Shown here: piece after piece, positions 1 to 64,000 of the stretch
Layout of the letters: each line of letters opens with the position of its first letter
Position numbering within the stretch: the stretch's first letter is position 1
Origin: Phragmitibacter flavus
GTDB taxonomy: Bacteria > Verrucomicrobiota > Verrucomicrobiia > Verrucomicrobiales > Verrucomicrobiaceae
Assembly: GCF_005780165.1 (NCBI RefSeq)
Contig: NZ_VAUV01000001.1
Span: 62,001 to 126,000 of the forward strand
DNA: 64,000 bases
Direction of reading: 5' to 3'
Translations under genes and position numbers: made by a program
Notes under the pieces: model-generated
What the model saw: the letters and a program-made list of their open reading frames with translations, nothing else
Told to the model about the DNA's origin: nothing
Database searches by the model: none

Positions 1-427
1 GCGCCCCGTAAGCGGCTCGGTCGTGGCCCTGCTCGGACGAGAGCTCGGCCAAAGTAGTATCGTCGGGAGTGTGGGACTCAAGATGGCCGAGCAAATCCTG
101 CGCGAGTTGATGGTCTAATGTGAAATAGTGAGCGTCCTTCGATGTGGCATCACCGAAACGTTGCTGAAGCGCATCAGGGACCTCCGTCAGAACATAAGCC
201 AGCAAGTAGTCAACCATTGCAAATCCGGAATGGGGAAAGTCGTGCTGAGCGTCCGCCTGCTCGCCAAGGAACTTCCAAAGCGGACGACCGGGAGTTTCGA
301 CACTTTGAGAACCGAGCAATCCAAACAAACGGGGCTTCTGTGTGATGATCGTCTCCGAAGCCTGCGCCGTAGCGTAGGAGTCCTTCTTGTGGATGGGTAT
401 CAGATAAAATGTGGCGATGCTGGACAT
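1..427 (-). CDS. Cassette ORF, hypothetical protein, C-terminus cut by window edge
   Basis: Open frame from an ATG at 427, 20 nt after the 1R core at 447-453, with no stop before position 1: at least 142 residues. It begins MSSIATFYLIP and has no signal peptide or membrane segment. The visible part is a mixed alpha/beta-looking soluble sequence with GRPLWKFL around residues 50-57. I do not recognise the family. It sits in cassette position directly after the attC at 447-540. The missing 3' end, with its own attC, lies outside the window. Confidence 0.7.
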   Translation of the reverse strand, partial: MSSIATFYLIPIHKKDSYATAQASETIITQKPRLFGLLGSQSVETPGRPLWKFLGEQADAQHDFPHSGFAMVDYLLAYVLTEVPDALQQRFGDATSKDAHYFTLDHQLAQDLLGHLESHTPDDTTLAELSSEQGHDRAAYGA

Positions 428-446
428 GGATCGTGACGAAGTTTGG

Positions 447-540
447 GGCGAACGTCCCGGATCAGATGATGGCCGAGAGGGAAGCGTCGATGACACGACC
501 GATGCCATACGATCCGTTGCCTGCATCCGTTTTGTTTGCC
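447..540 (-). other. attC recombination site
   Basis: On the minus strand it opens with 1L GGCAAAC followed by AAAACGG, and closes with ACGTTCGCC. The 1L differs at one base from the reverse complement of its own cassette's start core (GTTCGCC at 1110-1116). The arms share the CGGATC/GATCCG pairing and the GTTGCC element of the site at 3267-3359. Confidence 0.7.
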
Positions 541-792
541 CGGGTTTGGGCGTGCTTGGTTTCAGATCATTGGAGAGGTTTTTCATATCGGATCATGAGG
601 CAGAGCCCGGCCAGTGGGGCTGGTCGATGTCACTGCTGGCCTGATGATTGCTGCTGAATCTGCATTCCGGCAAAACCCGTGCAACGCTGTAGAGGCCGAA
701 TCGTCCGGGGAAATCATGCTGGGCAACCAATAGCGGACCATGTCCACAACGTGGGGGTGAGTGGTGCACCGCTCCCCCAGAAGGCGAAGCGT

Positions 793-1095
793 CTAGCGAG
801 GGCCGAGCTTGGTGACGGCGAACTGACACCATGCCTTCGTCCGCTGGGAGTCTGCATGTGTGATGGCAACGAATGCGGTCTGGGAGATGGACAATGACTC
901 TCCTGAGTTGTTGATCGCGGATGTAGCCAATCGTGTGGGAATCGGCGGCAGGTGGGACCAATGGCAAATGAAGCACACACGCTCCGCAGAATCAGCCTGC
1001 CAAAGCCCAACCAAGCCAAACCAAGCCAAGATGCTGTGGAAATCCGCCTACTCCATCCGGTCATGCATCAACTCGTCTGGAGGCCCATTTGGCAT
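793..1095 (-). pseudogene. Cassette ORF interrupted by an in-frame TAG
   Basis: The ATG at 1095 lies 14 nt after the cassette start core (1110-1116). The frame reads 15 codons to DRME, meets TAG at 1050-1048, then continues open for 85 more codons (ADFHSILAWFGLVGLWQ onward, with CFIC) to a stop at 793. A single TAC/TAT to TAG change would explain it. Alternatively, translation starts at the TTG at 1029. No family is recognised. The remaining 250 bp of the cassette (541-792) contains no convincing ORF on either strand, although a GGGGG/CCCCC inverted repeat lies near 752-777. Confidence 0.45.
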
Positions 1096-1109
1096 AGCGT
1101 GCGGTCTTG

Positions 1110-1207
1110 GGCGAACGATTGATGCTACTCACGGACGCCCGGGGCGCGGCTTCTGCTCTGCGGGAGGCGTGACGGGGGCAGCCGTTGAATCGACCGGCTG
1201 GTTCGGC
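1110..1207 (-). other. attC recombination site
   Basis: 1L GCCGAAC (1201-1207) matches its own cassette's start core GTTCGGC (1585-1591) exactly. 1R is GTTCGCC (1110-1116). The inner pairing includes ACGCC/GGCGT. The stop codon of the ORF at 1129-1572 falls inside this site. Confidence 0.8.
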
Positions 1208-1572
1208 TCCGTCGCAAGGCCCTTGTAGGACGTCCAAGGAGCCTCAGCAATTCCAGTGACGAAACAGCTCACTTCGAGCAGCAAGTCGTCTTTGTATACT
1301 ATCCGAACCCCCTCAACAATTGGTTGCCTCTTTAGTGGTAACTCTTCTGGCAGTCTCAAAACGTATTTGGTGGCACCCCCAGTATCAATTCCTTCGCCGA
1401 GCAGGAGTTCGATTTTCTCTCTTTTGCCGAGCAGGAGCACAACTCGTTTTAGGCGACTTGCCTCAATCACCAATGTAGGCGCTCCTGGAGTCGGATCCTG
1501 ACGTGAGGTCGTTTCTGCGCCTGCGGATAGGGCGACCATTCCAGTAAGCGCGAGATAGGCGATGATGTTCAT
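1129..1572 (-). CDS. Cassette ORF, exported protein of unknown function
   Basis: 147 residues. The ATG at 1572 lies 12 nt after the crossover base of its cassette. The N-terminus MNIIAYLALTGMVALSAGA is a typical Sec signal peptide. The body contains a hydrophilic beta-rich segment (LVIEASRLKRVVLLLGKR, then KYVLRLPEELP). The proline/threonine-rich tail is encoded within the attC, so the C-terminus is probably a by-product of the recombination site. I do not recognise the family. Confidence 0.7.
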   Translation of the reverse strand: MNIIAYLALTGMVALSAGAETTSRQDPTPGAPTLVIEASRLKRVVLLLGKREKIELLLGEGIDTGGATKYVLRLPEELPLKRQPIVEGVRIVYKDDLLLEVSCFVTGIAEAPWTSYKGLATEPNQPVDSTAAPVTPPAEQKPRPGRP

Positions 1573-1584
1573 TGTTGTGTTTTT

Positions 1585-1707
1585 GCCGAACGATGGGACC
1601 TGGCACCGCTACCGGGAGCGCCCCTCCGCTTCAGGTTGAGGTTTGTCGCCACCCTCCGACTTTGTCTGGGAGCGGGTAGCGGGTTGTCCAGTGCCGACTT
1701 CTTCTGC
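1585..1707 (-). other. attC site with decayed 1L core
   Basis: Long attC (about 123 bp) with arms ACCGCTACC and GGGTAGCGGGT. 1R is GTTCGGC (1585-1591). The 1L position reads GCAGAAG where GCCGAAC is expected, two substitutions. It is a close sister of the attC at 8677-8800 in array 2, which keeps intact cores. The cassette it ends is probably no longer excisable through this site. Confidence 0.75.
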
Positions 1708-2085
1708 TTTCTGTTTTTTGAGTTGAGCCAGCGCTCTTTCCAAGATCGTTGCATCCAGCTTCTCTTCCTTGAAGCCCTTGATGGTGTGCTCCAGATGCTC
1801 AATGGCCTTTAAATACTCGACATAGCGGAAATCTTGATGCTTCGCCTGATCCACGGGATAGCGCTTCGCTGTCACTTCCTGAGTCTGATCCCAATAGACG
1901 ACAACCTTGATCGGATAGTCACGATCAGCTGCGCCGCCATGCGAATCCCATTGCCACCACTCCATGCCAATCAACTCGTATGCGGCTACCTGAGGACCGA
2001 ACGCTGAATAGGGAAGTATCACCTCGGCAGCCCGCAGTGGAACGGCTGCGAGCACGAGGATCAGCGAGACGATAATGCTCTTCAT
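1609..2085 (-). CDS. Cassette ORF, exported protein with helical C-terminus
   Basis: 158 residues from the ATG at 2085, 7 nt after the start core GTTCGGC. The signal peptide is MKSIIVSLILVLAAVPLRA. The mature part has an aromatic segment (MEWWQWDSHGG) and a charged, probably helical region (YLKAIEHLEHTIKGFKEEK, about residues 90-125). The last 30 residues (GTGQPATRS onward) are encoded by the attC and recur almost unchanged at the end of the ORF at 8702-9223, so they reflect the site and not the protein family. Function unknown. Confidence 0.7.
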   Translation of the reverse strand: MKSIIVSLILVLAAVPLRAAEVILPYSAFGPQVAAYELIGMEWWQWDSHGGAADRDYPIKVVVYWDQTQEVTAKRYPVDQAKHQDFRYVEYLKAIEHLEHTIKGFKEEKLDATILERALAQLKKQKAEEVGTGQPATRSQTKSEGGDKPQPEAEGRSR

Positions 2086-2091
2086 TTTGTA

Positions 2092-2138
2092 GCCGAACGA
2101 ATAAGCCAACCATGGCGGGGAGGAAAGCCCGAATTCAA
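2092..2138 (-). other. Truncated attC (right half only)
   Basis: Only the 1R half remains: GTTCGGC (2092-2098), one outer arm, and the central TTTGAATTCGGGCTT also seen in the site at 6939-7023. The 1L half is missing, and the preceding short ORF runs directly into this remnant. Confidence 0.65.
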
Positions 2139-2248
2139 ATTGAGAGATCAGCAAGCGCTTGGCCTTCATCAAACGCTTCCGCCTTCCAGTCTGCAAAGCT
2201 GGGAGCGGCCAAAAGGAAAAGGAGCAGGAAGGGGAGCATCGATTTCAT
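2135..2248 (-). pseudogene. Remnant cassette ORF: signal peptide and 17 residues fused into half an attC
   Basis: The ATG at 2248 lies 7 nt after the start core GTTCGCT (2255-2261). It encodes 37 residues: a clear signal peptide (MKSMLPFLLLFLLAAPSFA) followed by DWKAEAFDEGQALADLSI and a TGA inside the attC remnant. The cassette lacks its 1L half-site, so the natural reading is a deletion from within the ORF to within its attC. It could be a genuine micropeptide, but the broken attC argues for a deletion product. Confidence 0.6.
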
Positions 2249-2254
2249 TTCTGG

Positions 2255-2383
2255 AGCGAACGTTAAAGTGATGGCGCACCCACTAGCGGGAGCCAACATG
2301 GATCGCGGGGTGAAGGTTGAAATACGGTGGGAGCATCGACAACAGAGGGGCTAGTGGGTGTTGCCCTGCACGGCTTGTTCGCT
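2255..2383 (-). other. attC recombination site
   Basis: 1L AGCGAAC (2377-2383) is the exact complement of its cassette's start core GTTCGCT (2728-2734). The inner arms ACCCACTAGC and GCTAGTGGGT pair perfectly, with a two- or three-base interruption beside GGC/GCC, the usual extrahelical position. The stop codon of the ORF at 2351-2722 lies in the inner arm. Confidence 0.88.
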
Positions 2384-2722
2384 TTTTGTATTTAAGCGCC
2401 AAAACACATGCGCCCCGATAAAGGCTGTGAAAATCGAGATACTTGTATGAACAAATGCATACGTCAGAAAGGGAAATCCAACGTGCGAATCAACCTGCTC
2501 AAACGGAGCAACAATACCAGCGCCCAGAATAAGGTAGGAATGAATGACTCTGACAATTCCGATCTTGGAATATTCGATTGGGATCAACGAGGTCGAGATG
2601 AACACGATACCAAAAATGATCCAGAAAGCCTTCCGGGAATTCTTGGCCGTTTTTTTGATGCTTATCACAGCCAGAATTGCAGACAGGACGAGCAAGGCAG
2701 CTATTGCACTTAGGTAGATCAT
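2351..2722 (-). CDS. Cassette ORF, small membrane protein
   Basis: 123 residues starting at the ATG at 2722, only 5 nt after the start core, so there is no room for a Shine-Dalgarno sequence within the cassette. About four hydrophobic segments: residues 4-22 (LSAIAALLVLSAILAVISI), 34-48, 60-75 and 88-108. The C-terminal 15 residues are encoded by the attC. The protein resembles no family I can name. Small polytopic membrane proteins recur in this array (2831-3223, 6538-6933, 7777-8241). Confidence 0.7.
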   Translation of the reverse strand: MIYLSAIAALLVLSAILAVISIKKTAKNSRKAFWIIFGIVFISTSLIPIEYSKIGIVRVIHSYLILGAGIVAPFEQVDSHVGFPFLTYAFVHTSISIFTAFIGAHVFWRLNTKSEQAVQGNTH

Positions 2723-2727
2723 TGTTT

Positions 2728-2823
2728 AGCGAACGTTAAGTGGGTGGCATGGGCGGCGCAGGACTCATAGAGCGAAGCGAAAGAGGGAGCTTATCCGCCG
2801 TTGCCACCCACGTCGTGTTCGGC
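2728..2823 (-). other. attC recombination site
   Basis: 1L GCCGAAC (2817-2823) matches its cassette's start core GTTCGGC (3267-3273). 1R is GTTCGCT. The arms GTGGGTGGCA and TGCCACCCAC are separated from CGGCG/CGCCG by unpaired bases. Confidence 0.88.
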
Positions 2824-2830
2824 ATCCTGT

Positions 2831-3223
2831 TTATGATTTTCTTGTTTCTGGATGTGTCAAGGGAACAGGGGCATAAAACAGGTTCTTGGAACTCACGAGA
2901 ACTCGATAAATCCAAAAGAAGGCGATCAGTTGGAGGATGCCGGCCACTATCGATGCGATGGGCCATTGTGAAATCCCCGCGAGAATTCCAAGCGGCGCAG
3001 AAAGAAACATGAGCCAACAGAAACACAACGCGACTACACGAGCATCCCGCGAGAGTCGGAGCAGGCCAAAACCAACCCACAACGGAACGCCGACCATCAT
3101 CAACCCGAGAAACGCAAAGATGATCGTTGGGCTGGGTTCTGCCCGCATGACCACATTCATCATGGTGGGCACCTGCATGAAGAGGATCACCACGGAGATC
3201 AGGATGAAAGCAGTCGATACCAC
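2831..3223 (-). CDS. Cassette ORF, four-helix membrane protein
   Basis: There is no ATG soon after the cassette start core (3267-3273). The best starts are the GTG at 3223 (130 residues) or a CTG close to AGGACA near 3252. Four hydrophobic helices: VSTAFILISVVILFM, TIIFAFLGLMMVGVPLWVGF, VVALCFCWLMFLSAPLGILA and SIVAGILQLIAFFWIYRVL. The short cytoplasmic tail ends PLTHPETRKS. Translation through the upstream attC gives a longer open frame, but that extension is low-complexity and unlikely to be real. Function unknown. Confidence 0.6.
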   Translation of the reverse strand: MVSTAFILISVVILFMQVPTMMNVVMRAEPSPTIIFAFLGLMMVGVPLWVGFGLLRLSRDARVVALCFCWLMFLSAPLGILAGISQWPIASIVAGILQLIAFFWIYRVLVSSKNLFYAPVPLTHPETRKS

Positions 3224-3266
3224 GATGATTGAGCGTGTTGGCTTCCTATGCAGTGTCCTTTTTTCT

Positions 3267-3359
3267 GCCGAACGACTCGGATCAGGCGACGGCGAGCGCA
3301 AGACGTTGCTGCCACGACATATAGCCTTCGCGCCGTTGCCTGCATCCTTTTTGTTCGGC
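3267..3359 (-). other. attC recombination site
   Basis: 1L GCCGAAC (3353-3359) followed by AAAAAGG; 1R CGTTCGGC. The arms CAGGCGACGGCG and CGCCGTTGCCTG pair with one extrahelical T. The 1L matches the start core GTTCGGC of the first cassette of array 1 (3772-3778). Confidence 0.9.
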
Positions 3360-3378
3360 CTCGGTGTCATGTGTGGAA

Positions 3379-3765
3379 TCAATCAGCGGTATTGAGCTGC
3401 TGCTTCCTGCTGGGCACGAAGACTCTGAAACAGACCCAGATCAGAACAAACACACCCGCGATCTTGGCAAGGGAGAGTTGCCAGTTCACTCTCAAGAACG
3501 GTTCCGACGTGGGGCCATACGAACCACCAGAGGCGAAGAACTCCTGATCTGTCCATGAACTGGAAGCTCTCCCAGTTAGCTGCGTAGGGGTCGGCGGGTT
3601 CCAGTATGCCGACACAGGAGGGGTAAATGAATCGGTGAATCGTTCAACGGAGACTGGCGGATGAAAATCTGCGCTGGCTGACTCACACTCGACTATCCAA
3701 TCCGCGCGAAACAATTTCCACACCACCAACGAAAGGAGCACCAAGATGGTAAGTCGGAGTTTCAT
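3379..3765 (-). CDS. First cassette of array 1, membrane-associated protein
   Basis: 128 residues from the ATG at 3765. An in-frame alternative ATG at 3780 is created by the leader/cassette junction itself (TATG then TTCGGC). N-terminal hydrophobic segment KLRLTILVLLSLVVWKLF and a second one near the C-terminus (LAKIAGVFVLIWVCFRVFV), with a roughly 70-residue proline-rich extracytoplasmic loop between them (PPVSAYWNPPTPTQ). Function unknown. As first cassette after the leader it should be the best expressed if the leader carries a promoter, but I see no clear promoter there. Confidence 0.7.
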   Translation of the reverse strand: MKLRLTILVLLSLVVWKLFRADWIVECESASADFHPPVSVERFTDSFTPPVSAYWNPPTPTQLTGRASSSWTDQEFFASGGSYGPTSEPFLRVNWQLSLAKIAGVFVLIWVCFRVFVPSRKQQLNTAD

Positions 3766-3777
3766 GGGTTGGCCGAA

Positions 3778-4011
3778 CATACAGATAGTCTGCAGTTTTG
3801 CAGCCTAACTCCGGATTCTCAATAGTGGGAGTGCAGGATTTTTATCCAAAATAGGGCATTAGGCTGCGAAAATGCAGGAATATCCCGGACTATTGGGGTT
3901 TTCCTTCAGGACAAGTTTTATTTGTGCCGGGATCTGCGGTGGATTTTGTCGAACGAACTTTTCAGGAAGCGGGAGGGTGGGAGGTGAGTTGCCTGAGGTC
4001 AAGTCTGCGGC
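3778..4011 (-). repeat. attI-like leader, copy 1
   Basis: About 234 bp, matching 11506-11771 at roughly 95% apart from one indel; weaker similarity continues to about 4033. Reading toward the cassettes it ends ...GACTATCTGTATG and then meets the cassette base TT of GTTCGGC. Copy 2 ends identically and then reads ATAGGCC. Loss of identity exactly at the G/TT position is what cassette insertion at a shared attI would give. It contains the palindromic unit CTGCAAAACTGCAG next to the crossover and an outer inverted repeat GCAGCCTAA/TTAGGCTGC. No integrase gene is adjacent. From 4034 to 4314 I see no feature. Confidence 0.75.
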
Positions 4012-4314
4012 GGGTGGGGATGTTGAGATGTCGGCCAAGGATCCGTCAGCGTATCGTGACAATTGGAAAATCTGGGACGACCGCCATTTGACTTGGTATC
4101 GAGTCCCGTGCTGTGAAGCTTTAACCGGCCAAGTCTCGCGGGCCTCGTTGGAAGGCGCTGAATGAAGATGATGATGTTTGAAGGCTGCTACGGGCTCTTT
4201 TGGACGAAATGCAATCCATCCTGACTTCATCAGGTGTGGTAAAGGTGATCTACCATTCCCCCGCCTTCCCCACAGGCACCACCAAAACCCCGGCTCCATC
4301 CGATTCATTACGTG

Positions 4315-5466
4315 ATGAATCCGATAACCCACCACGCTTTGGCCGAACTGTTAGATCAACATCCCTCCCCCTGCCTTTCACTCTATCAGCCAACCCACCG
4401 GCACCACCCACTCAATCAACAAGACCCCATCCTTTTCAAAAACCAACTCAAGGTTTTGGAAAATTCCCTCCACCACCAATCGAGCGAAAGCGAAATCGCC
4501 CAACTCCTTGAACCCTTCCACAATCTGGCCAACGATCGCGAATTCTGGAATCACACCTCCGATGGACTCGCCGTCTTCGGAAGTGCCGGCTTCTTTCGCG
4601 TCTACCACCTCCAGCGCACGGTCTCACCTTTTGTCGTCGTCGCCGACAGCTTTCATACCAAAGCTCTGCGGCGGATTCTGCAATCGGTGGATCGATACCA
4701 CGTCCTCGCCCTAAGCCTCGACCACATCCGACTTTTCGAAGGCAACCGCGACAGCCTTGATGAAATTAGCCCTGCCCCCGGAGTGCCACTCACGCTGACC
4801 GAAGCCCTCGGCGAGGAGTTGACCGAACCCCATCAAACGGTCGCCTCCTACGGCGGCAGCGGCGGCACCAGCACCCCCATGCATCACGGACATGGGGGAC
4901 GCAAAGAGGAAACCGAAATTGATGCCCAGCGCTTCTTCCGCGCCATCGACAAAGCCATCAACACCCACCATTCCCAAGCCTCTGGCATGCCCCTCATTCT
5001 TGCGGCACTTCCCGAGCATCACGGGCTGTTCAGACAACTCAGTCACAACCCGGCGCTGCTCGCCGAAGGCATCAAGGGCGACCCCAACAGCATGAGCCCC
5101 AGCCAACTGCGTGAGAGCGCATGGCAAATCATGGAACCCGAACATCAAGCCCGCTACATCCAACTGGCTGAATCATTCGCCAAATCCAAGGCCAGGGGAA
5201 GTGGCCTCGAGGATCTCACTGAAATCGCCGAAGCAGCCCAACAGGGACGCGTTGCCACCCTTTTGATCGAGGCCGACCGTCAAATCGCCGGACGCCTTCA
5301 TCCCGGCAGCGGAAATGTGCACTTCGACGATGCACCCCAAGTTCACGGCGACGACCTCCTTGATGACTTGGGTGAATTGGTCATCCAACAGGGAGGTCGC
5401 GTCTTCGTGCTCCCCTCCGTCCACATGCCTTCCGACACCGGTGCGGCCGCAAGCAGCCGTTACTAA
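4315..5466 (+). CDS. Bacterial archaeo-eukaryotic release factor-like protein (baeRF family 3)
   Basis: 383 residues from the ATG at 4315 (MNPITHHALAELLD); a GTG immediately upstream is possible. The N-terminal part (SLYQPTHRHHPL, then LKVLENSL, then DGLAVFGSAGFFRVYHLQ) and the long loop with PHQTVASYGGSGG and HHGHGG are typical of bacterial eRF1/aRF1-like proteins of the baeRF_family3 type. The core continues through a domain with FFRAIDKAI and PLILAALPEHHGLFR, then a C-terminal L7Ae-like fold (RVATLLIEADRQIAGRL ... LDDLGELVIQQGGRVFVLP). The family is thought to act on ribosomes or stress responses, but its role is not settled. It is the only plus-strand gene in the cassette region and separates the two arrays. 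Confidence 0.75.
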   Translation: MNPITHHALAELLDQHPSPCLSLYQPTHRHHPLNQQDPILFKNQLKVLENSLHHQSSESEIAQLLEPFHNLANDREFWNHTSDGLAVFGSAGFFRVYHLQRTVSPFVVVADSFHTKALRRILQSVDRYHVLALSLDHIRLFEGNRDSLDEISPAPGVPLTLTEALGEELTEPHQTVASYGGSGGTSTPMHHGHGGRKEETEIDAQRFFRAIDKAINTHHSQASGMPLILAALPEHHGLFRQLSHNPALLAEGIKGDPNSMSPSQLRESAWQIMEPEHQARYIQLAESFAKSKARGSGLEDLTEIAEAAQQGRVATLLIEADRQIAGRLHPGSGNVHFDDAPQVHGDDLLDDLGELVIQQGGRVFVLPSVHMPSDTGAAASSRY

Positions 5467-5624
5467 CCCCTGCGGGATGGACGGGCCTGCAACCATTCAT
5501 TCGGGTCACCTCCCTCCCTCCAAGTCAGACCGGAGTGGCACCTCAACACGGAAAAACGATTGGAGCGTTTGGCCAGCGCTTCGGACTGCGGGCGCAAGAC
5601 TTCGCTCATGCGACAGACGACCAT

Positions 5625-6113
5625 CTAGCCGTTGCCATCAGGTTTCGGCAGGGTTGGGATTCCGCGGGAGCCACCCCATTCGTCATGGGAAAAATGGAGA
5701 ATTTTGCGTCCTTTAGATCCGATCAGATAAAGATCCCAGAGTGAAGATACTGCACAATCCGTCATCCGCCGGACATACTCAAATTCGGCCTTCGTCGCCA
5801 GGTGAGCGGGAATCTCGTCAAGCCATCGAGTCTCCCCAACTTCTGCGCGGATCGCCCGAAAGTCCTCTGCGCGATCCAACGAGGGCCATACTCCCCAGCC
5901 GGTGATCCAAACCAGAATCCGTGTATCAGTAGCGAAATGGGCAACTCGCTCCGCAGCGGCTGAAACGAGCTCCAAGGTATTCTTGGGTAGTTCAAACGGG
6001 TCTGTGAGGATGGCGCTCGAAGGGCCGGATCGCGGTTCGAGAGGGACTCCGAGGTTGCGACACCACTCGGCGGCTTCCTTGGTTGTGAGTGACTTCATTT
6101 TTGACGGAGCCAT
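5625..6113 (-). CDS. Cassette ORF, soluble hypothetical protein
   Basis: 162 residues from the ATG at 6113, inside the attC end; MKSLTTKEAAEW at 6098 is an alternative start. No signal peptide. Visible segments are LTTKEAAEWCRNLGVPLEPRSG, then FELPKNTLELVSAAAERVAHF, then ILVWITGWGVWPSLDRAEDF, then YVRRMTDCAVSSLWDLYLIG. It looks like a complete globular alpha/beta protein. I do not recognise the family with confidence. Its cassette is the last in array 2; the sequence from about 5555 to 5665 resembles a degenerate attC (TTGGCCAGCGCT against AGCCGTTGCCA), but the cores are not recognisable. From 5467 to 5554 I see no feature. Confidence 0.65.
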   Translation of the reverse strand: MAPSKMKSLTTKEAAEWCRNLGVPLEPRSGPSSAILTDPFELPKNTLELVSAAAERVAHFATDTRILVWITGWGVWPSLDRAEDFRAIRAEVGETRWLDEIPAHLATKAEFEYVRRMTDCAVSSLWDLYLIGSKGRKILHFSHDEWGGSRGIPTLPKPDGNG

Positions 6114-6200
6114 AGCAACGTTCCGGGCCAGACATGCGGACCCTGTGCTATCGCATTCATGGGGAGCTTGAACCGCATTGTCGGTAGCCGCTGGTTCGTA
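6113..6200 (-). other. attC site, partly decayed
   Basis: 1R GTTGCTA (6113-6119). The arms CAGACATGCGG and CCGCATTGTCGG pair with one extrahelical T. The 1L position reads TACGAAC (6194-6200), which does not match its cassette's start core GTTGCAA. Confidence 0.65.
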
Positions 6201-6207
6201 TCCGTTT

Positions 6208-6522
6208 TCATTGGTAACCGAGCTTCCATGGTTCTTTTTGGATCGTGGTGATATCGCCGATAGCCAGAAGGCTCCAGAGCTCAATAATCTTCGCTTCACT
6301 GACTCCCCGCATGTGTCGCTCGCCTCCGTCTTCAAGGTGTTCGAATATGACATAACCGTTTCGAGATACCGACATACACCATTCGGATTCATGAGTGACT
6401 GCGACGGATCCATGCTCGGTGTCTTGCTTTCGATCATCTAGCTCGCGCAATAACGTCGGCAGGACCGAAACGTCGTCCTCCCGATCCTGGGCACCATAAC
6501 GATGAGTGATAATAAATGACAT
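6208..6522 (-). CDS. Cassette ORF, small soluble hypothetical protein
   Basis: 104 residues from the ATG at 6522, 7 nt after the start core GTTGCAA. Beta-rich N-terminal half (MSFIITHRYG, then GSVAVTHESEWCMSVSRNGYVIFEHL) and a helical C-terminal half (VSEAKIIELWSLLAIGDI). Size and layout recall small immunity-type proteins, but no diagnostic motif is visible, so no function is assigned. Confidence 0.68.
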   Translation of the reverse strand: MSFIITHRYGAQDREDDVSVLPTLLRELDDRKQDTEHGSVAVTHESEWCMSVSRNGYVIFEHLEDGGERHMRGVSEAKIIELWSLLAIGDITTIQKEPWKLGYQ

Positions 6523-6529
6523 GTTTCTT

Positions 6530-6586
6530 TTGCAACGTCAAGGCGACTCACGGCGGGACGCCGTTGAGTCCGCCGTCATGTTCGAA
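6530..6586 (-). other. attC recombination site, minimal length
   Basis: Only 57 bp. 1L TTCGAAC (6580-6586) exactly matches its cassette's start core GTTCGAA. The arms GGCGACTCACGGCG and CGCCGTTGAGTCCGCC pair almost to the loop, leaving a 3-nt centre. 1R is GTTGCAA. Confidence 0.85.
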
Positions 6587-6933
6587 GCTTCTTTGTCTTT
6601 CAACGTGTCGTAATACTGCAACATCAGTCTTTCGGTCCGATATCCGCTACGGGAGTCGATCCAATACTTGAGAGAGAGAGCGGCCTGCGCCGCAGTCAGC
6701 ACAAACATGAAACCAAACATCCCGCCCAGCGCCAATCCGCCATAAAACACACTCCGATCACTTGGCATATCGGCTGCGACTCTCTGAACGAGACCGGCAA
6801 AACTAACGAGGCAGCAGAATAAGGCAAGAAACAGTGCGGGCCAAATCCAATGCATCCGCCGAATCATGCGATCATGCCCACGAATCTTTTCGACATATTC
6901 TTCATCGTGCAATGGTCGTTTGTGAAATGTCAT
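6538..6933 (-). CDS. Cassette ORF, two-helix membrane protein
   Basis: 131 residues from the ATG at 6933, 6 nt after the start core GTTCGAA. Basic N-terminus (MTFHKRPLHDEEYVEKIRGHDR) followed by helix 1 (WIWPALFLALFCCLVSFAGLV) and helix 2 (GGLALGGMFGFMFVLTAAQAAL), then a cytoplasmic tail with LMLQYYDTLKD. The last 15 residues lie in the attC. No recognised family. Confidence 0.7.
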   Translation of the reverse strand: MTFHKRPLHDEEYVEKIRGHDRMIRRMHWIWPALFLALFCCLVSFAGLVQRVAADMPSDRSVFYGGLALGGMFGFMFVLTAAQAALSLKYWIDSRSGYRTERLMLQYYDTLKDKEASNMTADSTASRRESP

Positions 6934-6938
6934 TTTAC

Positions 6939-7023
6939 TTCGAACGTCTAGCTCATCCACGCCGGGGATGGAAGCCCGAATTCAAACTGGAGCGTTACCC
7001 GCCGTTGGATGGAGCGTCTCGCC
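6939..7023 (-). other. attC site with 1-bp insertion in 1L
   Basis: 1R GTTCGAA (6939-6945). The arms CATCCACGCCGG and CCGCCGTTGGATG pair with one extrahelical T. The centre TTGAATTCGGGCTT is shared with other sites in the array. The 1L reads GGCGAGAC (7016-7023) where GGCGAAC is expected, one extra base. Confidence 0.78.
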
Positions 7024-7050
7024 TTCGTTATTTTGTGGTGCGTCATATTC

Positions 7051-7740
7051 TCAGTCCCACCAGAAATACCAACGTGTGGAATGCCGCAGAGCCTTAGCAA
7101 GCGTAGCGACAGAACCAACTCCCTGATCTACGATGTCCGAACAGTAGAGATACTGTTGCCAAGCCAACTCCAACGCCTGAGTGTCGTCGGCTGGCGGCCT
7201 CGCAACCGTGAACTCAATGACATCAGATGACAAAGTGGCTATCTCCGCCCCAAAGCGATCTCTCCAGTAACGAGCCATAGCCGTATGAACATGCGGCGAC
7301 GGACAAGCGTTCCAGTCCCCGAAACGAAGAAAGATAGGAACAGCAGATGAATCGGCAGTAGGGATAGTGGCAATGAACACCTCGGACTTCGGGCGTCCAC
7401 GATGGTCGCTCCCAATGGTCAGATGGGTCATAGGCGCGGTGCCATCTGGATGAATCTCGTCCTGACTCGCATCAAGCAAATACTCGTCCTCCTCCTGCCG
7501 ACGATCAGCAAACCACTGCTCAGGAGAAAGCTCAGAGGACCGGGCAAGCTCGGCATCGTGATCAAAAGGTTCATCCCATAGCTCAATCAAACGCTCCGCA
7601 CTCTCTCTGTCCCCGATAATGACAGGAATGGTGCCCAGTGATGCACCAACAGACCTGATGCGCAGCAAATCGGACTCAATGTGATCACCAGAGAGTCGGG
7701 TAAGTGGGAACGGGTAGTCAGCTAGTGTGTCTTCCGGCAT
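7051..7740 (-). CDS. Cassette-borne DUF4253 protein
   Basis: 229 residues from the ATG at 7740. The C-terminal half carries the DUF4253 signature: FLRFGDWNACPSPHVH, then ARYWRDRFGAEIATLSSDVIEFTVARPP, then LELAWQQYLYCSDIVDQG, and the ending STRWYFWWD. The N-terminal half is an acidic alpha/beta domain with GTIPVIIGD. DUF4253 has no established biochemical role; members occur singly and near toxin/immunity genes. Here it is a complete cassette between two attC sites. A family-typical C-terminus before the attC suggests an intact gene. Confidence 0.85.
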   Translation of the reverse strand: MPEDTLADYPFPLTRLSGDHIESDLLRIRSVGASLGTIPVIIGDRESAERLIELWDEPFDHDAELARSSELSPEQWFADRRQEEDEYLLDASQDEIHPDGTAPMTHLTIGSDHRGRPKSEVFIATIPTADSSAVPIFLRFGDWNACPSPHVHTAMARYWRDRFGAEIATLSSDVIEFTVARPPADDTQALELAWQQYLYCSDIVDQGVGSVATLAKALRHSTRWYFWWD

Positions 7741-7761
7741 GGCGAATGGTGTTGTTGGTTG

Positions 7762-7833
7762 GGCGAACGTTGCGCATCACTCGCCCGAAGGAGCTTTAGC
7801 GACTGAGGGTTGAGTGCATGCGCCTTGTTCGAC
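7762..7833 (-). other. attC recombination site
   Basis: 72 bp. 1L GTCGAAC (7827-7833) matches its cassette's start core GTTCGAC (8248-8254), a rarer core pair, so the match is informative. 1R is GTTCGCC. Arms: GCGCATCACTC and GAGTGCATGCGC. Confidence 0.88.
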
Positions 7834-8241
7834 ATTTTGTCTTCTAAAATAGGCGACAACAGACTTCTTGCGAAAGAAAAACCAATAAACTATTCCAGTC
7901 CAAATAACCGGTCCAATCCAACCATAGGGCTGAAAGCGGTCCGGCATCCACAAGGAGTAAAATGGTAACACCACAGTTGCGGACAGAAGAATGAATCGAA
8001 TAGGGCGCCAGGCACGATAAAATGAAATAGCCAATACTATGAGAGATATTCCAAACCCAACCACGAAATAAGCTGCGCCAGTGGACCAGAGGTAATATAA
8101 TGAAAGATGATTTCCTTCTCCGTCACGCCATCCCGGGAGAAACGCGGACAGAATCGCGAAGGGACCTAATGCCAGCCCAACTATGGTGATGCCTTTCAAG
8201 GTTTCCGGCATCATCCTAAATTGGCTGCGAATGGAATTCAT
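7777..8241 (-). CDS. Cassette ORF, polytopic membrane protein
   Basis: 154 residues from the ATG at 8241, 6 nt after the start core. About four membrane helices: GITIVGLALGPFAILSAFL, AAYFVVGFGISLIVLAISFY, PIRFILLSATVVLPFYSLW and IGPVIWTGIVYWFFF, followed by a basic tail (RKKSVVAYFRRQN) on the cytoplasmic side. The last residues are attC-encoded. Function unknown. Confidence 0.7.
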   Translation of the reverse strand: MNSIRSQFRMMPETLKGITIVGLALGPFAILSAFLPGWRDGEGNHLSLYYLWSTGAAYFVVGFGISLIVLAISFYRAWRPIRFILLSATVVLPFYSLWMPDRFQPYGWIGPVIWTGIVYWFFFRKKSVVAYFRRQNVEQGACTQPSVAKAPSGE

Positions 8242-8247
8242 TTGTTT

Positions 8248-8336
8248 GTCGAACGATAGAGTGGATGCACCGGCGGTGGGAAGCTCGATTTCAACTTGCA
8301 GGCTTATCGCCGGTTGCATCTCACGGCTTGTTCGCC
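8248..8336 (-). other. attC recombination site
   Basis: 1L GGCGAAC (8330-8336) matches its cassette's start core GTTCGCC (8677-8683). The arms GATGCACCGGCG and CGCCGGTTGCATC have one extrahelical T. It is nearly identical in arms and centre to the site at 10448-10536, although the cores differ. Confidence 0.9.
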
Positions 8337-8394
8337 TTGTTGGGTTGATGCGTCATGGCCGGAATCTGCTCTGAGTAGAAGCAAAGGGAAAGTC

Positions 8395-8655
8395 TCACAA
8401 TCCCCGAAAGGTCGAGTGAGATCGATGGCATGGACAATCAGTGGACCACGCACAATCCGGGTCGCCCAACCCCTGCACCGTGATGAGTCCACCGCATTCA
8501 TAGCAGTGCTGGTCCACAGGAAAGTGATTCTGGAACTCAGTCAGAGCAATCAAAACACGGTCCTCTCGATCACCGAACCCCGGAACCTGCGTCGTAATGT
8601 GAGCAAGCAGGGCGAGTCTGTCCGACGGCTCAGATGATGGTTCTATCACGGGCAT
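8395..8655 (-). CDS. Cassette ORF, small cysteine-rich protein
   Basis: 86 residues from the ATG at 8655. Helical N-terminal half (SDRLALLAHITTQVPGFGDREDRVLIALTEF) and a C-terminal Cys/His cluster: HCYECGG, then DCAWSTDCPCHRSH. C-x2-C followed about 20 residues later by further Cys and His residues suggests a small zinc-binding knuckle. No family recognised. Unlike many neighbours, its stop lies well before the attC. Confidence 0.68.
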   Translation of the reverse strand: MPVIEPSSEPSDRLALLAHITTQVPGFGDREDRVLIALTEFQNHFPVDQHCYECGGLITVQGLGDPDCAWSTDCPCHRSHSTFRGL

Positions 8656-8676
8656 GGTTCGGTGTTCTTGAATTTT

Positions 8677-8800
8677 GGCGAACGTCGAGGCCTGGCACCC
8701 GCTACCGGGAGCGCCCCTCCGATTCAGGTTGAGGGTTGTCGCTACCCTGAAAATCCAACTCGGAGCGGGTAGCGGGTTGCCCAGTGCCGGCTTGTTCGCC
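8677..8800 (-). other. attC recombination site
   Basis: 1L GGCGAAC (8794-8800), 1R GTTCGCC (8677-8683). The arms CACCCGCTACC and GGTAGCGGGTTG pair around a long centre. Sister site of 1585-1707 in array 1, but with both cores intact. Confidence 0.9.
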
Positions 8801-9223
8801 TTTCGGTGGTTCTGGAAGATGATCCCGAACCTTGCTCTTGAAGGAGTGAGGTATTGGAGATCCACTCTCATCTGGTCGTGTCCCGGGAAAAACGTCAAAG
8901 CGATTAGGGATCGGCAACTCGCCTACTCGATTGAATCTATACCCATTCATTGTCAGATGGGCAGCTTCCAACACAATCGGCACATACTCGGCACCCCCCT
9001 TGAACATGGATCGAGTCGTCTTAGTCAACGGGTATCGCAGAATTCCATCTTCGTGGAGCCAATACTGAAACCACGAAATCATAAGCCCCATATCGGTCTG
9101 CTGCTCGTAAACGCAGGTGCTGTCATCCACTACGTGCCATATGCACTCTGGGGGGCTGGTCGGAACGCTAGAACCTTTGGGAAGGCCAATCCATGTTCCG
9201 ATCAGTGATGTTGCAGTGGTCAT
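8702..9223 (-). CDS. Cassette ORF, soluble hypothetical protein
   Basis: 173 residues from the ATG at 9223, 10 nt after the start core. It begins MTTATSLIGTWIGLPKGSS, like a lipocalin-type or cytosolic beta-barrel start, followed by beta-strand-like segments (CIWHVVDDSTCVYEQQ, then ISWFQYWLHEDGILRYPL). The last 30 residues (GTGQPATRS onward) are read from the attC and also occur at the end of the ORF at 1609-2085. Function unknown. Confidence 0.68.
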   Translation of the reverse strand: MTTATSLIGTWIGLPKGSSVPTSPPECIWHVVDDSTCVYEQQTDMGLMISWFQYWLHEDGILRYPLTKTTRSMFKGGAEYVPIVLEAAHLTMNGYRFNRVGELPIPNRFDVFPGTRPDESGSPIPHSFKSKVRDHLPEPPKGEQAGTGQPATRSELDFQGSDNPQPESEGRSR

Positions 9224-9232
9224 TGAATTCTT

Positions 9233-9359
9233 GGCGAACGACAAAGCGCTGGCACCGCTGGGGCGGGGATGAGCGTCGAGACGGGATGGCGGATTAGAAT
9301 TAAAGAAAGCATGGCCGACAGAGCAGCCCCAGCGGTTGTCCAGCCGCGCCTTGTTCGCC
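9233..9359 (-). other. attC recombination site
   Basis: 1L GGCGAAC (9353-9359) matches its cassette's start core GTTCGCC (10066-10072). The arms TGGCACCGCTGGGGC and GCCCCAGCGGTTGTCCA pair with one extrahelical segment. Confidence 0.9.
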
Positions 9360-9381
9360 TTTGGTGGTTCGAGAGATTTGG

Positions 9382-10056
9382 TCATGGCGATGTAGGAGCC
9401 TGAGCTACAAAGACGCGCTTGGCTGGATCCCATCGGCACACCTGCTCATACTTGCGCGACGGGATCGCTCTACCCTCAATGTCAGTGATCTGAATCGAAC
9501 CACTCAGATGTATGCTGTCAAACTCCTCACCCGATGGTCTCTGATACTCCACTGCTAGATGGTCGCCATCAAAGCGGGCCTCGCCGTGCTCGGGGACTGC
9601 AAACACGGCAGAAGCGTCCCAATAACGTCCTCGCACGGTCGTCTCGAGCAAGAGTCGCAAGGTCCGACCATCAAGCTCCCAAACGCGAAGAGAACCGTTC
9701 CCCATGTATGTGCTCTCAATAACCTCCAAAACGGGCTTCATCGTCTGTTTCAGTGGAATCCAACGAAACCGCACGACGTAGTGGCCGCGAAACTCCTCAT
9801 ATGAATCTGGGTATGAATACTGCCAATCGATATCCTCTCCACTCCGCTGATAAATGAAGAGTCGTCCCGACCATTGAGGCTCTCTTTCGCAATAAACTGC
9901 CACGATGTCGTGGTGATCGAGGCAGCGGACGAACGTTGCCGATGGAGTCGAGCCGACAATCTCAGCCAAGGTCTTGGGAACTTTGGTGGTGTCAGGTCCA
10001 TCCACCGCAATGAGAGCAGATGCAAACAATGCTATGATGGTGGCTCGCAGAAGCAT
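9382..10056 (-). CDS. Cassette ORF, exported protein of unknown function
   Basis: 224 residues from the ATG at 10056; an in-frame ATG at 10074 is formed across the cassette junction. Signal peptide MLLRATIIALFASALIA. The mature part alternates short beta-strand segments (RCLDHHDIVAVYCER, then GRLFIYQRSG, then VLEVIESTYMGNGSLRVWELDGRTLRLLL) and looks like a complete periplasmic or extracellular beta domain. Largest exported protein in the array. No recognised family. Confidence 0.7.
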   Translation of the reverse strand: MLLRATIIALFASALIAVDGPDTTKVPKTLAEIVGSTPSATFVRCLDHHDIVAVYCEREPQWSGRLFIYQRSGEDIDWQYSYPDSYEEFRGHYVVRFRWIPLKQTMKPVLEVIESTYMGNGSLRVWELDGRTLRLLLETTVRGRYWDASAVFAVPEHGEARFDGDHLAVEYQRPSGEEFDSIHLSGSIQITDIEGRAIPSRKYEQVCRWDPAKRVFVAQAPTSP

Positions 10057-10065
10057 GGAAGTAGG

Positions 10066-10132
10066 GGCGAACATCTTCAGTCAGACACGGAGGGGCGCAG
10101 CCCCGGAGTTGTCTGTAGTGATCTGGTTGGGC
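10066..10132 (-). other. attC recombination site
   Basis: 67 bp. 1L GCCCAAC (10126-10132) fits the RYYYAAC consensus and exactly matches its cassette's start core GTTGGGC. 1R is GTTCGCC. Outer arm CAGACA/TGTCTG, centre GGGGC-GCA-GCCCC. Confidence 0.9.
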
Positions 10133-10139
10133 TCCGTTT

Positions 10140-10439
10140 TCATTCGAATAACTCAATGACGACTCCATTACCAACAACCTTCGGCCCTTCATGAATTGCG
10201 AAGTGACTGCCGATCGTCAAATCTCGATAGTCGAGTCCCGGCGTATACATGAGCTCAAAATCCACCACCCTCTCTTCTTTGGGATATACGAACTCCGGAC
10301 AGCGAACTGCTCTTACGCCAAGCCATTCCGTCTTTCCGGCAACGACGAAATGTGGTGCGTAACCTTCATTGAACGGTCCTGGCCGACCGCCTTCTTCTTC
10401 GGCCTTCATTTTGATGCGCGTGCGAATTGTCGGCTTCAT
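10140..10439 (-). CDS. Cassette-borne EF-Tu domain-3-like protein
   Basis: 99 residues from the ATG at 10439. The sequence follows the third (beta-barrel) domain of elongation factor Tu: GYAPHFVVAGKTEWLGVR corresponds to the start of the barrel, VVDFELMYTPGLDY to the middle, and GSHFAIHEGPKVVGNGVVIEL to the barrel end (EF-Tu: GLRFAIREGGRTVGAGVV). There is no GTPase domain and no domain 2. Such lone barrels are annotated as EF-Tu-like without known function; binding to EF-Tu partners or tRNA would be a guess. Complete within one cassette. Confidence 0.72.
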   Translation of the reverse strand: MKPTIRTRIKMKAEEEGGRPGPFNEGYAPHFVVAGKTEWLGVRAVRCPEFVYPKEERVVDFELMYTPGLDYRDLTIGSHFAIHEGPKVVGNGVVIELFE

Positions 10440-10447
10440 TGTTTTTT

Positions 10448-10536
10448 GCCCAACGATAGAGTGGATGCACCGGCGGTGGCGAGCTCGAATTCAACTAGGG
10501 ACGTTATCGCCGGTTGCATCTCACGTCTTGTTAGCC
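10448..10536 (-). other. attC recombination site
   Basis: 1L GGCTAAC (10530-10536) exactly matches its cassette's start core GTTAGCC (10942-10948). 1R GTTGGGC fits the classical GTTRRRY consensus. Arms and centre (TTGAATTCGAGCTC) are almost identical to the site at 8248-8336. The stop codon of the ORF at 10531-10935 lies within the 1L core. Confidence 0.92.
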
Positions 10537-10935
10537 AATTCTGATTTGGTGACTCCACCCGATGTTGAGCATGTCTGACGCGAATGACCAAGCGCCGATC
10601 CCCTCAGGGTTCGGCCCCTTAATGCTGTAGAGCCCGTGCTGAGTTCGAGAAAACTTTTGGAATGCCTCTCGAACGGTATTGGAAATCAGTCCTTCGTCTC
10701 CATCTACTTCTGACCACTGTTGTTCGGAGTCCCTCCAGAGCATGAACCGCTCGTTTTTGGGATTGCTGAATCGAATGTCGACGCCTTCCAGCTTTACGGG
10801 TCCTTCAATGCCGGCTCCCGGAAGGCTCGACACGGTCAGGGATTCGAATCTGAGGCACAGTTCCGTCGGATTCTTAGCAGTCACCTCGAATGGGTCATCA
10901 CTCCATTGGATTAGATCGAAGAGTTCAGAGTCCAT
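10531..10935 (-). CDS. Cassette ORF, soluble hypothetical protein
   Basis: 134 residues from the ATG at 10935, 7 nt after the start core. Acidic N-terminus (MDSELFDLIQWSDDPFEV) and beta-strand-like segments (LCLRFESLTVSSLPG, then VKLEGVDIRFSNPKNERFMLW), then a helix (SNTVREAFQKFSRTQ) and a C-terminal part with WSFASDMLNIGW. No signal peptide. Resembles the DUF-type small cytosolic proteins common in cassettes; family not identified. Confidence 0.7.
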   Translation of the reverse strand: MDSELFDLIQWSDDPFEVTAKNPTELCLRFESLTVSSLPGAGIEGPVKLEGVDIRFSNPKNERFMLWRDSEQQWSEVDGDEGLISNTVREAFQKFSRTQHGLYSIKGPNPEGIGAWSFASDMLNIGWSHQIRIG

Positions 10936-10941
10936 TTCTAT

Positions 10942-11068
10942 GGCTAACGGAGAGCACATCCACCCCTACCAGCGGGGGCGGAAGTTGATCTCGGGGTGAG
11001 GGTTGGAACTACAGGAAAACATCGAAACTGGGCGGCTGGTAGGGGTTGGATGATGCGGCTTGATAGGC
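10942..11068 (-). other. attC recombination site
   Basis: 1L GCCTATC (11062-11068) exactly matches the unusual start core GATAGGC of the first cassette (11500-11506). 1R is GTTAGCC. Arms: ATCCACCCCTACCAGC and GCTGGTAGGGGTTGGAT. The co-varying non-consensus core is strong support for cassette integrity. Confidence 0.92.
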
Positions 11069-11080
11069 CTTCTTTTTGGT

Positions 11081-11482
11081 CTAGATGCGAGTCGCGGCTT
11101 CAAACAGTCCATCTGCCTGATTGATAATGTCGCCTACCACACCCGTCCAGATCGAATTCTGCGTGTCCTTGAATACACGAAAAATCCCCGTCTCCCCATT
11201 GTATTCGACTCCTCGTGGCTCAATAAAGGAAAAGACAGCCCAGCTCTGGTGACCATCGAAATCAAACCTTGTTCTCCACTGCGGCTTGAGTCCCTCGATG
11301 ATGTAGAATGCGGCTTCATGTGGCGACGTCCCGAGGGACAGCTCAATCTCGAATGCGTCTCGCAATACTTCAGGGATAGCACTCTCAAATCCCCTCTTCG
11401 CGACGGACCGATGATCGCTGCGGATCGCTTCGCATTCGTAGCACCCCGCGGATACCTCATTGATGACGATGGTCCAACGCAT
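11081..11482 (-). CDS. First cassette of array 2, soluble hypothetical protein
   Basis: 133 residues from the ATG at 11482. N-terminal beta segment (MRWTIVINEVSAGCYECEA) followed by SAIPEVLRDAFEIELSLG, then AAFYIIEGLKPQWRTRFDFDGHQSWAVFSF and a helical end (IWTGVVGDIINQADGLFEAA). No signal peptide or membrane segment. No family recognised. It sits immediately behind leader copy 2, 18 nt from the crossover base. Confidence 0.7.
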   Translation of the reverse strand: MRWTIVINEVSAGCYECEAIRSDHRSVAKRGFESAIPEVLRDAFEIELSLGTSPHEAAFYIIEGLKPQWRTRFDFDGHQSWAVFSFIEPRGVEYNGETGIFRVFKDTQNSIWTGVVGDIINQADGLFEAATRI

Positions 11483-11505
11483 GGTTCTCTCTATTCTCGG
11501 CCTAT

Positions 11506-11771
11506 CATACAGATAGTCTGCATTTTTGCAGGAAAATCTACAGCTCTATAGTCTGCAATTTTGCAGACTAATTCCGGATTCTCAATAGTGGGAGTGCAGG
11601 TTTTTGCCCGAAATAGGGCATTAGGCTGCGAAAATGCAGGAATATCCCGGACTATTGGGGTTTTCCTTCAGGACAAGTTTGATTTGTGCCGGGACCTGCG
11701 GTGGATTTTGTCGAACGATTCTTTCAGGAAGCGGGAGGGTGGGAGGTGAGTTGCCTGAGGTCAAGTCTGCG
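11506..11771 (-). repeat. attI-like leader, copy 2
   Basis: Direct repeat of 3778-4011, about 32 bp longer because the cassette-proximal part holds two CTGCAAAANTGCAGACTAT units where copy 1 holds one. It ends at the same GACTATCTGTATG and then meets the first cassette. One of its two units sits in the perfect palindrome TAGTCTGCA-ATTT-TGCAGACTA (11549-11570). Weaker similarity to copy 1 persists to about 11799. From there to 11914 I see no feature. No integrase is encoded next to it: the adjoining gene is an esterase. Confidence 0.75.
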
Positions 11772-11914
11772 ACTTGGGGGATGTTAAGGTGTCGACTGAA
11801 GTTTAGTGAGTGTCGACCTGGGTCAACTTTATTGCAGGGCCCAACCTCGTGTGATGGCTCGACTCGATCAGGAATTTCCTCGCCACCGCTCCCGAATTTT
11901 TGCATCATTGACCC

Positions 11915-13222
11915 ATGCGCCTCCTCACGCTTCTCTCCCTCTTCACCACTGCCGCCTCCGTCTCCATGCCCCTCGCTGCCCAAAAACCTGCGTTCGTTCC
12001 CAATTACGACGAAGCCCAGGCCAACTTCATTGCCATTCCGGATGTCCTCACCGCCACCGACGGCAGCAAAATCACCACCAGGGAAGCCTGGCTCGCGCAA
12101 CGCAAACCCGAACTTCTGCAACTCTTCGCCACGCAAGTCTACGGCAAAACCCCCGAGGCCGAGGTCCCCATCCGCGTCGAGACCGTCGGAGCCGACAAAC
12201 CGATCCTCAATGGCAAAGGTGTCATGCGTCAGACCATTCTCCACATCGGACCTCAAGGCGAGGTGCAGGCCCAGATCCTTCTCTTCCTGCCCGCCAGCAC
12301 CAAGGAAAAGTCCACGCCTGTTCCGACTTTCGTCACGCTCAACTTTTGGGGCAACCACTCCGTTTCGACCGATCCCGACATCCTTCTCTCCACCTCCTGG
12401 TTTCGTGACAACAAAGAAAAACACACCGTTAACAACCGCGCCACCGAGGCCTCACGCGGCACGGGCGACGACCGCTTTCCCATCGAAGCCATTCTTGATC
12501 GCGGTTACGCCGTCGCCACCGCCTACTACGGCGACTTCGATCCCGACTTCGACGACAACTTCCAAAACGGCATCCACCCTCTGTTCTACCGCGACGGCCA
12601 GACCAAACCCGATCCCGACCAGTGGGGCAGCATCGGTGCCTGGGCCTGGGGCCTCAGTCGCATGGCCGATTATTTGATCACACTTCCTGAAATCGACCAA
12701 ACCAAACTCGCCGTCCTCGGACACTCCCGACTCGGCAAAGCCGCCTTGTGGGCCGGTGCGCAGGACGAACGATTCACTTTCGTCATCAGCAACAACTCGG
12801 GAGCCGGTGGTGCCGCGCTCGCCAAACGCATCTTCGGCGAAACCGTTGGCCGGCTCAACAGCGCGTTTCCGCACTGGTTCTGCGACAACTACAACCAATA
12901 CTCCCTCAACGAAGCCGCGCTTCCCATGGACCAGCACGCGCTCATCGCCCTCATGGCCCCGCGCCCGGTTTACATCGCCAGCGCCACCGGAGACCAATGG
13001 GCCGATCCCAAAGGCGAGTTCCTCGGCGGCAAACTGGCCGAACCCGTCTACGCGCTCTTCAACCTGCCCGGCCTCGGCGTCGAAGAACAACCCGCCCCCG
13101 ATATGCCTGTCGGGAAAACCATCGGCTATCACCTGCGCACCGGCAAACACGACATCACTCCTTATGACTGGGACCGCTACATGGACTTCGCCGACCAGCA
13201 TTGGTCCGCCTCGCCCAAGTAG
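11915..13222 (+). CDS. CE15-type glucuronoyl esterase-like protein
   Basis: 435 residues, exported (MRLLTLLSLFTTAASVSMPLAA). The catalytic region matches carbohydrate esterase family 15: LAVLGHSRLGKAALWAGA with nucleophile Ser271 in GHSRLGK, an upstream AYYGDFDPD stretch, and a C-terminal histidine in TGKHDITPYDW. Family members cleave 4-O-methyl-glucuronoyl ester links between lignin and glucuronoxylan. Consistent with a plant-polymer role shared with the GH10-like protein at 35421-37187. The gene converges with the cytochrome gene, 14 bp between the stops. A GGTTGA/TCAACC inverted repeat covers the junction. Confidence 0.87.
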   Translation: MRLLTLLSLFTTAASVSMPLAAQKPAFVPNYDEAQANFIAIPDVLTATDGSKITTREAWLAQRKPELLQLFATQVYGKTPEAEVPIRVETVGADKPILNGKGVMRQTILHIGPQGEVQAQILLFLPASTKEKSTPVPTFVTLNFWGNHSVSTDPDILLSTSWFRDNKEKHTVNNRATEASRGTGDDRFPIEAILDRGYAVATAYYGDFDPDFDDNFQNGIHPLFYRDGQTKPDPDQWGSIGAWAWGLSRMADYLITLPEIDQTKLAVLGHSRLGKAALWAGAQDERFTFVISNNSGAGGAALAKRIFGETVGRLNSAFPHWFCDNYNQYSLNEAALPMDQHALIALMAPRPVYIASATGDQWADPKGEFLGGKLAEPVYALFNLPGLGVEEQPAPDMPVGKTIGYHLRTGKHDITPYDWDRYMDFADQHWSASPK

Positions 13223-13236
13223 CGGTTGACCCAGCA

Positions 13237-14229
13237 TCAACCACCGGCACCGGTCGTCCAAACCTGCACTGGATTTTCCGCAGGCTTCAGCGTCTTCAGA
13301 TAGTCATAGATCGCGCCCAAATCCTCCTCCGTCATCCCCGCATACATCGTCCAAGGCATCACCGTCTGCATCTCGCCCTTCATCATGTCCACTGCCGCAG
13401 GTTCATAAGTCCCCGTGGCAAACGCCTTGAACCGTGCCACAAACTGCTCCTTCGACCAGGCACCGATCCCGGTTGTCAGATGCGGGGTGATGTTGCTCGA
13501 CCTCAATTGCGCCCCGCCCGGCATCGCAAACACAAACCCACCCCCAAACGGCTCACCCACCGGCTTGCCTTTTTCCGCCTTCGTGTGGCAGTCCGTGCAG
13601 GCCGCCAGCTTTGTCAGATACGCGCCATAAGCCACCGTGTCCGACTTGGCCGGCACTTCTTCCAGCGGCTGCGCCGGTTTGGGCATCGTGTGCATGATCA
13701 CACTCACCGGAAAATCCGCCTTCGACAGCTCCGGACTGCTCACCATCGGTGGCAGGCTGCGCAGATACGCGATGATGCTATACACATCCTCCGTCGCCAT
13801 TTCCCCGTAAGCCGGATAGGGCATGATCGGAAACATCGGACGCCCGTCTTTGCTCACGCCACTGGTGATTGCCCGGTAGATCTCCCCATCGCTCCATGAT
13901 GCCAGCGCATGCGGCGTCACATTCGGTGCCACAAAGGTCCCGGGAAAACCCATGTTCTGGTCAAACCGCTCGCCACCCACGCCCAACGTGCCCGCCACCA
14001 GCGGGGCACTAAAAGCCGACCAATTTCGGGTGCTGTGGCAATCCATGCAAACCCCCACATGATTCGCCAGATACTCTCCCCTTTTGACGCGCTCTGGAGT
14101 CACCTCCACTTTGATGTCCTCCTTAACCGCCACATTGGGCAGGAACTTCGTCACATAAGCAAGCAACCCGGCCACCAGAAACACAAACAAAACAACCAGC
14201 GCTCCGACAAATTTTAACAGCTTCTTCAT
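13237..14229 (-). CDS. Membrane-anchored dihaem cytochrome c
   Basis: 330 residues from the ATG at 14229 (MKKLLKFVGALVVLFVFLVAGLLAYV is an N-terminal membrane anchor). Two CxxCH haem-binding motifs: CMDCH at residues 61-65 and CTDCH near residue 209. Each is followed by a methionine-containing loop (FPIMPYPAY; VMPWTMYAGM) that can give the sixth iron ligand. The two half-domains resemble class I cytochromes of dehydrogenase-associated dihaem subunits. Likely transfers electrons at the periplasmic face. No dehydrogenase partner lies next to it. The intergenic region 14230-14497 shows no clear feature. Confidence 0.85.
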   Translation of the reverse strand: MKKLLKFVGALVVLFVFLVAGLLAYVTKFLPNVAVKEDIKVEVTPERVKRGEYLANHVGVCMDCHSTRNWSAFSAPLVAGTLGVGGERFDQNMGFPGTFVAPNVTPHALASWSDGEIYRAITSGVSKDGRPMFPIMPYPAYGEMATEDVYSIIAYLRSLPPMVSSPELSKADFPVSVIMHTMPKPAQPLEEVPAKSDTVAYGAYLTKLAACTDCHTKAEKGKPVGEPFGGGFVFAMPGGAQLRSSNITPHLTTGIGAWSKEQFVARFKAFATGTYEPAAVDMMKGEMQTVMPWTMYAGMTEEDLGAIYDYLKTLKPAENPVQVWTTGAGG

Positions 14230-14497
14230 AACTTTGGGTGATGATCTAACGACAGGCACAAAACATCTCTCATCCGGGAAACGCATGCGGCAAGACGCAT
14301 TGTTTGTGCCTGCCCGCCTTCCCGTGACAAGACGATTCAATGTTACCCCGTTTCATTGGGTCTGCAAAGGCGTAGCTCCAAAAGCCATGAAAGTCAGCCG
14401 TGGCCAGGTTCACTCTCTCACTCAACGGTCCAACCCCAAAAATTGCCGTTGCGCCTTCTGCCCGGTGACTTAAATCGATACCGCACATCGCGTTCCG

Positions 14498-16090
14498 ATG
14501 GAGCCGCTTCAGCACACGACGCCTGCCGACGTTCCTGCGGTTCATCACCTCACCTCCGAGTGCACACCATTCGAAACATCCATCTTGAAAACACTGCTCG
14601 AAACTCATGGGGTCCACCTGATCGGCGACTTCTCAGGCCGCACCGCCCTCTCTCAAAGCGGACGCGACTTCATCTCGGCGGTTGAGCAAATTGGCTGCCC
14701 TCTGGAAATTCTCGACCTGCCGCTCGCGCCCGACCGGATGCCCGCCTCTGGACGTTTTTCGGATGGCGAATTCCACTACCAAAAGCCCCAATCTCCCCTA
14801 AGTGTCATCCTTTGGAACAGCGACATTTACATGGACCTCGTCCGCGAGCTCCCTCTTGAACTTTTTGAAAACCGCCGCATCATCGGGGTTTGGTATTGGG
14901 AAACCGAGCAAGAATTGCCGGAATTCCATCGGCGCGGTTATGATCTCGTCGATGAAGTCTGGGCGACCACCCGGTTCATCGCCGAAAGTTTCCGACGCCA
15001 TTCACCCGTTCCCGTCCATCAATATCCCCCCCTCAACACGCCCCTCCATCCTCCCGCCCAAGACCAGTGGTCCCTCCCCGCTGGCATCGACAACGACCGC
15101 TTTGTCTTCCTTTTCAGCTTCGATTTTCGCAGCGTGGCACGCCGCAAAAATCCCGAAGGACTCTGCGAAGCCTTCATTCGCGCCTTTCCCGAACCCGCCG
15201 CCAACGGCCCGCTCTGTGTTCTCAAAAGCATTGGCGGCGAAGGCAGACATGCCTTGGAACTGCTCGAGTTGCAGACCCGTTACGCCGACCGGGCCGACAT
15301 CCTTTTTCTCAACGGCTATCTGCCGGTCGAACAACGCGACTCCCTGATGGCCCGCGCCAACTGCTATGTGTCCCTCCACCGCTCTGAAGGCCTCGGTCTC
15401 ACCCTCATGGAGTGCATGTCCCTGGGCAAACCCTGCATCGCCACCGGCTACTCCGGCAATCTGGAGTTCATGACACCCGAAAATTCCTGGCTGATTCCCT
15501 ACAAAAAAGTCCCCGTTGGCACCGGTGCCGCTCCCTATCCACCCGACCACACCTGGGCCGAGCCCGATGTGAACGCCGCCGCCGCCGCCCTCCACGAAGT
15601 CTACACCAACCCTTCCCTTGCCGCGGAAAAAGGCCTCAAAGGCCAGCAAACCATCCTTCAGGACTACCGCCTCAACTCCGTCAGCCGTCGTGTCGAAGAA
15701 CTCCTGGAATCCTCCCTCGCCCAGCCCATCCGACCCAAACCCGCCCTTCGCAGCATCTCCTCAACCTCGGACGATCACGCCCTCCTCAGCGGCCGCGAAC
15801 GCGCCTACCATCTTCTCCGAGAGTGCAAGGCCCTCGAAGCCCTTGCCAGAAACCAGCGAAAATCCTTAAGCAAACGCCAGTTGTCGCCCGAGGTGTCAGA
15901 ACTGATCGGCACGCTGCAGAAAATCACCAAACTCCAACACCAAATTCAATCCGAAACCCTGCGGGATCTCGGCGATCTGAAACAGCGACTGAAGACCTAT
16001 CACTCCGGCACTTTAGACGACCTCATGCGCGACCGCGACCTCACCACCAGCATGCTCGCCCAACTCGCCAAACGCATCAGTTCGCTCTGA
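14498..16090 (+). CDS. Glycosyltransferase, GT4 type
   Basis: 530 residues. A GT-B fold glycosyltransferase with the C-terminal donor-binding motif RSEGLGLTLMECMSLGKP near residues 295-312 (E-x7-E) and the preceding NGYLPVEQRDSLMARANCYVSLH typical of GT4. The N-terminal acceptor domain has WYWETEQELPEFHRRGYDLVDEVWATT. An extra C-terminal region of about 110 residues after residue 420 is rich in charged and leucine residues and may form a coiled coil. Probably adds sugars to a surface polysaccharide. It converges with the GT gene at 16140-17723. Confidence 0.85.
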   Translation: MEPLQHTTPADVPAVHHLTSECTPFETSILKTLLETHGVHLIGDFSGRTALSQSGRDFISAVEQIGCPLEILDLPLAPDRMPASGRFSDGEFHYQKPQSPLSVILWNSDIYMDLVRELPLELFENRRIIGVWYWETEQELPEFHRRGYDLVDEVWATTRFIAESFRRHSPVPVHQYPPLNTPLHPPAQDQWSLPAGIDNDRFVFLFSFDFRSVARRKNPEGLCEAFIRAFPEPAANGPLCVLKSIGGEGRHALELLELQTRYADRADILFLNGYLPVEQRDSLMARANCYVSLHRSEGLGLTLMECMSLGKPCIATGYSGNLEFMTPENSWLIPYKKVPVGTGAAPYPPDHTWAEPDVNAAAAALHEVYTNPSLAAEKGLKGQQTILQDYRLNSVSRRVEELLESSLAQPIRPKPALRSISSTSDDHALLSGRERAYHLLRECKALEALARNQRKSLSKRQLSPEVSELIGTLQKITKLQHQIQSETLRDLGDLKQRLKTYHSGTLDDLMRDRDLTTSMLAQLAKRISSL

Positions 16091-16139
16091 AGTAAAATTC
16101 CTCCTGAGCTTCCTTTCCGCGATCACCGCACCTGCGATC

Positions 16140-17723
16140 TCACTTCCGGAAGCGCAGCCGCCGCTGCACCGAACTCCAAAACCTCCGCCAGCCGCCCCTT
16201 CGCCGCTCGTCCCGCTCGTTGACCTCAAGCCTCAGCACCTCCACCTTTCGCTTCAGCGCCTCCTTCTTGCCAATCTCCACCTCCAGCCTTCGACGCAGAT
16301 GCTGCAGCTGGGCCTCGTGTTTTGAAACCACGGGAAACTCCCTAAAAAACTTCTCCACCTCCGGCAAATGCCCCTCATCCCACCGGCTGGACAACGTCAC
16401 AGCCGCCGCCCTCAATCCAGTCACCGGTGCCACGGGCTCCCACCGGGCCAGCCTCTCTTCATACAGATCCAACATCCTTCCCGCCGCCACTTCCACCGAA
16501 TCAACCTCCCCCCTCCGCAACTCCGCCCCCTCACCCAACCGGCTCAAAACTCCCGCTTCCAAAACCAGCGTTTTCATCAATTCCGCCAGCCCCTCCACAT
16601 CCCCCGGCGGCACCAGCGATCCGTTGACCCCTTCCGTCACCAAATCCGGCAAGATCCCCGTGGCAAAACCCGCCACCGGACACCCGCATGCCAGCGCCTC
16701 CATCGCCACCAGCGGCCCCGTGTCCTCCAACGTTGGACACCAAAAAACATCCGCCTCCCGATACTCGGTCGCCAGTTCCACCGCCCGCAGCGTGCCCAAC
16801 ATCTGCACCGGAACCGGCAAGCCTTCCAAAAACGGGGATGCCGCCTCTCCGAAAGCCCTCAGTTCCACTGCCCCCGACGCCACCGCCGCCGCAAACGCCT
16901 CCGACTCCATCGCCCGATTCAACGCCCGCTGCAATTCAGCCAACCCCTTGCGCCGCTCTCCCAACACCTGGCACCCAAACAACCACCGTTGCTTTCTTCT
17001 TGTCCCTCTCTGCGGACTGATCCGGCGTGTTTTTACCCTGAAGACATCCGCAACCGCATACCTCAATACATGCAGCTGCTCCGCATCAAACAACCCACTC
17101 GCCAGTGCCTCGCGGGCCACCCATTTGCTCGACGCAATGACCTGGACCCGTCGAGATCCATACGCCTCATTCAATCGCAACCGCTCCTCCCGAACCATCG
17201 CGTGCAAACCCTCGTCCGCCTGCGGACAATTTGCACAATCGGTCTCGAAACCCCGGCACCCCGCTGTGAAATGACAAAAGCCCGTAAAATGCCGCTGATC
17301 ATGCAAGGTCATGAACACCGTTTTCCCCGCCGCTTCCAGCAGCCGCACCACCTCCGGTCGCAAAAAAGTCGCCACCCAATGCAAATGCACCACATCCGCC
17401 TCCGCCACCCACGGATGCTCCAGCAAATCCACCACCACCGAAACCAGCGACACACAAGTTGCACCCTCCGGAAGGTTCCCGTTTAACCGCTGCGTGTGAA
17501 AGCGGTCGGCCATCTCAAGAAGGTCCGACCTCACCACCGAAACCCTCGCGTCCGGCACTTCGCAATGCCTCACCACCACCCGGCTGTCCACCCCCAGACG
17601 GCACAGACCATCATGCAAACCCCACATCGCCAAAGCTGCCCCGCCAGCACGGTCCGAGCTCGACACATGCACCACCCTCAACCCCGAACCACGCCGGGTT
17701 TCAGTCTCTTCCGCCATGCTCAT
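16140..17723 (-). CDS. Glycosyltransferase, GT4 type, with C-terminal coiled coil
   Basis: 527 residues from the ATG at 17723. GT-B N-domain starts LRVVHVSSSDRAGGAALAMWGL, with TLHDQRHFTGFCHFTAGC (a motif of the WcaC-like group). The donor-binding C-domain has EDTGPLVAMEALACGCPVAGF. The last 70 residues (HEAQLQHLRRRLEVEIGKKEALKRKVEVL) are a predicted coiled coil ending in a very basic tail (RRGGWRRFWSSVQRRLRFRK). The start overlaps the stop of the upstream methyltransferase gene as TGATG, implying translational coupling. Confidence 0.84.
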   Translation of the reverse strand: MSMAEETETRRGSGLRVVHVSSSDRAGGAALAMWGLHDGLCRLGVDSRVVVRHCEVPDARVSVVRSDLLEMADRFHTQRLNGNLPEGATCVSLVSVVVDLLEHPWVAEADVVHLHWVATFLRPEVVRLLEAAGKTVFMTLHDQRHFTGFCHFTAGCRGFETDCANCPQADEGLHAMVREERLRLNEAYGSRRVQVIASSKWVAREALASGLFDAEQLHVLRYAVADVFRVKTRRISPQRGTRRKQRWLFGCQVLGERRKGLAELQRALNRAMESEAFAAAVASGAVELRAFGEAASPFLEGLPVPVQMLGTLRAVELATEYREADVFWCPTLEDTGPLVAMEALACGCPVAGFATGILPDLVTEGVNGSLVPPGDVEGLAELMKTLVLEAGVLSRLGEGAELRRGEVDSVEVAAGRMLDLYEERLARWEPVAPVTGLRAAAVTLSSRWDEGHLPEVEKFFREFPVVSKHEAQLQHLRRRLEVEIGKKEALKRKVEVLRLEVNERDERRRGGWRRFWSSVQRRLRFRK

Positions 17724-19594
17724 CAAACGCGGCGCGCCCCCAAAAAAAGAGATTCCGGTTTGCGCACCCTGCCCTGCTCATCCGTGTCCAGTTCATACCC
17801 CGCAAACCCCTCAACCCACGACCCCCCCGCCCCGCAAATTCGCCCCTCATCAAATCCCGCCTCTAACAACAGCTTCGGCAACGAAAGCCGGTCATACATC
17901 CACTGGTGAACCTCCCCACCCGTCCTGAATCGACCCACCTCTTCAGCCGTCGGCAGGCCCTCCGTCGTCCTCTCCGGCTCCAGCGTCAACCTCCCCAGCG
18001 CATCCCTCACCTCCTGTCCCAACCGTTCCACCACGAACGCATGGGCAGGCATCGGACACCGACTCCAGTAGCGCATCATCTCCCCCCCGGGCCTGTGCCG
18101 CCCCAGCTGGTCCACCATCTCAATCGTCATCCATTCGTGAATGCGGCACGACTCCTCATCGCCCGCCAGCCCGCGTTGCAAATGCTCCAGATAAAGCCTC
18201 GCCGACCCCTCCATATCCGGAACCACCACCCGCAGCACTCCGCCTCCACCCAACACACGACGACACTCCGCCAAAAACCCCGGCACCACCTCCCGCGGCA
18301 GATGCTCCAGCACGTGTGAATGGTAAACCGCCTCACAACTTCCGTCTCCAAACGGCAGCCCTTCCACCGTGAAATCATGCGCCACCACCTCTTCTGAAAA
18401 CGGCACCAGATCAAGGTTCACCCAATCCTCATGAAAACGCCGACCACACCCCAGGTTCAGTCGGTAATGCCTTTTCAAAACCTTCCCAAACCGACAATGC
18501 CCGCTCTCCGCCCCCTCCACCATCACCGCATCTTCAAACGGCAAAACCTCACGCCAGCGCTCCATCAAATCCGCCAGACTCATCCCCGAATCCACCAGGC
18601 AAGACGTCTGCACATGCAACAATCCCATTACCTCAACCACCTCTTCATCTGCCCTGACCGACCTCACCGCGCGCGACCCTCGACTGTAACGAGACACCAC
18701 TCCTTCCAACAATCCCCGCACCCCACCACCCTCATCTCCCACCACCACGAAATCCCCCGCCATATCCATCTGGCAAACGCGTCGTCCCACCTGCCAGATG
18801 CGGTGCAAAGCTGCATCGTCCAGCAAAGTATCCACCCGCACCCGCCGCGCCAGTTCGCGAAATGACCCTTCTCCCATCGCCACCTCTGGCAGTTCTTCCA
18901 TCCATTGATTCAACAAACGCCGCGCGGGTTCATGCCCGGGATTGAGCGCCAGCTCACCACGCAACGCCCTGCAAGCCTCGACCAGCTTCCCCATCCGCCA
19001 CATCGCATAACCCCGCAAATACGCCGACGCCGGACGCGACTCCGACTCCGCTTCCTCCAACACCCGCTCAAACTCTCCTCGTTTCAGCGCCGCCACCCAA
19101 CCCTTCAACTCCGGTGTCTTCTCCTCCATCGAAAAACGTCCCCACTGGGTCCGGCACAACGCCATGGCCCCACCTCCCTCCATGGCATCCCACTCCACCA
19201 CGTGACGATTCTGAAATCTTAACACCACCCTCCTCTCCTCCACCTCGTGCCAACCCATCCACACCACTGCGTCGCCTTTCTCCATCACCGACTGAAACCT
19301 CTGCACCCACGATTTCACCACTGCTCCCGACGCCGACTTCGCGATCACCATCCACGGACGTCGCGCCCGCTGCTGCTCCTGTTCAGTCCCCATGCCATCG
19401 CTCATCACCCGCACCTTCAGCTTCAGCTTCAAACCAAAAACCTTGCCCATCTTCGCAAAAAGATTCACCTCATCATCGCTCCAATTCCCGCCCCCCTCGC
19501 CCAACAACCAGAGCTCGCGCGGACCCATCACGCGAATCCGTTCAAGACAAAACCCCACGCTCCAATTGTCCATTTGGGTCATCGTTGATTGCAT
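17723..19594 (-). CDS. SAM-dependent methyltransferase with long N-terminal region
   Basis: About 623 residues from the ATG at 19594 (MQSTMTQMDNWSVG); later ATGs (MTQ, MDN) are possible. The C-terminal part carries a class I methyltransferase core: motif I LNLGCGRRFHEDWVNLDL near residues 378-395, VEGLPFGDGSCEAVYHSHVLEHLPREVVPGFL and GGVLRVVVPDMEG. The N-terminal roughly 370 residues have no recognised domain, but contain a TPR-like stretch (YLRGYAMWRMGKLVEACRALRGELALNPGHEPAR). Coupled to the glycosyltransferase downstream, so probably acts on a glycan or its lipid carrier. Confidence 0.78.
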   Translation of the reverse strand: MQSTMTQMDNWSVGFCLERIRVMGPRELWLLGEGGGNWSDDEVNLFAKMGKVFGLKLKLKVRVMSDGMGTEQEQQRARRPWMVIAKSASGAVVKSWVQRFQSVMEKGDAVVWMGWHEVEERRVVLRFQNRHVVEWDAMEGGGAMALCRTQWGRFSMEEKTPELKGWVAALKRGEFERVLEEAESESRPASAYLRGYAMWRMGKLVEACRALRGELALNPGHEPARRLLNQWMEELPEVAMGEGSFRELARRVRVDTLLDDAALHRIWQVGRRVCQMDMAGDFVVVGDEGGGVRGLLEGVVSRYSRGSRAVRSVRADEEVVEVMGLLHVQTSCLVDSGMSLADLMERWREVLPFEDAVMVEGAESGHCRFGKVLKRHYRLNLGCGRRFHEDWVNLDLVPFSEEVVAHDFTVEGLPFGDGSCEAVYHSHVLEHLPREVVPGFLAECRRVLGGGGVLRVVVPDMEGSARLYLEHLQRGLAGDEESCRIHEWMTIEMVDQLGRHRPGGEMMRYWSRCPMPAHAFVVERLGQEVRDALGRLTLEPERTTEGLPTAEEVGRFRTGGEVHQWMYDRLSLPKLLLEAGFDEGRICGAGGSWVEGFAGYELDTDEQGRVRKPESLFLGARRV

Positions 19595-19832
19595 TTTGAA
19601 TTCAAATTTAGCCTGGGATCGAAAATCAACCGCCTCCCGTTCCCCTACTTTTGTTTCCGCACAATGGATATCCGCCCCGACAGTCACCACAAGGCCCGAC
19701 CGTCGGAAATATAAGAACCACTAATTGCAGCTGCGCAATGGATTCGGAGCAGCCAATGAACACCGTTGATCCTGCCGCCTCAACATTCCCCACTTGCCCG
19801 CATTCCTTCCCCCGGGTAATGGTATCCCGCAC

Positions 19833-20825
19833 ATGCAATCGAAAACGGCGCTCATCACTGGCATCACCGGACAAGACGGCTCCTACCTTGCCGAATTTCT
19901 CCTCTCCCAAGACTATGAAGTTCACGGCCTCGTCCGACGCACCAGCATGATCGAACGCAGCCGACTCCAGCCGCTCTTCGACGACAAATCCCTCTACCGA
20001 AAACGGCTGCACCTCCACTACGCCGACCTCGACGACCCCACCACCATCCGGCGCGTCCTTACGAAAGTGCAACCCGGCGAAGTCTATCACCTCGCCGGTC
20101 AGAGCCACGTCGGCCTCAGCTTCGAGATCCCCGAAAGCACCTGCGAACTCACCGCCATGGGCACCCTGCGCCTGCTTGAGATGCTGCGCGACCTCCCCGC
20201 CCCGCCCCGCATCTTTCACGCCGCCTCCAGCGAAATTTTCGGCCATCCCCAGGACATGCCGCAGACGGAGCAAACCCCACTCAACCCCAGCAATCCCTAC
20301 GCCTGCGCCAAGGCCTTCGCCGTCCACCTCGTCCGGGTCTACCGCGACTCCTTCAAACTCCACGCCGTCAACGGCATCCTCTACAACCACGAATCCCCGC
20401 GCCGCGGCGACGGCTTCGTCACCCGCAAAATCTGCCGCGCCGCCGCCCGCATCGCCGCCGGACTCGAAGACCACCTTAGCATGGGCGACATCTCCGGGCA
20501 GCGCGACTGGGGATACGCCCCCGACTACGTCAAGGGCATGTGGCTCTCCCTTCAACACGACACCGCCGAAGACTACATCTTCGCCACCGGCAAACTTCAT
20601 TCCGTGCAAAACGTTCTCGAAGTCGCCTTCGCCCGTGTCGGTCTCGACTGGCAATCCTGCTATCGCCGCGACGAACGTTTCATCCGCCCGTCTGACCCCA
20701 CCCGCCTCGTCGGCGATCCCTCCAAAGCCGAGACGGTCCTCGGCTGGCAACGCACGGTCAGCTTCGTGCAGATGATCGAAGAAATGGTCGACAGCGAAGT
20801 CAAGTTGATCAGCAGCAAAGAGTAA
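19833..20825 (+). CDS. gmd: GDP-mannose 4,6-dehydratase
   Basis: 330 residues from the ATG at 19833. Short-chain dehydrogenase fold with the NADP-binding GITGQDGSYLAEFL (G10, G13, G16), the Gmd signature GLVRRTS, SHVGLSFE, the active-site SSEIFG and the YxxxK pair Tyr156/Lys160 in NPYACAKAF, then NHESPRRGDGFVTRKI and the C-terminal DWGYAPDYVKGMW. It converts GDP-D-mannose to GDP-4-keto-6-deoxy-D-mannose, the precursor of GDP-fucose, rhamnose and perosamine. The protein is slightly shorter than many Gmd. No fucose synthase is in the window. Confidence 0.93.
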   Translation: MQSKTALITGITGQDGSYLAEFLLSQDYEVHGLVRRTSMIERSRLQPLFDDKSLYRKRLHLHYADLDDPTTIRRVLTKVQPGEVYHLAGQSHVGLSFEIPESTCELTAMGTLRLLEMLRDLPAPPRIFHAASSEIFGHPQDMPQTEQTPLNPSNPYACAKAFAVHLVRVYRDSFKLHAVNGILYNHESPRRGDGFVTRKICRAAARIAAGLEDHLSMGDISGQRDWGYAPDYVKGMWLSLQHDTAEDYIFATGKLHSVQNVLEVAFARVGLDWQSCYRRDERFIRPSDPTRLVGDPSKAETVLGWQRTVSFVQMIEEMVDSEVKLISSKE

Positions 20826-20866
20826 GCCGTTCCGCCACCCAGTTCTCACACTTTCACCTTCAAAGG

Positions 20867-23011
20867 ATGGCGGCAGCTTCCACACACCTTTTCGCCTTCC
20901 AGGTCTCCCCCTCCCACGGGGCCACCACCATTCAGCCGGCCCATCCGCTGCCCAATAGCACCGCCTGGGTCTTCGACCACGAATGCCGCATCAACGGCTG
21001 GTTTCTCCCCGCCAACAGCGGCACCACCCACGGCCTGCGCGCCATCCAGTCAGGTCAAACCCACGTCGCCCAACGCAAACAACTGCGACCCGAAGTCTAC
21101 TTTCAATATCCCGACCATCCCGAGTCCCTCAAAAGTGGCTTCCGCCTCACCCTGCCGCTCACCCTCGGCCGCAATCAAGTCACCCTCCAGTTCAAAACCG
21201 AAAGCGGTCAGTGGGAGAATTTCTGCACCCTCACCCTCTGGCTCCCTCCCTTCCCCAAACTCTTGCAGCAATTCCTGCCCCGTCAGGCTCAGTCCGGCTA
21301 CGAAACCTGGTGCAACACCCAGGATCAAATCGAACAAACCCGCGCCACCGAAGTCCTCAAAACCCTCCCCCACTGGCCTGAAAAACCCCTCATCTCGCTC
21401 CTTCTCCCCGTCTACAACACCCCCGAAAAGTGGCTGCGCCGCGCCATCGAGTCCGTCACCCAACAGAGCTACCCCCACTGGGAACTCTGCATCGCCGACG
21501 ACCACTCCACCGCCCCCCACATCCGACCCCTTCTCGAATCCCTCGCCGCCCGCGAACCCCGCATCAAACTCACCTTCCGCAGCGAAAACGGCCACATCTG
21601 CCACGCCTCCAACAGCGCCCTCGGCCTCTGCACCGGCAGCTTCACGGCCCTCCTCGATCACGACGACGAACTCCCTCCGCATGCCCTGCTACGCGTCGCC
21701 GAAGAAATTCTCTCCCACCCCGACGCCAATCTCATCTTCTCCGACGAAGACAAGATCGATACCCTCGGCATCCGCTCCGACCCCTTCTTCAAACCCGGTT
21801 GCAACCTCGAACTCCTGCTGTTCGAAAACTTCATCTGCCATCTCGGCGTCTATCGCACCAGCCTCATCCAAAACCTTGGCGGCTTCCGTCCCGGTTTCGA
21901 AGGCGCGCAGGACTGGGACCTCGCCCTCCGCGTCGTTGCCGCCGTCCCTCCCAACACCATCCATCACATTCCCCAGATTCTCTACCACTGGCGCACCCTC
22001 GAAACCTCCACCGCCGCTCAAAAAGACGCCAAACCCTACGCCCTCGAAGCCGGAGCCCGCGCCGTTCGCGACCACCTCCAAAACACCGCCCCCGGCGCCA
22101 CCCTTGCCATCGATCCCAACGACCACACCCTGCGCGTCCACTGGCCCCTCCCATCTCCCACCCCCAAGGTCAGCATCATCATCCCCACCCGCGACCGCGT
22201 CGACCTTCTGCGCGTCGCCATCGACACCCTCGTCGCCAAAACCAGCTACGAGCACTACGAACTCATCATCGTCGATCACGCCTCCGACCAGCCCGAAACT
22301 TTTGCTTACTTCGACCTTCTCCGCCGCACCCTTCCCGCCCTGACCATCCTGCGTGTCGAGGGCGAATTCAACTGGTCACGCCTCAACAATCTCGGTGCCC
22401 AATCCGCCACCGGCGACCTTCTCCTCTTCCTCAACAACGACGTCGAAATCACTTCTTCCGACTGGCTCCACGAACTCGTCACCAACGTCAGCCGACCCGG
22501 CATCGGAGCCGTCGGAGCCCGACTCCTTTACCCCAACGGCACCCTGCAACACGCCGGCGTCGCCCTTAGACTCCATGGCATGGCCGGCCACCCCTTCGCC
22601 GCGCTCAAACCCGAGATCCGCACCATCGCCGGCACCCCTGCCGCCCCACGCGAAGTCACCGCCGTCACCGGAGCCTGCCTCATCGTCTCACGCGAAAACT
22701 TTGACCTCGCCCACGGATTCGACGAAGAACAGCTCCCCATCAGTTACAACGACGTCGACTTCTGCCTGCGCCTCCGCTCCCACGGCCTGCGCAATCTCTA
22801 CGCCGCCAACGCTGTCCTCCTCCACCACGAATCCGCCTCCCGTCACACCCTCGAAAAAGAAAGCGTCCGCAAAGCCTCCGCCACCGTCGAAGCCCAGATC
22901 ATCCTCGCCCGCTGGCCCAAAGAATTCACCCAAGACGCCTTCTACAACCCCAATCTGTCCCTCCTCACCACCCTCCCGACGCCAACGTCGGAACAATCCC
23001 TCAGTTTTTAG
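20867..23011 (+). CDS. Tandem-domain GT2 glycosyltransferase
   Basis: 714 residues. An N-terminal beta-sandwich-like region (1-170) precedes two GT-A family 2 domains. Domain 1 starts near 174 (PLISLLLPVYNTPEKWLRRAIESV) with LDHDDELPPHAL. Domain 2 starts near 434 (VSIIIPTRDRVDLL) with LFLNNDVEI and a late HHESASR. Both have a DxD-like acidic motif, so both may be active. Such tandem GT2 proteins build repeating units of O-antigen or capsule. Lies between gmd and the aminotransferase, all on the plus strand. Confidence 0.88.
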   Translation: MAAASTHLFAFQVSPSHGATTIQPAHPLPNSTAWVFDHECRINGWFLPANSGTTHGLRAIQSGQTHVAQRKQLRPEVYFQYPDHPESLKSGFRLTLPLTLGRNQVTLQFKTESGQWENFCTLTLWLPPFPKLLQQFLPRQAQSGYETWCNTQDQIEQTRATEVLKTLPHWPEKPLISLLLPVYNTPEKWLRRAIESVTQQSYPHWELCIADDHSTAPHIRPLLESLAAREPRIKLTFRSENGHICHASNSALGLCTGSFTALLDHDDELPPHALLRVAEEILSHPDANLIFSDEDKIDTLGIRSDPFFKPGCNLELLLFENFICHLGVYRTSLIQNLGGFRPGFEGAQDWDLALRVVAAVPPNTIHHIPQILYHWRTLETSTAAQKDAKPYALEAGARAVRDHLQNTAPGATLAIDPNDHTLRVHWPLPSPTPKVSIIIPTRDRVDLLRVAIDTLVAKTSYEHYELIIVDHASDQPETFAYFDLLRRTLPALTILRVEGEFNWSRLNNLGAQSATGDLLLFLNNDVEITSSDWLHELVTNVSRPGIGAVGARLLYPNGTLQHAGVALRLHGMAGHPFAALKPEIRTIAGTPAAPREVTAVTGACLIVSRENFDLAHGFDEEQLPISYNDVDFCLRLRSHGLRNLYAANAVLLHHESASRHTLEKESVRKASATVEAQIILARWPKEFTQDAFYNPNLSLLTTLPTPTSEQSLSF

Positions 23012-23043
23012 CCTTTATCCCTTATCCTTTATCCTTTCCAGAT
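23012..23043 (+). repeat. Pyrimidine-rich TTTATCC tandem tract before a start codon
   Basis: Three consecutive imperfect TTTATCC/TTATCC units fill most of the gap between the GT2 stop and the aminotransferase ATG, leaving no purine-rich ribosome binding site. A related tract precedes the ATG at 29566. Confidence 0.55.
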
Positions 23044-24213
23044 ATGGTTCCCCTCCTCGACGTTAACGCCCAGAACCACCCCCTCGAAGCCGAATTTAAC
23101 GCTGCCTTCCAGCGCGTGTTTAAAAGCGGCCAGTTCATCATGGGACCCGACATCGCCGTCCTCGAAAGCGAACTCGTCGCCCTCACCGGGGCCAAACACG
23201 CCCTCGGCATCTCCTCCGGCACCGACGCCATCCTGCTCGCCCTCATGGCCCTCGGCATTGGACCCGGCGATGAAGTCCTCGTTCCCACCTTCACCTTCTT
23301 CGCCACGGCTGGCTGCGTGTCCCGCACCGGAGCCACGCCCGTCTTCCTTGATGCCGACCCCGTCACCTTCAACCTCAATGTCGAAGACGCCCGCAGCAAA
23401 ATCACCCCGCACACCAAGGCCATCATCCCCGTCCACCTCTTCGGCCAATGCGCCGACATGGACGCCGTCCTCGCCCTCGCCAAGGAACACTCCCTGCGCG
23501 TCATCGAAGACTCCGCCCAGTCTTTGGGTGCCGCCTATCAAGGCCACGGCAGCGGCAGTCTAGGCGACTTCGGTTGTTACAGCTTCTTCCCCTCCAAAAA
23601 CCTCGGCGGATTCGGCGACGGCGGTGCCCTCGTCTGCAACGACGACACCCTGGCCGACCACGCCCGCATCCTTCGCAATCACGGCAGCAATCCCAAATAC
23701 TACCACCATTTCGTCGGTGCCAACTTCCGCCTCGATTCCCTCCAGGCTGCCATGCTCAACGTCAAACTCCCCCATTACGCCGCCTACACCAGCGCCCGCC
23801 AGGCCAACGCCGCTTATTACCTCGAACACCTCCCACAAATTCCCGGCATCGTCCAGGCCGACCCCACCAACCCCCTCACCAGCGACATCCCGTCCGACCT
23901 CTCCATCATCCTCCCCTACGCCGCCCCGGGGAACACCCACATCTGGAACCAGTTCACCCTGCGCGTCCTCCACGGCAAACGCGACGCCCTGCGCGACCTT
24001 CTTCAATCCCAAAAAATCGGCTGCGAGATCTACTATCCCGTGACCATGGACCAGCAAAAGTGTTTCACCGACACCCCCGCCGCCTCCCGCCGCGGCTGCG
24101 AAGTCGCCCATCAACTCGCCAGCGAAGTCCTCAGCATCCCCATCTACCCCGAGCTCACCTCGACTCAAAAAGACGAAGTCATCGCCGCCATTGCGTCTTT
24201 TCTTCAAAAGTAG
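23044..24213 (+). CDS. DegT/DnrJ/EryC1/StrS-family sugar aminotransferase
   Basis: 389 residues. PLP-dependent fold type I aminotransferase of nucleotide sugars: SSGTDAILLALMALGIGPGDEV, VHLFGQCADMD, EDSAQSLGA, and the PLP lysine at 185 in SFFPSKNLGGFGDGG. It aligns from memory better with WbpE-like 3-keto sugar aminotransferases than with perosamine synthase, so coupling to Gmd is uncertain. A 50-residue segment near 275-320 carries the variable substrate loop. Ends at a pair of hairpins shared with the convergent gene. Confidence 0.88.
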   Translation: MVPLLDVNAQNHPLEAEFNAAFQRVFKSGQFIMGPDIAVLESELVALTGAKHALGISSGTDAILLALMALGIGPGDEVLVPTFTFFATAGCVSRTGATPVFLDADPVTFNLNVEDARSKITPHTKAIIPVHLFGQCADMDAVLALAKEHSLRVIEDSAQSLGAAYQGHGSGSLGDFGCYSFFPSKNLGGFGDGGALVCNDDTLADHARILRNHGSNPKYYHHFVGANFRLDSLQAAMLNVKLPHYAAYTSARQANAAYYLEHLPQIPGIVQADPTNPLTSDIPSDLSIILPYAAPGNTHIWNQFTLRVLHGKRDALRDLLQSQKIGCEIYYPVTMDQQKCFTDTPAASRRGCEVAHQLASEVLSIPIYPELTSTQKDEVIAAIASFLQK

Positions 24214-24263
24214 AAGGCTCGTCCCGAGCCTTGTGGAGGAACGACAGGCTCGAGCCGAGCCTG
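24214..24263. terminator. Two perfect hairpins between convergent genes
   Basis: AAGGCTCG-TCC-CGAGCCTT (24214-24232) and CAGGCTCG-AGC-CGAGCCTG (24245-24263) occupy the whole 50-bp gap between the stop codons of two convergent genes. The two stems share the AGGCTCG arm. There is no T-run, so it may be a bidirectional roadblock/terminator or a REP-like pair. Confidence 0.6.
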
Positions 24264-26222
24264 CTACTCTCCGCTCTTCATCGCTCCCGCCACCGCCTCC
24301 TCCACCATCTCCACCGTCACCCCCGTCATGCAATCGTAATGTCCAAACGGGCATTCCCGTTTAAAACACGGACTGCACGGCACATGATGCCGCACGATCA
24401 CATGATGATCCCCGACCGGCCCCGTCAAGACCGGTTCGGTTGAACCAAAAATGCTCACCGTCTGCACCCCCATCGCCGCCGCCAGGTGCATGGTGCCCGT
24501 GTCATTCGTCACCAGCAACCGACACTGACGCAAGCACGCCACCAGCTCCTTCAAATTCGTCGTGCCAATCAAATTGTGATGCGTCACCCCGCTCATCAGT
24601 CCACTCAACTGCTCGCCCAAAGCCTTTTCCCCCGGGGCACCGAACAACAACCACTCCGTGTTCGGAACCCGCTCCGAAATCTTCGTCGCCACCGCCGCAA
24701 ACCGCTCCGCCGGCCAGCGCTTCGCCTGCCCATATTCCGCCCCTGCACAAATCCCCAAAAAATGACCGCGCGGCACTGACCCGATATCCATCTCCGCATC
24801 CTCCCGGCTCGCCCCACACTGAATCGCCAGATCCAGATACTTATCCGCGTGATGTTTCGGCCGCGTCGCTTTCTTGTCTTCCTTCGCCACCTGATTCAAC
24901 AATTTTGACCGCAACGATCCCCGATATCCCACCAGCCTTGGAATCCCCGCCCACCAAAATTCCAGCGTGCTGCGCGTCGAATTGGTAAACAAAATCGCCG
25001 CATCAAACGGCCCGCTCTGCCGAATCCGTCGCGCCACTTCGCGAATCCCCTGCTTCCCCTCTTTCGTAATCACCGCATCCACCTCCGGCAAACTCTGCCA
25101 GAGATCCGCCAGCTTCGCCGGACAAAAAATCGTCAGCCGCAAATCCGGTCGCCCCTTCTTCAACGCCCGCACCGCCGGGAACGTCATGCACGCATCGCCA
25201 AGCCAGTTCGGTGACCGAACCAGCAGATTGAACGGCTGCAAATGCAACGGATCATACCCCACCGGATACACCATCCCACGCCGATACTTCGTCAGCAAAA
25301 AGTCCGGCCTCGGCGTCTTCCAGCGATTGTGCACCCAAAACCAGTTGTGCGGTGCCCGACGCACCATCTTCTCCACCGCCAGATTCAGCGCTGCCGTGAT
25401 CCCCTCCGCCGTCGGTTTCTTCTCGCGCGAATCCACCGGCGGAAAAAACACCAGTTTCCACCGACCCGGTCCATCATCATAGACGCCCAGCGGCACAATC
25501 GGGGTCCCACACCGAATCGACATCAGCGCCGCAATGCTCGAAGTCGACGCCAGCCGGTCAAAAAACGGACACCACACCCCCTTGTCCCCCGCATGCTGAT
25601 CCACCAGCACCCCCAACGTGCCCTTCTCCTCCCGCAGCAATTTCATCGGTCCCGAAAAACCCTCGCTCCGATCAAACAACGTATACCCCAGCGACTCCCG
25701 ACGCCGCTTCACATGCGCATTCAAAAACCGGTTGCCCAACGACTGATAAACACTCGCCGCCGGCCTCCCCTTGATCTTGAAAACCTCCGGCAACTGCGTC
25801 AGCAACTCCCAGCAACTCAAATGGCAAACCGCCACCAACAACGGCCTTCCCGCCTCCGCCTGGGCCAGCGCATGCTCATATCCCTCGATCGTCACCCGCT
25901 TGCGCACCTTCGCCGACGACATCAACGGAAGCTTCAACCCGCAAAGAAAATTCGCCCCGATGCTCTCAAAATGCCGACGCGCCATTTTCTGAATCCACAC
26001 CTGATCCTGCTCCCGTCCAAACGCAATGCGCAAATTCGCCTCCGCCAGCCGACGATATTTCCCGAAAAACAGCCACGCCAACGTGCCGATGCCCTTCCCC
26101 AACGCATGACAAAGCCTCATCGGCACCAACGCCAAGCCAAGCTCCACCATCCGAAACAGTCCATAAATCATGAACTGCATCATCGTGTTGAGTGGACTGT
26201 CGCCCTTTTTGCCGCTGGCCAT
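24264..26222 (-). CDS. Fusion of LpxL-type lipid A acyltransferase and WaaF-type heptosyltransferase
   Basis: 652 residues. Residues 1-310 are a lysophospholipid/lipid A acyltransferase: catalytic H134-x4-E139 in CHLSCWE, VLVDQHAGDKGVWCPFFDR, and the family hallmark PHNWFWVHNRWK at 291-302. Residues about 331-652 are a GT9 heptosyltransferase: LVRSPNWLGDACMTFPAVRALK, then FLGICAGAEYGQAKRWPAERFA, LLVTNDTGTMHLAAAMG and IFGSTEP. Both activities act on the inner core/lipid A of LPS at the inner membrane. Separate genes in most Gram-negatives; here there is one frame and no internal stop. Confidence 0.9.
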   Translation of the reverse strand: MASGKKGDSPLNTMMQFMIYGLFRMVELGLALVPMRLCHALGKGIGTLAWLFFGKYRRLAEANLRIAFGREQDQVWIQKMARRHFESIGANFLCGLKLPLMSSAKVRKRVTIEGYEHALAQAEAGRPLLVAVCHLSCWELLTQLPEVFKIKGRPAASVYQSLGNRFLNAHVKRRRESLGYTLFDRSEGFSGPMKLLREEKGTLGVLVDQHAGDKGVWCPFFDRLASTSSIAALMSIRCGTPIVPLGVYDDGPGRWKLVFFPPVDSREKKPTAEGITAALNLAVEKMVRRAPHNWFWVHNRWKTPRPDFLLTKYRRGMVYPVGYDPLHLQPFNLLVRSPNWLGDACMTFPAVRALKKGRPDLRLTIFCPAKLADLWQSLPEVDAVITKEGKQGIREVARRIRQSGPFDAAILFTNSTRSTLEFWWAGIPRLVGYRGSLRSKLLNQVAKEDKKATRPKHHADKYLDLAIQCGASREDAEMDIGSVPRGHFLGICAGAEYGQAKRWPAERFAAVATKISERVPNTEWLLFGAPGEKALGEQLSGLMSGVTHHNLIGTTNLKELVACLRQCRLLVTNDTGTMHLAAAMGVQTVSIFGSTEPVLTGPVGDHHVIVRHHVPCSPCFKRECPFGHYDCMTGVTVEMVEEAVAGAMKSGE

Positions 26223-26385
26223 GGAGCGCTTAGTTTCCGCAGATGCCGACTCCGTGCAAATCTTCCCTTAACCCTCTTGCCCAAATTGTTTCACCAACAA
26301 GCTTCCCTTCTCACCCCGCTCTAACGTAAGATAGCGGTCGCAAAAAACGTATCTTCATTCGGTCCCTGCTCCCTTTATTCACGCC

Positions 26386-29523
<3,138 letters not shown>

Positions 29524-29565
29524 GAAATCTCTTTATCCTTTAGCCTTCATCCTTTCGCCTTTCCC
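29524..29565 (+). repeat. Pyrimidine-rich CCTTTAGCC/CATCC tract before a start codon
   Basis: The 42-bp gap between the two genes is composed of CTTTATCC, TTTAGCC, TTCATCC and TTTCGCC-like units and lacks a Shine-Dalgarno sequence. Related to the tract at 23012-23043. Confidence 0.5.
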
Positions 29566-30981
29566 ATGGACCCCTCCGCCTTCGACCTTTCCGTCAAACG
29601 CCGCACCTTCCTCACCCAATCCGCCTACGGTCTCGGTGGTGTCGCGCTCGCCTCCCTGATGGACCCCAAGGCCTTCGGTGCCGCAGCCGATGCCCCCGCC
29701 GTCACCACCCCTCACTTCCCCATCCGCGCCAAACGTGTCATCCATCTCTGCATGGCCGGCGGCCCTTCCCATCTCGAAACCTTCGATTGGAAACCCGAGT
29801 TGGCAAAACTCGACGGCCAGCCCTTCCCTGAATCCTTCACCAAAGGCCAGCAGCTCGCCCAACTTCAGGGAGCCGAACTCAAAGCCCGCGGCCCCATCTC
29901 CCCCTTTAGCAAACACGGCCAAAGCGGCATCGAAATCAACGACATGTTTCCCTATTTGGCGACCGTTGCCGATGAGATGTGTGTCGTCCGCTCCATGCAA
30001 ACCGAGCAGATCAACCACGACACCGCCCACGCCTTCATGAACAGCGGTTCCATCATCAAAGGCCGCCCCAGCATGGGCTCCTGGCTGCTTTATGGACTCG
30101 GTGCCGACACTGACAACCTCCCCGGATTCGTCGTCCTCACCTCGCAAGGCAAATCCGGACAGCAACCCATCTCCGCCCGCCAGTGGTCCAGCGGTTTCCT
30201 CCCCAGCAAATACCAGGGCATCATGTTCAACGCCAAAGGCGACGCCGTCCATTACCTCGGCAGTCCCGATGGCGTTTGCCAAAGCACCCAAAGACAAGTC
30301 ATCGACGAAGTCCGCCGCCTCAACGAACACCTCGCCGGCCAGCGAGTCGATCCCGAAATCAACACCCGCATCGCTCAATACGAAATGGCCTTCCGCATGC
30401 AAACCAGCGTGCCCGAACTCACCGACATGGCCAGCGAACCCCAGCACATCCTCGACCTCTACGGCGTCAAACAACCCGGTGATGGCTCCTTCGCCAGCAA
30501 CTGCCTCCTCGCCCGCCGACTCGCCGAACGCGGCACCCGCATGATCCAGCTCTACCATCGCGCCTGGGACCACCACGGCGGCATTAAAGAAAACATGCCC
30601 GAAGCCGCCCGCGACGTCGACCAAGCCAGCGCCGCCCTCATCAAAGACCTCAAACAGCGCGGTCTTCTCGACGACACCCTCATCCTCTGGGGCGGCGAAT
30701 TCGGCCGCACCCCCATGGGCCAGGGCACCGGCCGCGACCACCACATCCTCGCCTTCAGCGTCTTCATGGCCGGCGGCGGCGTGAAACCCGGCACCGTCTG
30801 GGGATCCACCGACGAACTCGGCTACCGCGCCACCGACAACATCGTCCACGTCCACGACCTCCACGCCACCATGTTAGCCTTGATGGGCATCGACCACCAC
30901 CGCATGACCGTCAAATTCCAAGGCCTCGACATGCGCCTCACCGGCGTCGGCGGCCACATCATCAAAGGCCTCATGGCCTGA
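29566..30981 (+). CDS. DUF1501 exported protein
   Basis: 471 residues. Twin-arginine-like N-terminus (VKRRTFLTQSAYGLGGVALASL) suggests Tat export. DUF1501 motifs: RVIHLCMAGGPSHLETFDWKP, VRSMQTEQINHDTAHAFMNSG, MGSWLLYGLG, LYHRAWDHHGG, LWGGEFGRTPMGQGTGRDHH and VHVHDLHATMLALMGIDH. The fold is alkaline-phosphatase/sulfatase-like with conserved D and H residues that could bind metal, but no enzyme activity is established. Directly downstream of its usual partner DUF1549/1553. Confidence 0.9.
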   Translation: MDPSAFDLSVKRRTFLTQSAYGLGGVALASLMDPKAFGAAADAPAVTTPHFPIRAKRVIHLCMAGGPSHLETFDWKPELAKLDGQPFPESFTKGQQLAQLQGAELKARGPISPFSKHGQSGIEINDMFPYLATVADEMCVVRSMQTEQINHDTAHAFMNSGSIIKGRPSMGSWLLYGLGADTDNLPGFVVLTSQGKSGQQPISARQWSSGFLPSKYQGIMFNAKGDAVHYLGSPDGVCQSTQRQVIDEVRRLNEHLAGQRVDPEINTRIAQYEMAFRMQTSVPELTDMASEPQHILDLYGVKQPGDGSFASNCLLARRLAERGTRMIQLYHRAWDHHGGIKENMPEAARDVDQASAALIKDLKQRGLLDDTLILWGGEFGRTPMGQGTGRDHHILAFSVFMAGGGVKPGTVWGSTDELGYRATDNIVHVHDLHATMLALMGIDHHRMTVKFQGLDMRLTGVGGHIIKGLMA

Positions 30982-30982
30982 C

Positions 30983-31032
30983 GTGACACAGGCTTGCAGC
31001 CTGTGGGTGAGGCAGGCATGTTGCCTGCCCGG
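30983..31032. repeat. Dispersed double-hairpin element, copy A
   Basis: Begins two bases after the DUF1501 stop. Hairpin 1 is ACAGGCT-TGC-AGCCTGT, then a GGGTGA linker, then hairpin 2 GGCAGGCA-TGT-TGCCTGCC. Copy B is at 34482-34530. The stretch from 31033 to 31217 has no visible gene. Confidence 0.75.
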
Positions 31033-31217
31033 CCGGGAGCCTCCGTGCGGAGCGGTAACTGCGGCCTCCAGCATTATGCGTCTGTCTAGTCCGTGCCGTC
31101 ACCAGGAAGGGTTGGGGCACGCATCCCACAATAGCTAAAGTGCAGAGTCGCGCCCCATCTCGACCGATCATTGCATCCCATGTGCTCTGCGATCTCTCGT
31201 GACAAAGACACTAGTTT

Positions 31218-31919
31218 TCAATCGGCATAAAATTCACCCGTGTAAATCCCGGAAACCTTGCCTTTTTCAAACTTGATCACCGCGCTTCGATACACCAGCT
31301 CGATTCCAGGTCCATACCTCATTACCTGCTTCTGCTCATCGATTCTAACCCGCTGTTCGCCAATTTCTTTGATCACCGTCTCCCACGGAGCTCCAACAAC
31401 AACCCCCCTCTTCTCCAGCGCCGTAATGGCATTCTCCTCCGTCAAACCAGACAACACCGTCGCTGGCACCAACAAAGGAGCCGTGATCATAAACGCCGGC
31501 AGAATGTTCATGGGATCACGCCGTGAATCAGGCCGATCATCAAACGGCAATGCTTCTACTAACACCGCTTTGGCGGTCAATACTTTGAATGCCCTTGCTT
31601 CCGATTCTTCTCGAATCACCCTGTCCGAGCGCGTGCCATCTTGAATCGTCGTGTAGATCTGCAACCCGGGTTTAGCGACCAACTTCGCAAAGGTATTTCC
31701 CTCAAACAGCGCATAATATCCTCCCGTGTTGCCTTTTACCGAGGCAGACACACAGGTTACCGGCTTCCCCTGATAGGTGCATTTGAATTCGATGTTCCTA
31801 AGCTTGACCCGATCTCCAAGAACAACCTTCTCATTCTCATGCAGCACCTCACACCCGCTCATGACCAGCACACAACTCATCAGTAAAAAGACAGGAAAAA
31901 CACGCAGGCATCGAGTCAT
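31218..31919 (-). CDS. Lipoprotein of unknown function
   Basis: 233 residues from the ATG at 31919 (MTRCLRVFPVFLLMSCVLVMSGC); the lipobox VMSGC predicts lipidation. The mature protein starts EVLHENEKVVLGDRVKLRNIEF and has two other cysteines (FKCTYQGKPVTCVSA), likely a disulfide. A hydrophobic stretch (LPAFMITAPLLVPATVLSGL) sits near residues 145-165. The end (IELVYRSAVIKFEKGKVSGIYTGEF) is beta-like, resembling SmpA/OmlA-type lipoproteins only loosely. Function unknown. Confidence 0.75.
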   Translation of the reverse strand: MTRCLRVFPVFLLMSCVLVMSGCEVLHENEKVVLGDRVKLRNIEFKCTYQGKPVTCVSASVKGNTGGYYALFEGNTFAKLVAKPGLQIYTTIQDGTRSDRVIREESEARAFKVLTAKAVLVEALPFDDRPDSRRDPMNILPAFMITAPLLVPATVLSGLTEENAITALEKRGVVVGAPWETVIKEIGEQRVRIDEQKQVMRYGPGIELVYRSAVIKFEKGKVSGIYTGEFYAD

Positions 31920-32028
31920 TCCTGCCATCATGCCTGAAACAGCGGCGGCCTCCAGCAAATCCCGCTTCTCGATGTGAATCAATCCTAACCTTGCCCAGAC
32001 TGTGAAACTGTGAGAACATGGTTCGGCC

Positions 32029-32292
32029 ATGAAGAACATCACCGTCAGCATCGACGACGAGCTCTACCGGGCGGCTCGCATCAAGGCGGCAGAGCAGTCC
32101 ACCTCCATCTCCGGCTTGTTCAAGACCTTCTTGATTCGCCTCACCAGCGACGAAACCGCCGAGACCGAATTTCAGCGCCTCGCCCGCGAGGAGCAGGAGC
32201 TTCGTGCCGAACTCCGCGCCCGCCGCCTTGGTCTCAACCCCGCCCACAACCTAAGCCGGACCGAACTTCACGACCGCGATGCGCTTCGTTGA
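32029..32292 (+). CDS. vapB: Ribbon-helix-helix antitoxin
   Basis: 87 residues. N-terminal RHH/CopG-type fold: beta strand MKNITVSIDDELYRAARIKAAEQ, then helix 2 TSISGLFKTFLIRL. The C-terminal half is charged and helical (EFQRLAREEQELRAELRARR) and should wrap the toxin. Overlaps the following PIN gene by 14 bp, the normal antitoxin-first order. A weak promoter match (31991-32019) would start transcription within about 3 nt of the ATG. Confidence 0.82.
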   Translation: MKNITVSIDDELYRAARIKAAEQSTSISGLFKTFLIRLTSDETAETEFQRLAREEQELRAELRARRLGLNPAHNLSRTELHDRDALR

Positions 32293-32692
32293 CACAAACA
32301 TCCTCATCTACTCGCTCGATCTGGAGCCCGCCCAGCCCGGGAAGACCGCCATCGCCCAAGACATCCTGCGCCAGACCGACATCGCCCTTTCCGTGCAGGT
32401 GCTCCAGGAGTTCTATGTTCAAGCCACTCATCCCCGCAGACCCGAATCCTTGCCGCACGACCTCGCCGAGCGGCTCATTCAAAAGTGGCTGCGCTTCCGC
32501 ATCCAGGAGAACACCGTCGCCGTCCTCCAATCCGCCCTCCGCCTGAAGCAGCGTTTCCAAACCTTCTACTGGGACGCCGCCATCCTTGCCGCCGCCAAAG
32601 CCGCCCGCTGCCATCAACTCCTCAGCGAAGACCTCAACCACGGCCAAGACTACGACGGCGTGGTGGTCGTGAATCCGTTTTTGTCTTCATAG
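32279..32692 (+). CDS. vapC: PIN-domain toxin
   Basis: 137 residues. PIN ribonuclease fold: Asp5 in MRFVDTNILIYSLD, Glu in VLQEFYVQAT, the DAAILAAAK motif and the acidic SEDLNHGQDY near the end supply the four metal-binding carboxylates. VapC toxins cleave tRNA or rRNA; the target here is unknown. Pairs with the RHH antitoxin upstream. Confidence 0.88.
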   Translation: MRFVDTNILIYSLDLEPAQPGKTAIAQDILRQTDIALSVQVLQEFYVQATHPRRPESLPHDLAERLIQKWLRFRIQENTVAVLQSALRLKQRFQTFYWDAAILAAAKAARCHQLLSEDLNHGQDYDGVVVVNPFLSS

Positions 32693-32812
32693 TCCCAGCG
32701 CCAGTTCCGAACCCGGAGAAAGCGTCAGCAATGCGTCAGGAGTCAACGTCGGCGATTTCTATGATCCAAAGATTCATTCGAGGGTTCAAACAACCACACG
32801 ACCGTAGCCAAC

Positions 32813-32841
32813 TTGACAGCAAGCTGGCAAAATGGTAAAAT
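32813..32841 (+). promoter_or_regulatory. Sigma-70 promoter giving a leaderless antitoxin mRNA
   Basis: TTGACA (32813-32818), 17-bp spacer, TAAAAT (32836-32841). Predicted transcription start at about 32848, at the GTG start of the antitoxin (32847). An ATG at 32832 lies upstream of the predicted start and inside the promoter, so it is unlikely to be used. Confidence 0.72.
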
Positions 32842-32846
32842 GCGTC

Positions 32847-33155
32847 GTGAAAACGACCCTCGATTTGCCTGACGAACTGGTGCGGCGCATGAAAATTCGC
32901 GCCGTGCAGGAAGGGAGACCCCTCAAGCGGCTGGTGGCGGAACTCCTGAGTCGCAGCCTTAATGCCGCGGACGTCCCGGCTCCTGCCGCCGATGTCGCCG
33001 TGTTCGATCACATACTGCTCAACCACAGAGGATTCCCCGTCATCCGTTGCGGAGCGGATGCGCCCGCAAGCCGGATGACGGCAGCTGAATGCATGGCTCT
33101 GGAACAGCAAATTTTGCTGGAGGAGGACATGCAGCGTGCCAACATCCCTGTTTGA
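32847..33155 (+). CDS. vapB: Antitoxin of a second PIN module
   Basis: 102 residues from the GTG at 32847 (KTTLDLPDELVRRMKIRAVQEGRPLKRLVAELL is an RHH-type DNA-binding segment typical of VapB). The tail includes HRGFPVIRCGADAPASRMTA and LEQQILLEEDMQRANIPV, a usual toxin-binding C-terminus. Start chosen because the promoter leaves no room for a leader. Overlaps the toxin gene by 20 bp. Confidence 0.82.
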   Translation: MKTTLDLPDELVRRMKIRAVQEGRPLKRLVAELLSRSLNAADVPAPAADVAVFDHILLNHRGFPVIRCGADAPASRMTAAECMALEQQILLEEDMQRANIPV

Positions 33156-33585
33156 TTCGAGTGCCTGGGTCGCCGCCGTGTTTCCCACCCACCCGTTTCA
33201 TGCCCGCGCACAGGCAGCACTGGCAGCGGCGACAGCAGAAGAACCAGCGGTCTTTTGCCGGGCTACGCAGGTTAGTTTCCTGCGCCTGATCACCACACCG
33301 CAACTGCTGCGCCACTACGATGCGGCGCACATGACGAACCGCTCTGCTCTCACTCAACTCCAGATGTTACTCTCGCGCCCGGAGATTGCGGAAATCGAAG
33401 AACCACCCGGCACGGCCGCCTTGTGGCAGAAGTTGGCGATGCACGACACGGCCTCGCCCAAAGTTTGGATGGATGCCTACCTCGCGGCCTTCGCCATCAA
33501 AGGCGGCCTGCACTTCGTGACACTGGATGGTGATTTCAAGAGCTATCAACCGCACGGTCTCCAATTGGCATTGCTCAACCCCTGA
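33136..33585 (+). CDS. vapC: PIN-domain toxin
   Basis: 149 residues. FDSSAWVAAVFPTHPFHARA gives the first Asp, FCRATQVSFLRLIT replaces the usual second acidic region, MDAYLAAFA the third, and VTLDGDFKSY the last. The expected Glu in the second motif is not evident (Q-V-S), so activity needs checking. Partner antitoxin directly upstream. Confidence 0.86.
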   Translation: MPTSLFDSSAWVAAVFPTHPFHARAQAALAAATAEEPAVFCRATQVSFLRLITTPQLLRHYDAAHMTNRSALTQLQMLLSRPEIAEIEEPPGTAALWQKLAMHDTASPKVWMDAYLAAFAIKGGLHFVTLDGDFKSYQPHGLQLALLNP

Positions 33586-33657
33586 CCCCATATTTTCCAA
33601 TCACGACGCGCCAAAACGGAGAATCTCGCATTCCGCCTGAAGCCGCTTCGTGCCGAT

Positions 33658-34059
33658 TCACGGCGTAAGGATTTCCATGTCGGGAGCTACATGGACAAAG
33701 TGCGACGGATTCCGCGTCACGATCTGGGCGGCCTTTTTTCGGCGCGCAAAGGTGGCGTGCAGTGATTCGTAAATGCCTCCACCCATCACGCCTCTTCGGC
33801 GCGCCTCACCAATGGCTTTTTCATAATCTGCCAAGGACAGCGCCTCGACGGAGATGGCTTCCGCCAACCCGAAGATCAGTTGAGCAGCCGCCTCCACCGG
33901 AACCTTGTAAAACCCTGTGAGGGTGGCGAATGACTCGGCCAGCGCATGCGCATTGGTGAAGGGCTGTTCGACCTCCTCCAGCGCGGCGCGGCAAGCCTCG
34001 TGCTGTTCGTGGGAGGCCAGAACCGCTCCAACAAGTATGCCGGTATCGAGAAAGGTCAT
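33658..34059 (-). CDS. vapC: PIN-domain toxin
   Basis: 133 residues. MTFLDTGILVGAVL supplies the first Asp, ALAESFATLTGFYK the Glu, YESLHATFARRK replaces the usual DA(I/L)LAA, and TRNPSHFVHV ends the fold. Asp positions in the third and fourth motifs are altered (E; N), a variant seen in some PIN toxins. Overlaps the antitoxin gene by 4 bp (ATGA). Confidence 0.83.
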   Translation of the reverse strand: MTFLDTGILVGAVLASHEQHEACRAALEEVEQPFTNAHALAESFATLTGFYKVPVEAAAQLIFGLAEAISVEALSLADYEKAIGEARRRGVMGGGIYESLHATFARRKKAAQIVTRNPSHFVHVAPDMEILTP

Positions 34060-34304
34060 CTTGTGTAATGACGCGCTTGTTCGACCGCTTCCTCAATGGG
34101 CATGGCGGGGACTTCACCCGTCCAGACCTTGAGCTTTCCGCGCTTGACCACTTCGCCGGTCGTGCTGGCAGGAACTTCGATCAAGATCCGACCTGGCGAG
34201 ACATGCGCCCTCAACGTCTGCATATTCGGGATGCCCGCCGCACGGCGCACGGCGCTGGTCAGCACCAGGCGATTGCTCTTATCCAGAGTGATTTCCGTTG
34301 TCAT
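34056..34304 (-). CDS. vapB: AbrB/MazE-type antitoxin
   Basis: 82 residues. SpoVT/AbrB swapped-hairpin fold: ITLDKSNRLVLTSAVRRAAGIPNMQTLRAHVSPGRILIEV, then a tail TGEVVKRGKLKVWTGEVPAMPIEEAVEQARHYTR that fits the toxin groove. Antitoxin-first operon with the PIN toxin. The third module in a row but with a different antitoxin fold and the opposite strand. Confidence 0.85.
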   Translation of the reverse strand: MTTEITLDKSNRLVLTSAVRRAAGIPNMQTLRAHVSPGRILIEVPASTTGEVVKRGKLKVWTGEVPAMPIEEAVEQARHYTR

Positions 34305-34310
34305 GCCACA

Positions 34311-34339
34311 AGTATGCCGTAATTATGGCACCAACTCAA
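34311..34339 (-). promoter_or_regulatory. Promoter and near-palindromic operator of the AbrB-PIN module
   Basis: TTGAGT, 17-bp spacer, CATACT on the minus strand; predicted start at about 34304, the ATG itself. The near-palindrome GCCATAATTACGGC lies in the spacer, where the antitoxin dimer could bind for autoregulation. Confidence 0.5.
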
Positions 34340-34762
34340 GTTCGTCTACCGAAAGGAAAATGATTTTGGGAACTGGATGATGAGCAAGAAATGAATCGTG
34401 CCGCTCGGTTTCCAGAGCCCCCACGCCACCAAGCTGTCCTCAATGGGTGTCCACCACCCACATCAAAGGTCTGACGGCTGAGTGACACAGGCTTGCAGCC
34501 TGTGGGTGAGGCAGCCATTTTGGCTGCCGGGCCCGAAGCTGGGGACCACACGCATCTGCAAAGCGCAGCTCTGGGCATCCTGCTGAGAAGCCCGCAGCGT
34601 GCGTGTGTTCACATGAGTAACAAAACGCCCCTTTTCACTCCCTAATTCGTGCTCTGCCTCACATCCAAAGAATCAGGGACCGCCCTGCGCCTTCCCACCG
34701 TTTTGCCGATGGCTTCTCCCCTCCTGATGAACCAGTCTTCGTAAACTTCACAACGCCCACCC
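34340..34762. other. Intergenic region without a gene
   Basis: No supported ORF. Contains double-hairpin copy B (34482-34530) and, at about 34545-34612, an imperfect inverted repeat with CCACACGCATCTGC on one side and GCAGCGTGCGTGTG on the other. Nothing else recognised. Confidence 0.5.
34482..34530. repeat. Dispersed double-hairpin element, copy B
   Basis: Hairpin 1 is identical to copy A (ACAGGCT-TGC-AGCCTGT). Hairpin 2 is GGCAGCCA-TTT-TGGCTGCC, differing from copy A on both arms so that pairing is kept. Confidence 0.75.
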
Positions 34763-35359
34763 CTAACCATACATGATCGCCAGCGTCGCCACGACGCCCA
34801 CGGTCACAAATCCTAACATCGCCATCACGCCATCCTTCGCGATCAACGCCAATCCAAAAATGACGATCGCGATGCCGACGCCATTGGCACTCATCGGCAC
34901 CAGCTCCGTCATCGGCGTCGCCAACGCCACCAGCGATGCAACGATCGCAATCGCCTTCGTGCCGCCTGCTCCAGTCAGGAACTCAAGCCGCCGGCCGACA
35001 AACCGGTCAATGAACTTGGCGGGACGCATCAGCCATTTATCAATGGTCTTCTTCAACTTCTCTGACTTCACCGACAGATTCAGCATCCATTTCGGCAACC
35101 AAAACCGCTCCCGTCCTACCACCACCTGACCGGCCACGAGCAAAATAAACAGACCCGACACCGTGGGAACTCCGGGAATGTCACTCACCAATGGTGCCGA
35201 GATGATCATCCCGGCCAGCAACAGCAGCGGCCCGAACGACCGCCGCCCGACTTCGTCCATCATCTGATCGAGCGACACCTTTTCCTCCTTGTCCGCCGCC
35301 TTCAGCAAACGCTGCAAAAGCTCCTCAAGGTTCTTCGGTGGTTTCGCATCGTCAGCCAT
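34763..35359 (-). CDS. ExoD-family membrane protein
   Basis: 198 residues. Matches the exopolysaccharide synthesis ExoD family: NLEELLQRLLKAADKEEKVSLDQMMDEVGRRSFGPLLLLAGMI, then SDIPGVPTVSGLFILLVAGQVVVGRERFWLPKWM, a central amphipathic region (FIDRFVGRRLEFL) and C-terminal helices (ATPMTELVPMSANGVGIAIVIFGLALIAKDG). Four or five membrane segments. ExoD affects exopolysaccharide production and symbiosis in rhizobia, but its mechanism is unknown. Confidence 0.87.
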   Translation of the reverse strand: MADDAKPPKNLEELLQRLLKAADKEEKVSLDQMMDEVGRRSFGPLLLLAGMIISAPLVSDIPGVPTVSGLFILLVAGQVVVGRERFWLPKWMLNLSVKSEKLKKTIDKWLMRPAKFIDRFVGRRLEFLTGAGGTKAIAIVASLVALATPMTELVPMSANGVGIAIVIFGLALIAKDGVMAMLGFVTVGVVATLAIMYG

Positions 35360-35420
35360 GGTTTCACCAGAGAAAACGTCCGCTCCTCCACCAATGCGCT
35401 TGCCAAAAAATCGCGGACGA

Positions 35421-37187
35421 TCAATCCAGCACCGCCGATGGATCGGCCTTCGTGATATTCACGGTCTTCATCTCTCCGCCCACTTCAACATCATACCAAC
35501 CAGGAAACCCGCGCCAGTTGACCTTCCCTTCGTCATCCGTCGTCAAGGTCACCTCCGTCCTCCAGCGTTTCCCGATCCATTCCTCCATCACTTTACCGCG
35601 CTCGCGAATGGTCCAATCCTTTGCCCATGAAGCCGCCTCCGGTTTCCAATGGGTTCCCTCCCAGAATCCCCACCACAAGAAACTCGTGTAAGCCGGATGA
35701 CTGAAAATCGCGATCAATACATCGCGCGTAAAGTCGGCTGCCAGCTCCTCGTCATCATTGATCACCACGTCATATTCCGTGATCGACTGCTTCGAAACAA
35801 TCTCGGCAAACTTGTCCGTAATCGCCAGCAAATGCTCCGGCGAAGGCAGATAACTCTCATGAAAATGCGCCTGATTGCCCAAACCATCCACCTTGAACCC
35901 CGCCTCATTCAGAGACTTGATGTAAGCATACGTATCGTCGCACTGCGGGCCCGGTCGGAACACCTGATCCTCATTAACAAAAAACGGCAACTTCGTTTTG
36001 CTCCTCGACAGCTTGAACACATCCCGGTCCAATTGCTCCAGCCCGGGACGCACATTCAGCATATCGGCCCCCACCCAGGCGATTGGATGGTTGATCACAT
36101 CCCACTCCACCACCCGGTCCTTCACGAACTCCAAACGCTCCGTCACGCTTGCCATCGTTCTCTCACGAATCACCGCATTGTCCTTCACATCAATCAAGTT
36201 ATAAGGTGTCGGCACCTGCATCAGGTAATGGCCGCGCACTCCAATGTTCCGCTCCGCCAGCCAGTCAAAAGCCTCGTTCAACCCCTCATTGCGCTTCGTC
36301 CGCCGCGCGTCATCAAACTCCGGCGACCAGTTGCCATCTTTCAAATCGTTCTCAAACACCACGATGCTAAACAGGTCATCGATCACCTTCCGGTAGCGTT
36401 TGTCGTCCGGCGCATCACTGCCCATGCGATCCGCCACAATGGCCGAACCAAAACCAAACTCATGCCGACGCAGCCTCAGCTTCACCTCCGCATTCGCCAT
36501 CGGCTTGCCTCCCTCTCCAGTCAGAGTCAGCGCCAAATCCGCCTTGCGATGTTGCTCGATCCTCTCCAGCGCCGCCTTTCTCCATGGCGCATCCGCTTCA
36601 CGCCCTTCGTAGGTGCGCTTTACCGGTTTCGCTTTTGGAAAACCCGCCAGATCCATGCTTGCCGGATACTTCAATAGGCGCACCGACTCCACTTCGATGC
36701 TCTGGTTCCGATGCCCGCAAAGCAACACCACCGCTGCCTTGCCCTCCGGGATCGATTCCGTCGCCACGAAAGTCACCGGCAACTCCATCCACTCACGATG
36801 AATGCCCACGCCAATGTTGTCTCCAAAGGACGCATAAGGCGGATCGCTCAACTGCAACTTGGCCAACACTTCACCCACATCCTCTGCTCCCACCAATCGA
36901 GCTTTGATCACGGCAAACACCCGCTCCCCCTTCTCGATCGCCCCTCCAACCGGAGCCGAAAACTGCGCACTAAATGGTTTCGATGGCGATGCTTGGATGA
37001 TGGTGATGCGTTTGCCCTTCCCGGGTTCAACTGATTCCACCTTGCCCACTTCACCAGACGCACTTGCGTTCAGCGGCACGGAGCCCCGGATGTCCGACCC
37101 TCCGTCCGGCATCCCGACCGCCGCAGCCCAGCCCTGGGCCATGAGACCCGTCATCAAAAATCCAACAACAGAACAAAACAAACGCAT
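35421..37187 (-). CDS. GH10-like exported protein with an altered acid/base residue
   Basis: 588 residues with signal peptide (MRLFCSVVGFLMTGLMAQGWAAA). Residues about 35-185 form a beta-sandwich carbohydrate-binding-like domain. The GH10 barrel starts near 240 (FGFGSAIVADRMG) with GHYLMQVPTPYN, then EWDVINHPIAW, FFVNEDQVF and the nucleophile motif SITEYDV (Glu471). In active GH10 xylanases the acid/base is Glu in WDVVNE; here position 367 is His. The protein may be a non-hydrolytic binder or a variant enzyme. Plausibly works on xylan together with the CE15 esterase. Confidence 0.82.
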   Translation of the reverse strand: MRLFCSVVGFLMTGLMAQGWAAAVGMPDGGSDIRGSVPLNASASGEVGKVESVEPGKGKRITIIQASPSKPFSAQFSAPVGGAIEKGERVFAVIKARLVGAEDVGEVLAKLQLSDPPYASFGDNIGVGIHREWMELPVTFVATESIPEGKAAVVLLCGHRNQSIEVESVRLLKYPASMDLAGFPKAKPVKRTYEGREADAPWRKAALERIEQHRKADLALTLTGEGGKPMANAEVKLRLRRHEFGFGSAIVADRMGSDAPDDKRYRKVIDDLFSIVVFENDLKDGNWSPEFDDARRTKRNEGLNEAFDWLAERNIGVRGHYLMQVPTPYNLIDVKDNAVIRERTMASVTERLEFVKDRVVEWDVINHPIAWVGADMLNVRPGLEQLDRDVFKLSRSKTKLPFFVNEDQVFRPGPQCDDTYAYIKSLNEAGFKVDGLGNQAHFHESYLPSPEHLLAITDKFAEIVSKQSITEYDVVINDDEELAADFTRDVLIAIFSHPAYTSFLWWGFWEGTHWKPEAASWAKDWTIRERGKVMEEWIGKRWRTEVTLTTDDEGKVNWRGFPGWYDVEVGGEMKTVNITKADPSAVLD

Positions 37188-37362
37188 CTGCCAGCCTCGC
37201 AGATCGTCGATTTAGGTGCAAGTGGGTTCTGAAAGGTCACAGGACCCATTGGTCAATGCTTCGATCTGAACGCTAAGTCCGACGACACGTCGGCCCTCCA
37301 TGGAATGCGAACTCTGATTACATCCTCCATCAATGAAGGCCGCAGGCGCAAACGAAGTTCAG

Positions 37363-38328
37363 TCAGGCGCGAACACGTTGCCGACGCATGAACAGCAAGC
37401 CAACCCCCATCACCACCGCCAAAGCACTGGAAGGTTCAGGAACCTGCAAGGCCCTGACCTGGAAGTTGTCAATGCGGTAGAACCCATCAGTCCCCCCGCT
37501 GGAGTCGGCATTCACATCCCAAGCTGGAGCCACAGATGGCGCGGTGTTAGACACCAAAATGTCAATCCCGTGAAAGCCAGTGCCCAAAGAATGGGTATCG
37601 AGAAACGATTCCGTATAGTCCGAGTAACCATCGCGAGTCACCGTCAGAGTTTGATTATAAAAATCGAAGGTGACCGTTCCAGTGGCGCGTTCTCCTACTG
37701 CAACAGGAGTAAAGTTGGGTCCGGAACCCGCCGGTCCGGTGGACGGCAGCGGGGCATTGCCGCTCCATGTGCCAAGATCAATGGCAAGCGAAGCCTCACC
37801 ATTATGTCCGAGCACATCGTAATCGAAGGATATCTCATGAACAATCCAATCCTGTGTGCTCGAAAGGGTAAACCCTCCCTCAAACCCCCACATGAAACCA
37901 AATCGCGCTGGAGGAACCGTAAGACCAGCATAGCCATTGCCGAAGTCGGGATCAGGCATGTAATACAGACCGCTACCAAAAGGATCTGACAGAGTTTCTG
38001 ATCCATTGGTCCATGGATCAACACTCGAGACGTCGGGATGGAAGGCGACGTCACCAGCGTTGCCGGGCGAGAAGGTGAGGTCGATCAAGGTTTCCGCCAC
38101 TTGCGCCGTCGCCACCTGCAGACCTCCTGCTGCAAAGAGCAAAAGAGAGCCGATGACACTGCACACTCCAGGCAGGCTGGTGGATACCACGCCAAAAGCA
38201 CGTTGCCCGTTTTTTCCCGAAACCGATGAGGCCAATTGCCCAACCGTTCGCGAAGAAGAAGCTTGAGATGCGGCAGATGATGCCAACTGCCCGGCTGGTG
38301 ATGAATAACTCATGGGGGATACTTTCAT
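37363..38328 (-). CDS. PEP-CTERM exported protein
   Basis: 321 residues. Long N-terminus with serine-rich stretch, then a hydrophobic signal (LPGVCSVIGSLLLFAAGGLQVATAQ). The mature part resembles a beta-sandwich (ETLIDLTFSPGNAG, then FRIDNFQV-like YRIDNFQV). It ends in VPEPSSALAVVMGVGLLFMRR, the PEP-CTERM sorting signal recognised by exosortase, implying surface attachment. An earlier ATG set could trim the unusual Ser-rich leader. No exosortase gene lies in the window. Confidence 0.85.
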   Translation of the reverse strand: MKVSPMSYSSPAGQLASSAASQASSSRTVGQLASSVSGKNGQRAFGVVSTSLPGVCSVIGSLLLFAAGGLQVATAQVAETLIDLTFSPGNAGDVAFHPDVSSVDPWTNGSETLSDPFGSGLYYMPDPDFGNGYAGLTVPPARFGFMWGFEGGFTLSSTQDWIVHEISFDYDVLGHNGEASLAIDLGTWSGNAPLPSTGPAGSGPNFTPVAVGERATGTVTFDFYNQTLTVTRDGYSDYTESFLDTHSLGTGFHGIDILVSNTAPSVAPAWDVNADSSGGTDGFYRIDNFQVRALQVPEPSSALAVVMGVGLLFMRRQRVRA

Positions 38329-38446
38329 TGGAAGACTGGGTTATTGATTGATTGATGAATTGACCGAACGCACACTGACTCTTTTTGAAGAAGGGACGAA
38401 AGACCGGGCCCTGGTAAAAGCGGTTGGCCAAGGTGCCGGTTTCTCC

Positions 38447-39232
38447 TCAGCAACCACCGGGCCGGCGACGGAAGAACAATGCAAAAAAAACGGTCACGGC
38501 GGTAAATGCCACCGCCGTGGGTTCGGGGACGGAAGCCACCGTCGGAACCGCGAATTGCAGGGTAGGTGCGTCCAGATTGATCGTTGGGGTGGCTCCGCCT
38601 GCACCAGTGAGCCTCGATTCGCTGGGCGTGCTTAAACCATCAAAGGTGCTGGTGATGAAGGCAAAATCATTGCCGGCCTCATAAGTGAACAAAAATGAAA
38701 CCACATCCCACGCGTCGGCACTGAGAGTCACAGAAGTTGAAATCACTGGATTGCCTGCGTAGGCCCAGTCGATCTGATACTCATTCCCTTCACCAATCGC
38801 CCAGGTGCCGTTGCCCAGCCCCATGCCAAATTCCGTGGGTTTGATGGCGAAGGCGAACGCATACTCGGTTCCATCCACCAAGGTGATTGGCGCACCCGTG
38901 TGATCAATGACGTTGGTCAGATTCCCTCCCGCGAAGAGAACAGAAAGCAAATTATTCGGTCCCTGAGATGTCCCACCGAGCGACCAGTTGCTATACGGAT
39001 TAGGCGAGGCCGAGTAATCGTAATAAACGTCATTCGTGCCCGTATTGGTGCTTTGGACGGAACCCGTGGCATCAATCGCCCATCGTCTAGTGGCGAACTC
39101 CTGCCCGTGGCTCACCAGAGAAGGGTCAAACGAGAGCGAGCCCGGATGGATGACTTGCTGGGCGCTTGAATTCGTTTGGAGGAAAACCGCGATAACGGAG
39201 GTGATGAAGCAAAAGTTTCTGAGTGTATTCAT
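38447..39232 (-). CDS. PEP-CTERM exported protein
   Basis: 261 residues. Signal peptide MNTLRNFCFITSVIAVFLQTNSSA. The body is beta-rich (NLTNVIDHTGAPITLVDGTEYAFAFAIKP, then WDVVSFLFTYEAG). It ends in VPEPTAVAFTAVTVFFALFFRRRPGG, a complete PEP-CTERM motif. A short gap separates it from the other PEP-CTERM gene; a tandem GATT repeat (about 38341-38357) lies between them. Confidence 0.85.
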   Translation of the reverse strand: MNTLRNFCFITSVIAVFLQTNSSAQQVIHPGSLSFDPSLVSHGQEFATRRWAIDATGSVQSTNTGTNDVYYDYSASPNPYSNWSLGGTSQGPNNLLSVLFAGGNLTNVIDHTGAPITLVDGTEYAFAFAIKPTEFGMGLGNGTWAIGEGNEYQIDWAYAGNPVISTSVTLSADAWDVVSFLFTYEAGNDFAFITSTFDGLSTPSESRLTGAGGATPTINLDAPTLQFAVPTVASVPEPTAVAFTAVTVFFALFFRRRPGGC

Positions 39233-39690
39233 GGGGGAGCGCCGTGTTGATTATTGTTCTACTGAATATCAAAAAAACCAAACGCTCTACCTGGGGCAAA
39301 GCGAATTCGGAAATTTTTGCCGCACACTAGGGTCAGTTTGCGTTTTCACGGCTAGAATTACCTAATTCGTCGCTGCAAATAAAACCTGCTCGTATGGTGA
39401 TTCAAAAGGCCAAAACTGCAATATTGAACACTATGCCCATATTGCTAAATGATGCGCATTGATTGTTCCACGTGATACCCATCTTTTTATGCATCACCTA
39501 TCCCGAAAGATCATCAATTCCGATGGTTCACGTGGATCCACTGCCGCACCTTCAACCCTAACCCCACGGTCCCTTCCCAGCTGGCACACACACAGCGCGA
39601 GAAGGCTGCAGCCACCCTGGACCACTGCGAATTTCTCAGCGCCTCTCCATTGGAACCACAGGTCAAACGCTGACTTTCGACAAACCACAC
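39233..39690. other. Intergenic region without a gene
   Basis: 458 bp between two minus-strand genes, A+T-richer than its surroundings near 39250-39470. No ORF with credible coding features, no RNA gene and no clear hairpin-plus-T terminator recognised. Confidence 0.5.
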
Positions 39691-40989
39691 TCACCCAAAA
39701 ATGCTGGTGATCGGCTTCCCTTTGTCCGCAACAGTAAATGGTCGTTTGGTCGGCGAATACAAGACGTGATCCAATGGCAATCCCAACGCATAGGCGATGG
39801 TGGCATTAAAATCTGGGACGCTTACCTGATTTTCGGACACCTCAATGCCACGATCGGTTTTGCCATAGACCTGTCCACCGTTCACGCCACCGCCCCATAA
39901 AACCGAACTGAACGCCTTCGGATAATGGTCACGACCTTCGTTCTGATTCACATCGGGCGTGCGACCAAATTCCGTCGCCAGCACCACCAGCGTCTCGTCC
40001 AACAAACCGCGACTGTGCAAATCCGGCAACAACGCGCCCAATGCCTTATCCAAAATCTGACAACGCTCCGGCACACGCACAAAGTTGTCATTGTGGGTAT
40101 CCCAACCACCGAGATTCACCTCAATGAACCGCACCCCATGCTCCACCAGCCGACGTGCCAGCAAACACCCTTGTCCAAAGCTGTCGCTGCCGTAAGCCTC
40201 ATGCATCTCGTCGGATTCATGGCTTAGATCAAATGCCACCAAGTCCTTGCTTTTCATCACACTCACCGCATCCCGATACACGTCCGCATAGGCCTTCACT
40301 CCAGAATATTGGTAACTCTGTTGAAACTTCTGATCCAGCTTTGAAGCGAGCCCGAGCCGGTAATCAAAATCACTTTCGCTCAGCGATGAAAGTCTTTTGC
40401 TGTTCTGCAATCCACCCGCCGGATTGTTGATCACCAAAGGTGCCGCTGTCGCCGGGAAAAATCCGGCGCCCGGATGTTTGCTGTCGTTGGTGACAATGAC
40501 ACTGCCAGGCAATGCCGGATTCGACCGCCCTTGAAACGTCGTCAACCACGCGCCCATGCTTGGATGCCGCGTCGCCCCACGCATCGTGTAACTGGTATGT
40601 TGATAATAATTCCCCTGCTCATGTGCTCCTTGGGTTGAATTCAACGAATTGATCACCACTCCATGATGCATGCTCTTCGCCGTGTTGGGCAGGTATTCGC
40701 TGATCTGCACGCCGTCCGCTGAAGTCGCAATCGCCTTGGTCGCTCCCATCTGCTCACTTCCTGGAACGACTCCGAACGTATCGAGATGGCTCATCCCGCC
40801 ACTCATGTAGAGATAAATGACATTCTTCGCCGAGGCGATTTGTTTGGCCGCCGAAGCATCCGCAAACGGAGCCCCGTGCGCCCTGCCAGCAACCATCGGC
40901 AATACCGAAACGCCGAGGCAGGTTTTGGCTGCGCGAAGAACAAACTGGCGGCGACTAAGTTCGTCGGCTTTCAAATAGGATGTTTTCAT
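39691..40989 (-). CDS. DUF1501 exported protein
   Basis: 432 residues. Tat-type N-terminus (SRRQFVLRAAKTCLGVSVLPMVAG). DUF1501 motifs: NVIYLYMSGGMSHLDTFG, YYQHTSYTMRGATRHPSMGAWL, FIEVNLGGWDTHNDNF, VVLATEFGRTPDVNQNEGRDHYPKA, and VPDFNATIAYALGLPLDH. Second copy of the DUF1501 family in the window but only distantly similar to 29566-30981. Follows the DUF1549/1553 gene on the same strand with a 32-bp gap. Confidence 0.9.
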   Translation of the reverse strand: MKTSYLKADELSRRQFVLRAAKTCLGVSVLPMVAGRAHGAPFADASAAKQIASAKNVIYLYMSGGMSHLDTFGVVPGSEQMGATKAIATSADGVQISEYLPNTAKSMHHGVVINSLNSTQGAHEQGNYYQHTSYTMRGATRHPSMGAWLTTFQGRSNPALPGSVIVTNDSKHPGAGFFPATAAPLVINNPAGGLQNSKRLSSLSESDFDYRLGLASKLDQKFQQSYQYSGVKAYADVYRDAVSVMKSKDLVAFDLSHESDEMHEAYGSDSFGQGCLLARRLVEHGVRFIEVNLGGWDTHNDNFVRVPERCQILDKALGALLPDLHSRGLLDETLVVLATEFGRTPDVNQNEGRDHYPKAFSSVLWGGGVNGGQVYGKTDRGIEVSENQVSVPDFNATIAYALGLPLDHVLYSPTKRPFTVADKGKPITSIFG

Positions 40990-41021
40990 GGCGAGTCAGG
41001 TAAGTTAGAAAAATCAGGGGA

Positions 41022-43133
41022 TTACTGAATGTAAAGAAACTGGGAGCTGGCGAGCAAGGCGTGACTGATGTCCTCCAACGCGCTATCTCCACGATCCCGC
41101 AGCACCTGCTGGAGGATCATGCGCTCATCGGCTGTCGGCAGCCGGCTCAGATAGGCTTGATACAACAACTCCACCCTTGCTTGTGGCGTGGCGGCTTTCT
41201 CGATTTGTTTGCCTAAATCCGAGTCGGGATGATTCAGGATCTCCGACGCCGGACTGTTCAACAAAGCCAGCGCCTGGGGGACCGTGGCATCATCCGTGGC
41301 GTTTTCGATCACTTCACGATCCGACTGGCCAAACGTGCGCAGGAAATGACCTGGCTTGGTTGGCGATGGCAGCTCCGATGCGCGCACGGAAAGGTTCAAC
41401 AACGTCCCGGCCTTGATCGCCTCCTGCCGTTCACTTCGCGACATGCTCATGCCCATCATCGAGTTGCGATCCGGGCGCATCACATTGTTCAAGCGATCCG
41501 GGCGATAACCAAGTTTCAAACCTTGCGCCCGCTCCTCGCCCACCAATCCTTCCAGCATCGCACTGCTTGCCTCACGACGAAGCCGCTGTGCCTGTCGCGT
41601 AAGACCTTTCGGATCTGATCCCGATTCTTTTTGCTCCGCCATTTCTGCTTTGAGTGCCGCGAGCTTTTCCTGACCTGCCTCACGCTGTTCCGTGTTTGCT
41701 TTCGCCAGTTCCACGATCTCGTCCATCTCCCTGGTCTCAATCGTGTCCTTGATCATTTTGATGTCCGCCAGGTATTCGTGAAGTTTGCTGCTGTCGGTGG
41801 AGATCTGATTGTCCACATTCCCCTTGGCCAGAGTTACCATGGAATCCCACACCTGCTCGGCACTCATGCGCCGCAGAATTGGACCCGTGAAATAGTAAGT
41901 TCCGCCCAATTCCACCTCGGTCGGATTGGCCATGCGTTGATAAGTCTGGGTGTTATACAACACGCGCAGGAACGATTTGATCGAATACTTCTTCTCCACC
42001 ATCAGCTGAGTCAAATAGTCCATCAACGGACCATTGGAGGGAACGGTCGAATCCGTCATCTCATCCACTGGCTCGATCAATCCGATCCCAAAAACTTTCT
42101 TCCACATGCGGTTGGCGATCACCGTTGAGAAACGTGGATTGTCAGGCGATGTCATCCACTGCGCAAACGCCTCAAGGTTGCTCTCACCTGGAGCCGCCAC
42201 CGCATCATGACCAAACATCACCTTGGGCTGGATGCGATCACCTGGCTTGGCGTCATCATAAGCATAATCCGCCGGCAACATCGGCAGCTTGTTGTCACTC
42301 CAGGCCACCTGCATGTAACGCAGCGGTTGCAGCACGTCCTTCAACGCCTCGCGCACCATGGCGACATCCTTGCGGTTCACCCCATTGGTCATCTTCTGGC
42401 GCATCGCGCGGCGCTCCTGTTTCGACATGGCGGCGACTTCCTCTTTCGAAGGTCGTTTCATGCCGCCGCCCTTCAACATTCCATAACCCACCCTCGTATC
42501 CATGCCATTGGTATAAGCCGCCATCCCGTAATACTCGAGCTGCGTCATTTTATCGAACGGATGATTATGGCATTGTGCACAAACAATCGAAGTTCCCAAA
42601 AACACCTGAACCGTGTAGGCGAGATGATCCAGTTTGTTCTCATCACGCATGTAAAAGCCAATCGCGCCGCTGTCCCATGCGCCGCCTTCAGTCGTCATCA
42701 ACTCGCGCACCAACACATCGTAAGGCGTATTGGCCTTCAGTTGTTTTTTCACAAATTCCGCGTAGGCATCTGCCGTGGCACGACCCCGCACATTGTCCGT
42801 CAACCGCAGCAGATCCGCCATGTAGTTGAACATGTGACTGGTGTAGCCATCGGAGGCCAGCAACTGATCAATCAGCTTGGTGCGCTTGTGTGGATCGCGA
42901 GACGACACGAACTGCTGCGCCTCTTCCACGGTGGGAATGCGCCCGACAATGTCGAGATACAAACGCCGCACCAACACGTCATCGGGGGCGGCGGCATTGG
43001 GCTGCAGGTTTTGCTTTTTCCAAACTTCAGCAAGAAGCGAGTCGATCTTCTGACTCTCTGGCATGGCCGCCATGGCCTGGAAAAGACAGCCTGCGAGTAA
43101 AAGCAGGCAAAGGGACAGGGAGGTGGTTTTCAT
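41022..43133 (-). CDS. DUF1549-DUF1553 exported protein
   Basis: 703 residues. Signal peptide MKTTSLSLCLLLLAGCLFQAMAA. DUF1549: DDVLVRRLYLDIVGRIPTVEEAQQFV, MFNYMADLLRL, and the CAQCHNHPFDK motif, which could bind haem. DUF1553: RFSTVIANRMWKKVFGIGLIEPVDEM, then FLRVLYNTQTYQR, and a C-terminal repeat of DDATVPQALALLN. A central charged coiled-coil segment (IVELAKANTEQREAGQEKLAALKAEMAEQKE) is unusual. No separate PSCyt1 domain, unlike the protein at 26386-29523. Confidence 0.9.
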   Translation of the reverse strand: MKTTSLSLCLLLLAGCLFQAMAAMPESQKIDSLLAEVWKKQNLQPNAAAPDDVLVRRLYLDIVGRIPTVEEAQQFVSSRDPHKRTKLIDQLLASDGYTSHMFNYMADLLRLTDNVRGRATADAYAEFVKKQLKANTPYDVLVRELMTTEGGAWDSGAIGFYMRDENKLDHLAYTVQVFLGTSIVCAQCHNHPFDKMTQLEYYGMAAYTNGMDTRVGYGMLKGGGMKRPSKEEVAAMSKQERRAMRQKMTNGVNRKDVAMVREALKDVLQPLRYMQVAWSDNKLPMLPADYAYDDAKPGDRIQPKVMFGHDAVAAPGESNLEAFAQWMTSPDNPRFSTVIANRMWKKVFGIGLIEPVDEMTDSTVPSNGPLMDYLTQLMVEKKYSIKSFLRVLYNTQTYQRMANPTEVELGGTYYFTGPILRRMSAEQVWDSMVTLAKGNVDNQISTDSSKLHEYLADIKMIKDTIETREMDEIVELAKANTEQREAGQEKLAALKAEMAEQKESGSDPKGLTRQAQRLRREASSAMLEGLVGEERAQGLKLGYRPDRLNNVMRPDRNSMMGMSMSRSERQEAIKAGTLLNLSVRASELPSPTKPGHFLRTFGQSDREVIENATDDATVPQALALLNSPASEILNHPDSDLGKQIEKAATPQARVELLYQAYLSRLPTADERMILQQVLRDRGDSALEDISHALLASSQFLYIQ

Positions 43134-43228
43134 GGGTAATTCGTCGGGTTGCCGCTAAAACGAAGACATTCGACGAATCTAACAGCAGAATATTCGCTCG
43201 GTTGCGAAGATTCCCGGAGTCGAAGCCC

Positions 43229-43258
43229 TTTGGAGTGCGGAGATTTTCCCTGCTTTGG
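43229..43258. repeat. Half-unit of the TTTGGAGTGCGG dispersed element
   Basis: TTTGGAGTGCGG followed by AGATTTTCCC and TGCTTTGG; closely matches the left half of the larger element at 62822-62905. The gap 43134-43287 holds no gene. Confidence 0.55.
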
Positions 43259-43287
43259 TGGTCGGGCTACCCAACCCTCCCCCCAAC

Positions 43288-44205
43288 CTACTCCGCCCCC
43301 ATGCCCAGATAAAGCGACGCGACCTTGCCCTTTTGAATGTGCACAAACAGCCCCAAATACATGTTGCCGATGATCAGGGTTTCCCCCGGCGTGCTGTCGC
43401 GTTGGTTGATCAGATCTTGATAAGCAGCCGTCACCCGCGACTCTGGACTTCCAATTCGAATGCCCCGCGACGTCTCAATTTTCGAACCCGGACCCGCACT
43501 GATGTTGGCCAACGTTTTAAGTTTCTTTTCGGGATCAACGACAAAAGCCAGGCTCAGATCCAACGATTCGATTTCCCACATTTCAATCACATCGCCCGTG
43601 GCTTCCTGCATTTCCGCTTTGCCGCGAACGATCTTCGCCGGTTTTAACGCCGCTTCCACCTCCATCGCCTTCATCCCACTACGCAACGCTTTGCCATTGA
43701 GATAAAAGATCTCGTTTTCCACCACTTCATTTTCAATGCCTCCAATCACCTCGCTCAACAGCACCGCCTCAGCGTCTTTGTCACCGATTTTCCGATCCCC
43801 TTCGCTCAAGGCCACCATCTCCACCCCCGTGGCAAGCTCGGTCTTGCTGGCTGCCTTGTCTTCAGCGGTGGTCTCGTTTCCTTCCTCATCAAAAAATGTC
43901 ACTTTGGTGCTGACCACCACCCGGAAATCATAAACCCCCGGCTGGCTTTCCTTCCCGGGCATCCTCGCGAAACACTCATAAGGACCAAGTGGACCCCCGG
44001 AAAGCTTCGGATAACCTTTGCCAATGCGTTCCCCCGTCGCCACCGGATGGAATTCCAAAGGCGACAACGTTTTGGCAAACGGTGATCGTTCGATCGCATA
44101 CGCCACATCCTCCCTAAACGGCAGCGAACCACCGGCGTGCAGGGAACACGCCGTCGTCAGCATGAGGATGAAAGTAGCTCGTCGGACCCAGGAATGCAGT
44201 TTCAT
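43288..44205 (-). CDS. Exported protein of unknown function, last gene of the secreted-protein operon
   Basis: 305 residues. Signal peptide MKLHSWVRRATFILMLTTACSLHA. The mature protein has VYDFRVVVSTKVTFFDEEGNETT and a helical segment with KALRSGMKAMEVEAALKPAKIVRGKAEM, then SRGIRIGSPESRVTAAYQDLI, like a periplasmic sensor or pilotin, but without diagnostic motifs. Starts 45 bp after the preceding gene of the run. Function unknown. Confidence 0.75.
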   Translation of the reverse strand: MKLHSWVRRATFILMLTTACSLHAGGSLPFREDVAYAIERSPFAKTLSPLEFHPVATGERIGKGYPKLSGGPLGPYECFARMPGKESQPGVYDFRVVVSTKVTFFDEEGNETTAEDKAASKTELATGVEMVALSEGDRKIGDKDAEAVLLSEVIGGIENEVVENEIFYLNGKALRSGMKAMEVEAALKPAKIVRGKAEMQEATGDVIEMWEIESLDLSLAFVVDPEKKLKTLANISAGPGSKIETSRGIRIGSPESRVTAAYQDLINQRDSTPGETLIIGNMYLGLFVHIQKGKVASLYLGMGAE

Positions 44206-44249
44206 AATGAGGGATGGTTGCCTGATCGGCGGAACTTGTGACCACTTAT

Positions 44250-46085
44250 CTATCTCGCGGCTTCATTCGAAGCCTCTGCATCTGTGGCATAAAGTTGCAA
44301 AACCTCCACCCGATTTGTTCCTCCAACAAACACCCGGTTCATTTCCGGTTCAATCGCCAGGGGACAGACATTTGGCTTTTTGGCATAGGCCGAAGGAAAA
44401 CTGCCGGAAAAATATCGTTTCGACACGACCGTGTCGCGATCCCGATCCGTCGGCTCAGGTGGCTCGACACTGACCGCAAACTTCCACACTTCATAATCCG
44501 CATTGTTGCATCCCAGAATCAGCAATCCGCCCGATGATTGCGGTGAGGTGTTGCCGAAACGCACCTGCTCAAACAAGCGCGTTCCCTGGCTTTCACCCAA
44601 GGTCTGCGCGCTCAACGGCACGACCGGGCGACCTCCATTGTAAAGACCCGCAGTGGAGGTCCGCGAATCTCCCACCACCGTGCCACGATCCCCACGAAAA
44701 TCCCAAATCACCACGCGACGTGCTTCCACCGTCCGCCCCCCTTCATCTTCCTCCCGCGAAAGCACCAAAACGATGGCACGACCATTCGGCGTGAACACAT
44801 GCTCCACCACTTTTTCCCCTTCCTGCGGACGATAATGACATACCGCCTCCAGATCCTTCGGCACCTGACCCTTCTTCAAAATCACGAACTGTCCTTCTTC
44901 TTCCGACAGGTTCTCGAACAGCAGAATGCCACCCGCCGCTGGCGATTGATAAGTCCAGAAATTCCCGGTCGGATCAAGCCTCACCACCGGACGGTCTGCC
45001 GTGCGCACCGCCGGTTCAAGCAACCGATCCGCCTCCGCCTTTCCATAAGCACCCAACACCCACCGTGTCTCCAACGTCGAAGAAGTGGTCATGCCCGAAG
45101 CAGGATCATAGTTCACGAATACCAGAAAACGTTCCAACGGATAATCTCCCATTCCTCCGAGATAATAGAAACACGAACTCAGATAGTTCGTCTTCTCCCG
45201 ACCGGCGACAAAGGTGGCATGCTCCAGCTGAACAACGCTGCCGTTGTATCCCTCACCAAACATTTCGCGCGGCACCGTGACCTTGCCCTTGATTCGGTAA
45301 GCGTTTTTGTCGCCAGCAGAACCCGACTCCACCAATCCCAGCACATCGACATTCTGCGCATGGCGCCCCCAGCGCGCCGATGTCAGCCAAGGTTGAAACT
45401 CATAGTAAGGTCGGATCAAGCGATGATGCGAACTGGCGCGTGTCACGGTATTGCTGAGCGCATTCAGCGAAAACATTCCCAGATTGCCATCGGTATCCAG
45501 CATGCCGGGCAATGCAATCTCCGCGATGCTCGCCCCGATGCTCTTCTCCACCTGAGCCTCCATAACGCCACGCGCATTCTTCCGCAACACCGGCATGGGA
45601 CTGTCCAGTTTCATCCAAAATTGTTCCATCAAAGCCTCCAATCCGGCATCTTCTGAAACCGATGCCGAAAGCGTCTTGATGCGCATAAACGGATCGCGCT
45701 GACACAACTGCGCCGATAGCGTGAGCCTGCCGCCCGCCTCCACCGAGAAGGTTGGATTGATCAACAAATAGTCCGGCACCGCCCCCTCCCAATTGAGATT
45801 GATGGCACTAAGATCCGCAATCTTCGCAAGGCTTTGCAGGTCGCTGTTCGAGTCCATCACTTCAAAAAACTGCGACGTCGAATCATCCGAAGCTTGATGA
45901 AAGGCATTGTCCAAGGCCTCCGGACTGTAACCCACCGCCACCTTGGCCAGTGTAAAAGGCGCAGGTTGTAGCCGCCATTTGGGATAACTCAGCAGAAGAT
46001 CCTCGTTGGGATTTTCACCGCTCCCGACTACCGGGATCAGCATCCAAACAATCGTGGCGAGCAACACGTGGATAAGTCTGGTCAT
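44250..46085 (-). CDS. Exported protein of unknown function, possibly beta-propeller
   Basis: 611 residues from the ATG at 46085 (MTRLIHVLLATIVWMLIPVVGSG signal peptide). The start overlaps the stop of the upstream gene by 4 bp. The second half has repeated blade-like segments: GDYPLERFLVFVNYDPASG, RLDPTGNFWTYQSPAAGGILLFENL, EHVFTPNGRAIVLVLSREEDEG, and AIEPEMNRVFVGGTNRVEVL, suggesting a propeller. No metal or catalytic motif recognised. Part of a seven-gene run. Confidence 0.72.
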   Translation of the reverse strand: MTRLIHVLLATIVWMLIPVVGSGENPNEDLLLSYPKWRLQPAPFTLAKVAVGYSPEALDNAFHQASDDSTSQFFEVMDSNSDLQSLAKIADLSAINLNWEGAVPDYLLINPTFSVEAGGRLTLSAQLCQRDPFMRIKTLSASVSEDAGLEALMEQFWMKLDSPMPVLRKNARGVMEAQVEKSIGASIAEIALPGMLDTDGNLGMFSLNALSNTVTRASSHHRLIRPYYEFQPWLTSARWGRHAQNVDVLGLVESGSAGDKNAYRIKGKVTVPREMFGEGYNGSVVQLEHATFVAGREKTNYLSSCFYYLGGMGDYPLERFLVFVNYDPASGMTTSSTLETRWVLGAYGKAEADRLLEPAVRTADRPVVRLDPTGNFWTYQSPAAGGILLFENLSEEEGQFVILKKGQVPKDLEAVCHYRPQEGEKVVEHVFTPNGRAIVLVLSREEDEGGRTVEARRVVIWDFRGDRGTVVGDSRTSTAGLYNGGRPVVPLSAQTLGESQGTRLFEQVRFGNTSPQSSGGLLILGCNNADYEVWKFAVSVEPPEPTDRDRDTVVSKRYFSGSFPSAYAKKPNVCPLAIEPEMNRVFVGGTNRVEVLQLYATDAEASNEAAR

Positions 46086-47956
46086 GGTGCAAACGGGTCG
46101 TTGATAAAGTGAAGGGACTTGAAGGTGGCGTCGAACGCTTTTGGGTCTTGTGCCCATTTATCCCGGAAATCGAACAGCGGCTTCGGCCAGATCTTCTTTT
46201 CCGTTGCCGTGCCTGTTGGTGTTTTCACCACCCCGAACACGTGAAGCTCCTTAACCCCAGCGAGACTTGCATTGAGCGCTTGAAAGGCGTCGAGACTCTG
46301 GGCCAGTTGAGCGCAGCCGGGAAAGTAGTGACCACTCTTGTTGCTGATGGCGATGAGGATGCCCTTATCAACCTTGATCTCGCCGGCACCAGCCACATCC
46401 GCAGCACTGAGAAACGAGGAGTGATGAAATAGGGAAACCTTGTGGGTCCCGGCAAAAATTTCACCATCCGGGCTGACGACATAGATGGCCCAGCCCTTCC
46501 CGGAAAACGCCGTGGAATGATTTTGGGTGTCAAACACCACGCCACCGCACATTAGCAGACCTTTCTCGACCTTGAGTTTGTAGGGCGCGCGATCCAAGTC
46601 CGTTTTGAGATACTCCACGCTAAGGTTTTTCTTGAAGAAATCCACGAGGACCAAATCCTCTTCGAACCTGGCATCCGGCATATCTTGTTTGGTAATGGTC
46701 TTGGGATCCAGGTCCGCAAACGACACTTGACGGCAGTAATTGAGGGCCGCCGGGTAGTCTCCTGGATAGTGCCTTTGAACCACCAGCTCGCAAATCGACT
46801 GGAGAAACAGCGCACGATAGTTTTTGTAGTCGACGCCCAGGGTTGGCACGAGGCTGTCCTTGAAACGTTGGATATCCCCTTCATTGATGCGTTTCACCAG
46901 ACCCGGTCGGTTGAAGACGATTCCTTCGACCACGCCTGAAATGGAGGCCCAAACATTGACCACGGGCTTGACTTCTTCCAGAAAACTGGCGGTGGGTTTT
47001 GCGGACTTGGTGTCGATGACATACTTATGATTCACGCTTTTTGTCAGCGGATGTTTTGGCAAAACGCCCAGCTTCAAGTTTGCAAGCGCCTTGGTAGCAT
47101 AAGTCCGCAACATCTGATCACCCGCCTCCGTCTGCCCGCGGAGGACGGGCTTGTTCAGACAGGCGCGATACATCTGTGCCGCCCAGATGTTGTCCCCATT
47201 TTCCCGGAACAGCTCCGCCGCGTTGTAGAGCAGGCTGAGGGCGGTCAGGTTGACCATCTTTTTGTCCGGCGTGGAAAAGATCTTCGCCACCCCAGGCGTG
47301 CACCCTTTCAAATCTCCAGCAGAGATATTCAAGGTGTAGCCATTGGTAATGGCCAGTTCCCGCAGCTCCAGTGCGGCGGCAGAAACTTCATCGGTGGTGA
47401 TGCTGGCGGTGTTGAGCACGCTGAGCAGCAGTGCGCGCGCGATATCGTAATTGGCGGCAACCGCAGACTTGCGGTAGCACTCTGCGGCACGCACGCACCA
47501 GCTGTTGTTCAAGCTGACGGCATAAACTTCATCACACTTCTTTGCGGCCAGCACCCAGGCGTCTGACCGCCCGTTTGGCGCGATTTTTTCTGCAAGCTCA
47601 ATGGCAACCGCAGCCTCCCATTCCGCAAACTGGATGGCGTCGGATTTTTTTTTGAGTTCAGCCTGGAGAAGGCCGATCAACGCGGGATCGGCCTGCAGGT
47701 TCTTAACCGCAGGCTTGCGGGCCAGTTTGGGACGGGGCGGACTGGCGGCGGGCCCTGTGACCGGCGGCGCGCCATAGGCGTCCGCAGGGAGTTGGTCATT
47801 GTCACCATCATCGTCATCGTCCGAGGGTTGAGTCCTGCCGGTTCCGGGTAGGACAAGGAGGATTAACAAGGTAATGATCGAAAGTCCCTTGAGCGACCGA
47901 TTAACCCGGTAAGGTAATGGCATTGGCAAACGTTTTTCTTGGGTGGAAAACTTCAT
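46082..47956 (-). CDS. Exported TPR-like protein with C-terminal SNKSGHY domain (paralogue 2)
   Basis: 624 residues from the ATG at 47956; MPLPYRVNRSLKG at 47923 is an alternative. Signal sequence SIITLLILLVLPGTGRTQ, then an acidic linker (DDDDDGDNDQ) and a proline-rich stretch. The middle is helical and repeat-like (YNAAELFRENGDNIWAAQMYRACL). The C-terminal roughly 170 residues have GWAIYVVSPDGEIF, FHHSSFLSAADVAGAGEIKVDKGILIAISNKSGHYFPG. The upstream gene encodes a paralogue with the same domain order. Function unknown. Confidence 0.75.
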   Translation of the reverse strand: MKFSTQEKRLPMPLPYRVNRSLKGLSIITLLILLVLPGTGRTQPSDDDDDGDNDQLPADAYGAPPVTGPAASPPRPKLARKPAVKNLQADPALIGLLQAELKKKSDAIQFAEWEAAVAIELAEKIAPNGRSDAWVLAAKKCDEVYAVSLNNSWCVRAAECYRKSAVAANYDIARALLLSVLNTASITTDEVSAAALELRELAITNGYTLNISAGDLKGCTPGVAKIFSTPDKKMVNLTALSLLYNAAELFRENGDNIWAAQMYRACLNKPVLRGQTEAGDQMLRTYATKALANLKLGVLPKHPLTKSVNHKYVIDTKSAKPTASFLEEVKPVVNVWASISGVVEGIVFNRPGLVKRINEGDIQRFKDSLVPTLGVDYKNYRALFLQSICELVVQRHYPGDYPAALNYCRQVSFADLDPKTITKQDMPDARFEEDLVLVDFFKKNLSVEYLKTDLDRAPYKLKVEKGLLMCGGVVFDTQNHSTAFSGKGWAIYVVSPDGEIFAGTHKVSLFHHSSFLSAADVAGAGEIKVDKGILIAISNKSGHYFPGCAQLAQSLDAFQALNASLAGVKELHVFGVVKTPTGTATEKKIWPKPLFDFRDKWAQDPKAFDATFKSLHFINDPFAP

Positions 47957-47998
47957 AACTTGCGTAGTTAGATTGAATCTGGAAACTGCTTGTTTGAC

Positions 47999-49786
47999 TT
48001 AGGGTTTCAATGCATCCTCGGAGAAGCCCATTTTCAGGTAGGCGGTCTTGAAATCGGCAGGTTTCTTGTTCCACATATCCAGAAGATCCCTGGCAGTCCC
48101 CAGCCACTTCTTTTGTTCAGCCTTGCCTGCGGCCGTCGTGCCCTTCGGCAGCCCCATGACTTGAACCGTCGTGATCTTGGACAGATCCACTCCCATTTTT
48201 TCCAGAGCCTTGAGTGTCTGAACCAGTTGGATGACCGTCGGAAGATAATGACCACTCTTGTTGGAGATTTCGGTGATCACTCCGTTGTCTGCCTTGATCT
48301 CGCCGGCGCCGGCGGCGGGCGCTGCAGCGATCAGTGAAGAATGATGAAACCGTCCTCTGGCGTGCGAGGACACCAACAGTTCGCCATCGGGGCTGAGCAC
48401 GTAGATTCCCCAACCGTCTCCGGAGAAAACCGTGGAGAGTTTCTGCGTGGTGAAAACCTCTTTGTTGCGTTGCAGGAGTTTCTTCTTTGGATCAAAAGTA
48501 AGTTTGTAGGGAAGCCGTTCGGCCTCGCTCTTGAGGTATTTCACCGTCAGATTTTTGAAATACCCCACCCAGAGTGGGTCATCCTTGGACATCGGTTCAG
48601 GCAGTTCATGCGGTGCTGGCTGGATGGACAAACCTTTGAAGAGATTCTCTTCATCGCAAAGCGCGAGCACTTTCGCATACGAAAAGCTGTCCGGGCCTTT
48701 TAGTTGGCGAATTTTATAACAGTAGGTCTGAAGATAAAGTGGGCGGTAGCGGTTGAACTCCACCCCCAGGATCTTTTTCAGAGAGTTCTTGAATTCGGTA
48801 ATGTCCGTGTTTTTGACGGGCACGGTTGGCTGACTGGCGCTCATGGGTGCCAGGCGGTCCACAATGGCGAGGATGCTGGCCCAGGTTTTTTGATCAGCAA
48901 GATATTCCTCCTTCCAGGCGGGATGGTTCGTGACGCTGGCATCCTTGATGTATTCCGATGAGACGTTGACGGTGACCGGGTAGTCTGGAACTTCGTTCAG
49001 TTTCAGGCCAGCGAGACCCTTGCGGCATTGGCTTTTCAGTTCCTCACCAACGCCGTCAAGCTTAAGGCAGCGGCGATACATGGCGGCGGCCCAAATGAAG
49101 TCGCCATGTTCATGAAAGAGTTTTCCTGACCAATAAGCTAGCGGGTAACTTTTCGGAGAGGAAACGGAAACTCTGTCAGACAAAAGCTTGGCGATTTCAT
49201 AGTCGAACGAACCCAGATCTTTCTTTTCTAGAACCATCTCATAGCCGTCGCTTTCGATCAGTTTAATCAATCCATAGCAGATCTGGACGACCGATGGCGC
49301 ACTTTGGGGGCCGGGTTTCATAGACGCCAAGGCCAGCATCAGGCACTTTCTGGCCTCGTCATAACCCTGCTTCGTCTTGAGCACCATGAAGGTGTCAGCT
49401 GCCGCCAGCAACAACACAGGCGAAGGGTTTGGTTCCGTCCTGAATCTGGCGGCGAATTGTTGCGCGAGCGCATTCACCGCGACCAGATCTTTCTTCACCT
49501 TCTTAAGCTCCGTTTCCTGCTGCTGCCAGATGAGCGTTTCCGGGTCCAGGTTGCTGACCTGGCTCGTGGATGCCGAAGTCGATGAACCCGCCGCTCCTGC
49601 CGTGGTTGACGTGGCAGATGAAGCCCCCGGATCCGCAGTCGACGCATCGGGCGTGAAACCGTCATCATAGACGTCATCGTATGGTTGTGCCCAGGCTGCA
49701 CCGCCCGCAAACAGCAGGAACGCGGTGAAGGTCAATGCCAGTGATGCGGTCGATCGTTTTCTTGGTGAATGGTCGTTGCTCGTCAT
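47999..49786 (-). CDS. Exported TPR-like protein with C-terminal SNKSGHY domain (paralogue 1)
   Basis: 595 residues from the ATG at 49786, preceded by AAGGAG at a good spacing. Signal sequence (LALTFTAFLLFAGGAAWAQ), then a long Ser/Thr/Ala-rich linker. The middle includes GKLFHEHGDFIWAAAMYRRCLKLDG, the same motif as paralogue 2. C-terminal domain: GWGIYVLSPDGELLVSSH, RFHHSSLIAAAPAAGAGEIKADNGVITEISNKSGHYLPT. The FHHSS, AGAGEIK and NKSGHY motifs are shared with other uncharacterised proteins I recall, but I cannot name the domain. Confidence 0.75.
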   Translation of the reverse strand: MTSNDHSPRKRSTASLALTFTAFLLFAGGAAWAQPYDDVYDDGFTPDASTADPGASSATSTTAGAAGSSTSASTSQVSNLDPETLIWQQQETELKKVKKDLVAVNALAQQFAARFRTEPNPSPVLLLAAADTFMVLKTKQGYDEARKCLMLALASMKPGPQSAPSVVQICYGLIKLIESDGYEMVLEKKDLGSFDYEIAKLLSDRVSVSSPKSYPLAYWSGKLFHEHGDFIWAAAMYRRCLKLDGVGEELKSQCRKGLAGLKLNEVPDYPVTVNVSSEYIKDASVTNHPAWKEEYLADQKTWASILAIVDRLAPMSASQPTVPVKNTDITEFKNSLKKILGVEFNRYRPLYLQTYCYKIRQLKGPDSFSYAKVLALCDEENLFKGLSIQPAPHELPEPMSKDDPLWVGYFKNLTVKYLKSEAERLPYKLTFDPKKKLLQRNKEVFTTQKLSTVFSGDGWGIYVLSPDGELLVSSHARGRFHHSSLIAAAPAAGAGEIKADNGVITEISNKSGHYLPTVIQLVQTLKALEKMGVDLSKITTVQVMGLPKGTTAAGKAEQKKWLGTARDLLDMWNKKPADFKTAYLKMGFSEDALKP

Positions 49787-49821
49787 GGTTGCTCCTTGAT
49801 TGATGCTCTTCAGTTGGTTGG

Positions 49822-51741
49822 TCACTCGTCGACCAGGATAAGTCCTTCGGCGCCTCCCGGTTGGTTGATCCATTTTCCTGGTTTAACGGGGGATTGGTAT
49901 TCGACGTCCAACTCGGTGATACCCGCGAGCGTTCGGAGCGGCAGTTCCAGCACCGCAGATCCTTCCGATTGAGATACGGTGATCGGATAATTCGTGGTAT
50001 CTCCAGGATATCGGAGACTCACGGTGACTTGGTCCGCGTTGATCGTGGTGAAGATTGGAGCGTCCACCCAAACCGTGATCGGAAGTTTTTGGTCCCGCGC
50101 TTCGACAATTCTGAAGTCAGGGGCCTTGATGCTGCCCTTGATGGTGGCACCCACCTTGGCTTCGGTGCGACCCACGAAATAGGAGTCGATGGACAGGTCC
50201 AGCGGAAGCCCCTGCCCGTCAGTATTGAGGAAGAGCTCCCGCAACGCAAAAGCCTCGCTTTCCTTGGACGACAGCTTCAGGAGCAGACGATTGCGTGCAT
50301 CCCGTTTGCATAGGGGCACGGTGAGTGAGGGCACTTTCTTTTCGCCATCGGAATCAAGCGCCAGGCTGGCGGTGAAGTGATCCGGCAATCCGGTTTCCAA
50401 ATTTGCTTCCAACAAGGCGGCATGCTGGTATTGCTCAGCCAGTTCCTTCTGCACCGGATTTATCTGATCCGCCGCAAGGGCAAAATCCGGCGTGGCTTGC
50501 AAGGACATAAGGAAAATCAGGTCCCGGTTGGGAACCTTGAATTGCACGGGAGTTGCCGAGGGATTCCAGCGCACCTGATCGGGCAGCAGTCGGGCTTTCT
50601 TGGTGCGAATGTTGTAAAAAACGACCCAGAGTTGACCCGCTACTCTGATAGGAAGACGAAACACCAAATCCTCCAGCCTCGAACGGGCATTGGATAGCGC
50701 GGTCAATACTCGGCTCTGTTCCGCGTCGCCAAGTTCGGTCGACAACACCCTGGTCAACTCTTCGGCGAGCAACAGCTGAACGAGCACGGCGTTTGCCTCG
50801 CCGAAATCTTTGGATTTAAAATCGTATTGCGTGAGCAACTGCTGCGCGTCGGCAAGCAGACGGCTCAACAAGGTGCGTTGCAAACGCTGCAAATCGAGCG
50901 CCAGCACGCGGTCCGCCTGCTTGAACCACAGCGCACAAAGATTGCCGTTGTTGATCACCAGCGGGGCATTGGCTGCGATGGCCTGACCCGTCAGCCATTT
51001 TTGAATCTGCGGGGCAAAGGGTTTGCCATCCGTGGTGTTGCCAAGTTTTTCCAAGGGCAGGTTGATCTTCCGGGTGGAAGAATAAGGGCCGATGGCTAAG
51101 GTGAAATCGGCGGACAAATTCAGCGTTTGCTGATCCTTGTCGAAACCCAGTTGAACGGTGTATTCAAACCCGGACGATGGGGGAACGGACGACAACAAAA
51201 CCGCGTTGGCTTGGGGTGCCGCTTTAACCACCGCCTCCGCTGGCCAGGGATTGGGTGTTGTCGCCACATCGACAAAGCGATTGTCCGAATCCGAATACTG
51301 CACCGCGATCGACTGGCTGGTATTGAACAACTTAAACGCAAGGACGCCCGCTCCCTGCTTGATGTCCGCATCGCGGATCTGACAATCGACGGCGCCATGC
51401 AGTTCCCTGGTTTGCCCGGCCGCGTTGCCCTCGCCAGCGGCGAAGCTTAACTCAACCAGTCGATAGCCCATCTTCTCTGGCTGCACGCGATTAAAAACCG
51501 AAGTCTCCAGCCACACCAGCGAACGTTCGTCTCCAAGTGCCAGTCCACGCAATTTGGCAGGGGCTTGAATCGCTGTCCGTTTAGCTGAGGTCAATCGAAC
51601 GTCGGGAGCGATCACCGCGTAGAACTCGCGCGCCTGCGGAAAATGCAACAGGGGTGCCTGATTGTCGTCGGCGTGCACTTGTGCCGACAATACCCATGCC
51701 GATGCCACCACGGCGATGCCCGACAACCAGCAACGTCTCAT
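49822..51741 (-). CDS. Exported protein of unknown function
   Basis: 639 residues with signal peptide (MRRCWLSGIAVVASAWVLSAQVHA). Its ATG overlaps the stop of the upstream gene by 4 bp. Mostly beta-strand-like sequence (VVELSFAAGEGNAAGQ-type segments; FKVPNRDLIFLMSLQATP), ending with immunoglobulin-like ADQVTVSLRYPGDTTNYPITVSQSEGSAVLELPL. A helical part lies near 290-345 (LLSRLLADAQQLLTQYDF). No catalytic motif identified. Confidence 0.74.
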   Translation of the reverse strand: MRRCWLSGIAVVASAWVLSAQVHADDNQAPLLHFPQAREFYAVIAPDVRLTSAKRTAIQAPAKLRGLALGDERSLVWLETSVFNRVQPEKMGYRLVELSFAAGEGNAAGQTRELHGAVDCQIRDADIKQGAGVLAFKLFNTSQSIAVQYSDSDNRFVDVATTPNPWPAEAVVKAAPQANAVLLSSVPPSSGFEYTVQLGFDKDQQTLNLSADFTLAIGPYSSTRKINLPLEKLGNTTDGKPFAPQIQKWLTGQAIAANAPLVINNGNLCALWFKQADRVLALDLQRLQRTLLSRLLADAQQLLTQYDFKSKDFGEANAVLVQLLLAEELTRVLSTELGDAEQSRVLTALSNARSRLEDLVFRLPIRVAGQLWVVFYNIRTKKARLLPDQVRWNPSATPVQFKVPNRDLIFLMSLQATPDFALAADQINPVQKELAEQYQHAALLEANLETGLPDHFTASLALDSDGEKKVPSLTVPLCKRDARNRLLLKLSSKESEAFALRELFLNTDGQGLPLDLSIDSYFVGRTEAKVGATIKGSIKAPDFRIVEARDQKLPITVWVDAPIFTTINADQVTVSLRYPGDTTNYPITVSQSEGSAVLELPLRTLAGITELDVEYQSPVKPGKWINQPGGAEGLILVDE

Positions 51742-53075
51742 GGCTGCTCCTTTCGCTTGTCCGTATCGGTTCGCAAAAGGTCCATGACATCGTCAGGATT
51801 CAACTGCACAAAGGCATCGAAATTCGGAATGCGCGATTCCATCCAATCCAACGGCTGTCCAAGACGAATGATCTTCCCAGACAGCGTCATCCCAAACACC
51901 ACGCGCCACTTCATTTTTAACTGGGCCGAGTATCGCCCCTTGAGTTCCTTGATGAACGGTTTGGTGGCGTCGGCTTGATCGCCAGGGACCGGCAGCGAGA
52001 CGGTCGCCTTCGTGATGTAACCCGACAGCGGATCGACTAACTCCACTTCCACAGCAAGGCTCTTAAGTCCGGTTTGAGTCCAGTCATCCAACAGCACAAA
52101 GTGAATGCGTTGTCGGGTCTCGCGTGCAAATCCATCGACGTTCAACCATGTCTCGGTCCACGCTGCCTCCTGTGCATTCACATCGAGCAACACGTAGCGC
52201 TCGACCTCCGCCCAACCATCCCATGTCAGGTCGATGCTTTTTTGCGGCGTGGCATTCTCCTTCCAAACGACCACCGGCACGGCTCCCACGGCACTTGCCG
52301 AATTCGCCAAACGATAGTCCATCCAAGCCATGCGCATCGCGGTGAATGCGGCCAGCAAGATGGCCTCATCATCATCCACCATTCGGATGCCTTCCTGCGC
52401 GGCACAAAACTTCACAAAAGGAACGACCTCAGTGAGCGTTATCAATACAGGATCCGGCTGGCCAACTGCATCCAACAACTGCAAATCCATCGGGTGATTT
52501 TTCCTCCACCCGAGCATCGCCGCTCGAACCGCTTGCGGGTCCGCCGAAAAACGAATTCCATTTCCCGTCAGCGCTTCATGATCCTGGACCACCAGATGCG
52601 TGCGGATGGACAGCGGTCGACTGGCTTCCGCTTTCCGATCTCGCAACAGATCGACGTCCTCACGCCGCAGCGAGATGGCGACAAACGATTCAACAAAAGA
52701 CGGTTCAACCTCACCCGGCGTCGCGCCACGGTGGCTTCCCGCAAACCATTCCACGCTTTTCCATTTGATGGGCACTGGCAGCCTTTGGGTCGCCGAAGCC
52801 GGGGTTTCAGCCTTCACTTTGAAAGTCAGAAATCCCCCCTGCAATGCGAGACCCGATTCCAGGTCCGGTGTGCTGTCGTCCTGCTCCTGGGTCAATTGAT
52901 AGATGCCAAGATGCAGACCTCCACTCACCGACCATTTTTGGGGAAGCCCCAGCGGTTTCCGATCACGGGAATAAAACACCAGCTCGCCGTCCGCAGCCAT
53001 TGCGTGGTCGCCGACAACGACAAAGGTCAACGCCATGAGACCGGGCAAGTTCAGAACGAATGAACCTCGTTTCAT
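51738..53075 (-). CDS. Exported protein of unknown function
   Basis: 445 residues with signal peptide (MKRGSFVLNLPGLMALTFVVVGDHAMA). Beta-rich N-terminal half (GELVFYSRDRKPLGLPQKWSV; GGFLTFKVKAETP) followed by a helical region (VVPFVKFCAAQEGIRMVDDDEAILLAAFTAMRMAWMDY) and an end rich in strands (KSLAVEVELVDPLSGYITKATVSLPV). Separated from the upstream gene by 47 bp and overlapping the downstream one by 4 bp. No family recognised. Confidence 0.74.
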   Translation of the reverse strand: MKRGSFVLNLPGLMALTFVVVGDHAMAADGELVFYSRDRKPLGLPQKWSVSGGLHLGIYQLTQEQDDSTPDLESGLALQGGFLTFKVKAETPASATQRLPVPIKWKSVEWFAGSHRGATPGEVEPSFVESFVAISLRREDVDLLRDRKAEASRPLSIRTHLVVQDHEALTGNGIRFSADPQAVRAAMLGWRKNHPMDLQLLDAVGQPDPVLITLTEVVPFVKFCAAQEGIRMVDDDEAILLAAFTAMRMAWMDYRLANSASAVGAVPVVVWKENATPQKSIDLTWDGWAEVERYVLLDVNAQEAAWTETWLNVDGFARETRQRIHFVLLDDWTQTGLKSLAVEVELVDPLSGYITKATVSLPVPGDQADATKPFIKELKGRYSAQLKMKWRVVFGMTLSGKIIRLGQPLDWMESRIPNFDAFVQLNPDDVMDLLRTDTDKRKEQP

Positions 53076-53122
53076 GGCGTGACATCATTGATCATCAATG
53101 GGAAGCCGCTTGGAACCAGCGT

Positions 53123-55279
53123 CTAGCTGCCGGACAACGCCTTGCCCACATCAATGACAATCAGGTCGCCCACCAGAATCCCCTCGTTGACCTGAACGCC
53201 TTTTTTGTCACCGGCATTGATGAGGAACTCGATCTTCATCGGCGTGTCACTGCCATCTGGATTCAAGAACAGAAACAGGTCCTCGGTCACCGTAAAAAAG
53301 CCATCGGAATCCGGTTTCAAGTTCTCCAGGGGAATCGACGAGGCGACTGGCTTGCGTGAGGTATCCACCGCATACCGCTCAAGCCATTGTTCCGCACCTT
53401 CCAGAGCACCATCGGGTTTGACCTTCACCAATTGACGGGTCCAAGCGCTGACCTGCTGGGTGATTTTTGGCACCACGGCCACATTGCCAGCCCAGTCCAC
53501 GGACTTGGTGGAATCAACGACGCGAAACATGAAACCTCCACGCCTCGGCAAGGGCGGCAGACTGGACTCGGAAATCATTCCGGCCGTGCCATTGATCTTC
53601 GCCGCATCCAGCACGATCTTTTGACCTGAACCATACAGATTGTTGAACACCGCCCTCGCTTGATTGAGCGATGCCAGCACATTTTTCGATTCCAATCCAG
53701 ACACTCCGGCAGCTTCCAATCGTGAGCGGTCGGCCGCATTGCCGGCGGATGCGAGCGCATACTTGACGGTGAACACGGTGTCGCGATTGACCTTGGCCCC
53801 ACCGTCGAGCAGTGATCCATCGGGACCGGTAATCGGCGGGATGTTGACCGGACCAAACTTGAACGTGTAGCCATTCGCCGGTGCCTGTGCCCAGTCGGAC
53901 ATCACTGCGAGTTTGCCTTTGGCGGGATCATTCGAATCGGCCAGCGTGGCTTTGAAAAGTTTGTCCGCATAGGTGCATTCCACCGAGGAAATGTTGAACC
54001 ACGGAGAAACATCCGGGGCCACCGCGATGGTGGGCCGCGCCACCGACCAGTCGCTGGCCTGCGCTTCGGTGTAATGACGTTTGGTATTGCCGGGTTTGTA
54101 GGAGAAATCCAGCACAGCAAAACGCGAGTCCGACTTGGTCAGTTTGGTGCGCCCGGACCAGTTGAAGGTAAAGTCTTTCTGCTCCGACTTCTGCGACTGC
54201 TTCATCGAGAACGAAAAGGCAAGACCGGCTTTTTTCTCGGGAAGATTGGCCGGGGTTCCATCGAGATTTTTTTTGCCTTCGTTGAGGTTAACCGCCTCCA
54301 TCTGCGGCTCGCCCTTGCCCTCGGCCAGTCCCGGCATCGGGGACACGGTGGAAAAATCCATGAAGTTCTCCAACACCTTGTCCACCACTTTGCTCTTGAT
54401 GCGATCCACCAACTCGTCGTCCTTGCCAGCGTCGCCCAATACCGTCACCTTGATGGCATTGCTCTGCAGCAGGCTTTGTTTGAAATTTTCGTAGTCGGCA
54501 CTCCCTTTGAAGAACCAGTATTGGCCTTCCACCCCTGTTTTGATGTGATCCGTCTTCATGATGGAGGAAGACTTGCCCGTCACTTCCACCGAATAGTCGT
54601 TGTCGTAACCTTCATAAGAGAAAGCGAGATAGGCAGTGAAGGGCGCGTTCGACGTGCCCGATGGGGTCTCCACGATAGGCTTGAGAATGTCGAGGGCGGA
54701 CCGTGTCAGCGGAATGGTGACGGAGAAAACATCATCGGTAAGCGGTGCCGGAATTGGACCCAGCTTCACGCTTTTGCCGCCTTCCTCTGGATTGATGTAT
54801 TCGATGTAAATATTGGCACCGCGCAGTGGAAGTCTGCCCAGCTTTTGTCCGGGCTTGAGCACCTTTTTGCGGATGATATCCAGCGCGCCTGGATCGAGTC
54901 CGAAATCGAACGTGGCCTGGAACACCCCTCCCTGAAGCACCCTGCCATCTGGGTCCACGGCGAGGCTGCCCTTCTCGTCGTAAATCTGGTCGCCCGAATA
55001 CGCCAGATTGTATTTGGTCACCGTCCACATCGGCTCACCCTGACTGTCCTTCATGAACCGGATGGTGGAAGGCAGGTAATAAAATTGATTGGGATTTTTC
55101 AGCGACTGGAAAAGGGTGTCCATGCCCGTCGACTTGAAGGCCGAACTGGACAGGTCAAGCGCCTGGGTTTCCTCCTCAATCAAAGCGTCCGAGGCCACCA
55201 GTGCCGAACCTTGGAAAGACAGCCAGGCTCCGCAAAGAAGCGCACCAAAATGGGTAAAATGCCGGATGGATAATTTCAT
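53123..55279 (-). CDS. Large exported protein, first gene of the secreted-protein operon
   Basis: 718 residues from the ATG at 55279 (MKLSIRHFTHFGALLCGAWLSFQGSALVA). Predicted all-beta domains: FKSLKNPNQFYYLP-type opening, GGVFQATFDFGLDPGALDIIRKKV, and FTAYLAFSYEGYDNDYSVEV. A helical insert (DELVDRIKSKVVDKVLENFMDF) and a late segment with PLPRRGGFMFRVVDSTKSVDW. No recognised catalytic or binding motif. Likely first gene of the run: the next upstream gene is divergent and starts at 55508, leaving a 228-bp intergenic region for promoters. Confidence 0.75.
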   Translation of the reverse strand: MKLSIRHFTHFGALLCGAWLSFQGSALVASDALIEEETQALDLSSSAFKSTGMDTLFQSLKNPNQFYYLPSTIRFMKDSQGEPMWTVTKYNLAYSGDQIYDEKGSLAVDPDGRVLQGGVFQATFDFGLDPGALDIIRKKVLKPGQKLGRLPLRGANIYIEYINPEEGGKSVKLGPIPAPLTDDVFSVTIPLTRSALDILKPIVETPSGTSNAPFTAYLAFSYEGYDNDYSVEVTGKSSSIMKTDHIKTGVEGQYWFFKGSADYENFKQSLLQSNAIKVTVLGDAGKDDELVDRIKSKVVDKVLENFMDFSTVSPMPGLAEGKGEPQMEAVNLNEGKKNLDGTPANLPEKKAGLAFSFSMKQSQKSEQKDFTFNWSGRTKLTKSDSRFAVLDFSYKPGNTKRHYTEAQASDWSVARPTIAVAPDVSPWFNISSVECTYADKLFKATLADSNDPAKGKLAVMSDWAQAPANGYTFKFGPVNIPPITGPDGSLLDGGAKVNRDTVFTVKYALASAGNAADRSRLEAAGVSGLESKNVLASLNQARAVFNNLYGSGQKIVLDAAKINGTAGMISESSLPPLPRRGGFMFRVVDSTKSVDWAGNVAVVPKITQQVSAWTRQLVKVKPDGALEGAEQWLERYAVDTSRKPVASSIPLENLKPDSDGFFTVTEDLFLFLNPDGSDTPMKIEFLINAGDKKGVQVNEGILVGDLIVIDVGKALSGS

Positions 55280-55507
55280 GATGTTAAGTCGGAGATGCTG
55301 AACTTTGCCAATGGATGCAGATGGCCCTCCAGTCCCACTACCGCCGCCGCCCAAATACACCCCCGGAGAGCAAAATCTCCGTTTGGCATTGGTAGGTAAG
55401 CGGTGGTAATTGACCGTGGTTTTAGTAGTAGCCTCCTTCCTTGTGCCCAACGGCCCTTCCTTCGTAACGGTGATGACGAAAAAAAAGAAAATCTCTCAAA
55501 GCCTTCC

Positions 55508-56254
55508 ATGACCTCACCGTCCTCCCCCGACTCTTTTTCCTCCGATCCTTTTCCGACCACGCAGTGGACCCTCGTTCAGATCGCCCAAGGCGGAACCGCC
55601 GAGGAGATGCGCGTTGCGATGGAGGAAATTTGCCGGCGTTACTGGCGGCCCATCTTCAGTTTCCTCATTCACAGCGGTCATTCCAAACCCGATGCCGAAG
55701 ACCTCACCCAAGTGTTTTTCCAGAAGATCATTTCAGAAGAAGCCATCCTCGCCGCCCGCAGCGAGCGTGGGCGGCTGCGGTCCTTCATGCTCGGCATGCT
55801 GCGACGCGTCATCAGCCGGCATGCGCGCCACGATGGTGCCCAAAAACGCGGCGGCGGCCGACAGGCCATCTCATTGGACGCCCTTCTCGAAGACGAATTC
55901 CACGCTCCCGAACTTATCGATGGTGCCGATCCCGAAACGCTCTACAACCGCCTGTGGGCCCGTCAGGTCATGGAACATGCCCGCCAGCAATTGCGCTTTG
56001 CCTTTGAGCAAAAGAGCCGCGTCGAAGTCTTCGATGCCGTATCCCCCTTCCTCGCCTTCGACACCGAACCTCCCTCATTTGGCGAACTGGCCATCGCCTT
56101 GAAGTCCAGCGAAAGCGCCGTCCGTCAGCTTCTGCATCGGCTTCGAAAAAAATATCGCGACCTCCTCGACCAGGAAGTCGCCCGCACCGTCATGCGACCG
56201 GAAGATGTGCGCGAGGAACTCGAATGGCTGCGTCATACCATGAGCCGGGGCTGA
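55508..56254 (+). CDS. ECF-type RNA polymerase sigma factor
   Basis: 248 residues from the ATG at 55508. Sigma-70 region 2 (FPTTQWTLVQIAQGG, then RYWRPIFSFLIHSGHSKPDAEDLTQVFFQKII) and region 4 (LAIALKSSESAVRQLLHRLRKKYRDLL), with a charged linker (DGAQKRGGGRQAISLDALLEDEFHAPELIDGADPE). This is the Planctomycetes/Verrucomicrobia ECF group that is often encoded beside serine/threonine kinases. Its stop is 6 bp from that of the convergent kinase gene, and it diverges from the secreted-protein operon. Confidence 0.88.
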   Translation: MTSPSSPDSFSSDPFPTTQWTLVQIAQGGTAEEMRVAMEEICRRYWRPIFSFLIHSGHSKPDAEDLTQVFFQKIISEEAILAARSERGRLRSFMLGMLRRVISRHARHDGAQKRGGGRQAISLDALLEDEFHAPELIDGADPETLYNRLWARQVMEHARQQLRFAFEQKSRVEVFDAVSPFLAFDTEPPSFGELAIALKSSESAVRQLLHRLRKKYRDLLDQEVARTVMRPEDVREELEWLRHTMSRG

Positions 56255-56260
56255 AGCACG

Positions 56261-58639
56261 CTACGTTTTCGGCACCGTCAAAACCTTCGCCAGGTTCATC
56301 GCTTCCGCCTTGATCAATCGCCGCTTGTCCACGTCCGCAGGTTTCGATTTCGACTTCGCCCGCAAGGCCGCAATGCCACGGGCGAAAATCTCCTGCGCCT
56401 CCTCGCGACGATCCGCGTGAACCACCGCCATCGCCTCCGCCCGCACGCAGTCCACCCATCCCGACGCCCCCTTGACCACCCCCGCAAAATCCTCTGCCCT
56501 TAGGAGTTCATCCACATAAACCAGACACAGTTGCGGATCATCCACCACCGCCCGCTCCGCATGCTCCAGCAGCACCTTGCCCAAGTCTTCCGCCGTCCAT
56601 TGGTAATGCTGATGCCCCGCGGGATGAAACTTCTTCACCTCGTCAAACGCCTCGCGGGCATAGCGCATCTGGGCCTCCCAATTTTTTCTTCCGCCCTCCA
56701 CCCGCTGCATGCCGCGCAGCAAATACCATAGGTTCGGCCGACGCTCCGCCTTGAAAAACTTCGCCTCCTGCCGCATCGCCTCCTCAAACGGCGCGGCCGC
56801 CTCATCAAAACGTTCCATCCGGCAATACTGCATGCCCAGATTGCCTAGGCAATTCGCCACAGTGGGATGCTCGTTTCCATACAACTTGCGCAACGCCGCC
56901 AAGTGTTCTTTGACCACCTCCAGGCTTTCCTCATGCCTCTTCAAGTGATGCAGGATCGCCGCCATCAGGTTGGGCGACAAATGCAACAGCGGGTCATCCG
57001 GATACTTGCGCCACTGCTCAAACGCCATCCGCGCTTCCGGTTCCGCCTCCCTCGCCCGACCCCAGCGCATCAAAATCCACCCCAGCTCGACTTGCGTCGA
57101 CAAGGTCCGATGATCCCTCTCCCCATACAATCTCTGCTTCATTTCGAGCGCCTCACGCATCTGCTGCTCCGCCTCCTTCGGCTTGCCAAATTCATGCAGA
57201 TGAAGCGCCCCAAAATGCAATGCCTCCGCCAGCGATGGACGATCTGACATCCCAAACGAACGCTCCAGTTCCAATGCCGCCGCCGACTGCTCGTGAGCCT
57301 GATCATAATAACCCAAATCCAGATAAGCTTGCGAAATGACCGCCCGCAATTCCGCCTCCACACGCGGCTGATTTTTTAAATCCTGCCCCACCCTCTTCGC
57401 CGTCTGGTCCAGGATCTCCAGCATCATGGTCGAATCCCGCCCCAGCGACTTCGAAGCCCTCGCATGCCCCAGCGTGTCCTTCAAAAACTGCGTCACCTGA
57501 CGGCTTCGCTCCAGCTCCTGCTGAGCCCGAAGATACATCAACGTCGATGCCGTCACCCCCGCCAACAACGCCAGCACCACGACTGCCGTCGCCACCGTTG
57601 CCACCCGATTCCGACGCGCAAAACGTCGCATCAGATACCAGGCCGTCGGCGGCCTCGCCGTCACCGGACGATGCTCAAGAAACGCCAGCAAATCTGCCGC
57701 CAGCGCATCCGCCGAGTCATAACGCCGCTCCCGATCCTGTTCCAACGCCTTCACCACAATCCAGTCCAGATCACTCCGCACCTGACCAATCAACCGCGCC
57801 GCTTCCGTCTGCCGCGCCGTCGCGATTTTCTTCAGCTCTTCGCGATGCAATGACCTTAACACCGTCGACGGCCGTTTCACATCGCGCGATTTCGCGTCCT
57901 TCCGTTCCCACGGCACCTGACCCGTCACCAGTTCATACAACACCACTCCCAAGCTGTAGATGTCCGTTCGAGTATCAATGTCCACCCCCAGCCCTCCCTC
58001 CGATTGTTCTGGACTCATGTAAGCCGGTGTGCCCATCAACCGGTCCGCCCGCGTCACCAGCGTCTGCTCTATCAAGCGCCCGCCCGCCGTCGCTTTCGCA
58101 ATACCGAAATCAATCACCTTCGGCACCACTTCGTTGCCCATCTCTGCCACCAGAATGTTTGACGGCTTCAAATCCCGATGAATCACCCCCTTTTGATGCG
58201 CATGTTGCACCGCATGACACACCTCAATGAACAACTCCAGCCGCTCGCTCAATGACAAAGTCCGCGCATCGCAATGCCGTGTCACCGGCTCACCACGCAC
58301 CAGTTCCATCACAAAATACGGACGCCCCGATGGCGTCGCCCCCGCATCGAAAACCTTCGCGATCCCCGGATGATCCATCACCGCCAATGCCTGCCTTTCC
58401 AACTCAAACCGCGCCGTCACTTCACGAGTGTCCATGCCCAGCTTGATGATCTTGAGCGCCACCTCCCGCCGCACCGGTTGCGATTGCTCCGCCAGCCACA
58501 CCGCACCAAACCCCCCTTGTCCCAAACACCTCACCAGCTTGTAGTGGCCAATCACCAACCCCGGCTGCTCGCCCATCGACTCGCCCAAATCCAACTCCTG
58601 CAAAGCTCCACCAACGAAGTATTCCAGTGAGTCCGACAT
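56261..58639 (-). CDS. Membrane serine/threonine protein kinase with TPR region
   Basis: 792 residues from the ATG at 58639. Hanks-type kinase: P-loop GQGGFGAVWLAE, Lys63 in ALKIIK, catalytic HRDLKPSN (Asp156), DFGIAKA (177-179), activation segment ending GTPAYMSPEQ. A membrane helix (VATVATAVVVLALLAGVTASTLMYL) near residues 350-375 places the kinase inside and about 400 residues outside. The outer part is TPR-like (LDLGYYDQAHEQSAAALELERSFG, LGNLGMQYCRMERFDEAAAPFEEAM). Paired with an ECF sigma factor gene tail to tail. Substrates unknown. Confidence 0.92.
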   Translation of the reverse strand: MSDSLEYFVGGALQELDLGESMGEQPGLVIGHYKLVRCLGQGGFGAVWLAEQSQPVRREVALKIIKLGMDTREVTARFELERQALAVMDHPGIAKVFDAGATPSGRPYFVMELVRGEPVTRHCDARTLSLSERLELFIEVCHAVQHAHQKGVIHRDLKPSNILVAEMGNEVVPKVIDFGIAKATAGGRLIEQTLVTRADRLMGTPAYMSPEQSEGGLGVDIDTRTDIYSLGVVLYELVTGQVPWERKDAKSRDVKRPSTVLRSLHREELKKIATARQTEAARLIGQVRSDLDWIVVKALEQDRERRYDSADALAADLLAFLEHRPVTARPPTAWYLMRRFARRNRVATVATAVVVLALLAGVTASTLMYLRAQQELERSRQVTQFLKDTLGHARASKSLGRDSTMMLEILDQTAKRVGQDLKNQPRVEAELRAVISQAYLDLGYYDQAHEQSAAALELERSFGMSDRPSLAEALHFGALHLHEFGKPKEAEQQMREALEMKQRLYGERDHRTLSTQVELGWILMRWGRAREAEPEARMAFEQWRKYPDDPLLHLSPNLMAAILHHLKRHEESLEVVKEHLAALRKLYGNEHPTVANCLGNLGMQYCRMERFDEAAAPFEEAMRQEAKFFKAERRPNLWYLLRGMQRVEGGRKNWEAQMRYAREAFDEVKKFHPAGHQHYQWTAEDLGKVLLEHAERAVVDDPQLCLVYVDELLRAEDFAGVVKGASGWVDCVRAEAMAVVHADRREEAQEIFARGIAALRAKSKSKPADVDKRRLIKAEAMNLAKVLTVPKT

Positions 58640-58739
58640 CGGCGCAGAAGGTAGAATGTTTTTGCTCGATGACAAGGCGAATCCCGGTCACCATGATTCT
58701 CCATTGAATCCTCCTTGCCTGACGGTGTAGCCTGTCCCC

Positions 58740-60149
58740 ATGCGAAGACTTCTCTGGCTGCTCCTCTTTTGCCTGCCCATGTTGGCCCAGGCCGAATCAC
58801 CCCAGCCGTTTGACCGCCTCACCTTTCATCAAGGTCCCCAACCTCTCGCAAAAGATGCCGTCACCACCGACTGGCCACGCTTCCTCGGCCCCGACGACAA
58901 CGCCATTTCCACCGAAAAGCCACTCCTTAAAACCTGGCCGGAAAGCGGTCCCGCCCTGGTATGGGAAGTCACCAAAGGCGACGGCTACGCCTCCCCCACC
59001 ATCGTCGGCGACTACCTCATCCTCTTCCACGCCATCGACAATCACGAAACCATCGACTGCCTCCATCGCGAAACCGGCCAACGCTTCTGGACCTTCAACT
59101 ACCCCGCCGAATACCGCGACCGATACGGTTATGCCAGCGGCCCACGCGGCAGCGCCGTCATCAGCGATGGAAAAGTCATCACCCTCGGCGTCACCAGCCA
59201 GCTCACCTGCCTCGACCTCAAAACCGGCAAGCTTCTCTGGCAACGCGACCTCCGCGCCGACTACCAGGTCCCCCAGGACTTTTTCGGCCACGGCAGCAGC
59301 GCCCTCATCCTCGACCAAAAAATCATTGTCAATGTCGGCGGCAAATCCCCCCAGGTCTCCGTCGCTGCCTTCGAACTCAACACCGGCAAAGAGATCTGGA
59401 CCGTCCTCGACGAATGGGGCGCCAGCTACGCCTCCCCCATCCCCGCCATGATCCACGGTCAGCAAAAAATCCTCGTCTTTGCTGGTGGCGAAAGCAAACC
59501 CGCCACCGGCGGCCTGCTTTGCATCGACCCCAAAGACGGCACCCTCCACGACCGCTTCCCCTGGCGCGCCGACGACTACATCTCCGTCAACGCCACCTCC
59601 CCACTCGTCATCCCCGCAAAAAACCGCGCCTTCATCACCACCTGTTATCCCAAACGCACCCCACTCGGCGGAATCATGCTCGAATTCGACCACAACTTCA
59701 AAACCAAAGAAGTCTGGCGAAGTTCCAAATTCGGCATCCACTGGATGAACCCCATCTACCTCGACGGCTATCTTTATGGTATCGACGGCGAGCTCGACCG
59801 CACCTCCACCCTCGTCTGCGTCAATGCCGATACCGGCGAAGAGAAATGGCGCGAGTCCATCACCTGGCAGGACGCCAAAATGGGCGGCAAACTCGGCATC
59901 CAACGCGCCAGCCTGATGCATATCGACGGCAAATTTCTCTGCCTCGGCGAACTCGGCACCCTGCTCCGACTCGACCTCACCCCCGCCGGCTGCAAGATCG
60001 AACAACAAGCTCAACTTTTCTACGCCCCCCACACCTGGTGCCTCCCCGCATTGAGTCACGGCCTGCTTTATGTCATGCAAAACTACGACGAACAAGTCGG
60101 CCCAAAAACCGGCCAGCGTCTGCTTTGCTACGACTTGCGCGGACCTTGA
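58740..60149 (+). CDS. Exported PQQ-type beta-propeller protein
   Basis: 469 residues. Signal peptide MRRLLWLLLFCLPMLAQA. Repeated blades of the PQQ/quinoprotein type: DWPRFLGPDDNAIS at the start, then ETIDCLHRETGQRFWTFNYP, TCLDLKTGKLLWQRDL, AFELNTGKEIWTVLD and VCVNADTGEEKWRE. No catalytic Asp or cysteine pair of alcohol dehydrogenases, so probably a structural or binding propeller. Common and abundant in Planctomycetes and Verrucomicrobia. A second such gene is at the right edge. Confidence 0.87.
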   Translation: MRRLLWLLLFCLPMLAQAESPQPFDRLTFHQGPQPLAKDAVTTDWPRFLGPDDNAISTEKPLLKTWPESGPALVWEVTKGDGYASPTIVGDYLILFHAIDNHETIDCLHRETGQRFWTFNYPAEYRDRYGYASGPRGSAVISDGKVITLGVTSQLTCLDLKTGKLLWQRDLRADYQVPQDFFGHGSSALILDQKIIVNVGGKSPQVSVAAFELNTGKEIWTVLDEWGASYASPIPAMIHGQQKILVFAGGESKPATGGLLCIDPKDGTLHDRFPWRADDYISVNATSPLVIPAKNRAFITTCYPKRTPLGGIMLEFDHNFKTKEVWRSSKFGIHWMNPIYLDGYLYGIDGELDRTSTLVCVNADTGEEKWRESITWQDAKMGGKLGIQRASLMHIDGKFLCLGELGTLLRLDLTPAGCKIEQQAQLFYAPHTWCLPALSHGLLYVMQNYDEQVGPKTGQRLLCYDLRGP

Positions 60150-60172
60150 CGCCATCGTCAAAAATCCGTTAA

Positions 60173-60760
60173 ATGAACCCTGAATATTTTTCCTCGACTC
60201 GCATGACACCCATCAAAAGTCCCATCTCCGGTCAAACCATGGAACGCGTCACCCTCGAAGAAGGATTGACCGCTTTCCGCTGCACGCAATCCGGCGGCCA
60301 CTACATCCCCGCCACCGCCTACTGGAACTGGCTCAAACGCCAGCCCGAACGACTGCCGCATTTTCCCGATGGCGGCGACGCACTCGATCTAAGTCAGGAC
60401 ACCGCCACTCCTTTGTTCTGTCCCGAGACAGGAACCCTCATGACACGCTTCCGTGTCGGCCATGGATTCCCCTTTTCCATCAACCGCTCCATCACCGGCG
60501 GCCTGTGGCTCGACGGCGGCGAATGGGAAGCCCTCCGCCAGCGAAACTTTCACGACGAACTCCACCTCATCTTCACCGCCCCATGGCAACGCGCCGTGCG
60601 CGGCTCCGAGGCCCGGGCAGTCTACGAACAACGCTTGAAGGAAACGCTGGGCGAATCCCTCCTCGCCCAGCTCACCGAATTGCGTGACGCTTTGGAAGAC
60701 CACCCCCACCATAGCCTGGCCATTGCCTATCTAACTGAGAACGATAGAAGTCGTATCTAA
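60173..60760 (+). CDS. Degenerate zinc-ribbon-like protein
   Basis: 195 residues from the ATG at 60173 (an ATG at 60203 is also possible). Two blocks resemble the zf-TFIIB-type ribbon (SPISGQTMERVTLEEGLTAFRCTQSGGHYIP; FCPETGTLMTRFRVGHGFPFSINRSITGGLWLDGGEWEALRQ), but most zinc-binding cysteines are replaced, so metal binding is doubtful. The C-terminal helical part includes VYEQRLKETLGESLLAQLTELRD. Function unknown. Confidence 0.7.
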   Translation: MNPEYFSSTRMTPIKSPISGQTMERVTLEEGLTAFRCTQSGGHYIPATAYWNWLKRQPERLPHFPDGGDALDLSQDTATPLFCPETGTLMTRFRVGHGFPFSINRSITGGLWLDGGEWEALRQRNFHDELHLIFTAPWQRAVRGSEARAVYEQRLKETLGESLLAQLTELRDALEDHPHHSLAIAYLTENDRSRI

Positions 60761-60799
60761 ATCTCCCCCAAAGTATTTCATCACGTTCCCACCACTCTC

Positions 60800-61459
60800 G
60801 TGACACGCTTTAGCTCCATTTCATATTGGTTGTTATGGAGTGTATTCATCATCCTCGCCATCATCTCCTGGCGGATGGCTTGGAAGCGTGAATCCTTTCG
60901 AAAGCGAGCCCTTCCGCTGCTGAGACTCAGCCTATATCTCTGGAGCGTTGTCTCACTGGTGATGATCGCAGCGGTTGTTATCTATCTCACCACATTCGAC
61001 GGATGGAAGGACCTTACTAGAGGGCGGGTCCATCGCATCGCTCATGACATTTTTTCTGACACTGCGTCTCTCACCAGGATCGAGATCTTTTTGCTCGATG
61101 GCGATGACTCACAGAAGGCCAACACCCGGTTTGAATGGCGTGGAACGGAAAACGGAGATCCCATCTATGGGGAGACCACCGTGTCCGGTGGAGCTCTCAG
61201 GGGTTTCTTGGAAACTTGGAACGGTCAACCGCTCAATGGTTCACATACCGGTGCCATGTGTCATGACCCGCCGTATGGCTTTCGGGGATATGATGGCGAC
61301 AGATTGGTCTTTGAAACCACCATTTGCTGGCGCTGTCAAAACATCGCTTTCGTGCCCTTTCATGGATCTGAAATCTATTATGGGTTCGACAGCGAAAGCG
61401 ATATCGCCAAAGAGCTACTGAATCGATGCGACCAACTTTTGCCATACAAACGCCATTGA
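60800..61459 (+). CDS. Small membrane protein with extracytoplasmic domain
   Basis: 219 residues from a GTG at 60800. Two N-terminal helices (SYWLLWSVFIILAIISW; LSLYLWSVVSLVMIAAVVIYL) and a soluble domain starting near 75 (VHRIAHDIFSDTASLTRIEIFLLDG). The end has four cysteines in AMCHDPPYGFRGY and TICWRCQNIAF, a pattern that recurs in uncharacterised planctomycete and verrucomicrobial proteins I recall. Function unknown. Confidence 0.72.
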   Translation: MTRFSSISYWLLWSVFIILAIISWRMAWKRESFRKRALPLLRLSLYLWSVVSLVMIAAVVIYLTTFDGWKDLTRGRVHRIAHDIFSDTASLTRIEIFLLDGDDSQKANTRFEWRGTENGDPIYGETTVSGGALRGFLETWNGQPLNGSHTGAMCHDPPYGFRGYDGDRLVFETTICWRCQNIAFVPFHGSEIYYGFDSESDIAKELLNRCDQLLPYKRH

Positions 61460-61463
61460 GGGT

Positions 61464-62075
61464 TCAGTTACACGGTGCGAACGCCACCTCCCCAATTTTC
61501 AGCGCCATCCCGCGCACATCCTCCGGCCATCCGGCGATTTCGAGCTCAAACTTCTCCCGATTCCCCGCAAACAAGGCCCGGTTGGCTTCCTCGAATCCGG
61601 CGCGATCTCCCGCCATCGTTGTCATGAACCGATAACACGCCTCCTGTGCCTTGCGCTTCGCATCGCGCCCCGCGTTTGCCTTCTTCGCTTCCTCCACCAG
61701 TTTTCGCAAAGTTACCGAAGCCCCACCCGGTTGCTCGCCCAGCCATTCCCAATGCCTCGGCAGTAAGGTCACCTCCCTCGGCACCACCCCCAACCTCGGC
61801 CTGCCGCGACCTCGCACCGTTTCTGCCTCATCTTCCGATGCCGTCGGCTTGATCAAATGTCTGAGCTGCGCCGTCAGCTCCTCCGGCATGCAACGGAGAT
61901 CGAGATCCACCGTCTTGCCAGTCGCTTCATCAAAAATCAGCACCTCCACGTCCGGCTGCTCCAGATGAAAACGCCGCGCTTCGGTCGCTACCTCCACCAA
62001 TCCCCCCGTGAGCAACAACTGCTCCCCGGCAAAGACTGCATGCTCAATCGACTCCCCCGATAATAGTTCACTCAT
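61464..62075 (-). CDS. DUF2239 protein
   Basis: 203 residues. Family signature RGRGRPRLGVVPREVTLLPRHWEWLGEQPGGASVTLRKLVEEAKKAN, then AQEACYRFMTTMAGDRAGFEEANRALFAG and the ending WPEDVRGMALKIGEVAF. Soluble and without predicted signal. Function of DUF2239 is not established. Convergent with the small membrane protein gene; stops 4 bp apart. Confidence 0.9.
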   Translation of the reverse strand: MSELLSGESIEHAVFAGEQLLLTGGLVEVATEARRFHLEQPDVEVLIFDEATGKTVDLDLRCMPEELTAQLRHLIKPTASEDEAETVRGRGRPRLGVVPREVTLLPRHWEWLGEQPGGASVTLRKLVEEAKKANAGRDAKRKAQEACYRFMTTMAGDRAGFEEANRALFAGNREKFELEIAGWPEDVRGMALKIGEVAFAPCN

Positions 62076-62260
62076 GCCGTGATTATGCCCGGGTAAAAAT
62101 CCTCTGTCAAATATTACCCGGATCTAATTGAAATGGCCCGCGCATCGCGAATTGCTTGCCTCACCACGTCGGTCCCACGTATTTTTATTAAACATCGATC
62201 TCCTGCTCCGGCACGAAACATGCATTGTAAATCCACCAACCCATCAAGCCTCAAAACCAC

Positions 62261-62818
62261 ATGAATCTTGACGACAGCCAATCCAAGTCCCTAAGCGGTT
62301 CGCTGTTGCTGGCGGCCCCTTCCTTACGTGATCCCAACTTTTTCCACACGGTGCTGCTCCTCGCCGCGCACGACTGTGCTGAAGGTGCTTTTGGTTACAT
62401 CCTCAATCGTCCGTTGGACAAAAAAGTCGCTGATCTGGTTGATGACGAAAAGCTCGGCACGCTGGGTGACGTCCCCGTTTTCATCGGCGGTCCGGTGGGC
62501 ACCAACAAACTTTCATTTGCCGCCCTCGACTGGAACACCCGCAAACGCACGCTACGTGTGCAGTCCCATCTCTCCACCGCCCAGGCCAAAAAGGAGATCG
62601 AGAAAGGTCGCCTTGTGCGCGGATTTATCGGCTACTCCGGCTGGTCCGAGGGTCAGCTTGAGAATGAGCTGGAGCAAAAATCCTGGATCACTTGTGCCCC
62701 TCCGTCCAAAACGGTGATGAACCAAAGTCCCGAGGAGCTTTGGAAAGCGATCCTTGGGCACATGGGTCCTTATTATAAATTGATGGCGAACATGCCGGCG
62801 GATTTGTCTTTGAATTGA
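62261..62818 (+). CDS. yqgE: YqgE/AlgH family protein
   Basis: 185 residues. DUF179 signature: LSGSLLLAAPSLRDPNFFHTVLLLAAHDCAEGAFGYILNRPL, FIGGPVGTNKLSFAAL, LVRGFIGYSGWSEGQLENELEQKSWI and the end YYKLMANMPADLSLN. Single-domain cytosolic protein of unknown molecular function; AlgH was named for its effect on alginate regulation in Pseudomonas. Confidence 0.92.
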   Translation: MNLDDSQSKSLSGSLLLAAPSLRDPNFFHTVLLLAAHDCAEGAFGYILNRPLDKKVADLVDDEKLGTLGDVPVFIGGPVGTNKLSFAALDWNTRKRTLRVQSHLSTAQAKKEIEKGRLVRGFIGYSGWSEGQLENELEQKSWITCAPPSKTVMNQSPEELWKAILGHMGPYYKLMANMPADLSLN

Positions 62819-62821
62819 ACC

Positions 62822-62905
62822 TTTGGAGTGCGGCGATTTTCGCCGCTTTGGGTTTGAGAAGATATGATGCGGAATTCAAAGCGGTGCCGAGCACCGCACT
62901 CCAAA
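62822..62905. repeat. Compound hairpin element TTTGGAGTGCGG...CCGCACTCCAAA
   Basis: 84 bp. Outer arms TTTGGAGTGCGG/CCGCACTCCAAA; inside, hairpin CGGCGA-TTT-TCGCCG, then CTTTG pairing with CAAAG, and hairpin CGGTGC-CGA-GCACCG: two inverted half-units. A single half-unit occurs at 43229-43258. Confidence 0.7.
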
Positions 62906-62907
62906 TT

Positions 62908-64000
62908 TCATTTCGCACGCACATCCAGGCACACCACGTCGCCTGCGTTGTTTTTGCAGAGAATGCGGCCGTTGCTCAATACGGGCAGCACATAACCCTT
63001 GCCAGCGAGCACCTGCACGCGACTGACGATCTCCAGAGCTTCTCTGCCGGGTTTGGCCAGCACCAGCTCACCCGTGTTGGTCAAAATCAGCAAATGCCCA
63101 TCGCTTAAGATCGCCGTGCCTTTGTCGATGTCGCTGTTCACCCACAACGATCCACCCGTGGTTAGGTCGATGCAGCGGAAGTCTTTGGCCCCACGTTTCT
63201 GATCGTTGAAGGCGATCAGATTACCCTCCCAAGGGACTCCCGAGTTAAACAACAATCCGAGATCGCGATCATTCCACGCGGACTTCAACTTGCCATCCGC
63301 ATAGTTGAAGACGGAACTCCCCTGCGATCCCGTGTGCGAGATGAACACGCGATTGCCATTCACATAAGGCGTTGCACAGTTGGAGAAATCACGGGTCGTG
63401 GCGGCATATTCGGCCAGCAAATTTCCGTTCGATGGATCAAGCAAAGTCAGAGCTTCACCCTTGAACAAAACCAACGTCCGTGTCGAGCTGCCGAAGGAGG
63501 CAAAACCTGGCGTCGCATAACCGGCCTCGCCCTTGCCTTTTGCCCAAATAATCTCACCCGACTTCTGTTCAAGGCACAAGGTCGATTGCGTATCGCCGCC
63601 GTTGTCGACAAACAGATGTCCACCCTCTGCCAGCACGCTGCCAGCATACCCATAAACCGGCCGTTTGCCTTTAAAATCTTCCACCAGATGTTTCTTCCAG
63701 ATCAGCTTTCCTGTCCCTGCATCCAGGGCATGCAAATGACCCTCGCGGCTTAACGTAAACACCCGGCCGTCCACCACTGTTGGAGTGGCTCCGGGACCAT
63801 AGGGCACAATCGGCATGGGATGCGTCGCCGTCACACAGGCATATTCAAAACGCCAAAGCTCCTTGCCGGAATCGAGATCAAGACACACCACCACGTCCTT
63901 GTCCGCCCCATCATTTCCTGCCGTATAAATCCGGTTGCCGACCACTGCAAAGGAAGCCAGACCACGCCCCACATTCGCCTTCCACAAAGTAGGAGGGCCA
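62908..64000 (-). CDS. PQQ-type beta-propeller protein, N-terminus cut by window edge
   Basis: The open frame runs from 64000 (reading GPPTLWKANVGRG) to a stop at 62908, at least 363 residues of the C-terminal part. Blade motifs: VVVCLDLDSGKELWRFEY, LHALDAGTGKLIWKKHL, TLCLEQKSGEIIWAKGKGEAG, VFISHTGSQGSS, FRCIDLTTGGSLWVNSD and ending in AGDVVCLDV. A TTG at 63987 could start a shorter product, but the homologous pattern continues upstream of it, so the gene is partial. Exact family relation to 58740-60149 not determined. Confidence 0.86.
   Translation of the reverse strand, partial: GPPTLWKANVGRGLASFAVVGNRIYTAGNDGADKDVVVCLDLDSGKELWRFEYACVTATHPMPIVPYGPGATPTVVDGRVFTLSREGHLHALDAGTGKLIWKKHLVEDFKGKRPVYGYAGSVLAEGGHLFVDNGGDTQSTLCLEQKSGEIIWAKGKGEAGYATPGFASFGSSTRTLVLFKGEALTLLDPSNGNLLAEYAATTRDFSNCATPYVNGNRVFISHTGSQGSSVFNYADGKLKSAWNDRDLGLLFNSGVPWEGNLIAFNDQKRGAKDFRCIDLTTGGSLWVNSDIDKGTAILSDGHLLILTNTGELVLAKPGREALEIVSRVQVLAGKGYVLPVLSNGRILCKNNAGDVVCLDVRAK

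What the first reader, a model, noticed from the sequence alone, without database searches (positions are those of the whole stretch)
46082..49786. Tandem paralogues ending in an FHHSS/AGAGEIK/NKSGHY domain
Adjacent genes encode proteins with the same order: signal, low-complexity linker (acidic in one, Ser/Thr-rich in the other), TPR-like middle with WAAxMYRxCL, and a C-terminal domain with strict motifs. Conserved His, Ser and Lys residues (FHHSS, NKSGHY) look like a catalytic or ligand site. Similar motifs occur, from memory, in uncharacterised and toxin-associated proteins.
Basis: partly seen in the sequence, partly recalled or inferred. Interest (0 to 1): 0.55.

Follow-up and report, generated by a model that had tools for sequence, protein, structure and literature searches.

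The report
Paired secreted Tox-EDA39C toxin-domain proteins
Two neighbouring bacterial genes make secreted proteins that end in Tox-EDA39C, a known but apparently untested toxin domain thought to cut RNA and also reported at the tail of the plant defence regulator EDA39/IQM1; the domain is not new, but this two-gene, immunity-free, exported form is unusual.

Summary
Two adjacent minus-strand genes (46082-47956, 47999-49873; the second probably starts at the ATG at 49786) encode paralogues, 35% identical over 486 aa and 48% identical in the C-terminal domain. A profile built without any Verrucomicrobial sequence finds only these two among 879 frames of the window (E 1.5e-29, 5.4e-27). No Pfam or NCBIfam model covers the domain. 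It fits the printed description of Tox-EDA39C (Zhang et al. 2012: alpha+beta; H, Sx[HS]Y; two histidines; predicted metal-independent RNase; shared with plant EDA39 = IQM1). Elsewhere the domain tips LXG, WXG/T7SS, PAAR and RHS toxins, and 15 of 35 loci carry one homologous small gene directly downstream, probably immunity. The window copies instead have a Sec-like signal and no such gene. AlphaFold models are confident (pLDDT 90.7, 93.6). No solved fold matches clearly; both models rank phosphohistidine phosphatase PHPT1 first (Z 3.4, 4.9; weak). Best reading: exported, self-safe, two-histidine phosphodiester-cleaving effectors. Activity is untested.

The parts
47999..49873 (-). First gene of the pair (P0001, 624 aa as the longest ORF; likely start ATG at 49786)
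46082..47956 (-). Second gene of the pair (P0002, 624 aa; a second in-frame ATG at 47923 precedes the hydrophobic segment)
   Evidence: 42 bases after the first gene's stop
49688..49786 (-). Probable Sec-type signal segment of the first gene (MTSNDHSPRKRS...LLFAGGAAWA)
   Evidence: read from the translation; no signal-peptide predictor was run
47828..47923 (-). Probable Sec-type signal segment of the second gene (MPLPYRVNRSLKGLSIITLLILLVLPGTG...)
   Evidence: read from the translation; no predictor was run
49064..49093 (-). WAAAMYRRCL motif in the helical-looking middle of the first protein
47156..47185 (-). WAAQMYRACL motif in the middle of the second protein
48116..48553 (-). Tox-EDA39C domain of the first protein (about residues 441-586)
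   Evidence: profile hits, AlphaFold model; borders approximate
46196..46630 (-). Tox-EDA39C domain of the second protein (about residues 443-587)
   Evidence: profile hits; borders approximate
48335..48349 (-). FHHSS (residues 509-513; H511 is the family-invariant histidine)
48245..48262 (-). NKSGHY (residues 538-543; S540, G541, H542, Y543 invariant)
46415..46429 (-). FHHSS (residues 510-514; H512 invariant)
46325..46342 (-). NKSGHY (residues 539-544)
43288..55450 (-). Same-strand, tightly packed run of large ORFs that holds the pair (53123-55450, 51738-53075, 49822-51741, the pair, 44250-46157, 43288-44205); probable operon, none of these neighbours has a Pfam family above its curated cut-off
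   Evidence: overlaps or short gaps between successive ORFs

Best explanation
Both proteins are Sec-exported carriers of a Tox-EDA39C domain. SHOWN: the domain, its invariant His and Ser-Gly-His-Tyr, its use as the C-terminal tip of LXG, WXG/T7SS, PAAR and RHS toxins in other bacteria, and a recurrent small gene directly downstream in those toxins but not here. INFERRED: the domain is a metal-independent enzyme that uses two histidines (H511 and H542 in the first protein), with Ser and Tyr, to cleave a phosphodiester bond, most likely of RNA, by transesterification; the two invariant motifs sit next to the N-terminal ends of two helices flanking a beta-hairpin and would hold the phosphate between them. 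INFERRED: because the window proteins leave the cytosol through the Sec route, the maker's RNA is never exposed to the folded enzyme and no immunity gene is needed; the helical middle part and linker would anchor or display the domain outside the membrane, and the target would be a neighbouring cell, a grazer or free nucleic acid. The tandem pair is a lineage-specific duplication in which the domain was kept and the linkers drifted.
For: Domain and homology. Invariant H and SGHY. Domain more conserved between the paralogues (48%) than the rest (27-41%). Delivery modules fused upstream in 8 of 22 carriers scanned (LXG L013 and L024, WXG100_2 L015 and L028, PAAR L034, T7SS_signal L035, RHS L032 and L039). 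Downstream helical gene family A in 15 of 35 loci (17 of 3138 frames, all on the toxin's strand; 15 start at the toxin's end, 2 are second copies) and family B in 3 more. Published prediction as two-histidine RNase, with the same motif, phyla and delivery routes. Confident alpha+beta models.
Against: No activity has been measured here, and none was found in the papers searched. No solved structure matches clearly, so an RNase fold is not shown; the only recurrent fold neighbour is a phosphatase. The window pair lacks both a dedicated delivery module and an immunity gene, which the proven toxin form has, so a toxin role here is extrapolated. Signal peptides were judged by eye. The neighbouring genes give no hint: no family hits, and two of them have no relative in the other 56 genomes.
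Confidence: 0.5

Rival explanations
1. A phosphatase-like or phosphotransfer enzyme on a PHPT1 (Janus) fold: the domain binds a phosphorylated protein or small molecule rather than RNA. The invariant His at a helix start would match PHPT1 His53, and the SGHY loop before the next helix would match the PHPT1 phosphate loop at Ser94-Ala96.
For: PHPT1 is the top VIA-align match of both independent models: Z 3.4 over 82 residues at 3.7 A (2ai6) and Z 4.9 over 83 of 113 residues at 3.0 A (2nmm; next row Z 2.6). Passages of PMC4817053 place PHPT1's phosphate contacts at the NH of His53, Ala54 and Ala96 and the OH of Ser94, in two loops around its sheet; order and setting resemble the helix and strand order of the models.
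Against: Z under 8 may be only a common arrangement (the tool's own note); Foldseek reports no match at E<=0.001; PHPT1 is not among the sequence hits of the family profile; no residue pairing is printed, so the matching of residues is my inference; the second invariant His (of SGHY) has no stated counterpart in those passages.
Confidence: 0.17
2. Domesticated, non-toxic role: the pair are envelope or extracellular proteins of this lineage that use the domain as a regulator or binding module, as the plant EDA39/IQM1 proteins may do.
For: No immunity gene, no delivery module, operon of lineage-specific exported proteins; the same domain is reported at the C terminus of plant EDA39, which is IQM1, a calmodulin-binding protein that acts through catalase 2.
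Against: Both copies keep every invariant residue, and the domain is the best conserved part of the pair, which fits retained catalysis.
Confidence: 0.25
3. Decayed or orphan toxin cassettes without present function.
For: Isolated occurrence: 6 of 56 related genomes have the domain, in other architectures.
Against: Both frames are open over their whole length, and the motifs are intact in both.
Confidence: 0.05

Closest known systems
Tox-EDA39C toxin domain (Zhang et al. 2012, PMC3482391)
   Same: Motif H then Sx[HS]Y, alpha+beta, C-terminal, found with RHS, T6SS, LXG and signal-peptide ('T2SS') proteins, Verrucomicrobia in its list.
   Different: Window copies sit behind a signal, a linker and a helical middle in a tandem pair with no immunity gene. 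The paper's table names Imm-SuFu as partner; here two other small families recur downstream in relatives. Whether my sequences are in the paper's alignment was not checked (its Additional File is not held).
Plant IQM family (EDA39 = At4g33050 = IQM1)
   Same: Reported by Zhang et al. to end in the same domain. The motif in IQM proteins as I remember it is the same, but that is recall.
   Different: Cytosolic or nuclear calmodulin-binding proteins with an IQ motif; no plant sequence was available to align.
LXG and WXG/T7SS polymorphic toxins (Listeria plasmid L013; Nocardia L015 and L027-L031)
   Same: Same C-terminal domain.
   Different: They have a T7SS targeting domain and an adjacent small gene; the window pair has neither.
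PHPT1 phosphohistidine phosphatase (Janus fold)
   Same: Best fold neighbour of both models, perhaps a similar phosphate-binding layout.
   Different: Weak Z, no sequence similarity found, one more invariant His in the toxin domain.

Membership tests
Tox-EDA39C | Conserved H in the first half and Sx[HS]Y in the second half | tested here: met
   H511/H512 and SGHY in both window copies; invariant in 38 of 38 covering rows of 39 proteins; motif text from PMC3482391
Tox-EDA39C | alpha+beta fold | tested here: met
   AlphaFold models, mean pLDDT 90.7 and 93.6, mixed helices and strands
Tox-EDA39C | C-terminal tip of polymorphic toxins (RHS, T6SS, LXG) or of secreted proteins | tested here: met
   Homologues fused to LXG, PAAR, RHS, WXG100_2 and T7SS_signal; window copies C-terminal behind a signal segment
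Tox-EDA39C | Sequence homology to the published alignment or to plant EDA39 | not testable with these tools
   Additional File 1 of the paper and plant sequences are not held; the match rests on motif, phyla, delivery routes and architecture
Tox-EDA39C | RNase activity (itself only a prediction in the paper) | not testable with these tools
Classical polymorphic toxin system (delivery module + toxin tip + immunity gene) | Dedicated delivery or trafficking domain | tested here: not met
   No LXG, WXG, PAAR, RHS or other delivery family in either window protein at E<=1; only a signal segment
Classical polymorphic toxin system (delivery module + toxin tip + immunity gene) | Adjacent immunity gene | tested here: not met
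   Next genes are large exported-looking ORFs without family hits; immunity family A profile: 0 matches at E<=10 in the own genome (a search without positive control; the sister profile does find the family in other loci). An unknown immunity type is not excluded
PHPT1 / Janus (Pfam Ocnus PF05005) | Same fold | tested here: inconclusive
   Top VIA match of both models but Z 3.4 and 4.9
PHPT1 / Janus (Pfam Ocnus PF05005) | Sequence match to the family model | tested here: not met
   No PF05005 hit at E<=1 in the Pfam scan of the window proteins
TPR proteins | TPR repeats recognised by a family model | tested here: inconclusive
   No TPR model at E<=1; phmmer E 0.1 to an engineered TPR protein over residues 240-281

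The most novel reading that the evidence does not exclude
Tox-EDA39C is not an RNase A look-alike but a PHPT1-like (Janus-fold) phosphate-handling enzyme that bacteria turned into a transferable toxin tip and plants took up as the C-terminal half of the IQM immune regulators; the window pair is an exported, immunity-free branch of it that acts outside the cell.
Probability: 0.2. Interest if true: 0.7.

Novelty: new member of a known kind. Interest (0 to 1): 0.4.

Why it matters
The domain was named in 2012 and is used by T6SS, T7SS and RHS toxins and, by that report, by a plant defence regulator, yet in the papers searched it has no measured activity, and no Pfam or NCBIfam model hits it here, so annotation pipelines call its carriers hypothetical. 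Fixing its active site and chemistry would tell what a widespread toxin tip does, and would make the function of the IQM C terminus directly testable. The exported, immunity-free pair is a convenient form to study. The small gene family found downstream is a candidate immunity family without a Pfam or NCBIfam model.

Tried and rejected
Pfam, NCBIfam, PHROGs and PADLOC scans of the window proteins: no family above its curated cut-off (weak hits such as DUF6958 and SidM_N are far below cut-off). PDB by sequence: nothing relevant. Phage records: no match (0 of 50,697). First genome-contig scan with a window peptide found no relative. Motif strings in the literature: 0 papers. Type III injection of the signal-less Verrucomicrobiaceae relatives: rejected as a general route, because HrcV (TIGR01399) is found in 4 of 35 genomes, and none of the genomes G000, G002, G012, G013 and G020, which carry the domain, is among them (G023 and G034 were not in that draw). 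Viral-contig locus L026: dropped as a chance hit (short match in a tail-fibre-like protein); it is left out of the counts. PF05005 in 194 genomes of the phylum: 0, but the control rang nowhere, so this shows nothing. Foldseek in viral models: G8DGH9 (E 1.5e-5) and E5EQ39 (E 5e-3) match the fold but carry no name in the tool, so they were not used. RNase A, BECR and deaminase folds do not appear among the listed fold matches except chance-level deaminase rows; this absence excludes nothing.
Full report
WHAT IS THERE. Two adjacent genes on the minus strand, 47999-49873 and 46082-47956, encode proteins of 624 aa each, 35% identical over 486 aa. Region by region, the paralogues share 48.0% in the C-terminal domain (152 aligned residues), 40.7% around WAAxMYRxCL, and 27-30% in the other four regions. 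They lie in a same-strand run of closely spaced large ORFs, 55450 to 43288, several of which start with a hydrophobic signal-like segment. The five non-paralogous ORFs of that run have no Pfam family above its curated cut-off, while the next genes downstream belong to the PSCyt2/PSD1 and DUF1501 families and the one upstream is a protein kinase with TPRs. Two of the neighbours were sought in 56 related genomes and found in none. The own genome holds only these two copies of the domain.

HOW FAR THE DOMAIN REACHES. Full-length search in relatives: 7 of 57 genomes including the own one. Plasmids: 11 of 72,556 records. Phage records: none. Viral contigs: 6 loci, one of which I dropped as chance. 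Genome contigs: 21 loci from Nocardia, other Actinomycetota, Holophagae, Noviherbaspirillum, Chryseobacterium, Gammaproteobacteria, Bacteriovorax, Bdellovibrio, an Alphaproteobacterium and Verrucomicrobiaceae. A profile of 16 rows without Verrucomicrobia finds both window copies (E 1.5e-29 and 5.4e-27, the only 2 of 879 frames) and all 14 of 14 other carriers tested.

WHAT THE RELATIVES SAY. Of 22 carriers scanned with Pfam or NCBIfam, 8 have a recognised delivery module in front of the domain: LXG (L013 2.6e-38, L024 4.9e-38), WXG100_2 (L028 1.8e-8; L015 2.1e-5, just under its cut-off), PAAR (L034 1.2e-14), T7SS_signal (L035 1.2e-25), RHS (L039 4.1e-19) and the RHS core (L032 1.3e-10). The other 14 have none, among them all four signal-less Verrucomicrobiaceae proteins scanned. 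Directly downstream of the toxin gene lies a small gene. A profile of nine of these (family A) hits 17 of 3138 frames in 35 loci: 15 loci, each at the toxin's end and on its strand, plus second copies in L034 and L035. A profile from actinobacterial members alone still finds the PAAR-linked one (2.6e-7) but not those of L014, L036, L039 and L041. A second family (B) joins the LXG-type loci L013, L023 and L024 (55-69% identity), and the L. marthii locus L020 carries a near-identical copy. The remaining 16 of the 35 loci have neither: L016-L019, L021, L022, L025, L026 (the chance hit), L032, L037 and L042-L047. Of the seven family A or B genes scanned with Pfam or NCBIfam beyond the first, and the three scanned first, none has a family above cut-off. 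These are the marks of polymorphic toxins with immunity genes. The window pair has neither mark: no delivery family and no family A match in its genome at E<=10 (that search had no positive control).

ACTIVE SITE. Over 39 proteins, one His and Ser-Gly-His-Tyr are invariant in all 38 rows that cover each of those columns; an Ala and a Gly between them and the proline after SGHY are nearly so. Searches searched partly with an SGHY pattern, which biases those rows; loci are free of that bias and agree, and one weak relative (L011) has SGSY. The Lys of NKSGHY and the first His of HHSS vary.

STRUCTURE. AlphaFold gives confident models of the window domain (20 sequences; pLDDT 90.7, pTM 0.86) and of the Nocardia domain L027 (19 sequences; pLDDT 93.6, pTM 0.88). 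In both, a beta-hairpin is followed by a short helix that starts at the invariant His, a second hairpin, the SGHY loop, and a long helix. Foldseek finds no PDB match at E<=0.001 for either. VIA-align ranks PHPT1 first for both (Z 3.4, 82 residues, 3.7 A; Z 4.9, 83 of 113 residues, 3.0 A), with the next row at Z 2.6. The tool warns that Z under 8 may mean only a common arrangement. PHPT1 holds phosphate with the NH of His53, Ala54 and Ala96 and the OH of Ser94 (passages of PMC4817053). That the invariant His and SGHY occupy the same places is my inference, not a printed alignment.

WHAT IS KNOWN. Zhang et al. 2012 (PMC3482391; I read section 29 whole, part 1 of section 47, and passages of section 5) describe Tox-EDA39C: alpha+beta; H, Sx[HS]Y; two conserved histidines; predicted RNase A-like metal-independent RNase; in T2SS, T5SS, T6SS and LXG proteins and RHS; Verrucomicrobia among its phyla; shared with plants, fungi and others and named after plant EDA39. 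EDA39 is At4g33050 (passages of PMC4969306), which is IQM1 (passages of PMC9795235). Two IQM papers (passages only) describe the IQM C terminus as similar to trichosanthin (PMC9853202, PMC8469326). Searches for EDA39C, EDA39 and At4g33050 (21 papers) and for EDA39 with RNase and toxin (2 papers) show no other toxin paper that uses the name. I saw titles, abstracts' starts and counts only for these, and the held library lacks most subscription journals.

HOW IT LIKELY WORKS. Shown: domain, invariants, toxin context in relatives, absence of a recognised delivery module and of a recognised immunity gene here. Inferred: two-histidine cleavage of a phosphodiester, most likely RNA; export by Sec; safety by compartment instead of by immunity; target outside the cell. 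The proteins of Bacteriovorax (L042), Bdellovibrio (L044), the viral contig L022 and Ca. Megaera (L019) also begin with a signal-like segment (read by eye) and also lack families A and B, so an exported immunity-free branch may be a recurrent form.

VERDICT. New here, at the level of sequence evidence: the window architecture, the two recurrent downstream families, and the weak but repeated PHPT1 resemblance.

Noticed in passing
L027-L031, L033-L036, L038-L041, L014, L015 (downstream of the toxin gene): A small, helical-looking gene family (about 95 aa core) recurs directly after Tox-EDA39C toxins of T7SS, PAAR and RHS type; no Pfam or NCBIfam model above cut-off in those scanned. Candidate immunity family.
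   Followed up: partly
L013, L020, L023, L024 downstream genes: A second, unrelated downstream family follows the LXG-linked version of the domain.
   Followed up: partly
L033:6431-7531: In Nocardia carnea the family A domain is fused in one ORF to a second Tox-EDA39C domain, and follows a short ORF with a first copy.
   Followed up: no
L047, L003/L043, L005, L008, L045: Verrucomicrobiaceae relatives carry the domain in signal-less proteins with Tyr-containing N-terminal repeats (e.g. GYSEPDLPDAPGIASD), reminiscent of injected effectors; the HrcV marker of type III secretion does not track with them.
   Followed up: partly
L017:3447-5414: The Nostoc plasmid protein begins with a segment that resembles, from memory, the DUF4157 region of contractile-injection cargo; Pfam gave no hit at E<=0.01.
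   Followed up: no
L025:5809-6243 and 6294 onward: A 325-kb viral contig carries two stand-alone copies of the domain in tandem.
   Followed up: no
window 26386-29523, 41022-43133 and 39691-40989: PSCyt1/PSCyt2/PSD1 and DUF1501 proteins, typical of the planctomycete and verrucomicrobial groups.
   Followed up: no
window 56261-58675: Serine/threonine protein kinase with TPRs upstream of the operon-like run.
   Followed up: no
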